A DNA stretch of 64,000 bases, taken from positions 372,001 to 436,000 of the forward strand of contig JARGXX010000079.1 in the NCBI GenBank assembly GCA_030374765.1, read 5' to 3'. How positions within the stretch are numbered: position 1 is the stretch's first letter; every line of letters starts with the position of its first letter. The translations under genes and the position numbers were made by a program. Source of the stretch: Agarophyton chilense. Its lineage: Eukaryota > Rhodophyta > Florideophyceae > Gracilariales > Gracilariaceae. The notes below the pieces were generated by a model. The model was not told the origin of the DNA. It ran no database searches and worked only from the letters and a program-made list of their open reading frames with translations. Positions 1-64,000 of the stretch are shown one piece after another.

Positions 1-620
1 GTGGAAAAACTGTCGATGCAACTTGGTTAGCTGTTCCGTGGTGAACATAGTCAACATTGGGACGGTGTATTCGGCATATAAATGTCCATCGAACCTGGTC
101 AAAGGTACCTGCCAGTCGTCAATGACGTAAGAGTTGCCATCTTCTTCCATCACGGTGCGCTTTATCAACCGGTTGGTCACTGTACATGGAGTCAGTGAGT
201 GCTGGTCGAGCAAGTCCATTCCCATGAGAGCGGGTATGTCTGCTGCGATGACATCAAATTGTACCGATATGGTTTGTATCCCTGGAGGGGTACTCAACGG
301 GATTGTTATCCTTCCCATGGACTCATATACGGAGTAAGCGAACCTGAACTTGCGGTTTGACCTGAGTAGTCGTAGCTGCTTACAGAAGCAGTTGTAGATC
401 CTACGAGCTCTCTTGATACCGATAACAGAGCGCGGTGCGCAAATGTCTACGCAAAAGCCTGGAAGATAACCTTTGTCGGTACGTTTCGTGAACGAGGAGC
501 TGTACGCAGAAGTACAGTCGATAACTTCTTTCCGGTGTCGGTGGCATTTGAATCGGTTGCGTCTGGATGCGATACTGCGGTGTGCAGATGCATTCTTCGG
601 ATGGCTAGGAGCAAGCGCAC
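1..620 (-). CDS. Protease / pre-integrase segment of the copia-like element (partial)
   Basis: On the minus strand this stretch encodes a protease-like block (around YLPGFCVDICAPRSVIG) and then a segment with DIPALMGMDLLDQHSLTP and LTKLHRQFFH. The last motif resembles the zinc-binding His segment in front of integrase. It follows the Gag frame directly and is cut off by the window edge. It is part of the transposon and not a host gene. Confidence 0.5.
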
Positions 621-623
621 CTT

Positions 624-2396
624 CTAGGCATCCTGAGAAAAATTCGAACGGTCCTTGAAGCGAACGTGCCTCTTCGAATTAACATTAACCGACGGTGGAG
701 GAGAAAGAGAAGAAACCAAGTGGGTGTGAAGTTCCTTTTGGTCCACGTAGTTGGTTAGATCGGCGTCCAGAAATGTATGTGGATCTGAGTGCTGTTCGTC
801 TGCCGTTAAGGTGAAAAAGGTTTCCAAGTCTGTGGATTCCTTATTCTCCGACTCGGTGTCAGACGAAGTGTCTTCATCCCTCAGAGAATTCACGACCTCG
901 GATAGGACGTGGATTGCTGGAGTTCCCTGTTTGAGAGAATGTACAACTCCATTCCGAATGCGGTTGAATCGTGAACCAGTTGGGTGATCCTTTGCGAAAT
1001 GCTCTTCGCTTCCACATATGTGGCACTGCATCCGTTTTCCATCCTTTCCAATCGGGTTGCGTCTCCTTTGAAACATCGGAGAGCGACCTTTCAAACGGTT
1101 TGGTTTCACACCATTCTGTTGGTAGAATGTACCTGATGAACCAGAGGGTGTGTCCCTGGAAAGAGTCTTCTTTTCTTCCTCTAACTGTATCTGTTCCCGT
1201 AGAGCGGTAACAAACCTGTTGAAGGTAAACCGTGCGGTAGTCATTTGGGAGATTGGAGTTTCAGCCCATGACTTGGTGAGTACGGCCTTACGTAGGAACC
1301 GTTTCTTGTGCTCATCAGACCCAAATTGAGGTGGGGCCTGAGGAGTAAGAGCGTTGATCTTGTCTACCAAGTTGGTCAGTCCAGAGTCCGAATCGGTTAA
1401 TCCTTTCTCTTCCATGATCTGATCAACACTGATACGTTCAAGTTCAGCTTGAGCAGCAAGCTGTCGAGCATCATTGTCATATTCGTCCAACATGATCTTC
1501 ACCATAGCCTGGAAAGGCATACCGGGTACGGTGTTCCCGAAGAAGAATTCTCGAGCGGCCCCTCCGAAGACGTTGACAAAGAACTTCTGACGTTGATCTT
1601 CAGAGAGTTCAAACTGATGACAGCAAACCTCATAGTCTCGAAGGGTGTAGCGAATAGACTGTTCCTTGGAGCCGTTGAACTTCAAATCCTTAAAGTAGGT
1701 GACGACCGAGGCGGCCTTTTTGGGCGTATCCTTGTTGGGAAACGACGGCGGCGTAGGGAATGTCTGATGTCCCGAAACGGTGGGATTTCCGTGCGATGCT
1801 CCTTGTGGTGTCGGTCCAGTAACGGTTGGAGAGTTACCGTTTTGGTTCGCGGGTGTTGCCGACTGCGGCGAGTCTGCATTCTGGAAAAAGAATGAAGGCG
1901 GTGGAGGAGGAAGAACCTGTAGGTTACTTCTTGATCCAGTTGGATTCGAGAAGTATGGGCTCGAATTGCGGACTTCCTTGTAGGCCTCAAACATTTTCAT
2001 CACGTCACTCACACCATTTTGGTATGCAGTGGAAAGCCAAACGAGAGCCATTAAGCTTTTCACTGTCCGATCTGCCCGTGCTAAAGCATTCAAGATAGTT
2101 TCCAAGATCGGGAAGGCGTTGAAAAATCGTGCGGCGTCGTACAGCAGCACTATTGCGTACGTACTGTGACGGAAAACCTCTTGGGTGAAAACCAAGACAG
2201 GAGCAGGAAGATATGCTTCAATGTCCCCCTCAACGGTCGAAACATCATGAGATCCATCTGCGGCAAATACATTCAGCAAGTATTTGGCAAGATCGGATAC
2301 TGTATGTGAGATGTAGTCCCGAGCGTGAAAGTTGTCAAGACGTTTCAGCAACGCCTGACGTTGCGCGTTGCGCGCGTCACTTGAGCTGCCCGCCAT
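624..2396 (-). CDS. Gag-like protein of the copia-like element
   Basis: This open frame codes for about 590 residues from the ATG at 2396 (MAGSSSDARN). The frame is open further upstream but has no earlier ATG. The N-terminal third is helical, the middle is rich in Pro, Ser, Asn and Thr, and a long helical region resembles a capsid domain (for example FFVNVFGGAAREFFFGN). A zinc knuckle CHICGSEEHFAKDH near the C-terminus would bind the element's RNA. The protein ends with an acidic Asp/Glu/Ser stretch. It is the first gene after the LTR, as expected for Gag. The exact family cannot be fixed without a profile search. Confidence 0.75.
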   Translation of the reverse strand: MAGSSSDARNAQRQALLKRLDNFHARDYISHTVSDLAKYLLNVFAADGSHDVSTVEGDIEAYLPAPVLVFTQEVFRHSTYAIVLLYDAARFFNAFPILETILNALARADRTVKSLMALVWLSTAYQNGVSDVMKMFEAYKEVRNSSPYFSNPTGSRSNLQVLPPPPPSFFFQNADSPQSATPANQNGNSPTVTGPTPQGASHGNPTVSGHQTFPTPPSFPNKDTPKKAASVVTYFKDLKFNGSKEQSIRYTLRDYEVCCHQFELSEDQRQKFFVNVFGGAAREFFFGNTVPGMPFQAMVKIMLDEYDNDARQLAAQAELERISVDQIMEEKGLTDSDSGLTNLVDKINALTPQAPPQFGSDEHKKRFLRKAVLTKSWAETPISQMTTARFTFNRFVTALREQIQLEEEKKTLSRDTPSGSSGTFYQQNGVKPNRLKGRSPMFQRRRNPIGKDGKRMQCHICGSEEHFAKDHPTGSRFNRIRNGVVHSLKQGTPAIHVLSEVVNSLRDEDTSSDTESENKESTDLETFFTLTADEQHSDPHTFLDADLTNYVDQKELHTHLVSSLSPPPSVNVNSKRHVRFKDRSNFSQDA

Positions 2397-2597
2397 AAAG
2401 GTAGTACTACGAAGAAACCATGAATCCGGATTGACGATCTCTTCGCTGGCGGGTCCTTTGCGTTGGCACGGTGGTAAGCGCGGTCCGGTACGGTATCGAT
2501 AGAAAACCTGGAAGGTCGTAGGATAAGTTGTAAGAACAAGGATGTAGAAGACCAGAGCTGACAACAGCCTCTGTACGCAGCCGGGCACGAACAATCG

Positions 2598-2762
2598 TGT
2601 TACCTTAACTGCTTATCTTCTTTATTCCTTGTGTCTTGTCTCCCACATGGGTCAGATCACTAGCGAGCTCACTAGGAGCTTAAGTAAAATTCTAGCTACC
2701 TATGTGGTCCACAAGTGCGGCCCAAGCGGGACTCTGACGTAAGTACCACTGTCAGCCTGACA
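2598..2762 (-). repeat. Candidate 5' LTR of the copia-like element
   Basis: On the minus strand the stretch begins TGTCAGGCTGACAG and ends TTAAGGTAACA, so it has TG...CA ends, and it lies directly upstream of the Gag region. The second LTR is outside the window, so neither the length nor the boundaries can be confirmed. Confidence 0.35.
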
Positions 2763-3905
2763 TGCACAAAAACCTTTCTTATTTGTAATTTAGGCCAGAA
2801 AACAAAATTGTAGGTTTACTAAATATAAACAGGGCGTGCCGAAAGTGGTTCTTATTCTCGAGACAAGGTAAATTTTTTGTTATTTAAAAAGGGCTATTGT
2901 AGGGCTATTTCAAATATGAACATTGAAATCTCTTTCCAAATCACACAGAAACGTAGCTCAAGTAGCATGTTTAAAATACGAACCGCCGCATCAGTAGCCC
3001 AATGGTGTGAAAGGCGTAGGGGAGCTAAATAACAACGGGCTCGAACTTTGCTGAGTTTCCTTAAACCGTATGTTCCAATAAGGGCTCGACTACTAGCAAT
3101 TACTTAAATGTCAGAACGTGTACATCCTCTTTTAAATAGAAGAAAGAAAACGGTGACATCTGTTAAAGGGGCAGTTCCGATATACGTGATAGTACACCTA
3201 GTAAGTTGAAACAACGCAGATTATATTATGAAGGGTCTAAAGAAAAATCGAATCATCGTTTTGCTTACATCGAAACATGCATTTTAACTACCAAATTCCA
3301 AGTTTGACAGAGATGTCATTTTACAAAGAACTGCCTACTTACTAAGCAAAACACTTTGAAATTCAATACAATGAACTCCAAAGCAAGCTTTATTCGTACC
3401 TGAATGACACAAATAAACTTCTACGTTTATTTCTGAAGCCGCAATCGGGGCATAAAAGCTTGTATTTCGTATTTCGTTCGAAGACGTGACATCTTCCTTG
3501 GTAAATTGCGTTTGAAATGTTTCCTTGTCTTCTTAAGAATGAAATCAGATCAGGCCTTTCTGATACCTTTGTTACTTCTTGTCCCTTTCGGATGACATTA
3601 GATCAGGCCTTCCTGAGGCCTTAAAAATGACGAGAACATCATCCATATTATTGGATATTTCCACCATAGCTCGTCTTCAATACGAAAACATGTGAGATAG
3701 TGGTAACTGATGTATGGGCTCTCATGTACCCTTTCCGGGCTGATACTCATACCATCGTACTCTAAACAGAAAACTAGTTGTCCCTAGCATGCCGTCAATG
3801 GCTTACAATTCATTCGATAACGTACTAACTTGCCCCAATGTGTGGCGTTGAGGGCAAGATCGCGATCCTGTGATCAGGTCCTGCCATACGTACTTTGTAT
3901 ACAGC
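2763..3905. other. AT-rich spacer, no gene seen
   Basis: No long frame, no RNA gene and no clear repeat is visible. The only notable sequence is a pair of near-identical short motifs, AGATCAGGCCTTYCTGA, at about 3547 and 3600. Confidence 0.5.
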
Positions 3906-5340
3906 TTAAGTAGCATGCTCAATGTTCGATTGCTCCCTTGAAGCGTCTGTTGTTGCGTCACCGCCTTCATCAGGTTTGACCACTTTTTGGTGTCCCAGAG
4001 CCAGTCTTCTGAATTTCCGTGACCTTTCCGGTTTGTCCGGGGCCTCTAACTCAACACTCGGTTTATCCGATTCTTTTGGCGATAAGGCAATTTGTCTTCT
4101 CGCTGTACCCCTTTCTTCTGCCTTTGAGGGCATTTTTGATTCTACGCTAATAGTAGCGGTGGGCGTGGGGCATTTTCTCTGTTACGCGGCGTTCTCCGAA
4201 AAGAGGTTAGCCGATACCACCTTGTACTTAAACTATGGCCTTCCCACTTAAACCCCAATTCCCTCGAGATCGAGATATATCTTCTCCTTGTGAGATTCCT
4301 TTAGCTTTCCGGTGACATTGATGTCTTTCCATCGGAGTAGTGGAGCATTAATGCTGATTTCATGTTTGTCCTCGTGCACTAATATGCGTGGCGTAAGAGT
4401 TACAGCCTCAGATTCTCCTGTTGACGGTTCCACGACGCGAGGTGCACAACCATCTTCAAAAGAAGCTTTCTTCTCTCTCTTCTCTCCGACCTCATCCGTG
4501 TTCTTCACGTAAACGTGTCCTGGTGTGGTAGCTGCAGCTCGCTGCGTGCTCACAGTGCATGGCGCCAAGTCTTCTCCCATCTGACAGCCAAGGTCCAAAA
4601 TCTCACCTGTTGATGCGCCGTGTGGTGGCCGCCCATGTTGAGAATTCAGGTCGACCGCCACTCCGACCTCTTAGGAAGCTTGAAAATAGTGGAGAACCAA
4701 ACGTGGATTTAAGCATGGGCACTTTTGGGCACCCTCCGCGCAAAAACGCATATGCAGCCCATCTCAATCTCAACGTTGAACGGCTATCTGATTGGCTACT
4801 GCAAATGCCTTTATGCAACGTGGTTAGGACAAGTGGTCTGTTTCTAATGGGGCGTGCTGGGGCTTTGGTCCAAGTGGAGTGATCTGATTGGACGAGAGCG
4901 CTGAATGAGCACGGGCTATGCAGTTGGAGAGAAGGTGCGAAAGGGGGCTGGATACAGGGTTTTGCGGTAACAACCGAATCTGGGCTGCGCAGAGCAGTTG
5001 GCAGTGGCACACCACTTTGGATGATTTTTTGAGTTTTTATTTGACATGCTTTATGTTTGAAATTGTCTTGGCGTGCAACTCTTCGTCGCACAGTGGCAAG
5101 CTGTGAGACGTTGGTGACCTGCCGACGGTCAGCACCGGCGGCGGATGTGCGTGCAGGGTAGTTGAAGTTGTGAATAACGGTCGCCGACGACCGAAGTAAA
5201 TTGTCAAGGCTGACTACCTTCCTTTGTTTTTCTTCTTTTATTTTTCTCTTCTTTCTTTCCTTTACTTAACCTGCGCTCAGGTTGTGACCACGCTTACAGG
5301 CTTCATGCGCCGGTTCTCTAGATCTTGCAATCCACAAGGG
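3906..5340. other. Unassigned stretch with weak minus-strand frames
   Basis: Minus-strand frames at 4248-4661 (137 codons, hydrophilic, begins at GTG) and 3906-4133 (75 codons, very charged) have the composition of a disordered tail, but no domain is recognisable. Two ATTGG motifs (CCAAT reversed) sit at about 4793 and 4885. A pyrimidine run lies at about 5219-5270 on the plus strand. The stretch lies where the 3' end of the decayed gypsy element at 5.35-12.36 kb should be, so it may be eroded element sequence. A small host gene cannot be excluded. Confidence 0.3.
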
Positions 5341-6619
5341 AATATTTTTTAAATAATTTTGTTCTTTGGCGGCAGGTCCGCAGGCGCTTGTACTGTAGGG
5401 CTTTGCAATGATGCTTGCACATCAGTAGGCGCAAGAGTCAGACCTTTCTGGTGCACATCAGCTTCAGGGCTTTGCACGACGCCAGCTAAATCTGAACTTG
5501 GTGCACTCACCACTCCATCGCGTGAAATGCGCTCAAACTACTTATCTCTTCGGATAAAAACCGTGTCCTCGTCGAGTTTGACAACTTTGTGCAGTCCAGT
5601 CGCAATTGGTGCTAACTTGTGACTTTGTTTTCGTTTTTCTTCTTCCCTGGTCTTCCAATTATCCTTCTTTTCTATTCTCACGAAAACGTGCCCTTCAACT
5701 CGGATACTCGGGGAGTTTCCGCCGTACTCACGCGTCGGAATTGGGCTTGTAGCGTGCTTGGGCCTTTTCCATCTCGGTTGCGGCTTGTGTAGTGCGTTGG
5801 CCCAGCTTGTTTCTCCAGCGAATGTAAAACTTAGCCAGCATTGGCATGTCTTCATCTTTTGCTCTGTACGAGCGAGTCTCGGTTGGAAAAGCCAGTGGAC
5901 TCTGTGATAGTAACACCTCGGATGGCGTTAACTTTGCAGTTGAATGAACCTGCGTCTTGTACGTTTAACAAAGCGTATCCGCATAGAGATCCCACTCCTT
6001 GGGGTGTTCAGGGATGCAGTGCTATATTGCGGCGAGTAGCGTACGGTTGTACAATTTCCCCTACCCGTTAGATGGCGAATGATACGTCGTGGTGAACACG
6101 TTCCCAATTTCCAATATATTGCACATATCTTGAAAAATGCGTGCAACGAATTGCTTTCCATTATCTGAGAGCAGATTATCAGGCGGTTCGTAGTACTACA
6201 CTCAGTGGTTTATAAACGCTTGTGCTATCACGGCAGTGTTGATCTGTTTCAGCAGAACAGTTTTGACCAGCTTGGAGAAGCGATCAGTATTACGGGAAGG
6301 TATCTGTTTCTTTGCTTCGAGCGAATCAATTCCCCCAGTATATCGATACTGGAATACTATAGAAGCTCTTTCGAAGGGGATAAATTTATTGGCTCCTTCT
6401 TCTTTTACAGCTTAACTCAATTTCGAGCGCATTTCGCGCACATCTCTGATGTCGCATGACAATCCATTTCCAAAGTAGGCTAACAAAAATCCCGTCTGAC
6501 GTTTAGATACAGCGTCGTTCCTCCTGGATGAAGTGGTAACTGTCATTAGTGAGCTAAATGCAGTACTCTGCTCTTCAGAACATGTGATATCACGATTTGA
6601 TCATGAGCTTGAATGGCTC

Positions 6620-7060
6620 TGTAACGCAATGACTGTTGGGGCAGCGTACGGGTCTCGACCAGTGGGAGCGTGGTAGAGCGGGTCCTAAGGTTCGAATCGT
6701 TCACGGCGGCACTCCCAAAGTACTTGGTGCAATGGCCTGGCGTTTCCTGCGTAGTCCTACAGGTTGGAGCTACGGAAACAATGGCTTGAAGACCAAATAG
6801 TGAAACATATATATTAGAGGGGGTTATTTAGTATCCTAACGGTGCCTACCGTACTCTAAGGGAGAAGCGTCACTCGAGCCAAGTAAATAGTACTGGCGAG
6901 GCGCTGAGATCTCCCTAGGACTGTATTGTTAATCTATTACTCTAATTAATTTAATAATCTACATGAGTCCATTTGCGGTCGACCCGTCCACATGTCATCT
7001 GCAGGATCCTTCAGGGCCCGGCGGCTTACAGGGCTCAACCGCTATCATCGCTCCTTCACA
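6620..7060 (-). mobile_element. Solo LTR inserted in the first gypsy copy
   Basis: This 441-bp repeat begins (minus strand) TGTGAAGGAG, ends GTTACA and is flanked by a 5-bp target duplication GGCTC (6615-6619 and 7061-7065). It matches the 5' LTR at 58751-59192 over its whole length at close to nine bases in ten by eye. No internal element sequence remains, which is the signature of recombination between two LTRs. It contains a tRNA-like module (6661-6717, plus strand). Confidence 0.85.
6661..6717 (+). other. tRNA-like module inside the solo LTR
   Basis: The sequence contains GTGGTAGAGCG, like a tRNA D-arm (A box), and GGTTCGAATC, like a T-arm (B box), with ends GTGGGAG and CTCCCA that can pair like an acceptor stem. 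The anticodon arm is absent, so this is not a functional tRNA gene. It runs antisense to the LTR. The same module is in the related LTR at 59094-59150. Confidence 0.5.
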
Positions 7061-9799
7061 GGCTCGAACAAGAAATCTTCCCTTGTCAAGACCAAAAGGT
7101 AGCTCCTCTCCCCCGTTAGGACGAGATCGGAGGGCCTCACAGAAGTCGTCCGTGACTTGTTCAGGTCGAAGTTCTTCGAGCGTTGTTCGCTCGAGTTGAT
7201 CATTGGGGTTTGTGTTCGTAGTCTGGGCTACCAGTAGATCAAAAGCATAACTCTCTTCCTCTAGTGGTTTTACTCTTCTATATCTTCCGTTATCGAATTC
7301 TCTATTACCAAACACGGTACGTCATCATCGATTTTCAATTGGGTTTAGCACAAGGGTTTGAGTCGCGATACCGCGTTAGCATGAACGGTTGAATTTCCCT
7401 TCTTATAGTTGACAGTGAAATCAATTTCAGAAAGGAGTAAACGCCATCGCCTCTACTGTCCTGAATGGTTGTTAATCGACATGAGCCATCTCAAACATGA
7501 GTGACAAGTATTGACCGCAAATTGTACTCCTTGGAGATATGGCCGTAGGTTCGTAGAGCCCATAACATAGCAAGGCATTCCTTTTATGATACCGAGTAAT
7601 TCTTCTACGCCTGATGCAGTGACCGTGACCAGTACCCAGTGGGGGTTTCGTTTGCCGTCTTCGTGCCATTGAAAAAGGGCACACTTAACCTGATAATCCC
7701 TTGCATCATTGTCGACGGAATAGTGAAGATCCGTTTTCGGAAGTTCTAGAACAGGAGTTTATGTCAGTGTTAGTTTCAACTCTTCGAAGGCTTCTATCTC
7801 GGACATCCTGAACTATTACAATAGTACGGGTTGTTCTTTCTTCAGTAATGCGTTCAGAGGCGCTTCGATATGCGAATAACGCGGTATAAATCGTCTGTAG
7901 ACCTCACAAAGCCCCAAAGAGGCTCGCAATTGGGTCTGCGTTCTAGGATTTTCGCCTGAAAAATCGCAACGGTTTGAAATTCTTCCATTTCCAGCGTTCT
8001 TGGTCTGCTCCTGTGTCCCAGGTACTTCACTTGGTTCGTAAACCATTCACAGTTCTTGATCTTTAAGATAATCCCAGCTTTTCTTACCTTCTCGAAAATT
8101 TCCTCCACATCAATGAAGTGATCTTCAGTATTGTTACTGAAGACACTGATGTCAGCAAAATATACCAAGCATGTCTTCCACTCCTATCGCGGAAAGATGA
8201 TATTCAAAGCGCGCTGAATCCTCGCAGGACCATTGGTGTAACCAAATGGCATTCGTTTAAAGGAATACAGTCCTGCATGATAGAAGAATCAAGTCTTATC
8301 TTGGTTCTTTGGGGCACTGGGTACTTGCCAATATCCCCAATTTGCGTCCAGCTGAGTAAAAACATTGGCTTCTCTAAGACTGCCGATGCATTCATTATGC
8401 ATGGCAGCGGGTACGTATATCTCATAGTTACTGCCTTCAGTTTGCGGTAGTCAACACAAAAGCGTAAAGAACCATCTCCTTTGAGAGCGAGAACTATTGG
8501 GGACGACCACGCTGATTGAGGTTGCTAAACAATTCCCTCCTCCAGCATAGATAGAGTCACCGTGTTCCTGCTCGATCTGACTTGTACGCGGGCCTGTTTT
8601 AAAAGGTGGTTGAGAAATGGCTCTGGTACTCAGTATTATGTTATTGTGATGTTCTCTGGCGTAAACCTAGCAGATTTGGTCATTCCAAATGTGCGAATAC
8701 TTCAATAGTAACCTGCGAAATCTTTCCATGTATTTCCAAAGCACGTGTTTTATCTTCACGCCCTCAACGGAGTTGTCTTTCTCTTTTTCAGAGACATTCT
8801 CCTCAATCATTCTTTTCATGTTCTGTTTAGCTTCTGTCGGTGTCGACAGCGATTCGCCTTTAGCTGTGGTTCTTAAGACGTCTTCCATCATTATGAGTGT
8901 TGGTATTAAAACCAAAGAGTGCGGCAAAGCGGTCCCGGGAACCTGATTCTTGTGCACGCGGAGCTCTTCTGAGCCGATGTTGCTGACTACAATCTTGAGT
9001 GTTCTCTTCAGCTCCACCTGTGCAATATCGTGAGCGACAAGTAATTCCTAATTGTGATACAACGCAGCATTCGGCTAAGTGAAAATAAGTCCATACTTTT
9101 CGGCAACAAGTGATTTCAAGCCTGACATTTGGGTGGTATTAATGTCAATTGACAAACCCAAATCTTGGGTGATCTATTCCCCAGTGGGGCATTAAATTGC
9201 AGAGAAGGCGGTAACGGTACTGCTAAAGCTGGGTGCCGCAGCGGGTGGCGCAGAATAGGTAAGGTTGTTCCGCCATCCAGTGGCACTTCCCAACTCTTCG
9301 GACGACTTGATTCGATAAATCTGTTTCCTGAGTAACATCACAGAACAATTGATGCTGCTTACGTGTAACAAACGATAAACGATAACATGACAACATGATT
9401 TCCTAACCGAACGACAAGTCGTACTGTTCCAAGAGGTTTTATCGGTCTTTTGCTTGCATACCCGGATATCCGGTGGCTGTGCCATTTGCATTCCAGCTCA
9501 CTCGTTGCTTCGCTTTTCAGACAATCTGATAAAGTTCGGAATGGGTGCGGTATCCACTACCTCTAGTGTGCTTGACCATAGTGATTGAGACAAGCCGACA
9601 TCTGCATAGAACTTAGAATTTCTACGGGCCATGACAATGTAGGACACAGTGCTTTTTATTGGACACACATATCGTGTACAAGAGCGTTCTAAAGTTCAGT
9701 CGAGCTATACTCGTTTGGTGACATCCAAAGATCTATCTGATCTCACAAGAACCTTCGGTTTAAATTCCCGGAAGCGGAACCATGACAGTTCCCCGGTCG

Positions 9800-11993
9800 G
9801 CTTTATGTGCTCAATCTCAATCGAACCTGTGAGGGCTTCCTCATATAGTTTCCCGAACGAGCGGGGTTCTCCTTCGACATCTCGGCGTTACTTTTATCCA
9901 GAAAGGCAGCGGCATTTGATGCTTTAGTGCTGTGAATTCCGATGGGACCTTTTCGGGATTGATCTGAAATACCGCAAGCTTTGTCATTCCAATACGACTG
10001 ACCCGGTACACGCATGCGCTCTGCCTCTGAGAGGGCTTCAAAATTCAAGAAAACTAGATAAAACTACCTGAAGAATAGGGTACATTCTGATAACAGATGG
10101 TGTCTTCCGTAGCAACTGTAGCGTATCAGACCAGCTCTGTTTATTCTTAGCTGAGCCTGATTCTGTCCACGGGTATCTACCCATCCTGGCTTCTTTGAAA
10201 TGAATTCTCCCGCGGCCGGGACCATCGCGTTACCTCTGTAAGGGTTTCGACGCTGCTCCATAGCAAGAATATCATCCTCATTGAGGGATTCAGTAGACGG
10301 CAATTCCGTAATATGTACCGAACCTTCTGGGTCGTACTGAAAATGAAGTGCGTCCTCCATGGACTGGCTTGCCTGATGTAGCGTATGCATCGAAACGCGC
10401 GAGTTCTCTGGCGATTCCAGATATAATAATTTGCTTCGCTTCACAGTGTGCTTGGGATCTCCCTTTGAGAGGTGGTACGATCCTAAGTGACGTGTTCCAT
10501 ATCGACGAGCGTGAACGACTTCACCTTCAGCCTGTGCATACAGCACTTGTTTCAAAGAGGTATCACAATAATGCTTATACTGACGGGCTTCTTATGATTT
10601 GATTGTCAGATTTGAGACATTGATGGATAGCGTCATCTTATCATCGGTAGAATGAACCTTTTCACAACGGGTGGCTGCATTGTTCAGTCTTGAACTATAC
10701 TCACCTCCTTTCTCACCAGACTCCTGGACAACATCCCTGAGATTCAGGATAGCTTCCCGAATTGAGTTCGACGTGGCATAACTAAGCAGAAGATACTGCA
10801 CAGCTTGTGCCCAACTGGTGACTCCACCTTCAACAACCAAAATTGAACCACTCACAGCGCGGTATTGCTCTAAAGAAAACCCACTTAGAAAATTTGGAAG
10901 AGGCACGAATGGTTGAGCCTCACTCATTACTAAAGTGTCGGCTTCGGAAACAAATCGACTCAAGAACTCGAACACGAGCATGGGATCCCTCCCAGAAAAC
11001 GTAAGACAATCGAGTCCAATTTTTAAACGCTTGATGTGATCCGTCACCCTCGCCGTTTTGCGAACAGATCGCTTGCTCATTCGTACCTTTTAACCGATAC
11101 GTGCTGTAATTCATAGTCTCCCGATAAAGTGGATTGGTGTATGGAAGGGGATTCAGGCCTTTGTAATCCGATCCGTTCTTGCGACGAGACAGTGCTTGAC
11201 CACTGTTCTTCCTTCTGGACTTGCGAGTATCATCCTCGCTCGAACTATCATCCTCTGATGATCTTTCCTCTTCGGAGTCGTCCGAATTACAATAATGCTT
11301 CTCCGAACTATCGGATATTTCTGCACTGCCACGTTCCTTGTGAACTTCTTTGATTTCGAACGTTTCGAAGAAGGCTTCTGCCCCTTCGTTTTATGCTTGC
11401 ATGACTGCGCTTCGGAAACCATCAATTGTGCATCCTGAACTTCCGTGTGCGGAATTCATAACGGTGCGTTCACGACAGTTTCCAATTACTTCAATCGAAG
11501 ATTGACAAGTGAGAGGACCTCCTCAACAGTGACTGTCAATGCAGGTAAACCCCAAGTAGCATATCTCTGCTCTTCTAACAAATGACTTAGATCTTCTCGG
11601 ATTGTACGAACTGTATCAGATATCCGATCTGTATCCAATTTTCGGTTCTTCAAGGCAACCTGCTCCTTTTCTATTGTTTCCAAAGACGATCTTAACAAGT
11701 TAACTTGACTTTCCATTTGCGTTAGACCGAACTTATGCGTCGCATAATCCGCCCGGAGTGATTACAATTCAGCTTGCAGGGCTGTCCCTCCTGTAACATA
11801 ACGCATAAATGACATCGCATCCTCTTGAGCGACCGTTGTCTCTACCTCCGAAGGTGCGCCAGGGCCTCCTGTCGATCTCTATCTGCTTCTCGCCTGAAGG
11901 TATAGGCTTTTTCCAGCCTCTACAGAGGTGGCTAGGCGAGGTGCCGCTGACTCGGGCTTATCCTCAAACGAGCCGCTTCTCGTATGCATCTTG
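9800..11993 (-). pseudogene. Broken gag region of the first gypsy copy
   Basis: Minus-strand pieces resemble the Gag of the other elements in this window: an N-terminal piece with SVEAGKSLYLQARS (compare SIEAGERLYRQATS at about 63.15 kb), a coiled-coil piece with TVRTIREDLSHLLEE (compare SVKTLREDLNHLLER at about 63.5 kb), a basic/acidic linker at 11.15-11.4 kb, and a capsid-like piece at 10.59-11.08 kb. It is broken in several places. Confidence 0.65.
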
Positions 11994-12340
11994 GTTTTAT
12001 ATTAACTGTTAAACCAGACCACCAAATGCGAACACGTAACAGAATTTCAACAATGAAACCAAAAGATATCGCAACTTATACGACCTAAATCTATGACGAT
12101 AAGAAACGATAATCAAAAGCTTCACAAATAAACTTCGGGTTGACCCATGAGTTAAGCAAACGGTTAGATTCGATTCTGAATGCTATCTGACGATAAAGAT
12201 TTCCTAATGATAGTTCAGGAATCTGCCAACTGATCAAATATCTCGTAAATAAATACAAAGTGGATTCAATGACGTACGAAAAACGAAAGTTTCAGTCCAC
12301 CCGACCAAATATTACACAAAAGTGTATTTCTTTCCAATTC

Positions 12341-12358
12341 CTTTAAGTTGGGAGACCA
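12341..12358 (-). other. Primer-binding-site-like sequence of the first gypsy copy
   Basis: The minus strand reads TGGTCTCCCAACTTAAAG, close to TGGTCTCCCGACTTAGAA found just behind the 5' LTR of the whole element at 28294. It marks the LTR edge of this decayed copy. Confidence 0.55.
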
Positions 12359-12360
12359 GT

Positions 12361-12916
12361 TTATGTGTTATTCTGCGAAATAATATAAGGGTCTGGAAAG
12401 GGGGTTGATGTCCTCAGAAAATACGGTAGGAAGCGGGCGTCGTCCTGCGAGCGACTGTTTTTAAAAGACGGAAGAAGGTGAGTGAAAGAGGATAATCAGG
12501 AAGAGCCTGAAGAAAGAAACGATTCTGGTAGACAGAAAAGTAGATTCCGAATACGGTAGTACTAAAGACATGCGATATCGGCTCGACAACCATTGTCCAC
12601 TCACAGAAAGAACAATGACACAACAAAAAAAAACAAAACAAACAATAAAGGAAGCGATAAACAGCAAGAAAGGAGTGGATATTATCGGAATAAGATCTTT
12701 ATCTCAAATGAAATTAGCACAGAGAATATAGGTGCTCTTTTTTGATGGCGATTTTAGGATTTTCAGCGAACACTAAGATGGACAGGAGTTGGTTGGTCTC
12801 TTCCTTCGTCACCCGAACCCAAGTGTTCTATATTGTGACAGGAGGAAGAAGAGCTACTGTACTGAAATATTTACAATGTGATGTGCCAGAAAGTAATTGT
12901 AGGACAATGCCCCTAA
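12361..12916 (-). repeat. Probable 5' LTR remains of the first gypsy copy
   Basis: It lies directly upstream (minus strand) of the primer-binding-like site. Only its inner end (TGTGTTATTCTGCG on the plus strand at 12364) vaguely resembles the LTR end at 52875. The outer edge is unknown, and the solo LTR that follows may interrupt it. Confidence 0.35.
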
Positions 12917-13743
12917 TGAGGAAAACCTACGAAGACGTCCGGATCTTCCTCTCACGAGGTAACCGGCGCGGTAGAGCCCTCCCAGGGATCGGCGCGCAAT
13001 GCCGGGTGTAAGCCGGAGCCGAACCGTCGCGACGGGCGCAGGGAGGCTGAAAGAAGCCGAGAATATCCGCCGAAGCGGTGCTTGCGTATCCTCTGAGGAA
13101 GCAAAACCCACGAGAGTGGCGAGCACGACAGGTGTCAGTGCGAGCCGCAAGAGCGGGAATTGCCCAATGAAGGGGAGGAAAAGGGAAGGAAAATGGGAAC
13201 GGAGGCAAGAGGGCGAGGTTGACCACGAGTCGCAAGAGGGGACTCGGGAATAGCCGGCACTGCCGGGTGTAGCAAACCGTATATACGGGCGGAACCACGA
13301 AAGTGGGAATAGATACCCAACACACGAAGGCTGCCTGAACGTCCAAGGGGGTTGGGAAGCCGTGCACCACGGGAAATCCCTCCGTAAGGAGTTGTATATC
13401 CGCGCAGGCGGTTCGACCCAGAGCCAAGATCTGGAAGACCAAGATCACCCTTGTTCGGGAGACTTTACTGGACCGGCGGCCGCGAGGCCGGCGGCCTAAG
13501 TACTGTAGTCACCGTAGAATAGAATAAATAAAGTCTATCCTAAATAGCTAAATGTCCGCCTAACAAAGGGGCCAATCTGGCGGCCACGTGTCGCGCGGGC
13601 GCTGCGGCCACGTGTACGGCACCCGGTCTTGCCGGTGCATCACCGTGAAAACGGATTACACCTACTCATAACGAGGTTGCACGCCGGAGGCTCCGGAAAA
13701 AACTTAAGTCCCCAAAAACCTCCCTGGAGGACGTTGCTCTTCA
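12917..13743 (-). repeat. Probable solo LTR related to the 27-39 kb chromovirus, GC-rich and hairpin-rich
   Basis: On the minus strand it begins TGAAGAGCAACGTCC, like TGTAGAGCAACGCCC at the start of the 27375 LTR, and ends CGTAGGTTTTCCTCA, like CGCCGGGTTTTGCTCCACA at the end of that LTR. Length (about 827 bp) and pyrimidine-rich makeup also agree. It is much GC-richer than its surroundings and packed with short inverted repeats such as CCGCCGAAGCGG and a GC-only palindrome near 13475-13497. No clear target duplication is visible. The 173-codon minus frame inside it is a by-product of base composition. Confidence 0.5.
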
Positions 13744-15294
13744 GTAATTATTCTAAAACAATCGAATGAATTACTTGATGCTCACACCATGGAATTGTAC
13801 GGTTTTGAGATGTTGGACTTTGCATTTAAAGGGCCTGGAAGCAAGTGCGCCATGATGTCAGCAGAGATGACAGACTGACAAAATTTAATGCAGCTGCAAG
13901 GAAAAGATGACGATAGAATACCATAATCAGTGCAAAGAAGAGCACGGAGGATCAAAGGGAAAAAAGAGAGGAGAGGATCGAAGAGAAAGATACAACTGAA
14001 GTAACGAGCACGGGAAAGTAGCACACAAACTAGCAAGAGGACGATGGAAGTTCAGTGCAAGAGGGAGAGGGCAAAATGCTCACTGGTGGAGAAACGCCTT
14101 GAGGGAAAGGAAAGAATCACCGAGAGCACGGACACGGATGACGGCAGGAAAAACTGAGGTAAGGACGGGGAGGTGGAGTTAGCATTAGAACAATGCAACA
14201 ACACAAGAGGCGAGCGCAGAGAATAGAGACCCCAGGGGGCACGGGTAATAGAGAGACAAGAGAATAGGTATAAAAGAAGAGAGAGAAGAAGGGAAGAGAG
14301 AGATCGAGGCGCAAGGGGGCAAGGGAGGAGTAAAAAGTATCCTGGAGACTGAGATCTTCCGGCTTGTGCCGACACTGTCCCACGTAGTAGATACATCATG
14401 GCGCTGACTTCTGCGGACGCGACAACGGTAGTACACATCTATTAAATTAATCATGATTCACAATCTTTTCTTGAATTATTCTTCTCATAACATCTCATTA
14501 CCAAATACAGTACCCAAAATAACTTATAAGTGCCGTATATCGACTTTACTCGTTTCGATCATTCACTTCTGTATGCATTTCGAATGCTACAAATCTCTCT
14601 CTTTCAATCTTTGGAAACAGAATGAGCTTTTCAGTCTGCAAAAAAAGACCTTGCTGTCATCTTCGTACAAAAAAATGCTTTCTGAAACGCCCTGTAGTCG
14701 CGCGGAGAGCGATAAATAACAAAACGAGCCATCTCTGTAGTATCCGCAACATAATTGCGGAGCACGCCTAAGAAAACCTTGTCGTTAAACCTATAGCGGG
14801 TGTTAAATAATTCTACATGTTCTAAAAAGCCCACAAATTTTATCCATTTCAGCTATACATGGAGAGCTAAACATACGTTTTTCTTCGGTGGCGTGTTTTT
14901 CGTGAACTCCGTCAGAAGCCTCATTTTTGCACTGGTATACTACTTGGCTTTTTCGATCAAAGAAGCTTCACGTGAAAAGTTCTCAGAGAAAATATTGAAC
15001 TTGGTTTTTTCTAGATGACAGAAAAGTAGTAGGCATATATTTTTTCACTCTTTCTTCGCATGACATTTTGGTACTCAAAAATAACCGCCCGACATCCACT
15101 GACTAATCACCAGTTAAAAAAAACGCGGGGTAACTGCTGACCACGGAGACATTGCTGCTTTTTCGAACCTTGGATGCGGTACCATGTGGGCATGTTTTTC
15201 TGGGCGAGCGTACCCTTTCCTTGTTTTTTCTTTCTTCTCCTTCCCCCCCTGCGTCGCGAGAGGCGCCGCAGGTTTACATACAAAGATCTCCGAG
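13744..15294. other. Spacer with a long purine-rich tract, no gene seen
   Basis: From about 13880 to 14345 the plus strand is strongly purine-rich, which creates long Leu/Ser/Phe-rich frames on the minus strand (for example 14052-14438). These look like composition artefacts. From 14450 to 15290 the sequence is AT-rich and shows no recognisable feature. Confidence 0.5.
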
Positions 15295-15323
15295 CACGTG
15301 TGGTGCGCAGTGCACCACACGTG
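15295..15323. promoter_or_regulatory. 29-bp perfect palindrome with two G-box cores
   Basis: Two 12-bp arms, CACGTGTGGTGC and GCACCACACGTG, are exact reverse complements separated by GCAGT. Each arm carries CACGTG, the G-box/E-box core bound by bZIP or bHLH factors in other eukaryotes. It lies 1.28 kb upstream of the anion channel gene. A regulatory role is an inference; the palindrome itself is certain. Confidence 0.4.
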
Positions 15324-16601
15324 GTCCACACTTTTCTTTGGCATGTTGACAAAAAGTCCGAAAGTTGGACAAATGATTTTCCACGAGTGGTACTGATTGG
15401 TACCCTTTTACCTTCGGTTAGGGGTTCTGGTAAAGCAAAGACGGAAGTAGGAGCTGTGTTTTCGTAGGGTTTCTGAGAGACCCCGGCCGAAATCAAGGAC
15501 AAAGTTCGTTCTCAAAATTGTACATCTCGTGGTAAAGAAAACCTGCAGCTCCGAATAAATGTCTCATGAAACTTGTGGTTCACAACCCATTTAAATTTCA
15601 CTCGCCACATAATCTTAAAGGCTACCTCATCTCATGATGTGAACTGTAGCGATGCTTTTCGAGTCGGAAGAAAAGTTAGCATTTATCTCTGGACACACCA
15701 ATTCTGTGTCCGTATCTGGTTCTCGAGATCGAAAGTCACGACCAACAGCAACCGAACATTCCACAACAGAAACCGAATATTCTATAAGTCACCATTTACG
15801 GGGCACTGATTTTGCTTGGGTTTAACAGTTCCGCTCGACAAAATGTTGGTCACTGCTATGATACTACTATACTCTTATTGCCTCTGTCATCAATCACAAA
15901 GTTCTTACACACAACGAAAGCGGTAGCTGAGGAAGGGTCTTTCAGCTCAAATACCAAAGTCGACGAAAAGGAAAGAAACGACAAAGAGCGAGCAGGAAAC
16001 ACATCCTTGAAGCACACCAGCTTTCTCTCGCAAAGGGTGAAACCCGATCCTGCCTCGGTAAACCCATTCTGCATTTGGTATTCTTAACACGAGACTTTCG
16101 AAAGCGTAGAAACGGCCGCAGCAACGGTGCGCCATGTGCCACAGAATGTGACAAACAGCAAGAGTTAGTAAAGTTATATTGCCAACCATTAACTTACCGC
16201 ATCTCACAAGTACTGTACCTAAGTAGAGACCTGGCTCGTCATCATTCGACGCTGATGATGTGCAAGGAGCATGTTTTCTTTCAAGATGCATGGTCACCAT
16301 TTTCTTGTCACAAATGCACAGCTTCTCAGTGCGTCGTCACGCCTCTCCGCGCTTGCTTGTTGCGGAACGCGTCGTCTACTGGAGCTCCAAAGCTTTTAGG
16401 ATGCGTGGAGTGCGCCAACTGTACTGAAGGACAGCTCTCATATCCCTCGCTCCCGTGTCCCTCCCATTTGAGTCCAGGACGCTACATGCGAGCCCATTTC
16501 GAGCCTTTGCCCGTGAAGCGATACTCCCCAGCTCTCTTTCAGGTGGAGGAAACGTATTCCCAACCATTGCCTAGCCTGGCTAACGCGCTCGTTTTGCATT
16601 G
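15324..16601. other. Region upstream of the channel gene, no gene supported
   Basis: Overlapping frames on both strands (plus 16075-16602, minus 15947-16300) lack domains. The plus frame ends within the start of the channel gene. It presumably contains the channel promoter and 5' leader. No TATA box could be placed with confidence. Confidence 0.4.
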
Positions 16602-17897
16602 ATGTCTTCGTCCTACGACACATTCGCCCTCCGTCCCACCGCAATCGCAATACAACCGTTGCGACCACCTCCCACGCATGCGGCTCAGTCTGCAGTTCTG
16701 TTGTTTTGGGCGATTATGTTTTCTTTTCAGGCCTCACCTTCCACCGTAATACCGCCTGCATGGCGCCAAAGAATCGTGCAATTCGATGTGTCTTACAATG
16801 CGATTGCTTTGGCCTTCTTTGCCTTCACAGGCTCTCTGAGAATAGCCAGTCGTATTGGCGTCCCGGATATGGCTGCTTCCACTATGTTTTTTGCCTCTCT
16901 TATGGTTTTAGCTCTTTGTTCCTTGTTGACTGTGATGCGAGCCGCAATCTTCCCAGACGCGCTCGTCCGAGACTTTTCCGATCCCCGTCTGATTAATTTC
17001 TTCTTTTTACCGGCTATTATCGTCCCCCTCGCTTTGATCACTGCCCCGCCCCATTTGCGTCATTATCATGTGTTCATGATCCTTTTCTACATATCCTTTA
17101 TCTATCAGTTCTGCTTATCCCTATACACATATGGCCAATGGCTGCAGGTTTCTACTCCGGTGAGCACTGTTTCTCCCCTACTTTTCATGCAGACCATTGC
17201 ATACTTCGTTCTTTCTATATGTGCATCATATCTCAATCTACCAGACATGGCTCTTTTTCTCCTCGTCCCTGGCGTCTTGTTTTGGCTCCTTATTTTTGTC
17301 ACTGTCTTTCAGCACACGACCCCTGCTCTACAGAAGTGGAAGCTAAAACCCAATCCAGTCTTCTGCCTGTTCTTAGCACCCCCAGCTCAAGCTACCATAG
17401 CAATTCTTTTCATGCAAACCGCCAAACAGGCATCGCAACTTGGTTCATCAGCTTCGTTCCTCGAATTACCTTCCTCATTTCCCCGGGATGCACATGCAGA
17501 CATTGCACTGTACCTCGACTTATTCATTTATTTTCTCCTTCTCAGAATATTTCATACATGGCTTCATCAACCTTTTGGCATTGTATGGTGGGCATGTGTC
17601 TTTCCTCTCTCGGGAGCGTCATCCGCTATTATTTTGCGGTGTGAGGGGCAACAGGATGTTTTCTGGAGAGTGCTGGCATCTGCCTCGCTTGCTGTCGCTA
17701 CCATTTCTTTTTTAGTAATCACGGTTTTGACGCTTAAGGCCATTAGAAAAGGAGAGTTTCCGAAAAACAGCTCACTTCGAGAGAGCTATCTCCAGCACTA
17801 CGCTCAGTATGTGAAAGAGACTACTCGTTTTCCTCTGGCGTTGTCGACATCGTTTCCGTTACCGTCTGTGTCGAGCAGTGAAGAGAACTATGTCTGA
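16602..17897 (+). CDS. SLAC1/TehA/Mae1 (TDT) family anion channel or organic-acid transporter
   Basis: This protein of 431 residues has about ten membrane segments, which is the fold of the SLAC1/TehA/Mae1 family. It would move anions such as chloride, nitrate or malate across a membrane, probably the plasma membrane. Family-specific segments are visible: DPRLINFFFLPAI (about 127-139; plant SLAC1 has a similar NFFFAPW), KPNPVFCLFLAPPAQ (about 249-263) and FGIVWWACVFPLSGASSA (about 325-342; compare AWWAYTFPM in SLAC1). The N-terminus is short (about 28 residues before the first hydrophobic segment), so there is no long regulatory tail as in plant guard-cell SLAC1. The C-terminal 45 residues are Ser-rich. 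The first ATG is at 16602 (MSSSYDTF). There are no introns. The substrate is not predictable. Confidence 0.85.
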   Translation: MSSSYDTFALRPTAIAIQPLRPPPTHAAQSAVLLFWAIMFSFQASPSTVIPPAWRQRIVQFDVSYNAIALAFFAFTGSLRIASRIGVPDMAASTMFFASLMVLALCSLLTVMRAAIFPDALVRDFSDPRLINFFFLPAIIVPLALITAPPHLRHYHVFMILFYISFIYQFCLSLYTYGQWLQVSTPVSTVSPLLFMQTIAYFVLSICASYLNLPDMALFLLVPGVLFWLLIFVTVFQHTTPALQKWKLKPNPVFCLFLAPPAQATIAILFMQTAKQASQLGSSASFLELPSSFPRDAHADIALYLDLFIYFLLLRIFHTWLHQPFGIVWWACVFPLSGASSAIILRCEGQQDVFWRVLASASLAVATISFLVITVLTLKAIRKGEFPKNSSLRESYLQHYAQYVKETTRFPLALSTSFPLPSVSSSEENYV

Positions 17898-18374
17898 CTT
17901 CCATATTTGTAACATTTATATTGTACTATAAACCAAACTTTAGCTTTACTCTACATTTAAAAACGCTAAAATCCGAAGTATATCAATTTCATCATATCTG
18001 TGTGTAAAATTTCGACCTCTTAAAACCAAGAAACTTGTAATAATTCATACGGTTTCATTGTATTTGAATTTCATATTTTGGAATATTTTCTCCTTTGGTG
18101 CATATGCAGGTTGCATTTCCACCAACGCTGTTAAAACCTTGGCCACTTGCCGTATCCCTCTAGTGAACAAACATAGCATGTTCCATCGCCTTGAGCTGTG
18201 TACAAGAGATATTGGACCGTCTTGCTCTTCTATAGCTGTAAAGATTTCATGTACGTGACAGTGAAGTAAAGAATATATTTTTCCCTTCCCTGTCTGTTAA
18301 TTGTAGGTTGAACAACCAATTCTTCCTAAAACGTTCTACACGTTACTAATAAAGTTGCATTGTGCTGCACGTCT
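17898..18374. other. Convergent intergenic region
   Basis: This 477-bp AT-rich spacer lies between the 3' ends of the channel gene (+) and the DUF1499 gene (-). It must hold both polyadenylation regions. The sequence TACTAATAAA at about 18344-18353 may belong to the plus-strand signal. No gene is seen. Confidence 0.5.
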
Positions 18375-19049
18375 TCATCGAACAGGCCTAGATGAAATAG
18401 GGGCGTTTTCGATTATGGAATCAATATCAACAACAGAAGGTCCAAATCTATCAAAAGGACTCTCAAACAAACCAAACACACGCACTCGATTCCTCTGTAC
18501 ATACAATCGCGTAAGACGTGACCGCACAGCAATTCGTCGTAACCGTGCACGGTTACTGGCAAAGTCGAATGCTGTATCTTTTCTTTCCGCTCGGAAATGA
18601 ACCAAGGCATCATCGGGCGGAAAGTAGAACTCGGCGACATCTATTACACCCCCAACCATTTCGAACTCGAACCGCAAATATTTTCCTGTCTCCTCAATTA
18701 AATCCGCGCCTTTCTCCTGCAAAGCGGCGTGTCGTACAGCTTCCAAAGCTTGGCGGGGTGTGATTGTAGTGGGATCATATTCAAACGGCTCCACGAAGGA
18801 CGGGGGAACATCATGTTGTGACACAATGCAAGAGATGCGAGGCGGCTCGCATGTGCGAAGCAAACCGTCGCGAAGCACATCTTCACCAAGGGCAGTCGCA
18901 TGAAGAGGATGCGTCGCAACTGCAACGGCCACTAGCGTCGAGGCGACGCATGTAGTTAAACGGCACAAATTGGCAGGCCATTGAAGCGCAGAGGAGAAGC
19001 CCGTCCATTGCGGAATATAGGCTTGAGCGGACGAGAGCGACGGTGGCAT
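18375..19049 (-). CDS. DUF1499 family protein, probably plastid-targeted
   Basis: The product of 224 residues has a hydrophobic N-terminal stretch followed by an Ala-x-Ala-like cleavage site (about VASTLVAVAVATHPLHATA, residues 35-53), preceded by a Ser/Gln-rich leader. This arrangement is typical of a plastid or thylakoid-lumen targeting sequence. The DUF1499 domain covers about residues 66-180: RISCIVSQ, a YDP segment, YLRFEFE, VIDVAEFYFPPDDALVHFRAE and DFASNRARLRRI match the usual pattern (acidic FYF strand, His-x-Arg, then N-x-x-R). The biochemical function of the family is poorly known. It is convergent with the channel gene and divergent from the hydrolase gene. The start is the first ATG of the frame. 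Confidence 0.8.
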   Translation of the reverse strand: MPPSLSSAQAYIPQWTGFSSALQWPANLCRLTTCVASTLVAVAVATHPLHATALGEDVLRDGLLRTCEPPRISCIVSQHDVPPSFVEPFEYDPTTITPRQALEAVRHAALQEKGADLIEETGKYLRFEFEMVGGVIDVAEFYFPPDDALVHFRAERKDTAFDFASNRARLRRIAVRSRLTRLYVQRNRVRVFGLFESPFDRFGPSVVDIDSIIENAPISSRPVR

Positions 19050-19600
19050 TGACGCTCAACAATCGGCCCCTGTGATCGAGGAAGGGTAGCGATAGGGTAA
19101 GTAGTGGAACAAATGATTTCGAACGCTGTTAAGGTTCGCGTATGATACATATATCCCTACGTAGTGTGCCTTCTGCACATGTCACACACGCGTAGCGCGC
19201 CCAATGCTGAACACACATTCCCTGTGATTGGTTTTAAATTCTGCTCCCGCGCAGATTAATTTTTGGATAGCGGTTTAAAGAACAAAACGGTGAGTAAAGT
19301 TAAGGGCTAGCAACCCTACCCTTCGTATCTACACTTCAGTATCTTGCAACGGCAACACATGCTAAGCACGCGGCATTTCGGGAAGTATAAAACTTTCGAA
19401 CTGTAACCCCACACTGCTGTTCTGGTCAACGGTCACTTTCATTTGTTTTCTCAAAATGGTAGCCCTTTATCCAAGATTAACAGTCTTACACTTAGAAACA
19501 CTATCCTTATCCATCACGTCAAAAGAGATCTATTCACTCGCGTTGAGCAGTTGGCACTTCCTTAAAAATTTTACTACTTAAACTTCGTGACTCATTGGGA
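19050..19600. promoter_or_regulatory. Divergent promoter region
   Basis: The 550 bp between two divergent genes carry CCAAT at 19201 on the plus strand and ATTGG at 19227-19231 (CCAAT on the minus strand), 26 bp apart, a plausible bidirectional arrangement. No further motif is certain. Confidence 0.35.
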
Positions 19601-19693
19601 ATGTGCACCCACCCCAATCAACTGAAACCGCGGCCGCTCCATTCTGCTGTTGCCCGAAAATCTCTGATTGCCATTCTCCATCAACTCACAGCC

Positions 19694-20728
19694 ATGCCCT
19701 TTGTGAACGCCCTTCTTTTTCTGGCATTTTTTACCTCACACACCGCTCTCGTTGCGGCGTGGAACCCTTTAGACATCATCAAGGACTACTTCCCATGCAC
19801 GGTGCTTCGTCTCTCGCGTCAGCAATGGACCACAACGTACAATGAACCGTCCTTAATCCCGCTATCCGAACGAAATGTTACCCAGAAGCAAATCAAAGGG
19901 CTCGTTGCCGGTGTGAACTTTACTTGCGGTAGCACCATTCCCGTCACCGGTCATACTCTTCTTTGCTCAACACAAGGCTTTTCGTTTGAGCCGCCACGCT
20001 CTGCTCGGTACGCAGTTGTGTTTGTGCATGGCATTACATCACCTGGGAGAGAGGCTTCAACCATATCAGTGTTGGCACGGCTGCTGGCAACTGACCCCGA
20101 CCTCGGTTCGCAGATCCGCATTGACTTTCCTTTGTACCAGCTCCGTCGTCTCACCTTTTCGGAATTTAGGTCTCCACCTGTAGAGGTAGCACGTTCCTAC
20201 TTCGATCTTTTAGCACCACCGAAGTCCACTGCTCTACAGGATTTAATTGCAGCTGATACTGATCGACTGGGTCTGTATCGTGCGACCCAATTCATTGACT
20301 TCACCGTTCGTTCGCAGATGTGCAAAGCCTCTATCCCAACGTCGCGCGTAGCGATTTTGGGACACTCTCTCGGCGGCTTTGCCACGCTGGAGACTGTTAT
20401 GTCCACAGGACTAGACCTGGCCGGTGCGATTGTTGTCTCCGGTAGCTTGCCGAGGGCTGGCGATTATATTCAAGCCAACGTGCAGGCGTTCAATACAATG
20501 CCCAGACAGTTCAATATCACCATGATCCACGGAACAAATGACGACATTGTTCCATTCGTATTTGCCAACATCTCAGCTCAGATATTGAAACCGGTGTTCA
20601 ATTCACTTGGAGGAGGTTTCAATTTTAAACCGCTCCAGGGACTGGATCACTTCAACACGTTGTTCCGTGATCGGCAGTTCTACGACCTCGCTCAAAGGGC
20701 TCTACGACAGGCGTTTATCCGTTCGTAA
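19694..20728 (+). CDS. Secreted or secretory-pathway alpha/beta hydrolase (carboxylesterase/lipase-like)
   Basis: The protein of 344 residues from the ATG at 19694 begins with a clear signal peptide (MPFVNALLFLAFFTSHTALVAA). The context GCCATGC and the signal peptide favour this start; an in-frame ATG at 19601 would add 31 residues. The hydrolase fold is shown by FVHG (oxyanion region), the nucleophile motif GHSLGG with Ser225, HGTNDDIVPF with Asp283, and the closing His in GLDHF (His319), all in the correct order. The substrate is unknown: an acyl-ester hydrolase of the phospholipase/carboxylesterase type is most likely. The mature protein has several N-x-S/T sites, consistent with secretion. 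Intronless, in tandem with the next gene. Confidence 0.8.
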   Translation: MPFVNALLFLAFFTSHTALVAAWNPLDIIKDYFPCTVLRLSRQQWTTTYNEPSLIPLSERNVTQKQIKGLVAGVNFTCGSTIPVTGHTLLCSTQGFSFEPPRSARYAVVFVHGITSPGREASTISVLARLLATDPDLGSQIRIDFPLYQLRRLTFSEFRSPPVEVARSYFDLLAPPKSTALQDLIAADTDRLGLYRATQFIDFTVRSQMCKASIPTSRVAILGHSLGGFATLETVMSTGLDLAGAIVVSGSLPRAGDYIQANVQAFNTMPRQFNITMIHGTNDDIVPFVFANISAQILKPVFNSLGGGFNFKPLQGLDHFNTLFRDRQFYDLAQRALRQAFIRS

Positions 20729-21194
20729 TCATTTATGCCCCGCCATGTCGCTCACATCATATCTGAAACCATATTTTGCTTTGATAGGTTCTTTTCCTGT
20801 AGTTTACTCGCATTAAAATACTGACAACTGCGGTTGACATCTTGACAGCTTTCGTATGCCATCATGAGATCTGCCACGTTGCAACACGCTCTGCTGACAC
20901 CCGTTGTCACACTACATGTGCCGCCGTACCCAAACCTTGCTGGTGCGGTCTATGTGACGTTTTGCACAGCCACTGCACAAGTTCGCCGGTTCGAAGCCAA
21001 TGATTCGCGAAACTAGTGTTTCGTCAGCTCCTCCCCTCGCCTCAACCCCCGTCGGCTCGTAACGCTCTAGCTGCGTGCACGCTTCGTTTTTGGTTCGCGG
21101 TCATGAGCGTCGAGGCAGCAGCATTTCCACCGCTTAGTTCCGTTCGGCTCACATTGTTACACCCCCGGCTGCCGGAGAGCTCCATTCAGTCATC
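20729..21194. promoter_or_regulatory. Short tandem intergenic region
   Basis: These 466 bp separate the hydrolase gene from the protease-like gene. They should contain the end of the first transcript and the promoter of the second. No motif stands out. Confidence 0.3.
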
Positions 21195-22922
21195 ATGAGA
21201 TCATCACTATCAGTACTATTTGCCCTCCCGTCCGTTTTATACTTTTCTATCACTGTGACGCACTCTACGGCTTATTCGAAACTTATCGATCCATTTTCAA
21301 CATCCACACGATCAGCGGCTGCCCCTGTAACCGTACCACTTTCCGGTGGACTTTTGCACGTATCTGGCTTTTTCGTGAATGCCTCAGTAGGCGGCCAGCC
21401 GTTCACCCTCCAGATTGATACATCCTATTCTTCTCTTGTCGTTCCTCGCCATGGATGCGTCGGCTGTCGCACAGGTGATCATCGCTACGATCCTAACTCT
21501 TCAAGAGAAGCCGCAGTAATTCCGTGCGGGGATGACGTCTGTCGACCTGTTTCTAACCAATGTAGCTCTAAAAAATGCTTCAGTTGTTCTAAATCTGGAA
21601 ACTGCTGCGTGAAGGATACGCAAAATTGCGCCTTTAACATGTTTTATGGTGACGGTTCTAGCGGTAATGGGACTTTGTACAGAGACGTACTCCGCATTGG
21701 AAGTCTCCAGGCGTCTCTACTTTTAGGTGCCATGCACGAAGAGTCCCGTAACTTTGAGCTTCCTTACACAGATGGAGTCCTTGGTATGGCCTTCCAACAG
21801 GGTGCGTGCCATCCGGCTTGCATTCCTCCGGCCATGGACGCAATTATCAACCAAACTGGGATTGCGAATGTTTTCACCATCTGTGTTTCTCGCTTTGGAG
21901 GTACCCTGGTCCTCGGCGCAGCGGATAAGTCGTTGTCCATTTCGGATTACAGGTATATTCCTATACAAGATGCTCCCGACCCGAAACGCTATGTAATTCC
22001 TGCTAAACCACAATGGAAAATCGGAAACAGAACGATAAGTGTTCCGTCTGTAACAGCGGCCGTGTGGTCAACAGCTACCACCCAGATCGCATTCTCCAAG
22101 ACAACGTTCCTTAATATTTTGGATCATCTTATGGAGCATTACTGTCATATTCCGGACCTCTGCAGCACAAGCAGTTGGTTTCGTCCACAATCATGTTCCT
22201 TTATTCCGGAGGAGACCATTGCAGCGATGCCAAGCATAACCATTCCTCTCACAGATGAAATTTCAATTACACTAAACCCGGATGACTACCTTATCAAGTA
22301 CCGAATAGTTGATGGTAGACGCCACCGCTGCGTCGCAATGATAGCAACTGACAGTCTTCTGGAGAAAGGATATGGACTATTGCTAGGCGCAGCGGTTTTA
22401 AGAAGATACGCTGTGGTATTCGACCGCGGTGCTTATAGAGTGGGTGTTGCCGAAGCCAATTTGACCAATTGCGGTCCAGGGACTGGGTCTGAGGATGGAC
22501 TGCCAGGAGGACGAGAAGAGCGAGACAACGGTATTGTCCTCACTGCTGACTCTGTTCCAGCATCTGCTACGGATTCCAGCGCAGGCAGCGAGGAGGAAAA
22601 GCAGTTGGAAGAAGCCGAAGTATGTCGTGCTCAGAAGTCCTGTTCAAGTTGCGCCAACCAATCTACATGTAGCTTTGGCTACCAGACAGGCCGTTGCGTC
22701 CCAATTCACGAAGCAACCAAGATTCCGTATCCGTTTTGCGTAGGGGCGTTTTGCGCCTGTTTCGCTGTCGGTGGTTCTGGATGGTACTTCGGAATAGTAA
22801 TAGGAGGTTTGCTAGGGGTTACGGTCGTTGTCGTTCTGGTATTAGTGTATCGGAAGAGACAACAACGTAATCGGTATCAATTGCTTGAACAATACGAAGA
22901 GCAAGATCTTGAAACGTTTTAG
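21195..22922 (+). CDS. Membrane-anchored A1 aspartic-protease-like protein, probable pseudoenzyme
   Basis: The product of 575 residues is a type I membrane protein: signal peptide (1-26), pepsin-like two-lobe domain (about 50-425), a Cys-rich PSI-like domain (477-502), one membrane segment (about 530-552) and a short cytosolic tail with YQLL (561-564), a Yxx-hydrophobic endosomal sorting motif. The first active-site motif is IDTSYS (Asp75 kept; DTG has become DTS), the flap YGDGSS is at 151-156, and the Cys-rich insert between them resembles nepenthesin- and plasmepsin-V-type enzymes. The second lobe reads AVWSTATT (289-296) where VDSGTT is usual, so the second catalytic Asp is replaced by Ser292. 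The end of the fold (LLLGAAVLRRYAVVFDR) is intact. It is therefore likely inactive as a protease and may bind peptides. Intronless. Confidence 0.85.
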   Translation: MRSSLSVLFALPSVLYFSITVTHSTAYSKLIDPFSTSTRSAAAPVTVPLSGGLLHVSGFFVNASVGGQPFTLQIDTSYSSLVVPRHGCVGCRTGDHRYDPNSSREAAVIPCGDDVCRPVSNQCSSKKCFSCSKSGNCCVKDTQNCAFNMFYGDGSSGNGTLYRDVLRIGSLQASLLLGAMHEESRNFELPYTDGVLGMAFQQGACHPACIPPAMDAIINQTGIANVFTICVSRFGGTLVLGAADKSLSISDYRYIPIQDAPDPKRYVIPAKPQWKIGNRTISVPSVTAAVWSTATTQIAFSKTTFLNILDHLMEHYCHIPDLCSTSSWFRPQSCSFIPEETIAAMPSITIPLTDEISITLNPDDYLIKYRIVDGRRHRCVAMIATDSLLEKGYGLLLGAAVLRRYAVVFDRGAYRVGVAEANLTNCGPGTGSEDGLPGGREERDNGIVLTADSVPASATDSSAGSEEEKQLEEAEVCRAQKSCSSCANQSTCSFGYQTGRCVPIHEATKIPYPFCVGAFCACFAVGGSGWYFGIVIGGLLGVTVVVVLVLVYRKRQQRNRYQLLEQYEEQDLETF

Positions 22923-25385
22923 TGTGTAGATAAAACCTGTGTGTTTGTCTTCACGATCACGAAGTCTTTTGTGTGAGATGGAAAGGAAAACTTGGATCCC
23001 AGAATCTACGAACGAAGCAGCCATTGTCAATGGACCAATGGAGCTCTTTCATGTGATGTGACTAGCTAGTCTGTAGAACCATTGGCCTCATATGAGGTAA
23101 TTACAACATCTATAGTTTTTGTAAACTTTGACAAAATTACTAACATTTTGCACCTAGTCCACACTCTCTTCTTCTCTGACAGCATCCTTCCACACAAGAA
23201 AAGATCGTCCACAACTTGTAAACAACGTGGGCTAAGACGTCAAGTTTTACATGAAAATGCTTGTTCTGGAGGCAGTCATGACGCATAAAGGAGAACGCGA
23301 ATCGGTGCTGAACAAAGAAGCACTAAAAGTTTTGAGGCAGTTTAAGCTTTGTAGAAGTGATGCGACCAGATATCAAGAATAAAGAATGTGGTTATCAGGG
23401 GAGCCTAATATTCCGTGCACCGTTCTGAGAAAGCTGATGTTTGGCGCGAAGATATTCGTGGATTTAAAACCATACTGAAGTCTTGGGAGAGTTTCCGTGG
23501 CGATCAAAAACTTGTGCCGCCTCGTGGGTTAGGTGCGCTTGCTCGCGTGCGTCGGGTCGATCCCGATGCGAAAAGGAAAAACGTTGATGCTCGCGTGCGT
23601 GCGAGAATTACGTCAGCTGGAGAAGAGAGTCAGATGGCAAGTTGCAGTACGTCAGTCCGTTTCTTCGACTGAGTATGTTGCCTTTAATAAAATTGACCTA
23701 CCGTCTATCTGCGTCCCTTCACCGTCCTCTCGACAGATCACTGGGCGACAGAGTCGACGGGGGTCGACTCGTTTTTGTGAGCCAAGATAGTGTCGCTTTG
23801 TTCACGACCTTTCCCAACGGGAACACCATCTCGATACAGATTTGATTCTGACCGTTTGAGATCCGGCTTGGCGATTTGTGCCAAAGCCAGTCAGGCACAA
23901 CAAACTTTAGAATGATGACGCGGTTGGGAGATTGAAGGAACTTGTTTTAGTACCTGCTGGTATACAGCTGATTTTCGAGAGAATCGGCGGACCTGAAAAC
24001 TATGTATAAGTTCGGAAATCGAGAGCGCATCAGACCTTGGTTTGGTCCACCAAAGGCCTACTAACGTGAAAAAATTACATGAAGAGTGGTATGCAAGGGT
24101 TTTTAACTCTTGCGGATGAACCTTTTTTAAAGCGAGTTGAAGAAGTACTGGAAATAATACGCCAGGGGTTTAATAGATAAACTAGATGACCCGAAGCGTA
24201 AATATAGTGGTGAGGGGTTAGGATTGGTGTCAAGATGAGAGAGTTGAAGAAGCTTTTTATATAGCTAAGGGAAGATGAGGACGGGGAGAAATGAGAGACA
24301 AAAGATGAGTATTTAGAAAGAACATCTTTGCATTTGACCCCGGTTCTGAAGTCTTTTGTGAAGTTGCTGTGCTACATGGCTCAATTCAGTGCGACTCTGA
24401 GATATATAGGAGAGGAAAGGCTGAAGGGTCAGGAAGTTGAATGCGGGAGGGTTCTATAGAATTGAAAGAAACCAGGAGATTAGATAGGTCTTTTGCCAAG
24501 CCCGTCCTTGTCAAACAAAAAAGCAAAGGATAAGAAATGCGTCGCAGAAAGTTAAAGGCGATCGAATGACTTGTTCAGTACAATTTTACGGTGTTTGACT
24601 CTGTGACACACAGAAGAGTAAAAAATACAGAGAGAGGACTACCATATGATGCACAGTCTCAACTGTTTTCCACTACCAATGCATCCAGGAAAAGAAATTG
24701 CCTTCCCCTTCACTTTTGTATTGCACATTTTCCTCCACTAAAGCCTCAGAAAACAATCCACCGCGCTCATTCATGGCTGTATCTCCTTCAACAGCGCCAC
24801 TCAACGAACTTCTATCCCATGTTGATCTCTTCCTCTTATTCCAAGCTCTTCTCTTCGCAGTCAAAGCATTCATTCCACATAGCCTTTAGTTCATACGACA
24901 AAAGATGATATTCTGAACCTTCTTATTCATCAGCCTGTTCCGGCCCTTTGTCCCAATTCTCCTCTGGAGGCTGAAGCTATGTTCTACCCAGGCCGAAGAT
25001 GGGATTGTGTACAAAAGTGGCAACAATTATTCGCTTAAAAAAGACATGTTTTGATATCTAAACCAGTAGACCACCGGCATTGAAGTAAATCTCGATGAAA
25101 ACTTCACACCTGAGCTACCCCTCTGAAAGTCATGGCGCCAGGCGTTTTGAGGAAAATATAACTTCTGTCTCTCTCTCTTTATGGGTGCACTAGCCTCATT
25201 CCAGCATAGCGCATAACGCTAGTTGTCAAAGAAGCGTTCTCTCACTAAGAAGGCCAACACTCTCTCAGGCCATTTTTTAATAATATCACAAACAATAAGT
25301 CCCTGACGTTCGCTAAGGGGATGCAAAATCTCTCTCCTTGACCTCGCTCTCTTTAGGCATCTGAGGACGAAGTGTTACGCGTCGT
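22923..25385. other. Long stretch without a supported gene
   Basis: Only short frames without domains are present (for example 23415-23672 and 24591-24908). Part of it (24.2-24.5 kb) is purine-rich. It probably contains the 3' end of the LINE remains near 25.4 kb, but no poly(A) tail or terminal repeat can be pointed out. Confidence 0.4.
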
Positions 25386-27369
25386 TTAGAACGCCTGGTC
25401 TGCAATCATACACAACTTTTTTTGCAGCGCAGATGGTTTCCCAATGGATGCAAAGTTAGTGTATGTCCTACAAACTATTGCGCCAGAGTGGTTTCTGCTC
25501 TTCTGTGGGTCAATCATTTCTCCATATCTGATGAAATATAGGGCTATAAAGTGTCGGGCACATTGTTTCACGGTTATCTTCCGTCCAACTTCTGTGTAGT
25601 CTATTGGTACGTTGATCTGTGTTTCCGACGGTAATCTGAGAGCCTTCTTTGCTAAATTGTCCACCATTTCATTCCTAGAAACCGCACAATGGGTTGGAAC
25701 TCAAAGAATATCAATGTCACAGAACGACCCTACTTCACACAACATGATGGAAACCGTCTGCAGCGAGTAGCACTGGATTCGTATTGGAGATTGTAAGTTT
25801 TCGATAACACTTTGTGAGTCCGTAAGAATCCTGTCTCGTCCATTCCACTCTCTTCTGACTTTTGTCATCAATTCTGCCACTGCACTGTGCATTGCTGCAC
25901 ATTCCGCAGTAAAGGAAGACACTCCGACGCCCGCAGCGGCAATTCCTGTTATTAAGTCCAATACATACTTCCACCATATTTTGTGCGCACTTCCTCCAAC
26001 GACAGATATATTGAGCGTCTTCATTGCCTATTTGTGTCCGTCTTTATCCAGAATGTTCTTTCATTCGTTAAAAATTGCATATTACATTAGATAGATATCA
26101 TCATATGCAATAAAAATGTCCGGCGATGTTCTATAATGATGTGCAAAGTCCAGTACTGTTTGAGTGGTTTCGTGGAATTGGGCAGGATATTTCATCGAGC
26201 CTGCGTACCATCTTTCATCCCATTCGACGGCTATCTGTATCGGTTTATCTTGTTCTACTGCTGGAGGGATGCCTGCAGAAACGTCCGTTCAAATTTCGCA
26301 GTCCGCACATGGCAATTCACTCAATGCTTTCAGAGCTTGATATTGCTGTCGCTCGATGGGGTCCTCCCTTGAGCAATTTGTGTAGTGAAAGCTGTCGTAA
26401 AATCACCTGTGGGGTATGCTACTGTCTTGTCTCGGGAGCGTAGTGACGCTCAACCGTAGGGAGCGTGTTGACGATCAACCTTAGAAGGTAGACGTAGTAA
26501 ACCTCGATGGTAACAGGGCACCGTGAAAACCCACAGGGGCAAACGGCGAGGCAACAAGCCTATAAAGTGTAGGTGAACGATGGTAGGCGTCGACGTGCGG
26601 GAAAGCCTGTGTGGTAGTTGAGAAACGGTGAACCAAAAGGTCTAGTCGTGACCCAAGTGGTGCCTGTTTTTATCAGATTAGGATGGGGGAGGTGCAGTTT
26701 CCTATATGCAGTGGACTGCACTTTCCAGATCACCCGAGAGGTGCCAGCAAGGCACAGTCTCTGACCTAGTGTCAGAGACCTGGCCAGCACTGGCTACAGT
26801 GCCAGGTGGCCACTCCACTACTGTACTAAAATGAATATAATTATAATTACAATTACTAACAATTATTCAACCGGAAGGTACATGTCAACACGACAAGTGG
26901 CTGACAACACCTAGATGGTAGCTCGCCCGGAGCTGCATGGACGATGATCCCTCGCACCCATCACCTACAAGGTCAGTGCAATATATTGACAACCTCAAAG
27001 GTCAGACCTTCTGCCACTATACGACAAAAGCACAGCTTTCCTGTGTTTTGTAGAACTGGGGTTTTCGGTAATGGAGCTCGTGGCAATTTAGTAATCCCAT
27101 TCGTGATAACATACCTTCGGCCGCTTTCTTGAACGAGGATCTTTTCTTTCATATGCGTGTGAGAGATTCCAAGTTCAAGACCAACGCTGTAGGAGTGGGC
27201 GATCGGGCTGGGCTTCTCATTGCCTTTTCATACAGTTTACATGCTTGTGACATAGCTATATTGTATGAACTTTTTTGATCCAGCAATTCTTGTAGCATAT
27301 GTATTGGAGAAGATTTAGCGCAACCTGTCTGTGTCTTGGCCGCATAATTCCTGGCTCTGTCGAGATCTT
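25386..27369 (-). mobile_element. LINE retrotransposon, 3' part (RNase H side)
   Basis: Minus-strand pieces encode an RNase H domain with SFTAECAAMHSAVAEL and ILTDSQSVIENL (25.7-26.02 kb) and, after it, MVDNLAKKALRLPSE (25.39-25.67 kb), the usual end of RNase H in LINEs. Upstream, at 27.1-27.37 kb, the minus strand holds a linker region typical of sequence behind the LINE reverse transcriptase. Several frameshifts and stops make it a dead copy. The solo LTR at 26423-26963 interrupts it. The 5' part of the same LINE lies at 39123-41580; the chromovirus at 27375-39117 separates the halves. Confidence 0.75.
26423..26963 (-). mobile_element. Probable solo LTR inside the LINE, hairpin-rich
   Basis: On the plus strand it begins TGTCTTGTCTCGGG and ends CGCACCCATCA, so TG...CA ends are present on both strands. 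The flanks GCTAC (26418-26422) and CCTAC (26964-26968) agree in four of five bases, like a worn target duplication. LINE-like coding sequence is found on both sides. It contains strong hairpins such as GTCTCTGAC / GTCAGAGAC and GAGCGT / ACGCTC. Its family is not represented by a second copy in this window. Confidence 0.45.
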
Positions 27370-27374
27370 CTACT

Positions 27375-28291
27375 TGTAGAGCAACGCCCAGTTAGGGGAT
27401 ACTTGAAGATGCAACTCATAGAATGAGGATTGAACCCTCCGAGGGTTATGACTATGATCCCCTCTAAGGTGTGGTGAGGTGGCACTGTTTTATGGTTAGA
27501 GTTCGCCTATGAAGTGAAAATTCGGATGGCCCATGGTTGGATTGGCCCCGTGATACACGTGGCTTAATTTTGGCACCGATTTTCGGATATTTGTTAGAAC
27601 GTTGGACTTTTGGGCCCTGACAGTGGGATCTCCACGTGTATGGCCCTGAGCAGGTGTGCACTACTGTAGAGTTTAGTTAGTGGGCCCTACTTAGGGCGAC
27701 GAGATCTGACAGTCCGAAGCTCAGAGTAAAATGGTAACCAAAGTTGGTCTTAGATACCTTTAGAGGTTCTTCGTCGCCATCGTTTCGGACTTACAACCCG
27801 GAACGGGCTCTGGTTAGCAACGCCTGCGTAGGGACACGACTCCACTTGGAGAGTGCCCACGTTTGGGTTCCGTGCAACCACCCCCTTGGGACCGCTCAGA
27901 CGACCTGCGTGCACGATACCCCGTGGGGGTTCTGCTTACTTGTTGCGTGCTTTTTGTGTTTCCTTTCGAGGACAGGTTTTCGCCCCTGTATTGGGTTTCT
28001 TTTGTTGTTTCGCCCCTTTTCTGGTTCTCGGGTCCGGTGCCTGTTAGTGCCCGACCCTCGCCCCGTTTTTCCTCTTCGCCAGATTTTCCCCCATTCTTTG
28101 GGATACCCATACCCATTCCCGACCCAACGGTTTCTACCCCTCACCTCCGTCGGTACTACCGGAATCCCCCGTGGGAGTTACACCCCACACTACGGGTGGA
28201 ACGGAGGGCTCCGTCTCTAAGTCTGCCTCCCACAGGGAGCAAGGCTTCGAACACCTTGAGAGCACTTCCCGTCGCCGGGTTTTGCTCCACA
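27375..28291 (+). repeat. 5' LTR of the chromovirus
   Basis: 917 bp beginning TGTAGAGCAACG and ending GCTCCACA. It is GC-richer and more pyrimidine-rich in its second half, where short hairpins are frequent. The boundaries were fixed by comparison with the 3' LTR and by the target duplication. Frames inside it (27744-28220 and others) recur in the other LTR and are not genes. Confidence 0.95.
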
Positions 28292-28293
28292 AG

Positions 28294-28311
28294 TGGTCTC
28301 CCGACTTAGAA
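28294..28311 (+). other. Primer-binding site of the chromovirus
   Basis: TGGTCTCCCGACTTAGAA lies two bases behind the LTR end and starts with TGG, as expected for a site complementary to a tRNA 3' CCA end. Close variants lie behind the LTRs at 62868, 59192 and (reversed) 12360. The tRNA was not identified. Confidence 0.7.
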
Positions 28312-28518
28312 TCCGTTCTCGGACTTTTGGGTTGGTTATCCACGTGTTGGAATATCTCTTGGAAGAGGAAGCAATTTCGTGAAGATTTGTTGTAGTGGAC
28401 CCCTTTAGAAAGGGTGGAATTGGTTTTTATTTTTGTTTTGTGTTACGTCATCCGTTCTCCGGGAATCTCGTGATCGAATTTCATCGCTACCCCGAATCGT
28501 CGGTGTCGTGTCTGCAGC

Positions 28519-30549
28519 ATGTCGCCGCCTACCCGTGGTTCCAGGACTGGATCAAACCGTCAAGCGGATTCAGTGCCCCCGGCCCCGCCTAGGCCGAGGA
28601 GCTCAATTCCCGAAGGTCGGTACGACTCCGGTATCGATCCGGACTCTCGGAGAGCACCCTCAGTGGTTTCAGGTCCTCGAGAGGTCGTGGCTGTGGGCCC
28701 AGCTCCAGTGGTGGAGACCCCCTCAGCAGCACCCCGAAGTCGGGCCGACCCTGAATTACAGCGCCTGGAGACTCGAATCGATATCGCCAACGCGGCTCAC
28801 GTCGAGCTCCTTCAGGAGGTTACTACCCTCCGCCTCAAGGTGGAGGACGCCCCGGTGCGGGGAGTCGCCGATGACCTTCGTGCCCTGAGGAGGGATGTGA
28901 ACTCCCTTTTGGAAAGCTTCGGTACCCCTGGGGTCTTTATCCAGGAGTACCGGAGTCTCGTGGAGGAACACCGCGTGCAAGCGGAACGCTTCCGAGCTCG
29001 GCTGGACACCCTCGAGGCCATTATCCGTATGGACGGAGACACAGAAGCCTCGAAGGATAAACCCGACGTTTCGGAAGACGAAGAACACCGCTCCGCTAAA
29101 CGGGACCGCCGCAAGTCCAAGAAGAGGGGTCACCTCCAAGAGGATTTATCGGATTCCGATCCCAATCGCTCGTCATCGAGTTCGTCCTCCGAATCTTCGG
29201 ATAGTGAAGATGGACGCCGGTCATCCCGGGCGACTCGGTCGAAGGCTACTTACACCTCTCAAGGGGCAATCCGTACCCGGAAGAAGGGTAGGAAACACCT
29301 TGGATTAAGGGATCTGAAGCCGACGAATCCTCTCTATCGGAAGCTGCTATCGTACCGCTATTACCGGTTGGATAACCCTTCGGGAGATCGAACATCCCAC
29401 GGAACGGGTAAGATCAAGGACTACATCAAAAGGCTGAGCATCACCCTACAGAAGAGGGAGTTCACAGGAACAGACCCAATTCTGGTGCTCGATTTCCTTG
29501 CGAGGTTCGTCCAGGAGGCTGACATCCTCGGTATGAGTGAAGCGCAAGCGTATCTGGCATTACCCTATTTCTTAAAGGGGATGGCTGAAGACCAGTTCAA
29601 CTCCGTCCGTGGATCATCCCGAGCCTCGGAAGGGGGAGTCACGTGCTGGCCCGAAGCGGTGCAGTACCTCTTGAGGTCATACGCTACTGGAAATGCGATT
29701 CCGGAAGCAATCCTTGAATTAAGGGATACGCGGAAGAAGCCGATGGAAACCGAAACGGTGTATTCAACTCGCTTGAATAAAGCGTTTCACCGATGCGGGA
29801 ATGTATTCCCCGCCTACGAGAGATGCACCATGTTTTTGGATGGTTTGGACCCCTCGATAAGGGCATTGGTTGCCCGACATCGGGAAGAGAAGCGCAAGCT
29901 GACCTTCTTGGAACTGGTTCAGTACGCCCAGGCTGAGGGGGATACTCTACGTGCCCGGCAGAACCGAAAGAGTCGGCCGACACGTGCACTTCTCGCCGAT
30001 GGAGGTAACTCGTCTTTGTCACTCGCAGGAGGCCCTGCCCCTGTGGGGGTCAATGATAACATTCACTTCATGGGAAGTAACCCCGAATCTATGGGTACGT
30101 CTGAGTTGCCGTCGACATCCGCTCAGACTACGGATGAAGACCCTGCGCTCTATACCCAAGGACGGAGGGTGCCAGCCGCATCGCTACCTTTTGCGAATAC
30201 CGCTGCTCGGTTCTCTCGCCTCGGATGGAGGGATACAGCACCACGTCGCGTGGATTCACGTCCACAACCAAACCCGGCAGAGCTGATTTTCTATTTGTGT
30301 TACCTCCGTGGTCACAAAGCACCAGACTGCACATTTCCCCTGCGGGAGGGTTCACGAATTATCGCTCAGTACGAGGCTCTGACCCCTGAGGAGAAAGCTC
30401 GAGTCCCGAGTAGGTCCTATGAGGAACAAAGGATACTCCGAGCTCACCTTGCTGACAGGGATACAGAACTTGTACCCGCGAACGGGGAACAACCGGTCCC
30501 CTTCGAGGCAGCTGCACCGAATTCGGTGGGGTCCGCTTCGAAAAACTAA
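28519..30549 (+). CDS. Gag polyprotein of the chromovirus
   Basis: The frame codes for 676 residues. An N-terminal Pro/Ser-rich part is followed by a coiled coil (about 85-180), an acidic-basic linker with a serine run (about 215-235), a capsid-like helical region (about 300-440, with FTGTDPILVLDFLARFVQEA) and, near the end, a knuckle-like segment CYLRGHKAPDC (about 30.30-30.33 kb). It would form the particle shell and bind the RNA. It lies 228 bp behind the LTR and is in a different frame from pol. Related Gag pieces occur at 9.8-12 kb, 59.2-61.4 kb and 63.1-64 kb. Confidence 0.9.
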   Translation: MSPPTRGSRTGSNRQADSVPPAPPRPRSSIPEGRYDSGIDPDSRRAPSVVSGPREVVAVGPAPVVETPSAAPRSRADPELQRLETRIDIANAAHVELLQEVTTLRLKVEDAPVRGVADDLRALRRDVNSLLESFGTPGVFIQEYRSLVEEHRVQAERFRARLDTLEAIIRMDGDTEASKDKPDVSEDEEHRSAKRDRRKSKKRGHLQEDLSDSDPNRSSSSSSSESSDSEDGRRSSRATRSKATYTSQGAIRTRKKGRKHLGLRDLKPTNPLYRKLLSYRYYRLDNPSGDRTSHGTGKIKDYIKRLSITLQKREFTGTDPILVLDFLARFVQEADILGMSEAQAYLALPYFLKGMAEDQFNSVRGSSRASEGGVTCWPEAVQYLLRSYATGNAIPEAILELRDTRKKPMETETVYSTRLNKAFHRCGNVFPAYERCTMFLDGLDPSIRALVARHREEKRKLTFLELVQYAQAEGDTLRARQNRKSRPTRALLADGGNSSLSLAGGPAPVGVNDNIHFMGSNPESMGTSELPSTSAQTTDEDPALYTQGRRVPAASLPFANTAARFSRLGWRDTAPRRVDSRPQPNPAELIFYLCYLRGHKAPDCTFPLREGSRIIAQYEALTPEEKARVPSRSYEEQRILRAHLADRDTELVPANGEQPVPFEAAAPNSVGSASKN

Positions 30550-30743
30550 ACTTGGGAGTCTCCCCTGCGGGAGGGGCGTCTTCTAAGCCGGAGTTGAAGA
30601 CGCCCGAGGCGCTCCAGCTTCGCTCCCCAGCTGTGACTATCCTTTCAAGGAGAACGGCTGACACCGACGTTAACTCGGGATAGTTTAGTGTCCTCCGTCG
30701 CCCGTGGATACGGTCCCGTAATCTCCGTATTCCGGATCGAGTT

Positions 30744-33700
30744 ATGGTAATGGCCAAGCAGAATTATAAAGTATTCGCCGACTTCGGCATGTCCAACCAG
30801 TTTATGGTTCGTCAAATATCTGTCCTGGATACAGGAGCCGCTCCTAACTTAATTCATGTTGAATTGTTACCCCCGCTGCTCCGGGTTGAAGTTCGTACCG
30901 GTCCACGTTTGGATATCGCCGATGCGAACAACAACCCGCTACGGACACTGGGTACAATTTCTCTCATGGTGAGGTTTGGCTCCTATCTCGTTCAGCTAGA
31001 GTTTATTTTATGCAAGTCACTTGCAGCACCAGTCATACTGGGTTGTGACTTTTGCGACCGCTTCGTGGAAGCCATCCGTCGTCGGAATAGAACTGTGGAA
31101 CTCGAAGACGAGCCTACGATCCCAATCGTTCGTAAACCCTTACAGGGAGCAGCGCGAACACGCGTTCCTCTCCCTGTCGCGCAGGAATCTGTGAAGAAGG
31201 ACCCGGTGTCTACACGGGTAAAGGTTTCGAAGTCAGTGTCTATCCCGCCAGAAACCCAGGTTTGGGTCACAGTTGTTACCAAGCAAATTGGTGTGCATGT
31301 GGTACAACGGAACCCGTCTCTGTATACGCGGCGTCAACTCGCCCTTGCGCATGGGGTTGTCTCCGTGGAACCGGATAAACCTTTCAAGGTTTTGGTAGCC
31401 AACTTTGAAAAGACAACGCAGCATTTGGTCAATCACCAGATCCTGGGTTCTGTTCTTCCACACCCGCATGCGGTCGTACCTACAAAGATCTCTATCGCAG
31501 AAGTCCTTGGTGTGGCGGACCCTAAGGAGGGGGAGGACACTGCCGAAATCGCGGAAGACGGTGAGCATACGACTGCAGCTCCACACGCTGAACACTTTAA
31601 ACCTCAGGAGGTTACGGCCCCTATCACAGGAGCAGACCAGACGGATCCTGTTCAGGAATTGGAGAAATGGGATCTCAACCATGTACCCGCATCTCATCGG
31701 GAGAAGCTGAGGCACATGCTTCGTGAATTTACCCCCATGTGGGATGGTTCCCTTGGAACTATTGGGATTACAGAACACCGCATCGACTTGTTACCGAACA
31801 CTCGGCGTATTGCCCAACACCCTTACAGGGCTGGACCGAAAGCTCGGGAAGAGGAGAAATCTCAGGTGGAGAAGATGCTTAAAGCGGGCGTAATTGAACC
31901 TGCCCAGTCCGCTTGGGCCTCACCAGTGGTGTTAGTTCCGAAACCGGATGGATCGTGGCGTTTCTGCATCGATTACAGACGCCTGAACGAGGTAACCATT
32001 AAAGATGTGTACCCGATCCCTCGGATGGACGAATACATCGACTCCCTTGGGAGCGCTACTGTTTTCTCTACCCTCGACGCCAATTCGGGCTACTGGCAAG
32101 TCCCTATTAGGGAGGAAGATCGAGACAAAACGGCTTTCGTGTGTCATCAAGGACTTTTCCGATTCCGGAGGTTGCCTTTTGGGTTGAAAAATGCCCCCGC
32201 AACGTTTCAACGGGCAATAGACATTCTGTTGGCTCCCTTCAAGTGGAGGACGTGTCTAGTGTATTTAGACGACATCATTGTCTTCTCCAACAACCTGGAT
32301 GACCACCTCGAACACGTCAGGGACGTAATGAAGATACTCCGCGACGCGGGAATCACCTTGAAACTCAAGAAGTGCGAGTTTTTCACCGATTCGGTTAAGT
32401 ATCTGGGTCATATCATCCGTCCCGGACAGCTTTCAATCGATGAAGTACGAGTGAAATCCTTAAAGGAAGCAAAACACCCGAAAACTCAAACGGAGTTGCG
32501 ATCCTTCTTAGGACTGTGTAACGTGTATCGCCGATTCGTCCCAAACTTTGCGGATATTGCCACCCCCCTCAACAGGCTCCTGGCGAAAGGACAACCAGTT
32601 GAACTGGAACCTTTTGGCGACGCGGAAGCGTCTGCCTTCACGGCACTGGTGAATGCCGTAACATCACCGCCAATCTTGGCTCTACCCAATCCTGGGCTTC
32701 CTTACGAAGTGGACACCGATGCTAGTGCAAACCAAGTAGGGTGTGCACTGTTCCAATCCTCTAAGGATGGTGAACGTCACCCTATTGGGTACTGGTCACG
32801 TTCCCTGAATGTCCATGAAAGGAACTACTCGGTCTCCGAGAAAGAATGTTTAGCCGTTGTGTGGGCCTTAGCTACACTTCGCCCGTATCTGATGGGTACT
32901 CGTTTCAAAGTCCATACGGACCACGCATGCTTGCGTTGGCTCCTGGAGATCTCCGAACCCTCGGGCCGCCTTATGCGCTGGCGTCTCCGACTGTCGGAAT
33001 TCGACTTTGAGATCCTGTACAAGAAAGGGAAGCTGAACACTCAGGCTGATGCACTATCCTGCTTGGGAACCACAGCGGAAACGGAACCCTACGAGGAAGA
33101 TGACATCCCATGTTTTATGGTATCGGACCTCGAGGGAGGAGCTCAACCGCTGACGGATGATGTTTGTGACGATATACTCGTCAACGAGAGTCTGTATTCG
33201 CCGACCGGCTCTTTTATACCTATCTCTCCAGAGGAGATGATACGCGAGCAACAGCTCGACCCATTCTGTACACGGATTCGGGCTCGCCTCAACGGAGGAT
33301 TTCAGTTACCTTTCGAGGACGACGATCAGGGTTACCTAATCAGGACCGTTGGACCTCGCCCGAGGATATTGGTGCCGCACACCCTACAACAGAGGGTATT
33401 ACACCTCACTCACTATGTGAAGGTTGGCGCCCACCCCGGGGGAAGAAAACTGTACCTCACGTTGAGAAGGGACTTTTACTGGCCGGCAATGGCCTTCGAT
33501 TGTTACGCCGTCAGACGGGCCTGCGCCAATTGCGCCAAGAATGACGTCAAACTTCGGAAGCACTCTAAGAAGTTGACGCTGTTCCCGGCACGGGCTCCAC
33601 TCGAATTCGTGGCCATAGACATCCTAGGGGAGTTTATCAGGACGTCCCGAGGTCATCGGTATCTGCTTGTCATTTCTGACAGATTCTCTAAGCTAACGAG

Positions 33701-35084
33701 AACTGTGCCGCTGAAGCGGATCACCGCCACTACCGTCGCGCAAGCGTTCGTGACCCATTGGGTGTTCGTATATGGACCGCCGGTGCATTTGTTATCCGAC
33801 AACGGAGGGCAATTCGCATCAAAGTTCTTTCAGGATGTATGTCGAATCCTTGATGAAAGGAATTTATTTGTTACTACGTATCACCCTCAGGGAAATGGCC
33901 AGGTGGAGAGGTTTAACCGCACGATACTCAACGCTTTGAGATCGTATGTTGCGGATCACCCCAAAAATTGGGACTTGTACACAGACGCTCTCACGTATGC
34001 ATACAACACTCAGGTACATCGGGTTACATCGTTATCCCCATTCGAACTGGTACTATCGAGGACACCGCCGCCGGTCGCCATCGAGGCTCAACCGACGCTG
34101 TCGACGTACCCGTCACCGGGATTGTACCGAGAAGCCTGGAAGGAGTGGCCTACGAAGATGGTGCCGATAGCCCGGAAAGCAATGGACAAAGCTCAACGCG
34201 CCTACAAGAAGGACTTTGACAATCGGGTTCGCAAACCTCTACCTCAGGTGGAGCCCGACGACTTCGTCTTCCTTCGAAAGGAATACTACAATCCTGAAAA
34301 GGAACGTAGGCACAAGCTTTCGCCAATTGTGGACGGACCCTATCGTGTGGTTTCTGTAGACCCGGACACGGTGGTATTGGATATCGCTAGCCGCCACGAA
34401 TGGATCTCCAGGGACCGCATCACACGAGCGCCCAACCCAAATGTGGAAGTGGTGTCGGCACCAACGCCCTCCACAGGGGATGATTCAACGGAAGTTAACC
34501 CGTCAGGCGGAGATTCGAACACCCGCCCCGTTATACTTCCGCACCCGGAACGTGGTTTAACCGACCTACCGGAAACTTTGGATACTCCCGAACCTGGGCC
34601 CGCTCCCTCAAGGGCCCAGTCAACGAACTCTTACAGAGTTACTCCCCCACCGGAGGTAATCAAGCCTCCTGGCTCTCCGCCTAAGGAGGGGGAGGAGGAC
34701 TTAGTTCCTTCGCAGGACGATGTTTCGGCGTCAGCCAGTCGCCCTAACATGGAATCTAGTTCTCACAGTGAGACGGCGAGCCCGACCGAGCCGGCGACAG
34801 AGAAGTCACAACCCCAGCGTATGGGTAGCGACATCACCGCCGACCCAGCCGAGCACGACGTCAGAAAAGATGACGAAACCCCGCCTAGGGAGAGTCGTGT
34901 GGAGAACTCCGCACCCGGAACGCCTACAGAGCCGACGAACACCCGCCGCCGCGGACGAGACACTGAGGTGTCGCACACTCAAACCCCGCTTTCTCGGGAA
35001 CGAGCTGTGTCAGCGGACCCGCACGGGGAAGATCTCGACGACGAGGTTGACCAAATTTGGCTCTCCGTTATGGAATGGGAATAG
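30744..35084 (+). CDS. Pol polyprotein of the chromovirus (protease, RT, RNase H, integrase)
   Basis: The 1446-residue frame has the domains in Ty3/gypsy order: aspartic protease (LDTGAAP, residues 28-34), reverse transcriptase (about 345-560, with VYLDDIIVFSNN and LPFGLKNAPATFQ), RNase H (YEVDTDAS at about 654-661, TDHACLRWLL near 725), integrase zinc-binding part (about 890-932, CANCAKN), catalytic core (AIDILG, LSDNGGQF, GNGQVERFN) and an integrase C-terminal part (RRHKLSPIVDGPYRV). A long Pro/Ser/Glu-rich tail (about 1240-1446) follows. The start is the ATG at 30744, 195 bp behind the gag stop. Confidence 0.95.
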   Translation: MVMAKQNYKVFADFGMSNQFMVRQISVLDTGAAPNLIHVELLPPLLRVEVRTGPRLDIADANNNPLRTLGTISLMVRFGSYLVQLEFILCKSLAAPVILGCDFCDRFVEAIRRRNRTVELEDEPTIPIVRKPLQGAARTRVPLPVAQESVKKDPVSTRVKVSKSVSIPPETQVWVTVVTKQIGVHVVQRNPSLYTRRQLALAHGVVSVEPDKPFKVLVANFEKTTQHLVNHQILGSVLPHPHAVVPTKISIAEVLGVADPKEGEDTAEIAEDGEHTTAAPHAEHFKPQEVTAPITGADQTDPVQELEKWDLNHVPASHREKLRHMLREFTPMWDGSLGTIGITEHRIDLLPNTRRIAQHPYRAGPKAREEEKSQVEKMLKAGVIEPAQSAWASPVVLVPKPDGSWRFCIDYRRLNEVTIKDVYPIPRMDEYIDSLGSATVFSTLDANSGYWQVPIREEDRDKTAFVCHQGLFRFRRLPFGLKNAPATFQRAIDILLAPFKWRTCLVYLDDIIVFSNNLDDHLEHVRDVMKILRDAGITLKLKKCEFFTDSVKYLGHIIRPGQLSIDEVRVKSLKEAKHPKTQTELRSFLGLCNVYRRFVPNFADIATPLNRLLAKGQPVELEPFGDAEASAFTALVNAVTSPPILALPNPGLPYEVDTDASANQVGCALFQSSKDGERHPIGYWSRSLNVHERNYSVSEKECLAVVWALATLRPYLMGTRFKVHTDHACLRWLLEISEPSGRLMRWRLRLSEFDFEILYKKGKLNTQADALSCLGTTAETEPYEEDDIPCFMVSDLEGGAQPLTDDVCDDILVNESLYSPTGSFIPISPEEMIREQQLDPFCTRIRARLNGGFQLPFEDDDQGYLIRTVGPRPRILVPHTLQQRVLHLTHYVKVGAHPGGRKLYLTLRRDFYWPAMAFDCYAVRRACANCAKNDVKLRKHSKKLTLFPARAPLEFVAIDILGEFIRTSRGHRYLLVISDRFSKLTRTVPLKRITATTVAQAFVTHWVFVYGPPVHLLSDNGGQFASKFFQDVCRILDERNLFVTTYHPQGNGQVERFNRTILNALRSYVADHPKNWDLYTDALTYAYNTQVHRVTSLSPFELVLSRTPPPVAIEAQPTLSTYPSPGLYREAWKEWPTKMVPIARKAMDKAQRAYKKDFDNRVRKPLPQVEPDDFVFLRKEYYNPEKERRHKLSPIVDGPYRVVSVDPDTVVLDIASRHEWISRDRITRAPNPNVEVVSAPTPSTGDDSTEVNPSGGDSNTRPVILPHPERGLTDLPETLDTPEPGPAPSRAQSTNSYRVTPPPEVIKPPGSPPKEGEEDLVPSQDDVSASASRPNMESSSHSETASPTEPATEKSQPQRMGSDITADPAEHDVRKDDETPPRESRVENSAPGTPTEPTNTRRRGRDTEVSHTQTPLSRERAVSADPHGEDLDDEVDQIWLSVMEWE

Positions 35085-35192
35085 GAACTCCTATGGAGAC
35101 ACTGGAACCCTCAGAAATGGGAAAGAAATGAGTGAGACCCGTCGGGGACAGCTCAGGAGAGTGCTAGCGCGTGTCGAAAGCGCCACCTCACA

Positions 35193-35225
35193 TCCGCTTG
35201 CGGAGTGGCAACCGGCGCCCGCGCA
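35193..35225 (+). repeat. 33-bp direct repeat, copy 1 (in the pol-chromodomain spacer)
   Basis: Its core GCGGAGTGGCAACCGGCGCC recurs at 36409-36441; 31 of 33 positions agree. This copy lies just behind the pol stop. Confidence 0.75.
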
Positions 35226-35634
35226 TTTATGTCGCACACGTCGAATGGCACCGAGCCAATCAAAAGGCTCTGACGACCAACCGTCGCGCAATCCGCCTCC
35301 GTCGCACGGCGCGTTGCACGGGAGCAACCCTCGTCCCCGTAGCTCGGGTTGACGTTGAAGTCTTACCCCCCTGAGAGTGGAGACGCTACCGCATCGCGGT
35401 TTCTCAACCGTCACGGAATCTAATAAAACTGTTGTTATCGGAAAGATCTTAGCTTTAAGAAGAACCCAAAACTGGGCCGTTTTGACTCCGTAGACGGAAG
35501 TTACAACGTAGCCCACAGGCCACTCGGCGCCGTTTGGACGAAGTGCTGAGACCCGCTCGCAACACGGAAAAGAACCCACCGGGGTGTGTCTAGACCCTAC
35601 GTTGACACCCTCAAGGGAACTAGAGCGTTCCAAG

Positions 35635-35874
35635 ATGGAAGAGAAGCCCGAACAGGGAAAAGTGTACCCGCAGGAATTCGTTATCGATCGCATCGTGCGT
35701 CACATCTACACCCCCGAAGGAGAAGTTCGCTACCAAGTCCGATGGTACGGATTCTCGCCTGATGAGGATACATTGGAACCCATTGAGCACCTTCCGATGT
35801 CTAAGGTTTTATCCTATCACCGACGCGCTCGGGTAACCTTGCCTCCAAATCTGGATCGTGCCCAAGTCGGGTAA
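35635..35874 (+). CDS. Chromodomain protein in its own ORF
   Basis: The frame of 79 residues from ATG 35635 is almost entirely a chromodomain: FVIDRIVRHI, then VRYQVRWYGFSPDEDTLEP and a closing helix with KVLSYHRR. In chromoviruses this module normally forms the C-terminus of integrase and steers insertion to chromatin marks. Here it lies 550 bp behind the pol stop. Whether it is made separately or reached through splicing, as some elements do, cannot be judged. A counterpart is found in the decayed element at about 55.6-56.15 kb. Confidence 0.8.
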   Translation: MEEKPEQGKVYPQEFVIDRIVRHIYTPEGEVRYQVRWYGFSPDEDTLEPIEHLPMSKVLSYHRRARVTLPPNLDRAQVG

Positions 35875-36029
35875 GGCACCACGGGAACTGGTGTGGATGC
35901 GACCTCGAAGTGAGGAAGATGTTGGACCTTTGAAGAGGAATTGAGGAGAGTATCCCGAAGAACACGTATTGAGAGGGAATGTCTACTGGCCCTCGGCCTA
36001 GCGCCGTTAACCGGGGAACACAACACCGG

Positions 36030-36210
36030 TTATCGGGACAGTTTATGATGAAAAAGGAAAAGAAGACCCACGAAGTGGAGAAGAAGATTAAGAAGAAGAT
36101 TGGACCCTAGGAAGGGAAGAAGATGAAGAAGATCCTAAGAAGGAATGAAGAAGATGAAGTAGAAGTTAAGATCCTAGGAAGGAAGAAGAAAAGAAGTTAT
36201 GCAATTATCA
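36030..36210 (+). repeat. Purine-rich GAA-type tract between the chromodomain ORF and the antisense ORF
   Basis: Nearly all bases are A or G, with imperfect GAAGAA and AAGAAGAT units. A comparable tract, in the matching place and element orientation, is seen in the decayed element at 55.49-55.63 kb. It separates the convergent sense and antisense frames. Confidence 0.6.
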
Positions 36211-36263
36211 GAAGTTTACTATTGTCGCCAAGCTATGGACTCTACAATTGCCCGAAGGCGGAA

Positions 36264-38120
36264 CTACGGAAAGCCCGAGGATGGACCCGCCCCACCGTTG
36301 GGATTCTGACCCTGATGGTACGCTGAGGCGAAAGCCAACATCTGGCTCACATCCGTCATACCCGGGGGAATCGGAATGCCCGCGTTCACGAGGCCTTGTC
36401 GCACACTATCCGCCTGCGGAGTGGCAACCGGCGCCTGCGCAAGGGTGTCCACACCCCACCCGGGGGGAGCAGATGAACCGCCACCGGATGCATTCGCCGC
36501 CGCAGCTGAGGTCGTTCCCACTGGTTGGAAGGGTGCAGATGGCTCCACAGGGAGTACTCCACTAGGAGCTGGCATGTCGTTATCCAACGCTGGATCGTCC
36601 AGGTCTACTGGAGGCTCGTACTCGTAATCGTCGGTATAAATGAACCCCGTCGGGTGTCTCACCGGCATCGGTCGAGGCGAGTCAATCAGCGCCCGTGCTT
36701 GCGCCGCGCTAATGCGAACCCCTTCGAAGGGATTGTAATAGACCCAGTTACCGGAGCCCGGATCGTACCGGCCAGGAGACTTGTCTCGCGCGGATCCTTC
36801 CCCTGCGGGCTGATTTTCCACTGGAACTCGATCCCATTGGGTGTTGTCGATCACGTCCAAGATTGGATACAGGTCCTGCACGCTGCTGGCCGAACCCAAC
36901 GCTGGGACAAGGTTGATCTGACGCATGATGGTCCGTAGCATCGGAGGAATATACCAGATACGGAAATGGTCATGAGCATCCCAGAGGAGGTGCGCCGCTA
37001 CGCGGGCTGCCCACTCGGCTGCAACGAGGGCCCAGTATCCCGAGTTCGGGTCGTGCATCAAACGAGACCTGATATAGTAGATGCATGGGGGCAGTTCAGC
37101 AAAGCACCCTCGGGGGACCTCGACCTTACTCCACCAAGCTGGAAGGGGCACGAATCGCCCAACCTTCGCCGTGTTACGGATACGCTCCAGTTCCACGTGA
37201 GGATACGGGACAAGGAACCCGAAACGGGAGCGCGAGCGGCGCTCGAAGCGCACGCGTCGATCGAACCCATACTGGGTAAACTGCCGTTGAAGGTACCTGA
37301 ATTCAGCCCGAAGGATGGGACGACTCCATTGGAGCATATCTTCTCGGAGAGGAAAACCCGGTCCGCGGAACTCGGCTTCGGGAAAGGCTGCCAGGTTATC
37401 CCCGTAGGAGACCTCATCGTACGTGCGGTAATAGGCGACATCGAACCCGTACTCCGGGGGATCCAGATGGTCAAAGCGTGACCTCTCCAATCGCTGGTAG
37501 GCCAGAGCCGCCATCGCTGCGCGCGCCTTGTCCAGGGACTCCCCGCGACCGCGGTATAGATACTGAGGCTCTATGGCTACCCGCGCCCTCCAATCGGGAG
37601 AACGTACAACCTCGACAGGTAAGCCACCCGGCAATAAGCCGTCCTCCACGTAGGAGTCGATGAGCTCATCGTCGCGAACCGCTGTCGGGTGGAACCACGG
37701 AGCGCGGGAATATATCACCGGATCGGTAAGGGAACTCCACCTTCGAAAGGATTCGTTTGAGATCCTACCTCTGGAGTTCGCTACCAAGGGCATCGCATGA
37801 GCGGAGTTCCACGCCACCGCGTTAATGTCCAAATCCTCCTGAGGATGTCGGTTGCTCGCCGAGGCGGAAGGTTCGGTACCTGACGGAGCCGCATCCAAAC
37901 CGGAGAAATATCCACCCTGCTGGGGAGCTTCGTTGTCCGCCGGCGCGGAGGCCGATGGCCCTGAGAGTGGGTTGAGGACGTATGGGTTCATTCCCTTGAG
38001 AGGGTTGGTTGAGACTGCTGTTGCGAAAAGATGCTTATCGCCGAAAGTCGGAGGAGTAGAAGAAAGTTGTACCGATGTGCCGGTTTTGTGGCGATCCTCA
38101 GAAGTGGTGAAGGACCCCAT
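36264..38120 (-). CDS. Antisense accessory ORF of the chromovirus, unknown protein
   Basis: This minus-strand frame of 618 codons from ATG 38120 fills the space between the purine tract and the 3' LTR, opposite to gag and pol. The N-terminal 110 residues are Ser/Pro/Ala-rich, the core (about 120-440) is rich in Arg, Tyr, Trp and Phe and looks folded (FLVPYPHVELERIR, LLWDAHDHFRIWYIPP, DNTQWDRVP), and the C-terminal 130 residues are Pro/Ala/Gly-rich and probably disordered. No signal peptide, zinc finger or known domain was recognised. A relative of the core lies in the decayed element at 53.6-55.4 kb, again antisense. TATATATA precedes the ATG (38132-38139). In plant gypsy elements antisense ORFs are known at this place, but relatedness is not shown. 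Confidence 0.7.
   Translation of the reverse strand: MGSFTTSEDRHKTGTSVQLSSTPPTFGDKHLFATAVSTNPLKGMNPYVLNPLSGPSASAPADNEAPQQGGYFSGLDAAPSGTEPSASASNRHPQEDLDINAVAWNSAHAMPLVANSRGRISNESFRRWSSLTDPVIYSRAPWFHPTAVRDDELIDSYVEDGLLPGGLPVEVVRSPDWRARVAIEPQYLYRGRGESLDKARAAMAALAYQRLERSRFDHLDPPEYGFDVAYYRTYDEVSYGDNLAAFPEAEFRGPGFPLREDMLQWSRPILRAEFRYLQRQFTQYGFDRRVRFERRSRSRFGFLVPYPHVELERIRNTAKVGRFVPLPAWWSKVEVPRGCFAELPPCIYYIRSRLMHDPNSGYWALVAAEWAARVAAHLLWDAHDHFRIWYIPPMLRTIMRQINLVPALGSASSVQDLYPILDVIDNTQWDRVPVENQPAGEGSARDKSPGRYDPGSGNWVYYNPFEGVRISAAQARALIDSPRPMPVRHPTGFIYTDDYEYEPPVDLDDPALDNDMPAPSGVLPVEPSAPFQPVGTTSAAAANASGGGSSAPPGWGVDTLAQAPVATPQADSVRQGLVNAGIPIPPGMTDVSQMLAFASAYHQGQNPNGGAGPSSGFP
36409..36441 (+). repeat. 33-bp direct repeat, copy 2 (inside the antisense ORF)
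   Basis: It matches copy 1 at 35193-35225 in 31 of 33 bases. This copy lies within the region coding for the disordered C-terminus of the antisense protein. Confidence 0.75.
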
Positions 38121-38131
38121 TGGGAGAGAAG

Positions 38132-38139
38132 TATATATA
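38132..38139 (-). promoter_or_regulatory. TATATATA upstream of the antisense ORF
   Basis: The motif lies 12-19 bp upstream of the antisense ATG and about 62 bp inside the 3' LTR boundary. It may be a TATA box or simply AT-rich leader. As a TATA box it would put the transcript start close to or behind this ATG. Confidence 0.25.
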
Positions 38140-38188
38140 GTGACCGGAAAGCAAGACACCCGCGGCTCGGAATGTTCTTCCTCGTCTT

Positions 38189-38201
38189 AAGGAGGGGGAG
38201 A
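38189..38201 (+). other. Polypurine tract
   Basis: AAGGAGGGGGAGA abuts the 3' LTR start (38202). This is the usual site for priming plus-strand DNA synthesis. Confidence 0.85.
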
Positions 38202-39117
38202 TGTAGAGCAACGCCCAGTTAGGGGATACTTGAAGATGCAACTCATAGACTGAGGATTGAACCCTCCGAGGGTTATGATTATGATCCCCTCTAACGTGTG
38301 CTGAGGTGGCACTGTTTTCTGGTTATATTTCGCCTATAAGGGAAAATTCGGATGGCCCATGGTTGGATTGGCCCCGTGATACACGTGGCTTAATTTTGGC
38401 ATCGATTTTCGGATATTTGTTAGAACGTTGGACTTTTGGGCCCTGACAGTGGGATCTCCACGTGTATGGCCCTGAGCAGGTGTGCACTACTGTAGAGTTT
38501 AGTTAGTGGGCCCTACATAGGGAGACGAGATCTGACAGTCCGAAGCTCAGAGTAAAATGGTAACCAAAGTTGGTCTTCGATACCTTTAGAGGTTCTTCGT
38601 CGCCATCGTTTCGGACTTACAACCCGGAACGGGCTCTGGTTAGCAACGCCTGCGTAGGGACACGACTCCACTTGGAGAGTGCCCACGTTTGGGTTCCGTG
38701 CAACCACCCCCTTGGGACCGCTCAGACGACCTGCGTGCACGATACCCCGTGGGGGTTCTGCTTACTTGTTGCGTGCTTTTTGTGTTTCCTTTCGAGGACA
38801 GGTTTTCGCCCCTGTATTGGGTTTCTTTTGTTGTTTCGCCCCTTTTCTGGTTCTCGGGTCCGGTGCCTGTTAGTGCCCGACCCTCGCCCCGTTTTTCCTC
38901 TTCGCCGGATTTTCCCCCATTCTTTGGGATACCCATACCCATTCCCGACCCAACGGTTCCTACCCCTCACCTCCGTCGGTACTGCCGGAATCCCCCGTGG
39001 GAGTTACACTCCACACTACGGGTGGAACGGAGGGCTCTGTCTCTGAGTCTCCCTCCCCCAGGGAGCAAGGCTTCGAACACCTTGAGAGCACTTCCCGTCG
39101 CCGGGTTTTGCTCCACA
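38202..39117 (+). repeat. 3' LTR of the chromovirus
   Basis: 916 bp, nearly identical to the 5' LTR, with about 20 differences, mostly within the first 250 bp and the last 150 bp. It is followed directly by the target duplication CTACT. Confidence 0.95.
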
Positions 39118-39122
39118 CTACT

Positions 39123-41580
39123 GCGCAGATCAATGCAGATGGTATGGCGATACTTGCCGGATATCTTGCCAACGGTTCTACTAAGCCAATCTTGAAGGTG
39201 TTCATTGTATTCCAATCAGCTCCCCATTTCGTTCCTGTGAGACATCGCAGAACTCGGCACCTTATACTTTGCTTTGACTTTCTGGAGGTGATGATGAAAG
39301 TTTAACCGAGAGTCTAAGGGAACGCCAAGGAACCTTGTGCTTTCTTCCATCTTAATCCATATCCCTGCAGCTTTAATGGCGATTTTCTCTCTGTTCTTAT
39401 TCCATCTACTATATGTGCACGAGACAGGGGACGTCTTTATTGGGTTCAACCTGATGTTATTGTCTACACAGTACTTCTCTAGGCCCTCTATTGCTGGCTG
39501 CAATTCTGCGGCACCGAATTCCAGTTTTCCTTGGGTTGTCCACAAGGCTACATCATCTGCAAACATAGTGATGGATATAGTTTCATCTTTTTTTTGCAAT
39601 TTGTCTGTTAGGTCAGCTATTTACGTGATCCACAGCCCAGGCGAAAGTCTTGAACCTTGAGGAAGTCCTTGAGGTACAAAAAGGCAGTGTGTCCGCGGTA
39701 TTCCATCTGCATGTCCATCTCCGACCTACTAGAAATGCCCTTATCCATTTCCAAAGCTGTGTAGGGCAACTCATTTTGGCTAATTTTACCAAAAGCCGTT
39801 TGTGTTGTACACAATGATACGCCTTCGAAAAGTCACAGAATATCGCCAACGATTGCTTCCTAGTTTCCCATCCATGTGCTACCTGTTCACATAATTCCGT
39901 CACATGTTCCTCTGTGGTTCGATTCATTCGAAACCCTGCTTGACAGGGAGGAAGTTTTGGCTCTAGCTACTGCATAAAAATCCTGTTTACCATCCTTTCT
40001 GCGAGTCTTGCAACAAGCGAAGTGAGCGAAATGGGCCGGATTCTTTCCCTGATTCCTGGTTTGGGTATCGGAATGAGGCAGGACAAGTGCTACTTTGAGG
40101 GTGTAATGGCTTCTTCGTGACTTCTGTTGATTAGATGCAGAAGCCATTTCTTTCCAAGCGGTGGAAGATTTTGCAAGAAAGCTATCTGGAATTCGTCCGG
40201 ACCTGACGCTTTGCGTGGATTCATTGCTGTCAACGCATTTTTCATATGTCGTAAATGAAAACGCTCTTGAGCATTCTCGTTTTCTTCTTTCGATCTATTG
40301 TTGTACCCATCCAGTGCTTTCTTGTAATCGTTTCTCACTTGAATGTCTCTGTCATGTTTCCTAACTTTCCTTTTCTCGGACTTCATGAACCAGGTTGCCC
40401 TTTTCTGGTCGTACCATGCTTCTCCTCCTGGAGGACAAATTGAGGATGTTTTCCACTTACCAGTTTCCAGTCCTTTCAAGATTTTCCATATCTTTCAATC
40501 TTCATCGGCGGGTCGAAGAGTACTTACCATATCTCTCCATTTATTCCGTTTCAATTTGTTGATGACGATTCTTGCCTGCTGTCGAGCTTGCTGTAAGGCA
40601 ATGCGGCTGCTTTCGGTTGGACCTTTTCTGTACTGCTTCCGAAGCTCTGCCCTAATCGAAATAACTTCTGATGCTTCTTCATTCCACCATGGTGCTTCAC
40701 GCCTTCTTTTACCAAACAGGATTGACTTCTTTGCTGCATTTAAAAATCGCTGTATAAAGGTGGTGATACTGTTCATCTACGTTTTTGGTCTGTGTCTGAA
40801 CCATCATACAGAGCCTATGTTCTACTTCCTGCGCGTACATTCTCCAATCGGCCTTCTTCAAGCTCCAACGATACCTCTTCTTCAGAACCGACGTTTTCGT
40901 TCCAGTATTCAAAGATATGAGACATGCGTGGTGGTCTGAGAATGGTTCTTCTGATATCTCCCAACAACTCAGTGTCATCCACTTCTCGGAAATGGCGGCT
41001 ACGTCTATTGAACTAAGCGTCTCACGTGCTGGGTCTCTATGCGTTGGGACGCCATACACGTTGAGTACGACCCGTTCCGTGCCTTCCAAATAATCCTCCA
41101 ACTCGATTTTTGCATCTTTGGCTCTACTGGGATACCACAAACCGCAGGTATTGCAGTCCGCTAGTATCATGTCTTGATCATCGAGTTTTTCGAACCATCT
41201 GGTGGTGTTCAGCTGTAGATGGATGTACACATTTGCCATAGGTAATGGGCCTCTCGGGGAACTGACTAGGACGGTTACGCGTTCTATTCCACTGATCATT
41301 GGGTTTTCTGTAAGTAGGTCAAGGCAGAGATCGGTTCTCTGATATGTCGCCACTCCTCCGCCACGGCCGACATTGTTCCCAAATGTTTGCTCTCTATCAC
41401 ATCTTCCGATCGCTGAAAACCCTTGGATCTTGGGAGTGTTTTCTTCTTGTTTAAGGTGTGTCTATTGCAGACAAATGACGTCAGCATTCCAATCGTATGC
41501 TTATCCTTCAATTTCGGCGCGTTTCCGCGTCACGAGAAGGCTGCGACAGTTCAATTGGAGTATGCGTATCATTTGTTCAA
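39123..41580 (-). mobile_element. LINE retrotransposon, 5' part (endonuclease and reverse transcriptase)
   Basis: On the minus strand, ORF2 begins near 41575 with MIRILQLNCRSL, the start of an APE-type endonuclease, followed by LADCNTCGLWYP and SDHHACLISL (41.35-40.9 kb). Reverse transcriptase pieces follow: NPRKASGPDEFQIAFL (about 40.2 kb), FCDFSKAYHCVQHKRLL (about 39.83 kb) and MFADDVALW (about 39.56 kb), the FADD catalytic box. The reading frame changes several times, so the copy is dead. It continues across the chromovirus into 25386-27369. No clear ORF1 is seen upstream. Confidence 0.85.
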
Positions 41581-41880
41581 AGTTGCTTTTTGATTTTTCC
41601 ATCTTCGTAATTCTGAAAGGTGTTGGCCTCCTTTGTGGTCCCGACCGCTGATCTGTTTCGCTTCCCGATATTAAAGGAAGTCAGACAAACCACGTGAAGG
41701 TGGATGAAATGTGCCCATAAACTCTTCAAAGATGTTCTGAACAACTTTTTTCGATCCACCTCGTTTCTTAGATTTCTTTTCCTCTGGAACGGCAGACGAC
41801 TTCACAAACTGTTCCATCTCTCTCACAACTTATTCATCTTATTCTGTTGAGTCCAAAAAAGCGCTTTGAAGGTCAAGAAA
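41581..41880. other. Short spacer upstream of the LINE
   Basis: It could contain the LINE leader. No gene or motif is recognised. Confidence 0.4.
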
Positions 41881-42430
41881 CTACGCATCATAGTGCACGT
41901 TCTGCAACAGAGAGATTTTCCTATTCGTTCCATTGAAGCGGCTTTCGAACACTGCCAGTACTTGTTCGTGACGTTCGGAAGTAAAATAGAGACTGATAGG
42001 GAGATCTTCTAGCTTCTTCTTCAGTGCCATCATTAACGTAAATACTTCCGATATTGAGGAAGATTCTTCGTCGAAGAATCGCAGGTATTGACGAATCATT
42101 TTCACTATATGAAAAATATCCAGAGCGCGCGAATATATATCGTCGTCAATCACTGTCGTGATGAAACGCTGACTTCGCTGAGCATCACGAGATCCGAAAA
42201 GGTTGCTGAAAAAAGTCCGAACGAATCAAAATTTCGTTCATAAATTCTCCATTTCGGATAAAGCTAGAAAGCGTAGACTCACATGATGAAAAGCGAGTGG
42301 CCACCATTTTTCTCCGAAAGACTGCTGTGTTTGGCAGATATGGACAGCCGTAGTATTCGAAGATCTCTGTGCCGTCGGAGGTGTGAGCTATCGTCATACT
42401 CCCGTTATATTCCTCAATACATTGCTTCAT
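41881..42430 (-). pseudogene. Possible hAT-type transposase remains
   Basis: Two minus-strand frames (42430-42185 and 42153-41881) read in order. The second contains IRQYLRFFDEESSSISEVFTL, which resembles the segment before the C-terminal part of hAT-type transposases (DUF659-like proteins), and ends in a VHYDA-like stretch where such proteins have a conserved LDPR. The match is by memory of the family and weak. No terminal inverted repeats or 8-bp duplication were found. Confidence 0.3.
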
Positions 42431-43585
42431 GACGTGATATAACTTTGGTTGATTCCTTATTTAACGAACCAGGGCGGATATTTGTTTAAAAACACTGTCA
42501 ATCCACTCTAATTTCCCCACATCTTGCATCAAAAGGTTCGAAAGTTGAATTTGATCCTGAAAAGATAGTAAATGATCGTGTCAAGAATGTAGTTCAGTGT
42601 TAGCTCTATACAGCCATTCTTGTTGTCGCTAAGTACTCCACAAATACGATTCATTTAGCCAACCTCGTCCACTACTTCCTCGAAAGCATCTGCACAAAAG
42701 CTGGCGTCACATCTTTATGAACCGGTAAAGATAGAATTCATAAAAATGTTCGAAGGGGTTCATGGGTTTTGGTTATGGACAGGAGGATTGTGAGAACACT
42801 CTCTCCTGTAAGGTCAGTGCATCAGTCGAAAACCAATGCCCCGTAGCCATGAAGAAGCCCGTTAGGTATAGAATGTGTGACAAGGGATATCATATGGCTC
42901 TGATGCTGACAAAGATGTGTCCCGCTCATTACATCGGGAGTCAGTAGCTGTTGCGAGAGCTCAGAAGTAAGATGACGGCCAAATTAATAGAAATGGTCCT
43001 CGCCTGATTTTCGGCTCAAAAGAGTAAAATGCAGAAGTCTACAAACCATAAGCTTCGTTAAAAGCTTATGAAACTTTGGGCGCACATTTTAATCATTCAT
43101 CACTTCGTTCTGTCGTCTATACCATTCATTTTTGCAAAGCGTATATTTGAACCATTTTTGCAGCTGTAACCATACTTCGAAGAGACGAACGGAGAATTAC
43201 ATTTCCCGACCAGGGTAAGTTTGAACACAGGGTAAATTTGAACAAAATTCATTTTTCTCCGAATGAAACGTAAAAGGATCTCTAACACAATAAATGAATC
43301 TATCTTTCGAACCCAAGGCCTCTTTTTCATAGATCTAGTGGTTGAAAAAAGCAAACCCTAGACCACGCACCCGGGTTCCTCTCTAACACCAACAATGTTC
43401 ATTGACAATGTAAACATTACTAACGCGTAAATTCAAACAGTTATGGTGCCTAAATGCTTTCTGATACCCCAATAAATGTGTGCAAAGCACATGTCTGCCT
43501 CCTACCATGCTTTGAAACCCCGAGCGACTTCACAGTTGCGACCGCATTTCTACTGTTCTATTCAGACTTCATTGTGACTTACTAA
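42431..43585. other. Spacer without a supported gene
   Basis: AT-rich sequence with only short frames. Nothing recognised. Confidence 0.45.
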
Positions 43586-45860
43586 ATGCCTAGTCAGTCT
43601 TCAAAGATAATAAATCGTCGACAAGAGCAACAAAAGCGTGAGCCACAACCAACACAAGCAATATATCTTGTGAAGCAGCAAAAAAATGTCCGACATATTT
43701 TTACCTGTACAGGCCTTTCCCTGGAAACCGTTCATTGGAGCCGAAAATCAATTCGAGTGTTCCCCAACAATGATGTTGAGCAACCTGTTATTTCGCTCAA
43801 TGTTCGTATGGGACGTCCAAATGTTCTTTCAGAGCATATAAGCAGTTGATTGTTACTCAATTTGTACTTGTGGTGTCAAGCGGTTTTATAGCAACAGTTA
43901 AAATGCTGAAATTAATTTGCAGCATAAATTACGAAAGACTGCAGAAAAAGCTTTCCACATAGAACACTATCTTACGATTGGGTGCGTATTTTCAGACCCA
44001 GACACCATTAATTGGCGCCCAGAAAGTCAGAAAACAAAGATGTCGTCAAACTCGCAGCAGAAAATTTCGATAATATACGTAGTTTTGTTCGCGCTTTGAA
44101 ATAAATATAAAAAGAATAATTATGGTATCTTGTCACATCCCGATTGCGTGAGAATTATGAACGAAACCTCTCTCGTCGTGGAATTCAGAAAGAAGACCAA
44201 GACATTTGTTTTGTCATACGCGCTTACTAGCAGATTTAAAATGTGGCTGATTTAGCCGGAAAAACACTTGACAGCATGCATGATAGCTTTTGCTTCAGGA
44301 TAGGTGTTGCAAACGATCCTCATATATGTTAGAAAAAAGAAAAGAATACTCTCCGATGGTACGGCGCACTGCCTTCAGAAATATTGAAAGATAATAACGG
44401 ACTTCAACATTGATTGACGTTTGGCGACTTGTTTCCAGAGAACAGTTCCGTCTGGGGAACGGAAAATGGATCTATGAAGATGGAAATAATTAGTTCTGCT
44501 ATACACCATATAATTGTTCACGATAAACATAAGAAAAAACCACAAATTGTTGCTACTTCTTGATGTTCATCGGTCTCGTGAAGGGATCAATTGGTTTTAA
44601 AAAGCGCAGCTGTTCGAAATCGAAGTGTTGCAGAGTCTATCACACACCTCTCATTTTCTTCAAGCCTGTGACAGTTCTATTAACAAATTTGTCAAAAATA
44701 GTATCCGATTGACACATGACCACCTAATGCCTTCTTTATTTGTGATTTGGCCGATACGGGAGTAAGATTGAAACTAGATATTGGAGTGTATAGCTCACTG
44801 ATGCTCTCTGTTGTTAGCAAATCATTCCTTAATGTAGGACTATGGAGTATGGACATCCGTTTCTTGGACTGAGCTATTGAAGGTGCGCGTAAACCCCGGG
44901 TCGGAAATTTTCGAATGACTTTCAGTGACAAAAACGGCGGATAGTATCCCGCGATTATCGGAATAAATCAGAAACCCACCCGTTGGGTAACGGTACTTAC
45001 AGACCCTCTTGCATACTTGGTATGCGTTCTTAATCACTGGACCCAAAAGCATACAAAATATGCACGGAAATCTCCAGATTGATGATCTGCCCAACAAAGC
45101 ACACGTTGCCAGCTGCTGGCAGTTGTACCACAAGCAAAAGTGTGGATTTAACCTGGCGCAGGAAATAATATTTGCACCTTTCGAACCAAAACGCTTGGAT
45201 GGAGTATCCGATAAAGGAAGGATTTGCAGTATTTCTTGTATCATCTCTTACATCCTGACAAACTTCTGCTAGGACACCCGCGCGTTAGAGGCGCCGATAT
45301 CCTTGCGATCTGCTGGGGACACCGGTTTCTTTGAAACGGCAGAAAATCAAGATTTTCGGTTCATGTTTGATTTTTTGCCATGTTTACGAGCGCCCTGAGA
45401 ACAACACCAAAAATGCCTATCTGGCAGTTCTAAGACGGGTCACATGCATGTTCGTCGCACTATGCGACATTTCCAAGCTGCTCGTGACTTACTCAAGCCG
45501 GACACCCCTCCTTTCCGAGCTTTAAAATCGCCGTGTGACTACATTGATGTCGCAAATGGAGCTGAAAAGATAATCAAGGACTATGCATCAAAATATAAAG
45601 CTTGTTCGAAAAAATAGTGTGGAAATGCGGGCAGGAATCAGAAAATGGGAAGCGGCTTCAGCGGCCTATTCCACCTAAAAAGATACGATGCAGTAAGGAT
45701 GCAAAATTTGAAGAACGCAGAATAAAAAACGGCAGACAAAAAGCGTTTTGCGCAAGAGAAGGCTGAAAAACAGAGGGCGGAAAAACTTAAAAAGGAGAGG
45801 AGATAGCAAGAGAAAATAGCACAGAGATTGGAAAAACATAAAGCGAAACGGACTATCATG
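43586..45860 (+). pseudogene. Faint remains of a DNA transposon, tentative
   Basis: The plus frame at 43586-43849 includes GLSLETVHWSRKSI and later VRMGRPNVLSEH, which look like a helix-turn-helix followed by the GRP linker of Tc1/mariner- or pogo-like transposases. At 45.67-45.85 kb the plus strand is full of Lys, Arg and Glu codons, as at the C-terminus of many such enzymes. The middle has no convincing DDE motifs. No terminal repeats were identified. Confidence 0.2.
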
Positions 45861-46512
45861 CTGCCTGCAAGTGTCAGAAACGTCAGAGTTGGAAGTTACA
45901 GTTTTTCGCAACTTTTCTGAAGTATTTAGAACTGTAGTGCACATCAAGAGAACAATCGATCTGAACTATGGATCAAAATTGTTGATCAAAAGCCTCAGGT
46001 TTGTGCTGTAAGTGATGGGAGTCGTGAGGAAGTTTTCAATGGACCCGAAGAACACTTCTTTTACAATTTTACGGCTATACAGTAGCCTTTATTTGTTTTC
46101 TTGACCTTATTTGTTTCTTGAAGAAACAGAAGCGTATATAGAAGATGGAACAATTTTTGATAGCTGTTTTTTTTGTTGTCCAAATACACCGTGTTTCATT
46201 TGAAACACCCCCCAGGAAGTTGAGACACGGAAAAAATGGGCGCGCCAGAATATTATTCTGGGAAACGTATGGAGCGCCAGATTCTAAACATGACCAGTTT
46301 ACAGACTAATTTGAAATTTTCGTTTCAATCCTAACTAAAAATTAGTCCCCAATTGGCACACTGTCCCCTATTTACAGAACTCGATGATAGTAGCGAGGTA
46401 GCGAAACAATTTCACTTGGGCGAGAAATGAGAAATGTTCGAAGTGAATACCCCCACACATCCTCCATGTCATTTGCCTTACCAGTAGTGGGGAGGGTGCA
46501 ACTGAAATATCT
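45861..46512. other. 3' flank of the mysC-mysD gene
   Basis: AT-rich spacer with no frame of interest. The minus-strand polyadenylation site of the mysC-mysD gene should lie here. Confidence 0.4.
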
Positions 46513-49281
46513 TTAGTGGCGCAATTTCATTCCAGTGCTGTGGGATGATTTACGGAGTATTCTCCTCGTCAACGCCTTCTCACACAGACGGTTGAAAAGT
46601 TGGCGTTTGTCAATTCCCATGGCTGCTTGCATCTTGACTAATACGCTTGTTGGAGCGAATGAACAGTATAAACACGTCTCTAGCAAAACTGGCTCACCAT
46701 CGGGATCAATGCGAATATCGTAGATACTGTAATCCCGGCATCCCAGCGATTTGTGTGCAGTTGTCACCATTTGATACAGTTTGTTGTGAAGAGCAGGATC
46801 GATAGATGCTGGAAGAGTAACGCCACCGGGAGCGCCACCTTTCAATTTCGTGATAGTTCCTGTTTTCGTCGTATCTAGCTTGTGCGCCGTGGTCCTAACC
46901 GGATCGGAGGGTGTAATAAAGTATTCAATAACCGGGAGCATTTCCAAACTTTCGTCACCTTCTTCGACAACAGCTACTCGCACCTCTCGTCCTGGTGCAA
47001 TGAATTCTTCGCACATCACATCTTCGCAAAACTGAAACGCATGATGTAGGGCGTCATCAATTCTTTCAGGTTCGTACACAACTGTTATCCCTTGTGAATT
47101 GTCTTCCTCACTTGGCTTTATAACAAACGGCAGGGTCAAAGTTGGTTTCTCTCCCTTCTTGAGGACTTCGAAGTCTGGTACCCGTACCCCGGCGGCACGT
47201 GCACATGCATTCGTCCGCGCTTTATTCGTGGAAAGTGCAAGTGCATCGGCAGTACAGCCGAGTAATGGTATCTTCAAGATATCAAAAACGGAACGCACTG
47301 CAGTCATCCCTTCATAATCGTACATGTGAGGAAGGACAATGTCAACACCAAGTTTCTCTATCTTCATCAATGCTTGGCCAGGAGAAATCCACTTCCCGTT
47401 GTTTAAGATGTAGGATTCACTTACGAAGGGCTCCACACTCCAACCACGGGATGGGCTTACCTGAACGACAACATGTTCAAATCGTCCATCCGTACCAACA
47501 TTTTCTATGCAATCGTATCCGTATCTCGTTGAAAGGGTTTCATAAAATTCATTCACCGACGATCCCATAACATGAAGTATGCGCAATCTTCGAAGGGGTA
47601 TTTCATTTCTGACGTTCCAAGGTTCTCCAATCTTCACAGTACGGTAAGAAATGTCGGACGAAGAGTTGGTGAGTTGTGACAATTTCGACCCAAGCAGAAT
47701 CCGAGTTTCTCCTTGGATGTGTTGGGCTAGGAATTTATCAGTAATGTTTCCATTTCGTACAACGTCAACATCACACACATGCCCAAGGTCTGGCGGCGCC
47801 GCGATATACTCATCACGAAGCAAGATCATTTTCACACCCATTCCTTCACACTTCTTGAAGACCGTATTGAAATCGGGAACGGTAACATCGAGGAACAGAG
47901 TGTCTATGTGCCGTATTGACTGCAGAGCGAAGTCTATTTGGGTTCTGGCCAAATTCTCACGGAAAACTTCGATGCCCCGACTTGCAGAGTTCCCATCTAG
48001 AATGATTTTGCAAATGTTGACATCTATCTTACGCCAAGATTTCTTGGTCAATCCTTTCGTAGCAATGGCATTCAGGGGCCACACCACTTCCGCACCGAAG
48101 AAAGGAAGGGGATCGTAGAAACTGCAGTAACCTTCACATCGAGAGGTCCATGGCCAGCAATTACGATGGAACAAGAATCCCACATTGCTGTACACAGTTC
48201 GTTTCGTAACGTCCACACCGAAGAAAGATTCAGCCCATAAGGGTGTGTTTGAGACAGTTTCTAGGATTGACGAAGCTCTAGGGTTGCATTCTATGACGAA
48301 ACTTCGCCCCGTGTTCTCGACTTGAATGAAGTCAAACGCGAATTGTCCGGTGAGATTTAGTCTTTTGATCATATTCCGAAGTGTTTTATCCAAGTGTTTG
48401 TCGACAGGTGCAGGATCGAAATGCAAGAGATCTGGCTCTGCATGGTAGCAACCGGTGAAGGTCACACAACCATTTATACAAACGTACCACACCGAGTATT
48501 CTTTTCCGACAATAAAACGTTGCCATTGCCAGGGATCTGCTAGAGAGGGCTGAATTAAGTTTGGTACTACGTCCTCGGGTCCGATATGCACTATTTCTTC
48601 TCGACGGTTCACGGAGGATTGTACACGCTTCAATATGATGCCATGCTCGTATGCTTTAGATAGTTGGTTTATGCCATCTGTCGATGTAAGCAAGCCGCTT
48701 TCCGGTACAGAAACTTCATTCTTTTCACATAGATTTGAGAACTGAGCTCTGTCATCGAGTCTCAGAGCCACTTCAAGATCTGGACAAACCCATTGAATGT
48801 GAGGTAGCTCACTTTCTAATTGGTGCTTTGCTAGTGCAAGGAAAAGCACCTCGTTGATAGTGCTAACCGGGAGAACCATATCAACGTTGTTCTCGACCAG
48901 GACATGTCGAAAGCTTTGGATCCACGGTTGGATCTTGTCTGTGTCCAATGGAGGTAGTACAAGAAATTTGTCACAGGCGAGACTTAAGGCAGATGCACTG
49001 ACAAAGTGATAGTCTGTTACGATAACAGTTGCACCGATTTCTTTCAAAGCTCGCACAGTGTGTAGTGTCTTGGCTTGACGGCCCGTGGTCACAAGCACGG
49101 TCTTGCCCCTTGCGACACCACCGTAGCGAGGACTCCCCAATTCTTTTCCAGACCGAAATCGTTCGAGGCGTTTTAAGAATGTCTTGAAGAAGACGAGGAT
49201 AGTCCACAGCAAGTGTACAATCCAACTTATCAATGAAGAGGAGAGAGTGAGCACAGTCTGATTTGAGTGTATGATCACCAT
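46513..49281 (-). CDS. mysC-mysD: MysC-MysD fusion, mycosporine-like amino acid biosynthesis
   Basis: The 922-residue protein joins two ATP-grasp ligases. Residues 1-430 match cyanobacterial MysC: an N-terminal membrane segment (18-36), then GKTVLVTTGR (59-68), FIVGKEYS (256-263), TGQFAFDFIQ (311-320), FVIECNPRA (328-336) and WRKIDVNICKI (416-426). MysC adds glycine to 4-deoxygadusol to give mycosporine-glycine. Residues 565-922 match the D-Ala-D-Ala-ligase-like MysD: RILHVMGSSV (567-576), FVIKPSEEDNSQGITVV (719-735), FIAPGREVR (760-768), LGCRDYSIYDIRID (846-859) and LETCLYCSFAP (867-877). MysD adds a second amino acid to give imino-MAAs such as shinorine or porphyra-334. A linker of about 130 residues (431-564) is unassigned. 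Intronless. No mysA/mysB gene (deoxygadusol synthesis) is visible in the window. Light or UV control is likely from known biology but not visible here. Confidence 0.93.
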   Translation of the reverse strand: MVIIHSNQTVLTLSSSLISWIVHLLWTILVFFKTFLKRLERFRSGKELGSPRYGGVARGKTVLVTTGRQAKTLHTVRALKEIGATVIVTDYHFVSASALSLACDKFLVLPPLDTDKIQPWIQSFRHVLVENNVDMVLPVSTINEVLFLALAKHQLESELPHIQWVCPDLEVALRLDDRAQFSNLCEKNEVSVPESGLLTSTDGINQLSKAYEHGIILKRVQSSVNRREEIVHIGPEDVVPNLIQPSLADPWQWQRFIVGKEYSVWYVCINGCVTFTGCYHAEPDLLHFDPAPVDKHLDKTLRNMIKRLNLTGQFAFDFIQVENTGRSFVIECNPRASSILETVSNTPLWAESFFGVDVTKRTVYSNVGFLFHRNCWPWTSRCEGYCSFYDPLPFFGAEVVWPLNAIATKGLTKKSWRKIDVNICKIILDGNSASRGIEVFRENLARTQIDFALQSIRHIDTLFLDVTVPDFNTVFKKCEGMGVKMILLRDEYIAAPPDLGHVCDVDVVRNGNITDKFLAQHIQGETRILLGSKLSQLTNSSSDISYRTVKIGEPWNVRNEIPLRRLRILHVMGSSVNEFYETLSTRYGYDCIENVGTDGRFEHVVVQVSPSRGWSVEPFVSESYILNNGKWISPGQALMKIEKLGVDIVLPHMYDYEGMTAVRSVFDILKIPLLGCTADALALSTNKARTNACARAAGVRVPDFEVLKKGEKPTLTLPFVIKPSEEDNSQGITVVYEPERIDDALHHAFQFCEDVMCEEFIAPGREVRVAVVEEGDESLEMLPVIEYFITPSDPVRTTAHKLDTTKTGTITKLKGGAPGGVTLPASIDPALHNKLYQMVTTAHKSLGCRDYSIYDIRIDPDGEPVLLETCLYCSFAPTSVLVKMQAAMGIDKRQLFNRLCEKALTRRILRKSSHSTGMKLRH

Positions 49282-49720
49282 TTTCAGGCAGTGCCATCAA
49301 CGATTTGCGAAAAGGATCTACTGCTAATACACTCACTCAGTCGCAGAGTCGTGGGGCCGCGTTGTAAGTTTAAGTACAAATTGAGTTGGACCGCTCTTCA
49401 TCGCCATCGCACTTTCTTGTCGTTTGGCACAGTAAATCAGGCACATAGAATGAATGGTCTCGAATGGCATAAACTAAGGGGTGGCTTGACACGCCCCCAA
49501 TTCACCAATTGTTAGGACAGGAACGAAAGGGCTTGGCGTGAGCGTGTGTTCGTTGAGACACCTACGAATCAGAGCGAAGTGGTTCGTGAAGAGATCAAAT
49601 CTGAGCGTTTTCGCTCTGGCGTGACTGGCCACGGCAGGAGTTCCTAGGGTTACTCAATACAGGCAAAATCCTACAGGGGAGAACGAGTGGATCGCACGGA
49701 ATTCCGAAAGCTTTTTGGGA
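49282..49720 (-). promoter_or_regulatory. Upstream region of the mysC-mysD gene
   Basis: It must hold the promoter and leader of the minus-strand gene. No TATA or G-box is evident. No divergent gene is found within the next kilobases. Confidence 0.3.
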
Positions 49721-49722
49721 AC

Positions 49723-50095
49723 GTTAATATCCGTAAAAACAAAAGGGACAACGCAGTTGGTTGGAACTCAAAAGAGACACGAGAACTAGGTATGCTCTCG
49801 GGAGTAAAAGCATAAACCCCCAATCCGCCTAATATGACAATTGGCTCTTTTTGACAAGGCCTTAAAGCCACAAACTACAGATCTTACGGTAAGGACACTT
49901 CTGCAAGAGTTCATGTGAACATCATATCCGTAAAACTAAAAGGGTCACAATTAGTAGATGCTCTCGAGAAAACCAGCCCGGATAAAGGCATAGTGTAAAC
50001 TTCATATCCGTAAATGTAGGAAGGGGAGACAACGCGGGTCGTTACAACATTAGGGGGCACAAGTAGTAGATATGCTGTCAAAAGTATCAGCTCAA
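49723..50095 (+). repeat. Three degenerate direct repeats
   Basis: Units start with ATATCCGTAAA at about 49727, 49922 and 50006, each followed by an A/G-rich run (AAAAGGGACAACGC or variants) and then TAGATGCTCTC-like sequence (GGTATGCTCTC, TAGATGCTCTC, TAGATATGCTGTC). They look like worn copies of a unit of about 80-200 bp. Function unknown. Confidence 0.5.
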
Positions 50096-50249
50096 AATAA
50101 GCAAAGATAAGAAGCCAAAGAAAGACGCCAATAGTGTAATAGATAAAGAGTGCAAATCATAAACTAATCAATATATTTGTGGCAGGAAAAAAGAAATATA
50201 TAGATATGTGACTTAAGAGAATAAATTGTGTATAGATTTATGCCATGAT

Positions 50250-50900
50250 ATAAAATTGAATTTATACATTACAACTGTTCTAAATTTTAATATTGTTCTT
50301 TTTTTGACACCGGCTTCATGGTTATGACGTCTATAATAGACTTCAAGAAGACCTTACGAGATGCGAAATGGCGACGTTGCTTCCTATGTTCAGTAACAAC
50401 GCGAAACATGTACCAATCGGGAGGGTCGCTCAATAGGGCAGGGAATGACAAATAAGCGGGAAAATATGTTGTTTTCTTGGTGACGCTGAGGTGCTTCACT
50501 TTCAAATTGAAACTTCGCACGGTTAAGTATTTTCCGATGATATCGCAGTAGTTTGCACTATAAGCAAGACAAAAGAAAGCACTTCTTTCATACAGTAGCA
50601 AAAGAGCAGTGAAAGTCATCTAATTTTGAACTATTGTCTAATAGGCGTACGGTGTGAGCATTACATCGTATCAGATTTGTTCTAAGAATAAGGTGTGCTT
50701 ATCTGTCTCACGTGAGTACCAGGTTCGCAAAATCGATGGATGCAGCTGCAGTGGAAATCGAATCCAACCCTTCCGAAAACAAAGAAAGAGGCGAACGGAT
50801 GGCGACGAGAAAAGAACGGAATGTGCTAAAAAATGGTCAGTTTTCAAAAATGGGAGGAGAGTAAGCTGATTTAGTCCAGCTGACTTTGAGGTGCCTTGTA
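50250..50900. repeat. Diverged segmental duplication, copy 1
   Basis: It shares GGTGACGCTGA...CTTCAC and GATGATATCGCAG in the same order and spacing with the stretch at 51.08-51.96 kb, as well as the beginning (ACTGTTCTA ... GCCGGCTT) and a later purine-rich part. The copies are strongly diverged. No intact gene is seen in either. Confidence 0.5.
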
Positions 50901-51079
50901 CAAGCATGCATGCCATACAAAAACAAGAAGCCATAGAAAGAGAACATAAAAAAACTGAACTTGGAAAAGATTGAGCATGATACAGTTTTCAAATTTATGC
51001 ACGACAAAGGCCAAGGTATAAAATTCCAATGTAATACAATGAAATGTAGCAAAGACCCATATACTGATGTAAGGAATCA

Positions 51080-51960
51080 ATTGATATATTACAGCTGTTC
51101 TATAAAAAAATAGTACAGTTTCTCTTTCTTACGCCGGCTTAATAAAGACAAATTTTATAAAAAACACAAAAATCGTGAGTTTCGAGAAACTTTGTATTTC
51201 ATATGCGGCAACAAAAGTCGGTTTTTTGTAATAAACGCTTTTTGAGCGTTTAGATGGTGACGACCGCCTTGGTTCACCTTTAATTGGCGCTGGATTTGCT
51301 CATTTCTGATGCAAACGATAGAGCGCTTCAAGGAATTTTTACGGGTTTAAAAACGGCAGTGACGCCATTAGACTGAGTACAGAGCCAAGGATGCGCTAGG
51401 CGCAAATATTTATAACAAGTTCGAGAGAATATGAAGCATTGGTGTTGAATGTTGCTTCCACGGTGACGCTGAATGCTTTCACTTCCGAGTCAGAACCTCG
51501 CATAGTTGAGTATTCGCTAGATGATATCGCAGACGGCGAAATTCCATTCCAATATAGAAAGATATCAGTACTTTTACAAAATATCATAAGAGCAATGAGA
51601 GTAATATACTTTTGGAAGACTACCTAATGGCTGTAGGTTGTGACCTTAACGCCGTATTATGCGGTTCTGTTATCCACAAAAGATGCTAAACAGTCTGACT
51701 TGGATGACATGCTCGCAGAAAAAGCCAGCGCAGTCGAGGTAGATATGGAACCCCACCATCAATTAGAGAATAAAAAAAGGGTAGGTTGATGGCAAAAGAG
51801 GCACGAATTTTGCTAAAAGATTTTTAAATTGCTAAAAAAGGAAGGGGTTCCACCACTTTAGTCGGGATTACTTCACCAGAGTTGGTCAAAGCCGACCGTA
51901 GCCGTTCTTACATTGACAATTCGGAGGCTGCTCGGTGCAAGAATTCGTGGGGCTTCTGGT
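51080..51960. repeat. Diverged segmental duplication, copy 2
   Basis: Counterpart of 50250-50900. Its longest plus frame (51439-51627, with EYSLDDIADGEIPFQYRK) is not recognised. Confidence 0.5.
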
Positions 51961-52874
51961 GCGGCAACAGCCAGCCTGTCCCTAACTGCGCGCCATAGTC
52001 GAAGCCGAAACCATTTCCGTTGCGTGCTGAATTTGTGGTTCTAAATAATTTTTCTTTCTTAATCGCTAGGTCGAAATAATAGCTTACTTACTATATTATT
52101 TTAGTACAACTGCACGACAAATGTGCGTCGCATTAACGAATATACACGAAGCGGTATGTGTTTCACTCGTTCGTTATACACAAGTCATACTTCTGCAGTG
52201 TTTTAGTATTTTTTTTGCGTAAGCAATTGTGTTAATGAGAAAAAAGTTGTAAAATGAAGCTCTATCAGAAACTGCACAAAACCAGAGTCTATAACCCAAG
52301 TCAGGTCGGTTTCTCGAATATATAATCCTAATAAATTCCTAAACATATAAAACCCAAAGATTCCGTAACTGCTCTGGCTTCGAAACCGCTCATCTTTTTC
52401 CATTTCTGAAGTCAATATCCAAATATGAGAGCATTTTACACATTGAAAACAACGTTTCGTCTTTCTCGGCCGTCATTTGTCTCCCTGAGACACACTTGTG
52501 ACTCGACCGTCATCTCTACATCAGCATGTGCTTTTTTTAGTAGCCTTCATGACGGTAAACCGTAAGAGCGCTCCCAAATAAGGCGAAGTTCGTGGGAAAA
52601 TCCTTAATGCTTTTTATGAGCTACGCAGCTCGCCAATATCGATTCGCAAATAATATAGACGTCAAAAAATGCCATGTTCTAAATAACAACGCATTTAAAG
52701 AATACAAGAACACCGAACCGCCCCAAAGCCAAGAAGCTGACAAATACAGTTCATCATGAAACAATCATATGTCATAAAGCATTCTTTACTCGTTTTTTTC
52801 AACCAATTTTCACCACTTCCTATAGATTGTGTCAAGGATCGCTAGAAAGTGGTACTTTCTAGAACGAATGTATT
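51961..52874. other. AT-rich spacer, no gene seen
   Basis: Only short frames. It ends at the LTR edge at 52875. Confidence 0.45.
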
Positions 52875-53508
52875 TGTATTATCCACTCTTGCGGGAAGAG
52901 CAGAATTCTGCGACTGCGTTCGGACTGCCGATGAGGTGCTTGAGACGAAGGAGAAAGGGGTGACAGAGCTACAAGACCAGCAAGCTGGAAGTGGGTTGTA
53001 AGTCCATTACACGCCAGCAAGGTTGAATATTGGAATTGTATAGTGTGGATAGTACGAGTTAACGAGACGGCTCGAGAAGTAGTTGTGGGCTAGCTCTTTC
53101 TTATAATTCGTCCGGAGCTCTGGGTGAGAAGTCCTAAGCGAGGAACAGAAGATTCCTAATACCCATTTTGTCTCTTTTAATAGGAGTAGGGGCTAATCTC
53201 TAGTACCTTATAAAATGTGTACCAGGGTAAGTGCCCAAATAATATATTAATAATTCCAAGTGGTCAGGCACTTAGCCAGTCCACTGTATGGATATGGTCT
53301 CTGATGGAATTATAGCTAGAAAAGGTAGTAAAGATAGACACATAGATCGCCACTGCATGTGCCTTTTCCAACATGGCAATCCCTTAGGGAGGGTCGCAAA
53401 CGAGCACGCCCTGTTGCCAGACACTCGATTCGTGCTACCACATGATCCGCCAATACATCCTGCCCGTGGGCATCCTTTGCTAAACACCACTTCATTTCAT
53501 AATATTAA
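52875..53508 (-). repeat. 3' LTR of the second chromovirus copy
   Basis: Reversed, it matches the LTR at 62205-62868 along its length (for example CTGTTCCTCGCTTAGGA and CGAGCCGTCTCGT), at roughly three bases in four by eye. It lacks the 88-bp tandem duplication seen there. Confidence 0.75.
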
Positions 53509-53639
53509 CTATGCTTCTCACTTTTGAGCTCCAACTGCGACTTCTCGATAAAAACGACATCGGTGTTTTCTACATATTAAATACCGCACACCCCCCAAAT
53601 TAAGCACAAACCTTGGGGGACGCAAGAAGTACTTATACG

Positions 53640-55430
53640 AATTCATCCCGGCTCTGCGGAAATTCATCTTCACCACGAAATCCTCGCCATGTAACCCACT
53701 CTTTTTGATCTCGACAGAGCTCTGTGTCTTACCGCTCTACAACTCGATCCTCAAAGATGATTCCGAACGCTGGGTCTAACCCATTCCACGCCTCCTCTGA
53801 GGATGTGCCTTCAGAGGCTCCGTTCAAAGCTGCAGGTTATGCGACAGAGGCTGCTGCGTCACTCGGTCCATACCGTTCTTTCCACACACCGTACTGTGGA
53901 TTCCGGTCAGTACCGTTCCCACAGACATCTGTAGCTTTGATTCCGAACGCGGTTTATGGTTCCACTCGTTGTGTGATCCGAGCTCCATATTGTCGTGCTT
54001 AGCGGATCTACCTGCATACTGTAGATTCCTCAGGACATGATTCTCTCGATAACGATGAAATATTTTTTAAAGCGACCTTGTTGAGCACTATTTGATCCAG
54101 TAGCTTTACGCGATGATGCATTGATGAAACAGTATGTAAACGGTGGTTATTTTTTCTACAGCATTCCGGTGCACACAATATGTAGCGAGGACTAGGAGAG
54201 CCATATTGCTTTTCCCGGCAATGCGATTGCGCGATATTCAATGAAAACACCGTCAGAAGCCAGAACGCGGTTCGTAAAGCTGATATATTAGCGTCTTCAA
54301 CGATCCATTAGTACGTTCATTCTTCCGCTGGATTGCTTACCAGGTATCTGGGAAGCCCGTACTAGCAGTGAAGGCTACTAGTACATCCTGACACTAATCG
54401 AAGTCGATGTAGATGGTTGGTTCGGCATACGAGGCGTGTGCGACGCAGATCTGTTTCTAAAAACCTCTTTTTGTGGGGATCTCCGCTTCCTTCGTAGTGG
54501 TGATATTCTATATTGCAATTATTTCCTTTGGGAACGCCGTACTCGACCACGATTAAACTTTTTGGTGCCATATCAAATGATTGAGATTGACGGCATCAGG
54601 CAGAACGTGTGCTTTGGGCGCTACACCACCATAAAAGGACATTGGGCAGCGATTTAAAAGTCCCGCAGTTGTCCTGTGGAACTCCCCCTACGATATCCTA
54701 CATTACATTTGCATTGGTGAATGACCCTTGTTCGAGATATTAGACCGTGGTTTATACCGAACCTTTCATCAAGATGGCCGTCTCCCTCCTTTGGGAAGCT
54801 TATGATACCATTAAAGTTTGTTACATGTCACCCACAGCACGAAGGTATGCGACGAAACTTAACATTTCCCTTTTCATGCGATCCCGTGCGATACATGCCG
54901 ATTCCCTTCATCTTGTGAATTTTCTCGACAGCATCGATTGGTCTGAAGTGCCAGCTGAACAATCGGACACCACGACCATTTCCATGGGCGAACACCGAGT
55001 GCTGGAGATTTCTTTTGCTACAACCCTTCGATGCGCCACTTTATTACCTCCGAGAAAACTCTCTTTGCTCGGTGAACCCGCCTGATACGTCATCGAACCA
55101 GCTCACTGGATATGCGTGCGATGCCACTCCATCTGAGAGCGGAGAAGAACCCTACGAGTAAACTACGGGAGCGGAGGCTGAACTCGGATACAAGGACAAC
55201 CCCAAACTAGGAATTGTGGCGGGTTCCGTTGATTGTTCCGCAGCGGCGGGAGTACCTCAAGATTATTTCTATGGGTTTTCCTAAACAACCGAGTGCCGTG
55301 CTGGGGGAATATCCTAGTTTGGATCCGCTGAGGAAGTTTCTTTTAGACGCGAGTTGGCCAGTGGACCGATTAGATGGTGATCTCGAACAGCTTCTTGAGA
55401 ATTTACATGACCGCACGTCTCTTTGATGAT
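53640..55430 (+). pseudogene. Broken relative of the antisense ORF
   Basis: Plus-strand pieces resemble the core of the antisense protein coded at 38120-36264: FLVPYQMIEIDGIRQ at about 54559 (compare FLVPYPHVELERIRN) and LLWEAYDTIKVCYMSP at about 54786 (compare LLWDAHDHFRIWYIPP), followed by a WSEVP/WDRVP match. Similarity is at the protein level, in the same order, and the strand is again opposite to the element's pol. The place, between LTR and chromodomain, is also the same. It is a fossil with several breaks. Confidence 0.65.
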
Positions 55431-55489
55431 CCTAGATATGCCTCCTAGTCAACACCCTTGCGGTGATCTCCTTATACCAGTAAAACCTT

Positions 55490-55630
55490 AGTGACTTCTT
55501 TTCTTCAAGTTTCCTTCCTCTCTTCTAGACTCCTTCCCTTCTTGTTTCTCGAGTTTTTCTCTTCTTCTTCATTTCTCGGTGAATTTATGTCTTAACGATT
55601 CCTTCTTCTATTGAAGTCTTCTTTCTTTCT
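55490..55630. repeat. Pyrimidine tract (purine-rich on the element's sense strand)
   Basis: A CTT-rich run lies between the chromodomain piece and the antisense relic, matching the place of the GAA-rich tract at 36030-36210 in the whole element. Confidence 0.5.
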
Positions 55631-56148
55631 CGCCTTCGAGTTTTTACTACAATCGTAGCCCACAATTGGATATGGGGTGTGGCCATGAGTCCAATTAACG
55701 AGGAGTTGATCTCTTTAGCGAGTGGTTCTTGTACGCGACTATGGTATCGCACGAGCTGCGTACGAGGAATATGAGGTATATTTTCCAATGAATGTGCTTC
55801 CGAAAGACAACCATACCAACGGATTCGATACATAAGTTTTCTGATGTCCTCATGCTCGCCATTTTCACAAACGCGATTCAGAGCATACTCCTGGAAATTT
55901 CCCAGTGTTTCCGCTGTTGGTGCAAAACTCCTGCTAACCGGTTTGAAACGCCATAAAATTGACCAAAGCGTCTTTGTGATAGCAGTCTGAGGGTTCTGAA
56001 GCTTTCGGTCGTCGAGTAATTGTCGTTCTGCCCCCACCGGCCTTATAGTCACTCTTTGACAACTCTTCTCAGCAAATGAGCTGTCCTGTTTTCTAGATTC
56101 CATAGTAGTATACATTTTTCTACTCTTTGAATTATTTCGTGGGTACAT
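55585..56148 (-). pseudogene. Chromodomain piece of the second chromovirus copy
   Basis: The minus strand encodes YRIRWYGCLSEAHSLENI followed by a helix with QLVRYHSR, which matches YQVRWYGFSPDEDTLEPI and KVLSYHRR of the chromodomain ORF at 35635. It lies downstream of the integrase tail, not fused to it, as in the whole element. Confidence 0.65.
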
Positions 56149-56619
56149 TTTCTTCGGCTAATCCGATCCTGATCCATGTTTGCAGGAATCATTGTCGCTG
56201 CGCAGTTGTAGTTGGTTTTCCATAAGTATTTCATTTCCACGGGGACTAAAACTGGGTTTTCAGAGAATAGCGATGTACCAGTTTGAACGGCTACGTTCGA
56301 GTCGGTCTCGACTTCCGTTGCCTGTGGTATCGGTTTCACAGTCCTTTGCTTCTCACCAGCGAGGTGATTTCTTGTATTCTTGGGCGTTGCAGCCCAGATC
56401 GCTTTGACTGCATGTGTTTCTGACAAAGATGTCTACACCAGAAGAGGAAGAGATACCTGTTCTTCTTCTTACGCGCGAGGGGTGGGAGCCAGTTTCGGTG
56501 CAATAGCGAATGGCTTTTCATTTGATGGTTCAGCCTGATGCGGCAATGGCGCGTTGTCGCAGTAACTCTTCTCCCGTTCATCGGAGGGAAATTCTAAAAC
56601 ATTTTTTCCTGCTTTCATG

Positions 56620-58745
56620 TTACACCTTGGGTTTTACGTGTGTGCGCGTGCCCAGGGGAATATCCAGACACTTCGGAGGCTGCCTATGATTGGCGTACAA
56701 AACCTCTGGCGGTGAGAGATCAAGAGATTTCTCCTCCGCTCGAGCCACTGGTGGCGGTTCACTCTCTGAAGAGTCACGTAGTGTATTGCCTTGCTGGTCC
56801 GCCTCATTTGCTTTACCAGTTGCACTAGATAAATGATCCTGTTCTTGCATATCAGGCGCGACCACAACACGATCGCGTGATACATGTTCTACTTTCTCAC
56901 TAGTATCGATGAGTACGGTGTCACCATTGAAGTTAAACGTCTTGTATCGGCCTGCCGCTTTCGGCAATAACTTCTGACGAGACTTATCCTGCTTTTCAGG
57001 TCTCTCGACACGCACGAAAACGTGACCTTCTACTCGGATTACCGAATTTCTTTTTTGCATTCTATATTCATATTTTCTCTTTTAGCGAGCCTGCGTTTGA
57101 GAGAACTTCTTAGTGGCTTCTTTCGCTCTGATCTTCAAGGCATTCATCCATTTTAGATGGTACTTAACAGTCGGTGGCGTGTCCAATCCTGTCTCGTCGT
57201 CGAGCACAACATATAAAACAGGAGAGCTACGCAAGAGCACGAGTCGATGGAGGCCGTCTTCGTAGAGGTATGCTCTTGCTTATTGTACACGTAGCACAGA
57301 GTATCCGTAAACAAGTCCCATGTTTTCGGGTCTTCTGCTATGTATTTTCGTAAGGCTGCTATCAGCATGCTTTTGAAACGCCTCCCTTTACCGTTTCATT
57401 GCGGATGGTAGCTCGTGAAAAAACTCGTTTCGAAAGCCTGTAATACGGTAAACATTCTGAAAGAACTTCGCAACGAATTAGTTTCCATTATCGGAGAACA
57501 GGACTTCTGGTGATCCATATAAAATAACCCAGTGTTTGATTATCACCCGTCCGATTACGGTGGGGGTGATTCGCTTAAGCCGTAGAGTCTGCACTGACTT
57601 TGAGAAGCGGTCTTTGATTACGAACAAGTAGGGATAGCCTCGCCATGAGCGAATCAATTCTCCAAGAATGTCACTACTGATGTAATGTAGAGCCGCTTTT
57701 GCTGTGAAAAACTTCAGTTGTTTCCGCTTCTTGGAAAGTTTCACTAGATTCTTAGCACATGTCCTACACAACTTCAGTGTAGCGTGGCAGTCCATTGTCA
57801 AGTTTGGCCAAGAAAAATCTCTTTTTAGAGTCAAAATGACCTTCGTTTCTCCTGGATGACCAAACAGTTTGCTGTAGTGCGCCTGATGGAATATTCGAAT
57901 CTTCAAGAAAGATGGAACCACGATTTGATCATGCTTTGAGACATATCCTAGAAGTGTTCCTCATAAATCGCGTGAAAAAGAAAGATCCTTTCCTTCGTCG
58001 AGACGAGAGCGTATCGACGCACAAAACTTATCGGTGTGCTGCTCATTGAGCAGCTCGGTGCACGAGATTCGCTTTAGTAGATCTGAAGGTATAGTTTCTG
58101 CTAAGGGAAGGAACTGTTCTGCATCCTAATAATCACTAATTTTTTCTTTTTCCTCTTATCTAAAACAGTTTGAATGGATGTTTATAAAAAGTCAAGGTAA
58201 CTCTTCATCGTTTTCTTCTTGGGTGTCCCTAAATGTTTTAAGTCGCGATTGCGCCTCGGCTTAGACAATGGCCAGTTTCTTCTTGTCATTCACTTCGAAA
58301 TGTAATTCATAAAGGTGCAATCGCCATCGGTGGAAAAAACCGTATGGTCTGTGCTGGACTGTAACCATCGTACAGATGAATGATCCAAGTTGACGGAAAA
58401 TCTTTCTCTTTGTCGATAGGGTCTCAAAGTGGTAAGAGCCCTAAAAACAGCAAGGCATTCCATTTTTGAGACTGAATACTTACTTCCGGTTGTGTTCAGC
58501 GATTTTGACCAGTAACCAATGCGTTTGCGTGTACCAATAGGGGGGGTTTGGAAAAGGGCGGACCCTACTTGGTATTTGATGGAGTCGGGCTTCACTGAGT
58601 ACGGAAGATTGGGGACGGGTAGCGCCAGGACTGGGACTGGGACTGTAATAATGCTGAACTTAAGCTTTTCAAACGACTCACTCGAAATCTTTCAGCTGTA
58701 ATGGGTTTCCCTTCCAAAACATTGGGTTGAGCGGTGCCGCTGTAT
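56620..58745 (-). pseudogene. Broken pol region of the second chromovirus copy
   Basis: Minus-strand pieces resemble the integrase C-terminus (VEGHVFVRVERPEKQDK, 57.0 kb), the integrase core and zinc-binding part (57478-57921, with HPGETKVILTLKRDFSWP and LFSDNG), and RNase H (58290-58595, with IGYWSKSLN). Similarity to the open pol frame at 30744-35084 is clear. It is broken in several places. Confidence 0.75.
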
Positions 58746-58750
58746 GTAAA

Positions 58751-59192
58751 TGTGAAGGAGAGATGATAATGGTTGAGCCCTGTAAACCGCCGGGCCCTGA
58801 AGGATCTTGCAGATCACACGTGTATAGTTCGACCTCAGAAGGACTCAAGTAGATTATTAAATTAATTATTGTAATATATTAACACTACAGTGCCAGGGAG
58901 ATCTCAGCGCCTCGCCAGTTCTATTTACTTGGCTCGAGTGACGCTTCCCACTTAGAGTACGGTAGGCACCGTTAGGATACTAAATAACCCCCTTTGGTAT
59001 ATTAGTTCCACCCTTTGGTCTTCAAGCCATCGTTTCCGTAGCTCCAACCTGTAGTACTACGCATTAAACGCCAGCCCATTGCACCAAGTACTCTGGGAGT
59101 GCCACCGTCAAGGATTCGAACCTTAGGACCCGCTCTACCACGCTACCCCCGGTTGAGACCCGTGCGCTGACTTAACCCGTCATTGCGTTTCA
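58751..59192 (+). repeat. 5' LTR of the element at 58751
   Basis: 442 bp, TGTGAAGGAG...GCGTTTCA. The boundaries follow from the solo LTR at 6620-7060, which has a target duplication. Confidence 0.8.
59094..59150 (-). other. tRNA-like module inside the LTR
   Basis: The minus strand has TAGCGTGGTAGAGCG (A-box-like), GGTTCGAATCC (B-box-like), and ends GGGGGT and ACTCCC that can pair like an acceptor stem. The anticodon arm is missing. It is the counterpart of 6661-6717 and is antisense to the LTR. Confidence 0.5.
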
Positions 59193-59226
59193 TTTTAGTC
59201 TTCCGACTTGGAAACCTTTGGAATAA

Positions 59227-61443
59227 TTGAACGGGCCACTGGAACGAAGAATGATCCGGATTCTAACCTTTGGTTTAATTCCCCAACGGACCAGAAGTAC
59301 AAAAGCAACCGCCATTATAGATGCAGGAAACACACCCAACCGACCCAACCATAGGAGTCCTACAGCAGGACTAAGTGCGACTACAACGCCGGCGATGTCG
59401 CCTGACTCTCAGGTTGATACCGCCAGCGACCGCAGGAGCAGGAGGAGCCAGCCGCAAGAAGTACTGACCCTACTGGATAATACTGAAAGGATTCGCCGAG
59501 AACCCTGGGTGGAAGCGCGTTTACGAGAACGCCTCAACAAGGCCACCTCTAGGCCAGGGACACCTCAAGGGGGAACCCCCCAGACCGAAGGAATTCGAGA
59601 AAACCTGCCCGCAGGTCTTGCCGACCTTCTCTGGCCCCGTCTCCGTGAGCTCTGCTTAACCCACGTGGATTCCATTATGGACGTGCGACTCGCTACAGCG
59701 ATCGCTGACCATACGGATTACTTCATCGCGCGAATCGTCCCTAAGGTATTGGAGTCTGACTTTTTCATAGAATCCCTCCTCCAGGCCGTTTAAGTAGCCG
59801 TCACCCGCCAGGCAAGTAATTTGGTCCCTAGGACCACTCCACCACAAGTTAACCATCCGATGTCCGTATGGCAACCCCCTACCGAACCCCCAGGAGCGGC
59901 GGACTTATCCGCCCCTCGCCGGGAATACCATCAGGAAAACCCCATGGTGGGCCAATCTGGGAGCAGAAGAGAAGCTCCGCATCTAGATGAGAGATAGGTT
60001 GCCCATCAGGAGAATCCAAGGGAGGGACAAGTGAGGAGCAGAAGAGAAGATCCGCGTCTAGAAGAGAGACCGCTGGCCCCACCCGAAAGATTATATGAGG
60101 TACAACGACCTCAGGGCTCCATCGGATCAGAAAGATAGATCAATCCTTCAGGTCCCTACTCCGCTGGAAAGAAAAGAAGCAGCCGAAGGAGGAATAAAAA
60201 CAAAAGAGGCAAGAGAAGAGTCCATTCGGACACGAGTGATTCCGAATCGGCCTCGACCGAGACGACTGACTCGGAAGCAGATGAGGCTGCCGTTCGAGGC
60301 CTCAGACCACTGACAACCATAAACTAACTTTTCCTTAAAGTTCTAAACTACCAAAATTACCGGCTGGCCGACAGAGCCGCGAAATATTCTGGTTCGGTGG
60401 CTCGCAGAGTCACCAAATGGACCAAAGGGATGCAACTAACCATTACAGACAAGTTCTCGGGTTTCGATCCCATTGCTGTCCTTAGGTTTCTCAGTTTGTT
60501 CCGTACGGCCTGCGATCAGAACGGTGTCCACGAGGGCGCCTCTCTGTACCTTTTCCAATTCTTCCTTACAGGACAGGCGCGTGACCGAGTGGTTTCGAGG
60601 ATATCTGGCACAACTGACCTTGTGGATGCTCAAGACCGTGAGCTCCTCAGGTCATACCCTCAGGTTGTTCATTACCTCTTGGAAACTTACGCCACGGATG
60701 ACGTCATAATGGATGCCCACCAGGAAGGAATATTCTTTAGACAGAGCTCCAAAATGACCGAATCGGCTTTTGCAGACGACCTATGGAAGAAGGGTTGCCG
60801 ATGTGGAAACGTGTTCACCGAAGGACGGCTTAAGAACCACTTCATCACGAAATTTCTCCCTGCCATTCGGACACATGTGTGCAATTACCATACGGAAAAC
60901 CCGCAATACTCTTTCCTAACGCTCGTTACCCACGCCAAGGGTTATGGCAAAACCTACAGGACTTCAAGGCGCAACGCTGATATAACCAGAGGACACGCAA
61001 CTCCATTGCGTAAACCCAACCAAGCCCATTTGGTTAGCTCCACGGAGTCGGACATGGATGCTTCACTCATTCACGCCGTATCGGGAGATGTCTTCGCGGT
61101 CAATTTCAGTGCTCCTCCGTCCGGGCCCCCATCATACACCTTCCAAGGAACTACAGCGACCACTGGACCACCCACACCTAAGTATTCTCCCTTTCCGCCC
61201 CGCAAGGACGTTTTTGTTCACTCCCCAGAGGCCTGCTTCCTCTGCCTGTACCTGATCCAACCTTGTGACTGTACGAAAAATCTGCCTGAGGACGCACTAA
61301 AAACCCTCCTATCCCTAAGGCAAGAGAGTTACCGGTTGCGGAGATCCGAAAGAATGTATAACCGGTCACAGCAACGAACCACAGGGACCCCTGGAATCTC
61401 ACGCTATATCACGCCTCCGGACACTCTGATCAAAGCCCCATAG
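59227..61443 (+). pseudogene. Gag region of the element at 58751
   Basis: Two larger plus-strand frames (59227-59793 and 60397-61443) flank a Gln/Glu/Arg-rich middle. The second contains a capsid-like stretch (FSGFDPIAVLRFLSLFRTA, compare FTGTDPILVLDFLARFVQEA of the whole element) and a Cys-rich segment CFLCLYLIQPCDC. It resembles the gag of the chromovirus and is broken. Confidence 0.65.
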
Positions 61444-62204
61444 GTCCACGCCATTGTAGATCCTACGGACGACCCCGTGGAAGAACCCTATCTTCAGGAA
61501 GAAACGGAAAATCCATCGGAAAACTGCTAGAGGGACGACTCGAGGCAAATCCTCCCTCATTAAGCCCCTGCTTCCACCATTTGGACGGTCATGAGCCAAA
61601 GAGCTCCTCATTTCCCAATACAAACCACCCACAATGGACCACTCAGGATGAACCAAAATTGGAACACAGTGAAGACCCCGTCTGTATGCTCAAAAAAAAG
61701 AGATCTATACAGTTCGAGTAACCGTAGGACTTCGTTCCAACAACTCTCGAGTGACCACAGCTGTATTGGACACAGGCGCTGGTCCCAACTTGGTCCATCC
61801 TAAGTTGCTCCTACTGGGCTGGTAAGATCTCGTTCAGGCAAGGAAGACCCCAAGGATTACCGATGCGTCTCGTAGACCGATGGACATTAAAGGAATAGTA
61901 CTACTTTACCTCCAGGCTGGACAATTCAAAGTCCGCACGTGGTTTCTTCTATGTCCTAACGTGGGCCCCGAGGCAATCCTAGGGACCTCCTCTATCGACC
62001 GATACATCTAGGCCATTTATCCCGGCCTCAGGAAAGTTGCGTTTCACCGCGCACCTTCCATCTCCATAACTGGATCAACCACAGGGCCAGAAGCTAACCG
62101 CGAACGAGCGGTTGTTGTAGTATTCTACTATGTCGGGGAATCCGATAGGTTGGTTTTTCGCGAAGTCGCGGTTGGAACTCATAAGTGAGTGATGTCATCA
62201 AACT

Positions 62205-62868
62205 TGTGATATGAAACGGCACACCGCGTATGATGCCAGGAGGCAGGGTACATTGTTGGAACACGTGGCATCACGAGTGGAGTGGCTTGCAACGGCGCAT
62301 GTACTGGCGATCCACGAGGCGGGTTTTACTACCCTTTGTAGATGTAAGTCCATTAGGGACCGTACCCATACAGTGGTTTCGCTAAGTGGCTGACCTGGGT
62401 ATTATTTATATATTTATTTGAGCACTCACCCTGGCACACAGTATATAGTGCACCAGAGGTGAGCGCCGACTCCAAGTAAAGGAGACAACATGGGCATCAT
62501 GACTATTCTGTTCCTCGCTTAGGATTCCTTAACCGGAGATCCGGACGAGCTATAATAGATAGTCAGCCCGCAACCACTTCACGAGCCGTCTCGTACCTAC
62601 GCTCCATCAACGTTTTACAGTTGCACTGTTCACCCTCGCTGGCGAGTAGTCGCCTTACACCCCACTTCACGAGCCGTCTCGTACCTACGCTCCATCAACG
62701 TTTTACAGTTGCACTGTTCACCCTCGCTGGCGAGTAGTCGCCTTACACCCCACTTCCAGCTCGCTGGTGTTGTACCTCTACCACCCCTTTTCCTTCGCCG
62801 CAAGCGACCCATCGGCAGTCCGAACGCTTTCGCAGGTGTCTGCTCTCTCCGTTAGAGCGGATACTACA
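62205..62868 (+). repeat. 5' LTR of the right-edge element
   Basis: It begins TGTGATATGAAACGG and ends GCGGATACTACA, two bases before the primer-binding site. The homologous LTR (reversed) at 52875-53508 supports both ends. It contains an 88-bp tandem duplication. Confidence 0.75.
62574..62756 (+). repeat. Exact 88-bp tandem duplication in the LTR
   Basis: 62574-62661 and 62662-62749 are identical, and the first 7 bases of a third unit follow. The related LTR at 52.9-53.5 kb has a single copy, so the duplication is recent in this lineage. Confidence 0.9.
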
Positions 62869-63082
62869 AGTGGTCTCTCGACTTAGAACCACTGTGGTCA
62901 GCTGCACTGAACACTTCGTTCCTGGAACGTGGAATCGATATCGATACTTGGAAGAAGTGGAATCACTGCAGTTATTGTTTATCGAACCTCCTCCGGCAAT
63001 TGCGGAATTCATCGTGGTTGAACACGTGGTCCGGAAGTCGAAGACACCATTTGGTTCGCACCTGGACTCAGGTTTGGTCTAG

Positions 63083-64000
63083 GATGCCGAAGACCCCAAG
63101 CCAGTCGAGTACTGGTCGCCCCGGTCCTGCGGGTCAACCCCCGAAGCCGAGGCTGGCCTCATCTATTGAAGCCGGAGAGCGGCTGTATCGTCAAGCGACG
63201 TCGCGCTCACGCTCGGTGAATGATGAACGAGATCTCTTGGATGTACGGGCCCCTGTGGCAGCGGCAGTCACGCCCACCACAGAAGCCGTAATTGACCCTG
63301 AGGTCGTCGGACCTCAAGAAGAGGATGATTTGCGCAGGGAAGTGCGTCGTCTCAAGTCTGAGTTAAGCGCTTCGCGTGTGCGCATGGTTGCGTTGGAATC
63401 GCAGATCGCTGCTCTTATCGCTGATGTCGAACACTTACGCAGTGCGCATCAAGCACTCGTTCGTCAAGACGATGGGAAGCAGGTCTCTGCATCAGTGAAA
63501 ACACTACGTGAGGATTTGAACCATCTACTGGAGAGGTACGGGAATACGCCCGATGTGCTACCTGGCTTAACCGTGGATGTAGAGGAAGTCCTTACTTGAG
63601 TCAACCCTCCTTTAGAACGCCTGGAGGCGGCAATTCATGCGCAGACTGCTGCTAAACCAGTCGTGCTGGAAGAGGAAGGAGCTCCTTTGGAGGAAGCTCG
63701 TTCGAAGAAGTCGAAGTCACGACGTAAGAAGCGGAAGTCCGCACGTGATTCGAGTGATGAATCGTCAAGTACGGAGGTTTTCAGTTCCAGTACTAATTAT
63801 TCTGATGATTCAGATACGTCAGATGACGACGACAGTGACGATGGTCATCGAAGGGCCCGATCTCGGAAGAAAAACACGTCTTCGTGGTTAATGAGAAAAA
63901 AAGTCTCACTTTACAGAGGATTGAAGGTGCTCACGTGCACGAATCCACTTTATCGGAAGGTCCTGAACTACAGGTACTACCGTCTGAAGGTGAAGAGCAA
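63083..64000 (+). CDS. Gag of the right-edge element (partial, broken)
   Basis: From ATG 63083 the frame shows SIEAGERLYRQATSRSRS, a coiled coil (about 63.31-63.55 kb) and LPGLTVDVEEVL. It is followed by a basic-acidic Ser/Asp linker (63.66-63.85 kb) and a piece resembling the start of the capsid-like region. It continues beyond the window. Confidence 0.65.

What the first reader, a model, noticed from the sequence alone, without database searches (positions are those of the whole stretch)
36264..38120. Conserved antisense gene in two lineages of red-algal chromoviruses
A 618-codon frame on the strand opposite to gag-pol fills the space before the 3' LTR of the whole element. A broken relative of the same protein, recognisable only at the amino-acid level (FLVPYQMIEIDGIRQ against FLVPYPHVELERIRN; LLWEAYDTIKVCYMSP against LLWDAHDHFRIWYIPP), sits in the matching position and orientation in the diverged element at 52875-58750. 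Conservation of protein motifs after the DNA has drifted suggests selection on the antisense product. Antisense ORFs at this site are known in some plant gypsy elements and in deltaretroviruses (HBZ), but the protein resembles nothing I recognise. It may regulate, localise or protect the element.
Basis: partly seen in the sequence, partly recalled or inferred. Interest (0 to 1): 0.92.

Follow-up and report, generated by a model that had tools for sequence, protein, structure and literature searches.

The report
Antisense gene in red-algal retrotransposons
Several old families of jumping genes in a red alga carry, on the strand opposite to their copying genes, a long gene for a protein unlike the known ones it was compared with, and that protein has been kept by natural selection, so these elements probably need it for something still to be found.

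Summary
Window 36264-38120 (-) is an open frame of 618 codons between a chromodomain ORF and the 3' LTR of a complete 11.7-kb Ty3/Gypsy element. The degraded element at 52.9-58.8 kb has a broken relative in the same place and orientation (53604-55423 +). The genome, a red alga near Agarophyton chilense, holds at least three families with this gene (A, B, C). Between A and B, silent positions are almost randomised (28.5% identical) while codon positions 1 and 2 are 54% and 61% identical; the other five frames carry 16-41 stops. Element 2 against family B shows the same excess of silent change (P 4e-5). Four relatives come from records without an organism name. No match passes a curated cut-off in Pfam or NCBIfam, and PDB gave nothing below E 1. 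Antisense ORFs at this site are a known kind in plants and fungi; this protein family looks new in my searches. The function is inferred: a soluble accessory protein, probably nuclear.

The parts
27375..28291 (+). 5' LTR of element A (target duplication CTACT at 27370-27374)
28474..30549 (+). gag-like ORF of element A, 691 codons (no Pfam match)
30684..35084 (+). pol ORF of element A: RT, RNase H, integrase
35635..35874 (+). separate chromodomain ORF of element A (Pfam Chromo, E 1.6e-8)
36264..38120 (-). antisense gene, 618 codons from the first ATG; probable true start at 37991 (575 codons)
38132..38139 (-). TATA-like TATATATA, 19 nt before the first ATG and 148 nt before the internal Met; many other copies read TATACATA here
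   Evidence: promoter role inferred
38190..38201 (+). polypurine tract next to the 3' LTR
   Evidence: sequence; role inferred
38202..39117 (+). 3' LTR of element A (target duplication CTACT at 39118-39122)
53604..55423 (+). broken relative of the antisense gene in the degraded element 2 (family B type)
55690..55893 (-). chromodomain remnant of element 2
   Evidence: E 3e-8
56698..58758 (-). pol remnant of element 2

Best explanation
It is a real protein-coding accessory gene of an old group of red-algal chromodomain Ty3/Gypsy elements, read from a promoter at the inner edge of the 3' LTR towards pol. Shown: an open frame in at least three diverged families of one genome; a fixed place and orientation (tail to tail with the integrase/chromodomain frame, head against the 3' LTR); amino-acid conservation after silent positions are saturated; no known domain found. 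Inferred: that it is transcribed and translated, that it starts near 37991, and that it works in trans in the nucleus as a nucleic-acid- or chromatin-associated helper or regulator of the element (transcription control, nuclear entry or choice of target), as has been proposed for the antisense genes of plant Grande and Retand elements and as HBZ does. My odds are 0.9 for a selected protein gene and about 0.4 for the nuclear regulatory or helper role.
For: A/B core, 362 codons: identity 0.539/0.608/0.285 by codon position, residues 37.8%, antisense frame +1.38 per residue with no stops against -0.53 to +0.46 with 16-41 stops in the other five frames. A/C and B/C show the same order of positions. 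Element 2 against 31 B copies: 111 of 242 private differences at codon position 3 (expected 33.5%, P 4e-5) and 93 of 242 synonymous (expected 26.6%, P 4e-5); outside the part used as search query, 65 of 154 (P 0.015); singletons of the B copies neutral, 234 of 888 synonymous against 0.254 expected. Chromodomain on the opposite strand beyond the antisense stop in 38 of 38 A loci (32 distinct sequences), 28 of 30 loci L039-L068 and both family C loci read. Antisense tree and integrase similarity agree in placing A with C. The Grande product is reported nuclear (PMC7264820) and HBZ too (PMC11963269 passages).
Against: No expression data were available. No fold or domain supports a nuclear role; the only hint, an Ish1-like C-terminal match, is at E 0.092 in one of 11 proteins and below its cut-off. 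The proteins are acidic in ten of 11. P0013's most hydrophobic 19-residue stretch (1.64) sits at the usual membrane threshold of 1.6 (recalled), while the other five members measured reach 0.93-1.43. Within family A the excess of silent change is weak, and the copies were picked by similarity to this protein, which biases the test; the family C pair shows none. The TATA-like site is polymorphic in A. Two B loci show no chromodomain. Element 3 shows no relative.
Confidence: 0.5

Rival explanations
1. The product acts against host silencing or limits the element's own copy number, rather than helping its cycle in the nucleus. It would be made early from the antisense promoter and work on small-RNA or methylation machinery, or on sibling elements.
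For: Separate antisense transcription unit and high copy number: at least 71 A, 149 B and 68 C matches scored, all lower bounds.
Against: No domain or expression evidence either way; no direct test was possible.
Confidence: 0.2
2. The product is a structural or particle protein (extra capsid, matrix or spread protein) expressed separately from gag-pol.
For: Length, conserved core and low-complexity ends would suit a structural protein.
Against: No profile match to the element's own gag and no Pfam or PHROG match of use; no clear membrane segment in five of six members measured.
Confidence: 0.15
3. The antisense RNA, not the protein, is what matters: it pairs with the genomic RNA and feeds or blocks silencing.
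For: Such a role is discussed for plant antisense ORFs (PMC7264820).
Against: An RNA role does not predict conservation at codon positions 1 and 2 with position 3 randomised and a frame free of stops. It may act in addition.
Confidence: 0.04
4. A host gene captured by the elements and carried without use.
For: Orphan protein in an accessory position; capture of host genes by LTR elements is known.
Against: Constraint across families and consistent place and strand. No copy outside an element was seen, but only the loci that I fetched were examined.
Confidence: 0.05
5. Chance open frame, or a shadow of a gene on the gag-pol strand.
For: A 180-codon plus-strand frame exists at 36939-37481, and one gag-pol-strand frame scores +0.46 per residue.
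Against: That frame has 41 stops in the two aligned sequences against none in the antisense frame; score 30 standard deviations above shuffles; eleven proteins align in the antisense frame, six of them probably from this same genome.
Confidence: 0.01

Closest known systems
Antisense additional ORFs between pol and 3' LTR (aORF-3R) of plant Gypsy elements: Grande gene23, RIRE2, Retand ORF4 (PMC7264820, parts 1 and 2 of 3 read; PMC11963269, passages)
   Same: Place, orientation, conservation within families, function not determined; the Grande gene has its own promoter and a nuclear product
   Different: No Transposase_28 (TRP28) or other Pfam match here; Retand is a non-chromovirus lineage, these elements carry a chromodomain; hosts are red algae. 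Sequences were not compared directly
brtn, antisense gene of the fungal element Boty (title seen in the reference list of PMC8365987; mentioned in PMC7264820)
   Same: Antisense gene of an LTR element outside plants
   Different: Sequence not compared; host kingdom differs
HBZ of deltaretroviruses (PMC11963269 passages)
   Same: Antisense gene read from the 3' end of an LTR element; proposed nuclear regulator here, known one there
   Different: No bZIP match in Pfam at E up to 10; much longer protein (length of HBZ recalled)
Extra ORF3 of bdelloid rotifer LTR elements (PMC5408684, passages only)
   Same: Extra ORF acquired by LTR elements
   Different: Recognisable domains there (DEDDy, GDSL); the passages seen do not describe them as antisense

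Membership tests
aORF-3R class (antisense additional ORF between pol and 3' LTR) | Lies between pol and 3' LTR on the opposite strand | tested here: met
   also families B and C
aORF-3R class (antisense additional ORF between pol and 3' LTR) | Present in most copies of the family | tested here: inconclusive
   Copies were found by this gene, so copies that lack it were not counted
aORF-3R class (antisense additional ORF between pol and 3' LTR) | Transcribed from its own upstream promoter | not testable with these tools
   Only a TATA-like site, polymorphic in A
Retand antisense genes | Transposase_28 (PF04195) domain | tested here: not met
   No PF04195 among matches at E up to 10
Retand antisense genes | Carried by a non-chromovirus lineage | tested here: not met
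   Chromodomain present
HBZ-type antisense genes | bZIP domain | tested here: not met
   No such match in Pfam at E up to 10
Env-like extra ORF | Transmembrane segment | tested here: inconclusive
   Highest 19-residue hydropathy 0.93-1.43 in five members, 1.64 in P0013; six of 11 measured
Env-like extra ORF | Same strand as gag-pol | tested here: not met
Chromovirus (host element) | Chromodomain at the C-terminus of integrase | tested here: inconclusive
   One frame of 897 codons from integrase into the chromodomain in family C; a separate ORF in element A
Chromovirus (host element) | Reverse transcriptase groups with the chromovirus branch | not tested
   No RT tree with reference elements was built

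The most novel reading that the evidence does not exclude
Red-algal chromodomain elements acquired, before their main families split, an antisense regulatory gene of a new protein superfamily. Together with the plant and fungal antisense genes and HBZ this would make the independent evolution of an antisense trans-regulator next to the 3' LTR a general strategy of LTR elements.
Probability: 0.3. Interest if true: 0.75.

Novelty: new variant of a known kind. Interest (0 to 1): 0.55.

Why it matters
Antisense extra ORFs in LTR elements have been noted for years with roles not yet determined (PMC7264820). Here one orphan protein family spans at least three element families of one genome, with relatives elsewhere and a codon-level sign of selection on the protein, so that the question whether the protein or only the antisense RNA matters becomes directly testable. 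Annotators may also mistake it for a host gene: six relatives are listed as 'unnamed protein product' of Agarophyton chilense.

Tried and rejected
Within-family selection in A: after codon 43, singletons in 32 distinct copies were 152 synonymous, 277 nonsynonymous and 13 stop, against neutral fractions 0.282/0.675/0.043; shared variants 35/48/2 against 0.298/0.660/0.042. Weak and biased by how the copies were picked, so not used as proof. Lower divergence of the A core (0.0126 per site) than of its flanks (0.0287-0.038) has the same bias. Family C pair L071/L072: 48 differences, 11/20/17 by codon position, 14 synonymous, no signal. Codon usage: the antisense frame correlates 0.40 with pol and 0.55 with gag, but another frame reaches 0.52 and 0.63, so uninformative. 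Coding N-terminus because the frame is open: not better than chance. Duplicated gag or pol: no profile match. Viral contigs: 109 pattern hits, none confirmed. The protein-collection search with alignment A1 gave only P0002. Queries with P0013 and P0012 in the genome returned matches at 36-41%, among them family C. Weak matches below cut-off or near chance: E3_binding (best E 0.029, five of 11 members), Ish1 0.092, DUF3905 0.13, ARM_TBCD 0.28, one PHROG at 0.18, NF047385 0.19, PDB Asx at E 1.2 in low-complexity tail. tRNA scan: none.

Papers: PMC7264820 read in parts 1 and 2 of 3; passages only of PMC11963269, PMC5408684, PMC8365987, PMC2774666, PMC12477816, PMC3605345, PMC6338049; all other titles from search listings. 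The ten searches listed no report of this gene, but the library lacks most subscription papers; a 2025 Bostrychia genome paper cited in PMC12477816 was not seen.

Full report
What is there. Window 36264-38120 (-) is one open frame of 618 codons. It lies inside a complete LTR element of 11.7 kb: LTRs 27375-28291 and 38202-39117 (896 of 916 aligned bases identical), target duplication CTACT, a gag-like ORF without a Pfam match, pol with RT, RNase H and integrase, a separate chromodomain ORF at 35635-35874, and then the antisense frame, whose 3' end faces the chromodomain ORF and whose 5' end abuts the 3' LTR.

The second copy. tblastn finds the relative in the degraded element (E 4e-23, pieces 28% and 31% identical). 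A family B query extends it over 53604-55423 (E 3e-143).

Copies in the genome. The genome (79.8 Mb) holds family A (71 scored copies, 44 without a stop inside), family B (150 scored core matches: element 2 itself and 149 at 57-65% identity to it), an older B-like group near P0010 and family C (68 scored copies, 25 without a stop, one of which covers 610 of 652 residues). These are lower bounds, because only the best candidates are scored. In 38 of 38 A loci (32 distinct sequences) the chromodomain lies on the opposite strand beyond the antisense stop, and the LTR ends 79 or 81 nt before the first ATG. The chromodomain is so placed in 28 of the 30 loci L039-L068, element 2 among them; L056 and L065 show none, and L069 and L070 are too short to tell. 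In both family C loci read it is found too, and in L072/L073 one frame of 897 codons runs from integrase into the chromodomain, antisense to the gene. All these loci were picked by the presence of the gene, so families or copies without it would not have been seen.

Selection. Between families the signal is strong. A/B core: 362 codons, identity 0.539, 0.608 and 0.285 at positions 1, 2 and 3, residues 37.8%; over all aligned codons BLOSUM62 +1.38 per residue and no stops in the antisense frame, against -0.53 to +0.46 and 16 to 41 stops in the other five frames. A/C (0.564/0.638/0.349, residues 42.8%) and B/C (0.521/0.572/0.310, 38.0%) show the same order. At a shorter distance, element 2 against 31 family B copies: 242 private differences after the internal Met, 69/62/111 by codon position (expected 33.5% at position 3, P 4e-5), 93 synonymous, 141 nonsynonymous, 8 stop (expected 26.6% synonymous, P 4e-5). 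Outside the part used as search query it is 65 of 154 at position 3 (P 0.015) and 52 synonymous (P 0.03). Singletons among the B copies are neutral: 234 of 888 synonymous, expected 0.254. So dead copies drift, while the lineages that made them were constrained. Within A the test is weak and biased, and the family C pair shows nothing.

Relatives and host. P0002 (48% over 91% of P0001) was the only hit of the first search and of the profile search. The family B core found nine more: six labelled Agarophyton chilense (Gracilariaceae, Rhodophyta), two from a source tagged lgn, one from ENA. P0010 matches this genome at 100% over 406 residues, so the A. chilense rows are probably this genome's own copies and are not counted as independent. 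The tree groups A with P0002 (100/99) and these with C (87/91), and B with P0008, P0010 and P0011 (100/99); P0012 and P0013 sit on long branches. Integrase similarity agrees (A/C 64.5%, A/element 2 34%, the latter lowered by decay), but element 3, in which no antisense relative was found, is at 42% to A and 46% to C, so a loss, or a cut-off 3' end, must be assumed there. Co-inheritance from a common ancestor is the simplest reading of the rest.

The protein. The conserved core is about residues 131-500 of P0001, with E236, P268, F274, E293, R294, R297, G301, P305, Y306, E310, R322, E334, W363, L379, G457, P486 and G492 among the 25 columns invariant in alignment A3; the ends are of low complexity. 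No match passes a curated cut-off in Pfam or NCBIfam, none in PHROGs or PDB is better than E 0.18 and E 1.2. pI is 4.9-6.4 in ten of 11 members and 8.7 in P0013; Arg outnumbers Lys in all 11. Highest 19-residue hydropathy is 0.93-1.43 in five of six members measured and 1.64 in P0013, which is borderline. The start is probably M44 (37991): P0002, P0006 and P0007 begin there, TATA-like sites lie upstream of it in A and in B, and the open stretch before it is not unusual. Gene-caller starts are weak evidence by themselves.

How it may work. Transcription from the inner edge of the 3' LTR and a soluble protein acting in trans, most plausibly in the nucleus. The nuclear part rests on analogy with the Grande product (PMC7264820) and HBZ (PMC11963269 passages) and on the lack of capsid-like or enzymatic matches, not on direct evidence. 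Rivals are a silencing suppressor or copy-number controller, a particle protein, an unused captured gene, or RNA-only function; the last and the artefact reading are largely excluded by the codon-level results.

Comparison. The class (antisense ORF between pol and 3' LTR) is known in plants and fungi. The Retand kind, with TRP28 in a non-chromovirus lineage (PMC11963269 passages), is not met here. Hence a new variant of a known kind: a protein family not found in the libraries searched, a host phylum for which my ten paper searches listed no such gene, and conservation across deeply diverged families.

Noticed in passing
window 35084-35874 and L072/L073: The chromodomain is in a separate ORF about 550 nt after the pol stop in family A, but in one open frame with integrase in family C.
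   Followed up: partly
window 35192-35225 and 36408-36441: A 34-nt stretch of the antisense gene's 3' part is repeated at 94% identity between pol and the chromodomain ORF.
   Followed up: no
window 3629-11195 (-): Element 3: gag and pol relatives and a chromodomain match at 3766-3629; no antisense relative was found in the window beyond it by profile search.
   Followed up: partly
window 62103-62871 (-): Stretch matching family B LTR sequence at 83-98%, with an exact 88-nt tandem duplication at 62574-62749.
   Followed up: partly
window 60187-62068 (+) and 63849-63986 (+): Further gag-like and pol-like fragments related to element A.
   Followed up: no
window 36067-36182: Purine-rich near-repeats (AAGAAGA type) between the chromodomain ORF and the antisense stop.
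   Followed up: no
window 46513-49296 (-): A 927-codon ORF with a D-ala-D-ala ligase C-terminal match (E 4e-21) and weaker ATP-grasp matches, an unusual host gene.
   Followed up: no
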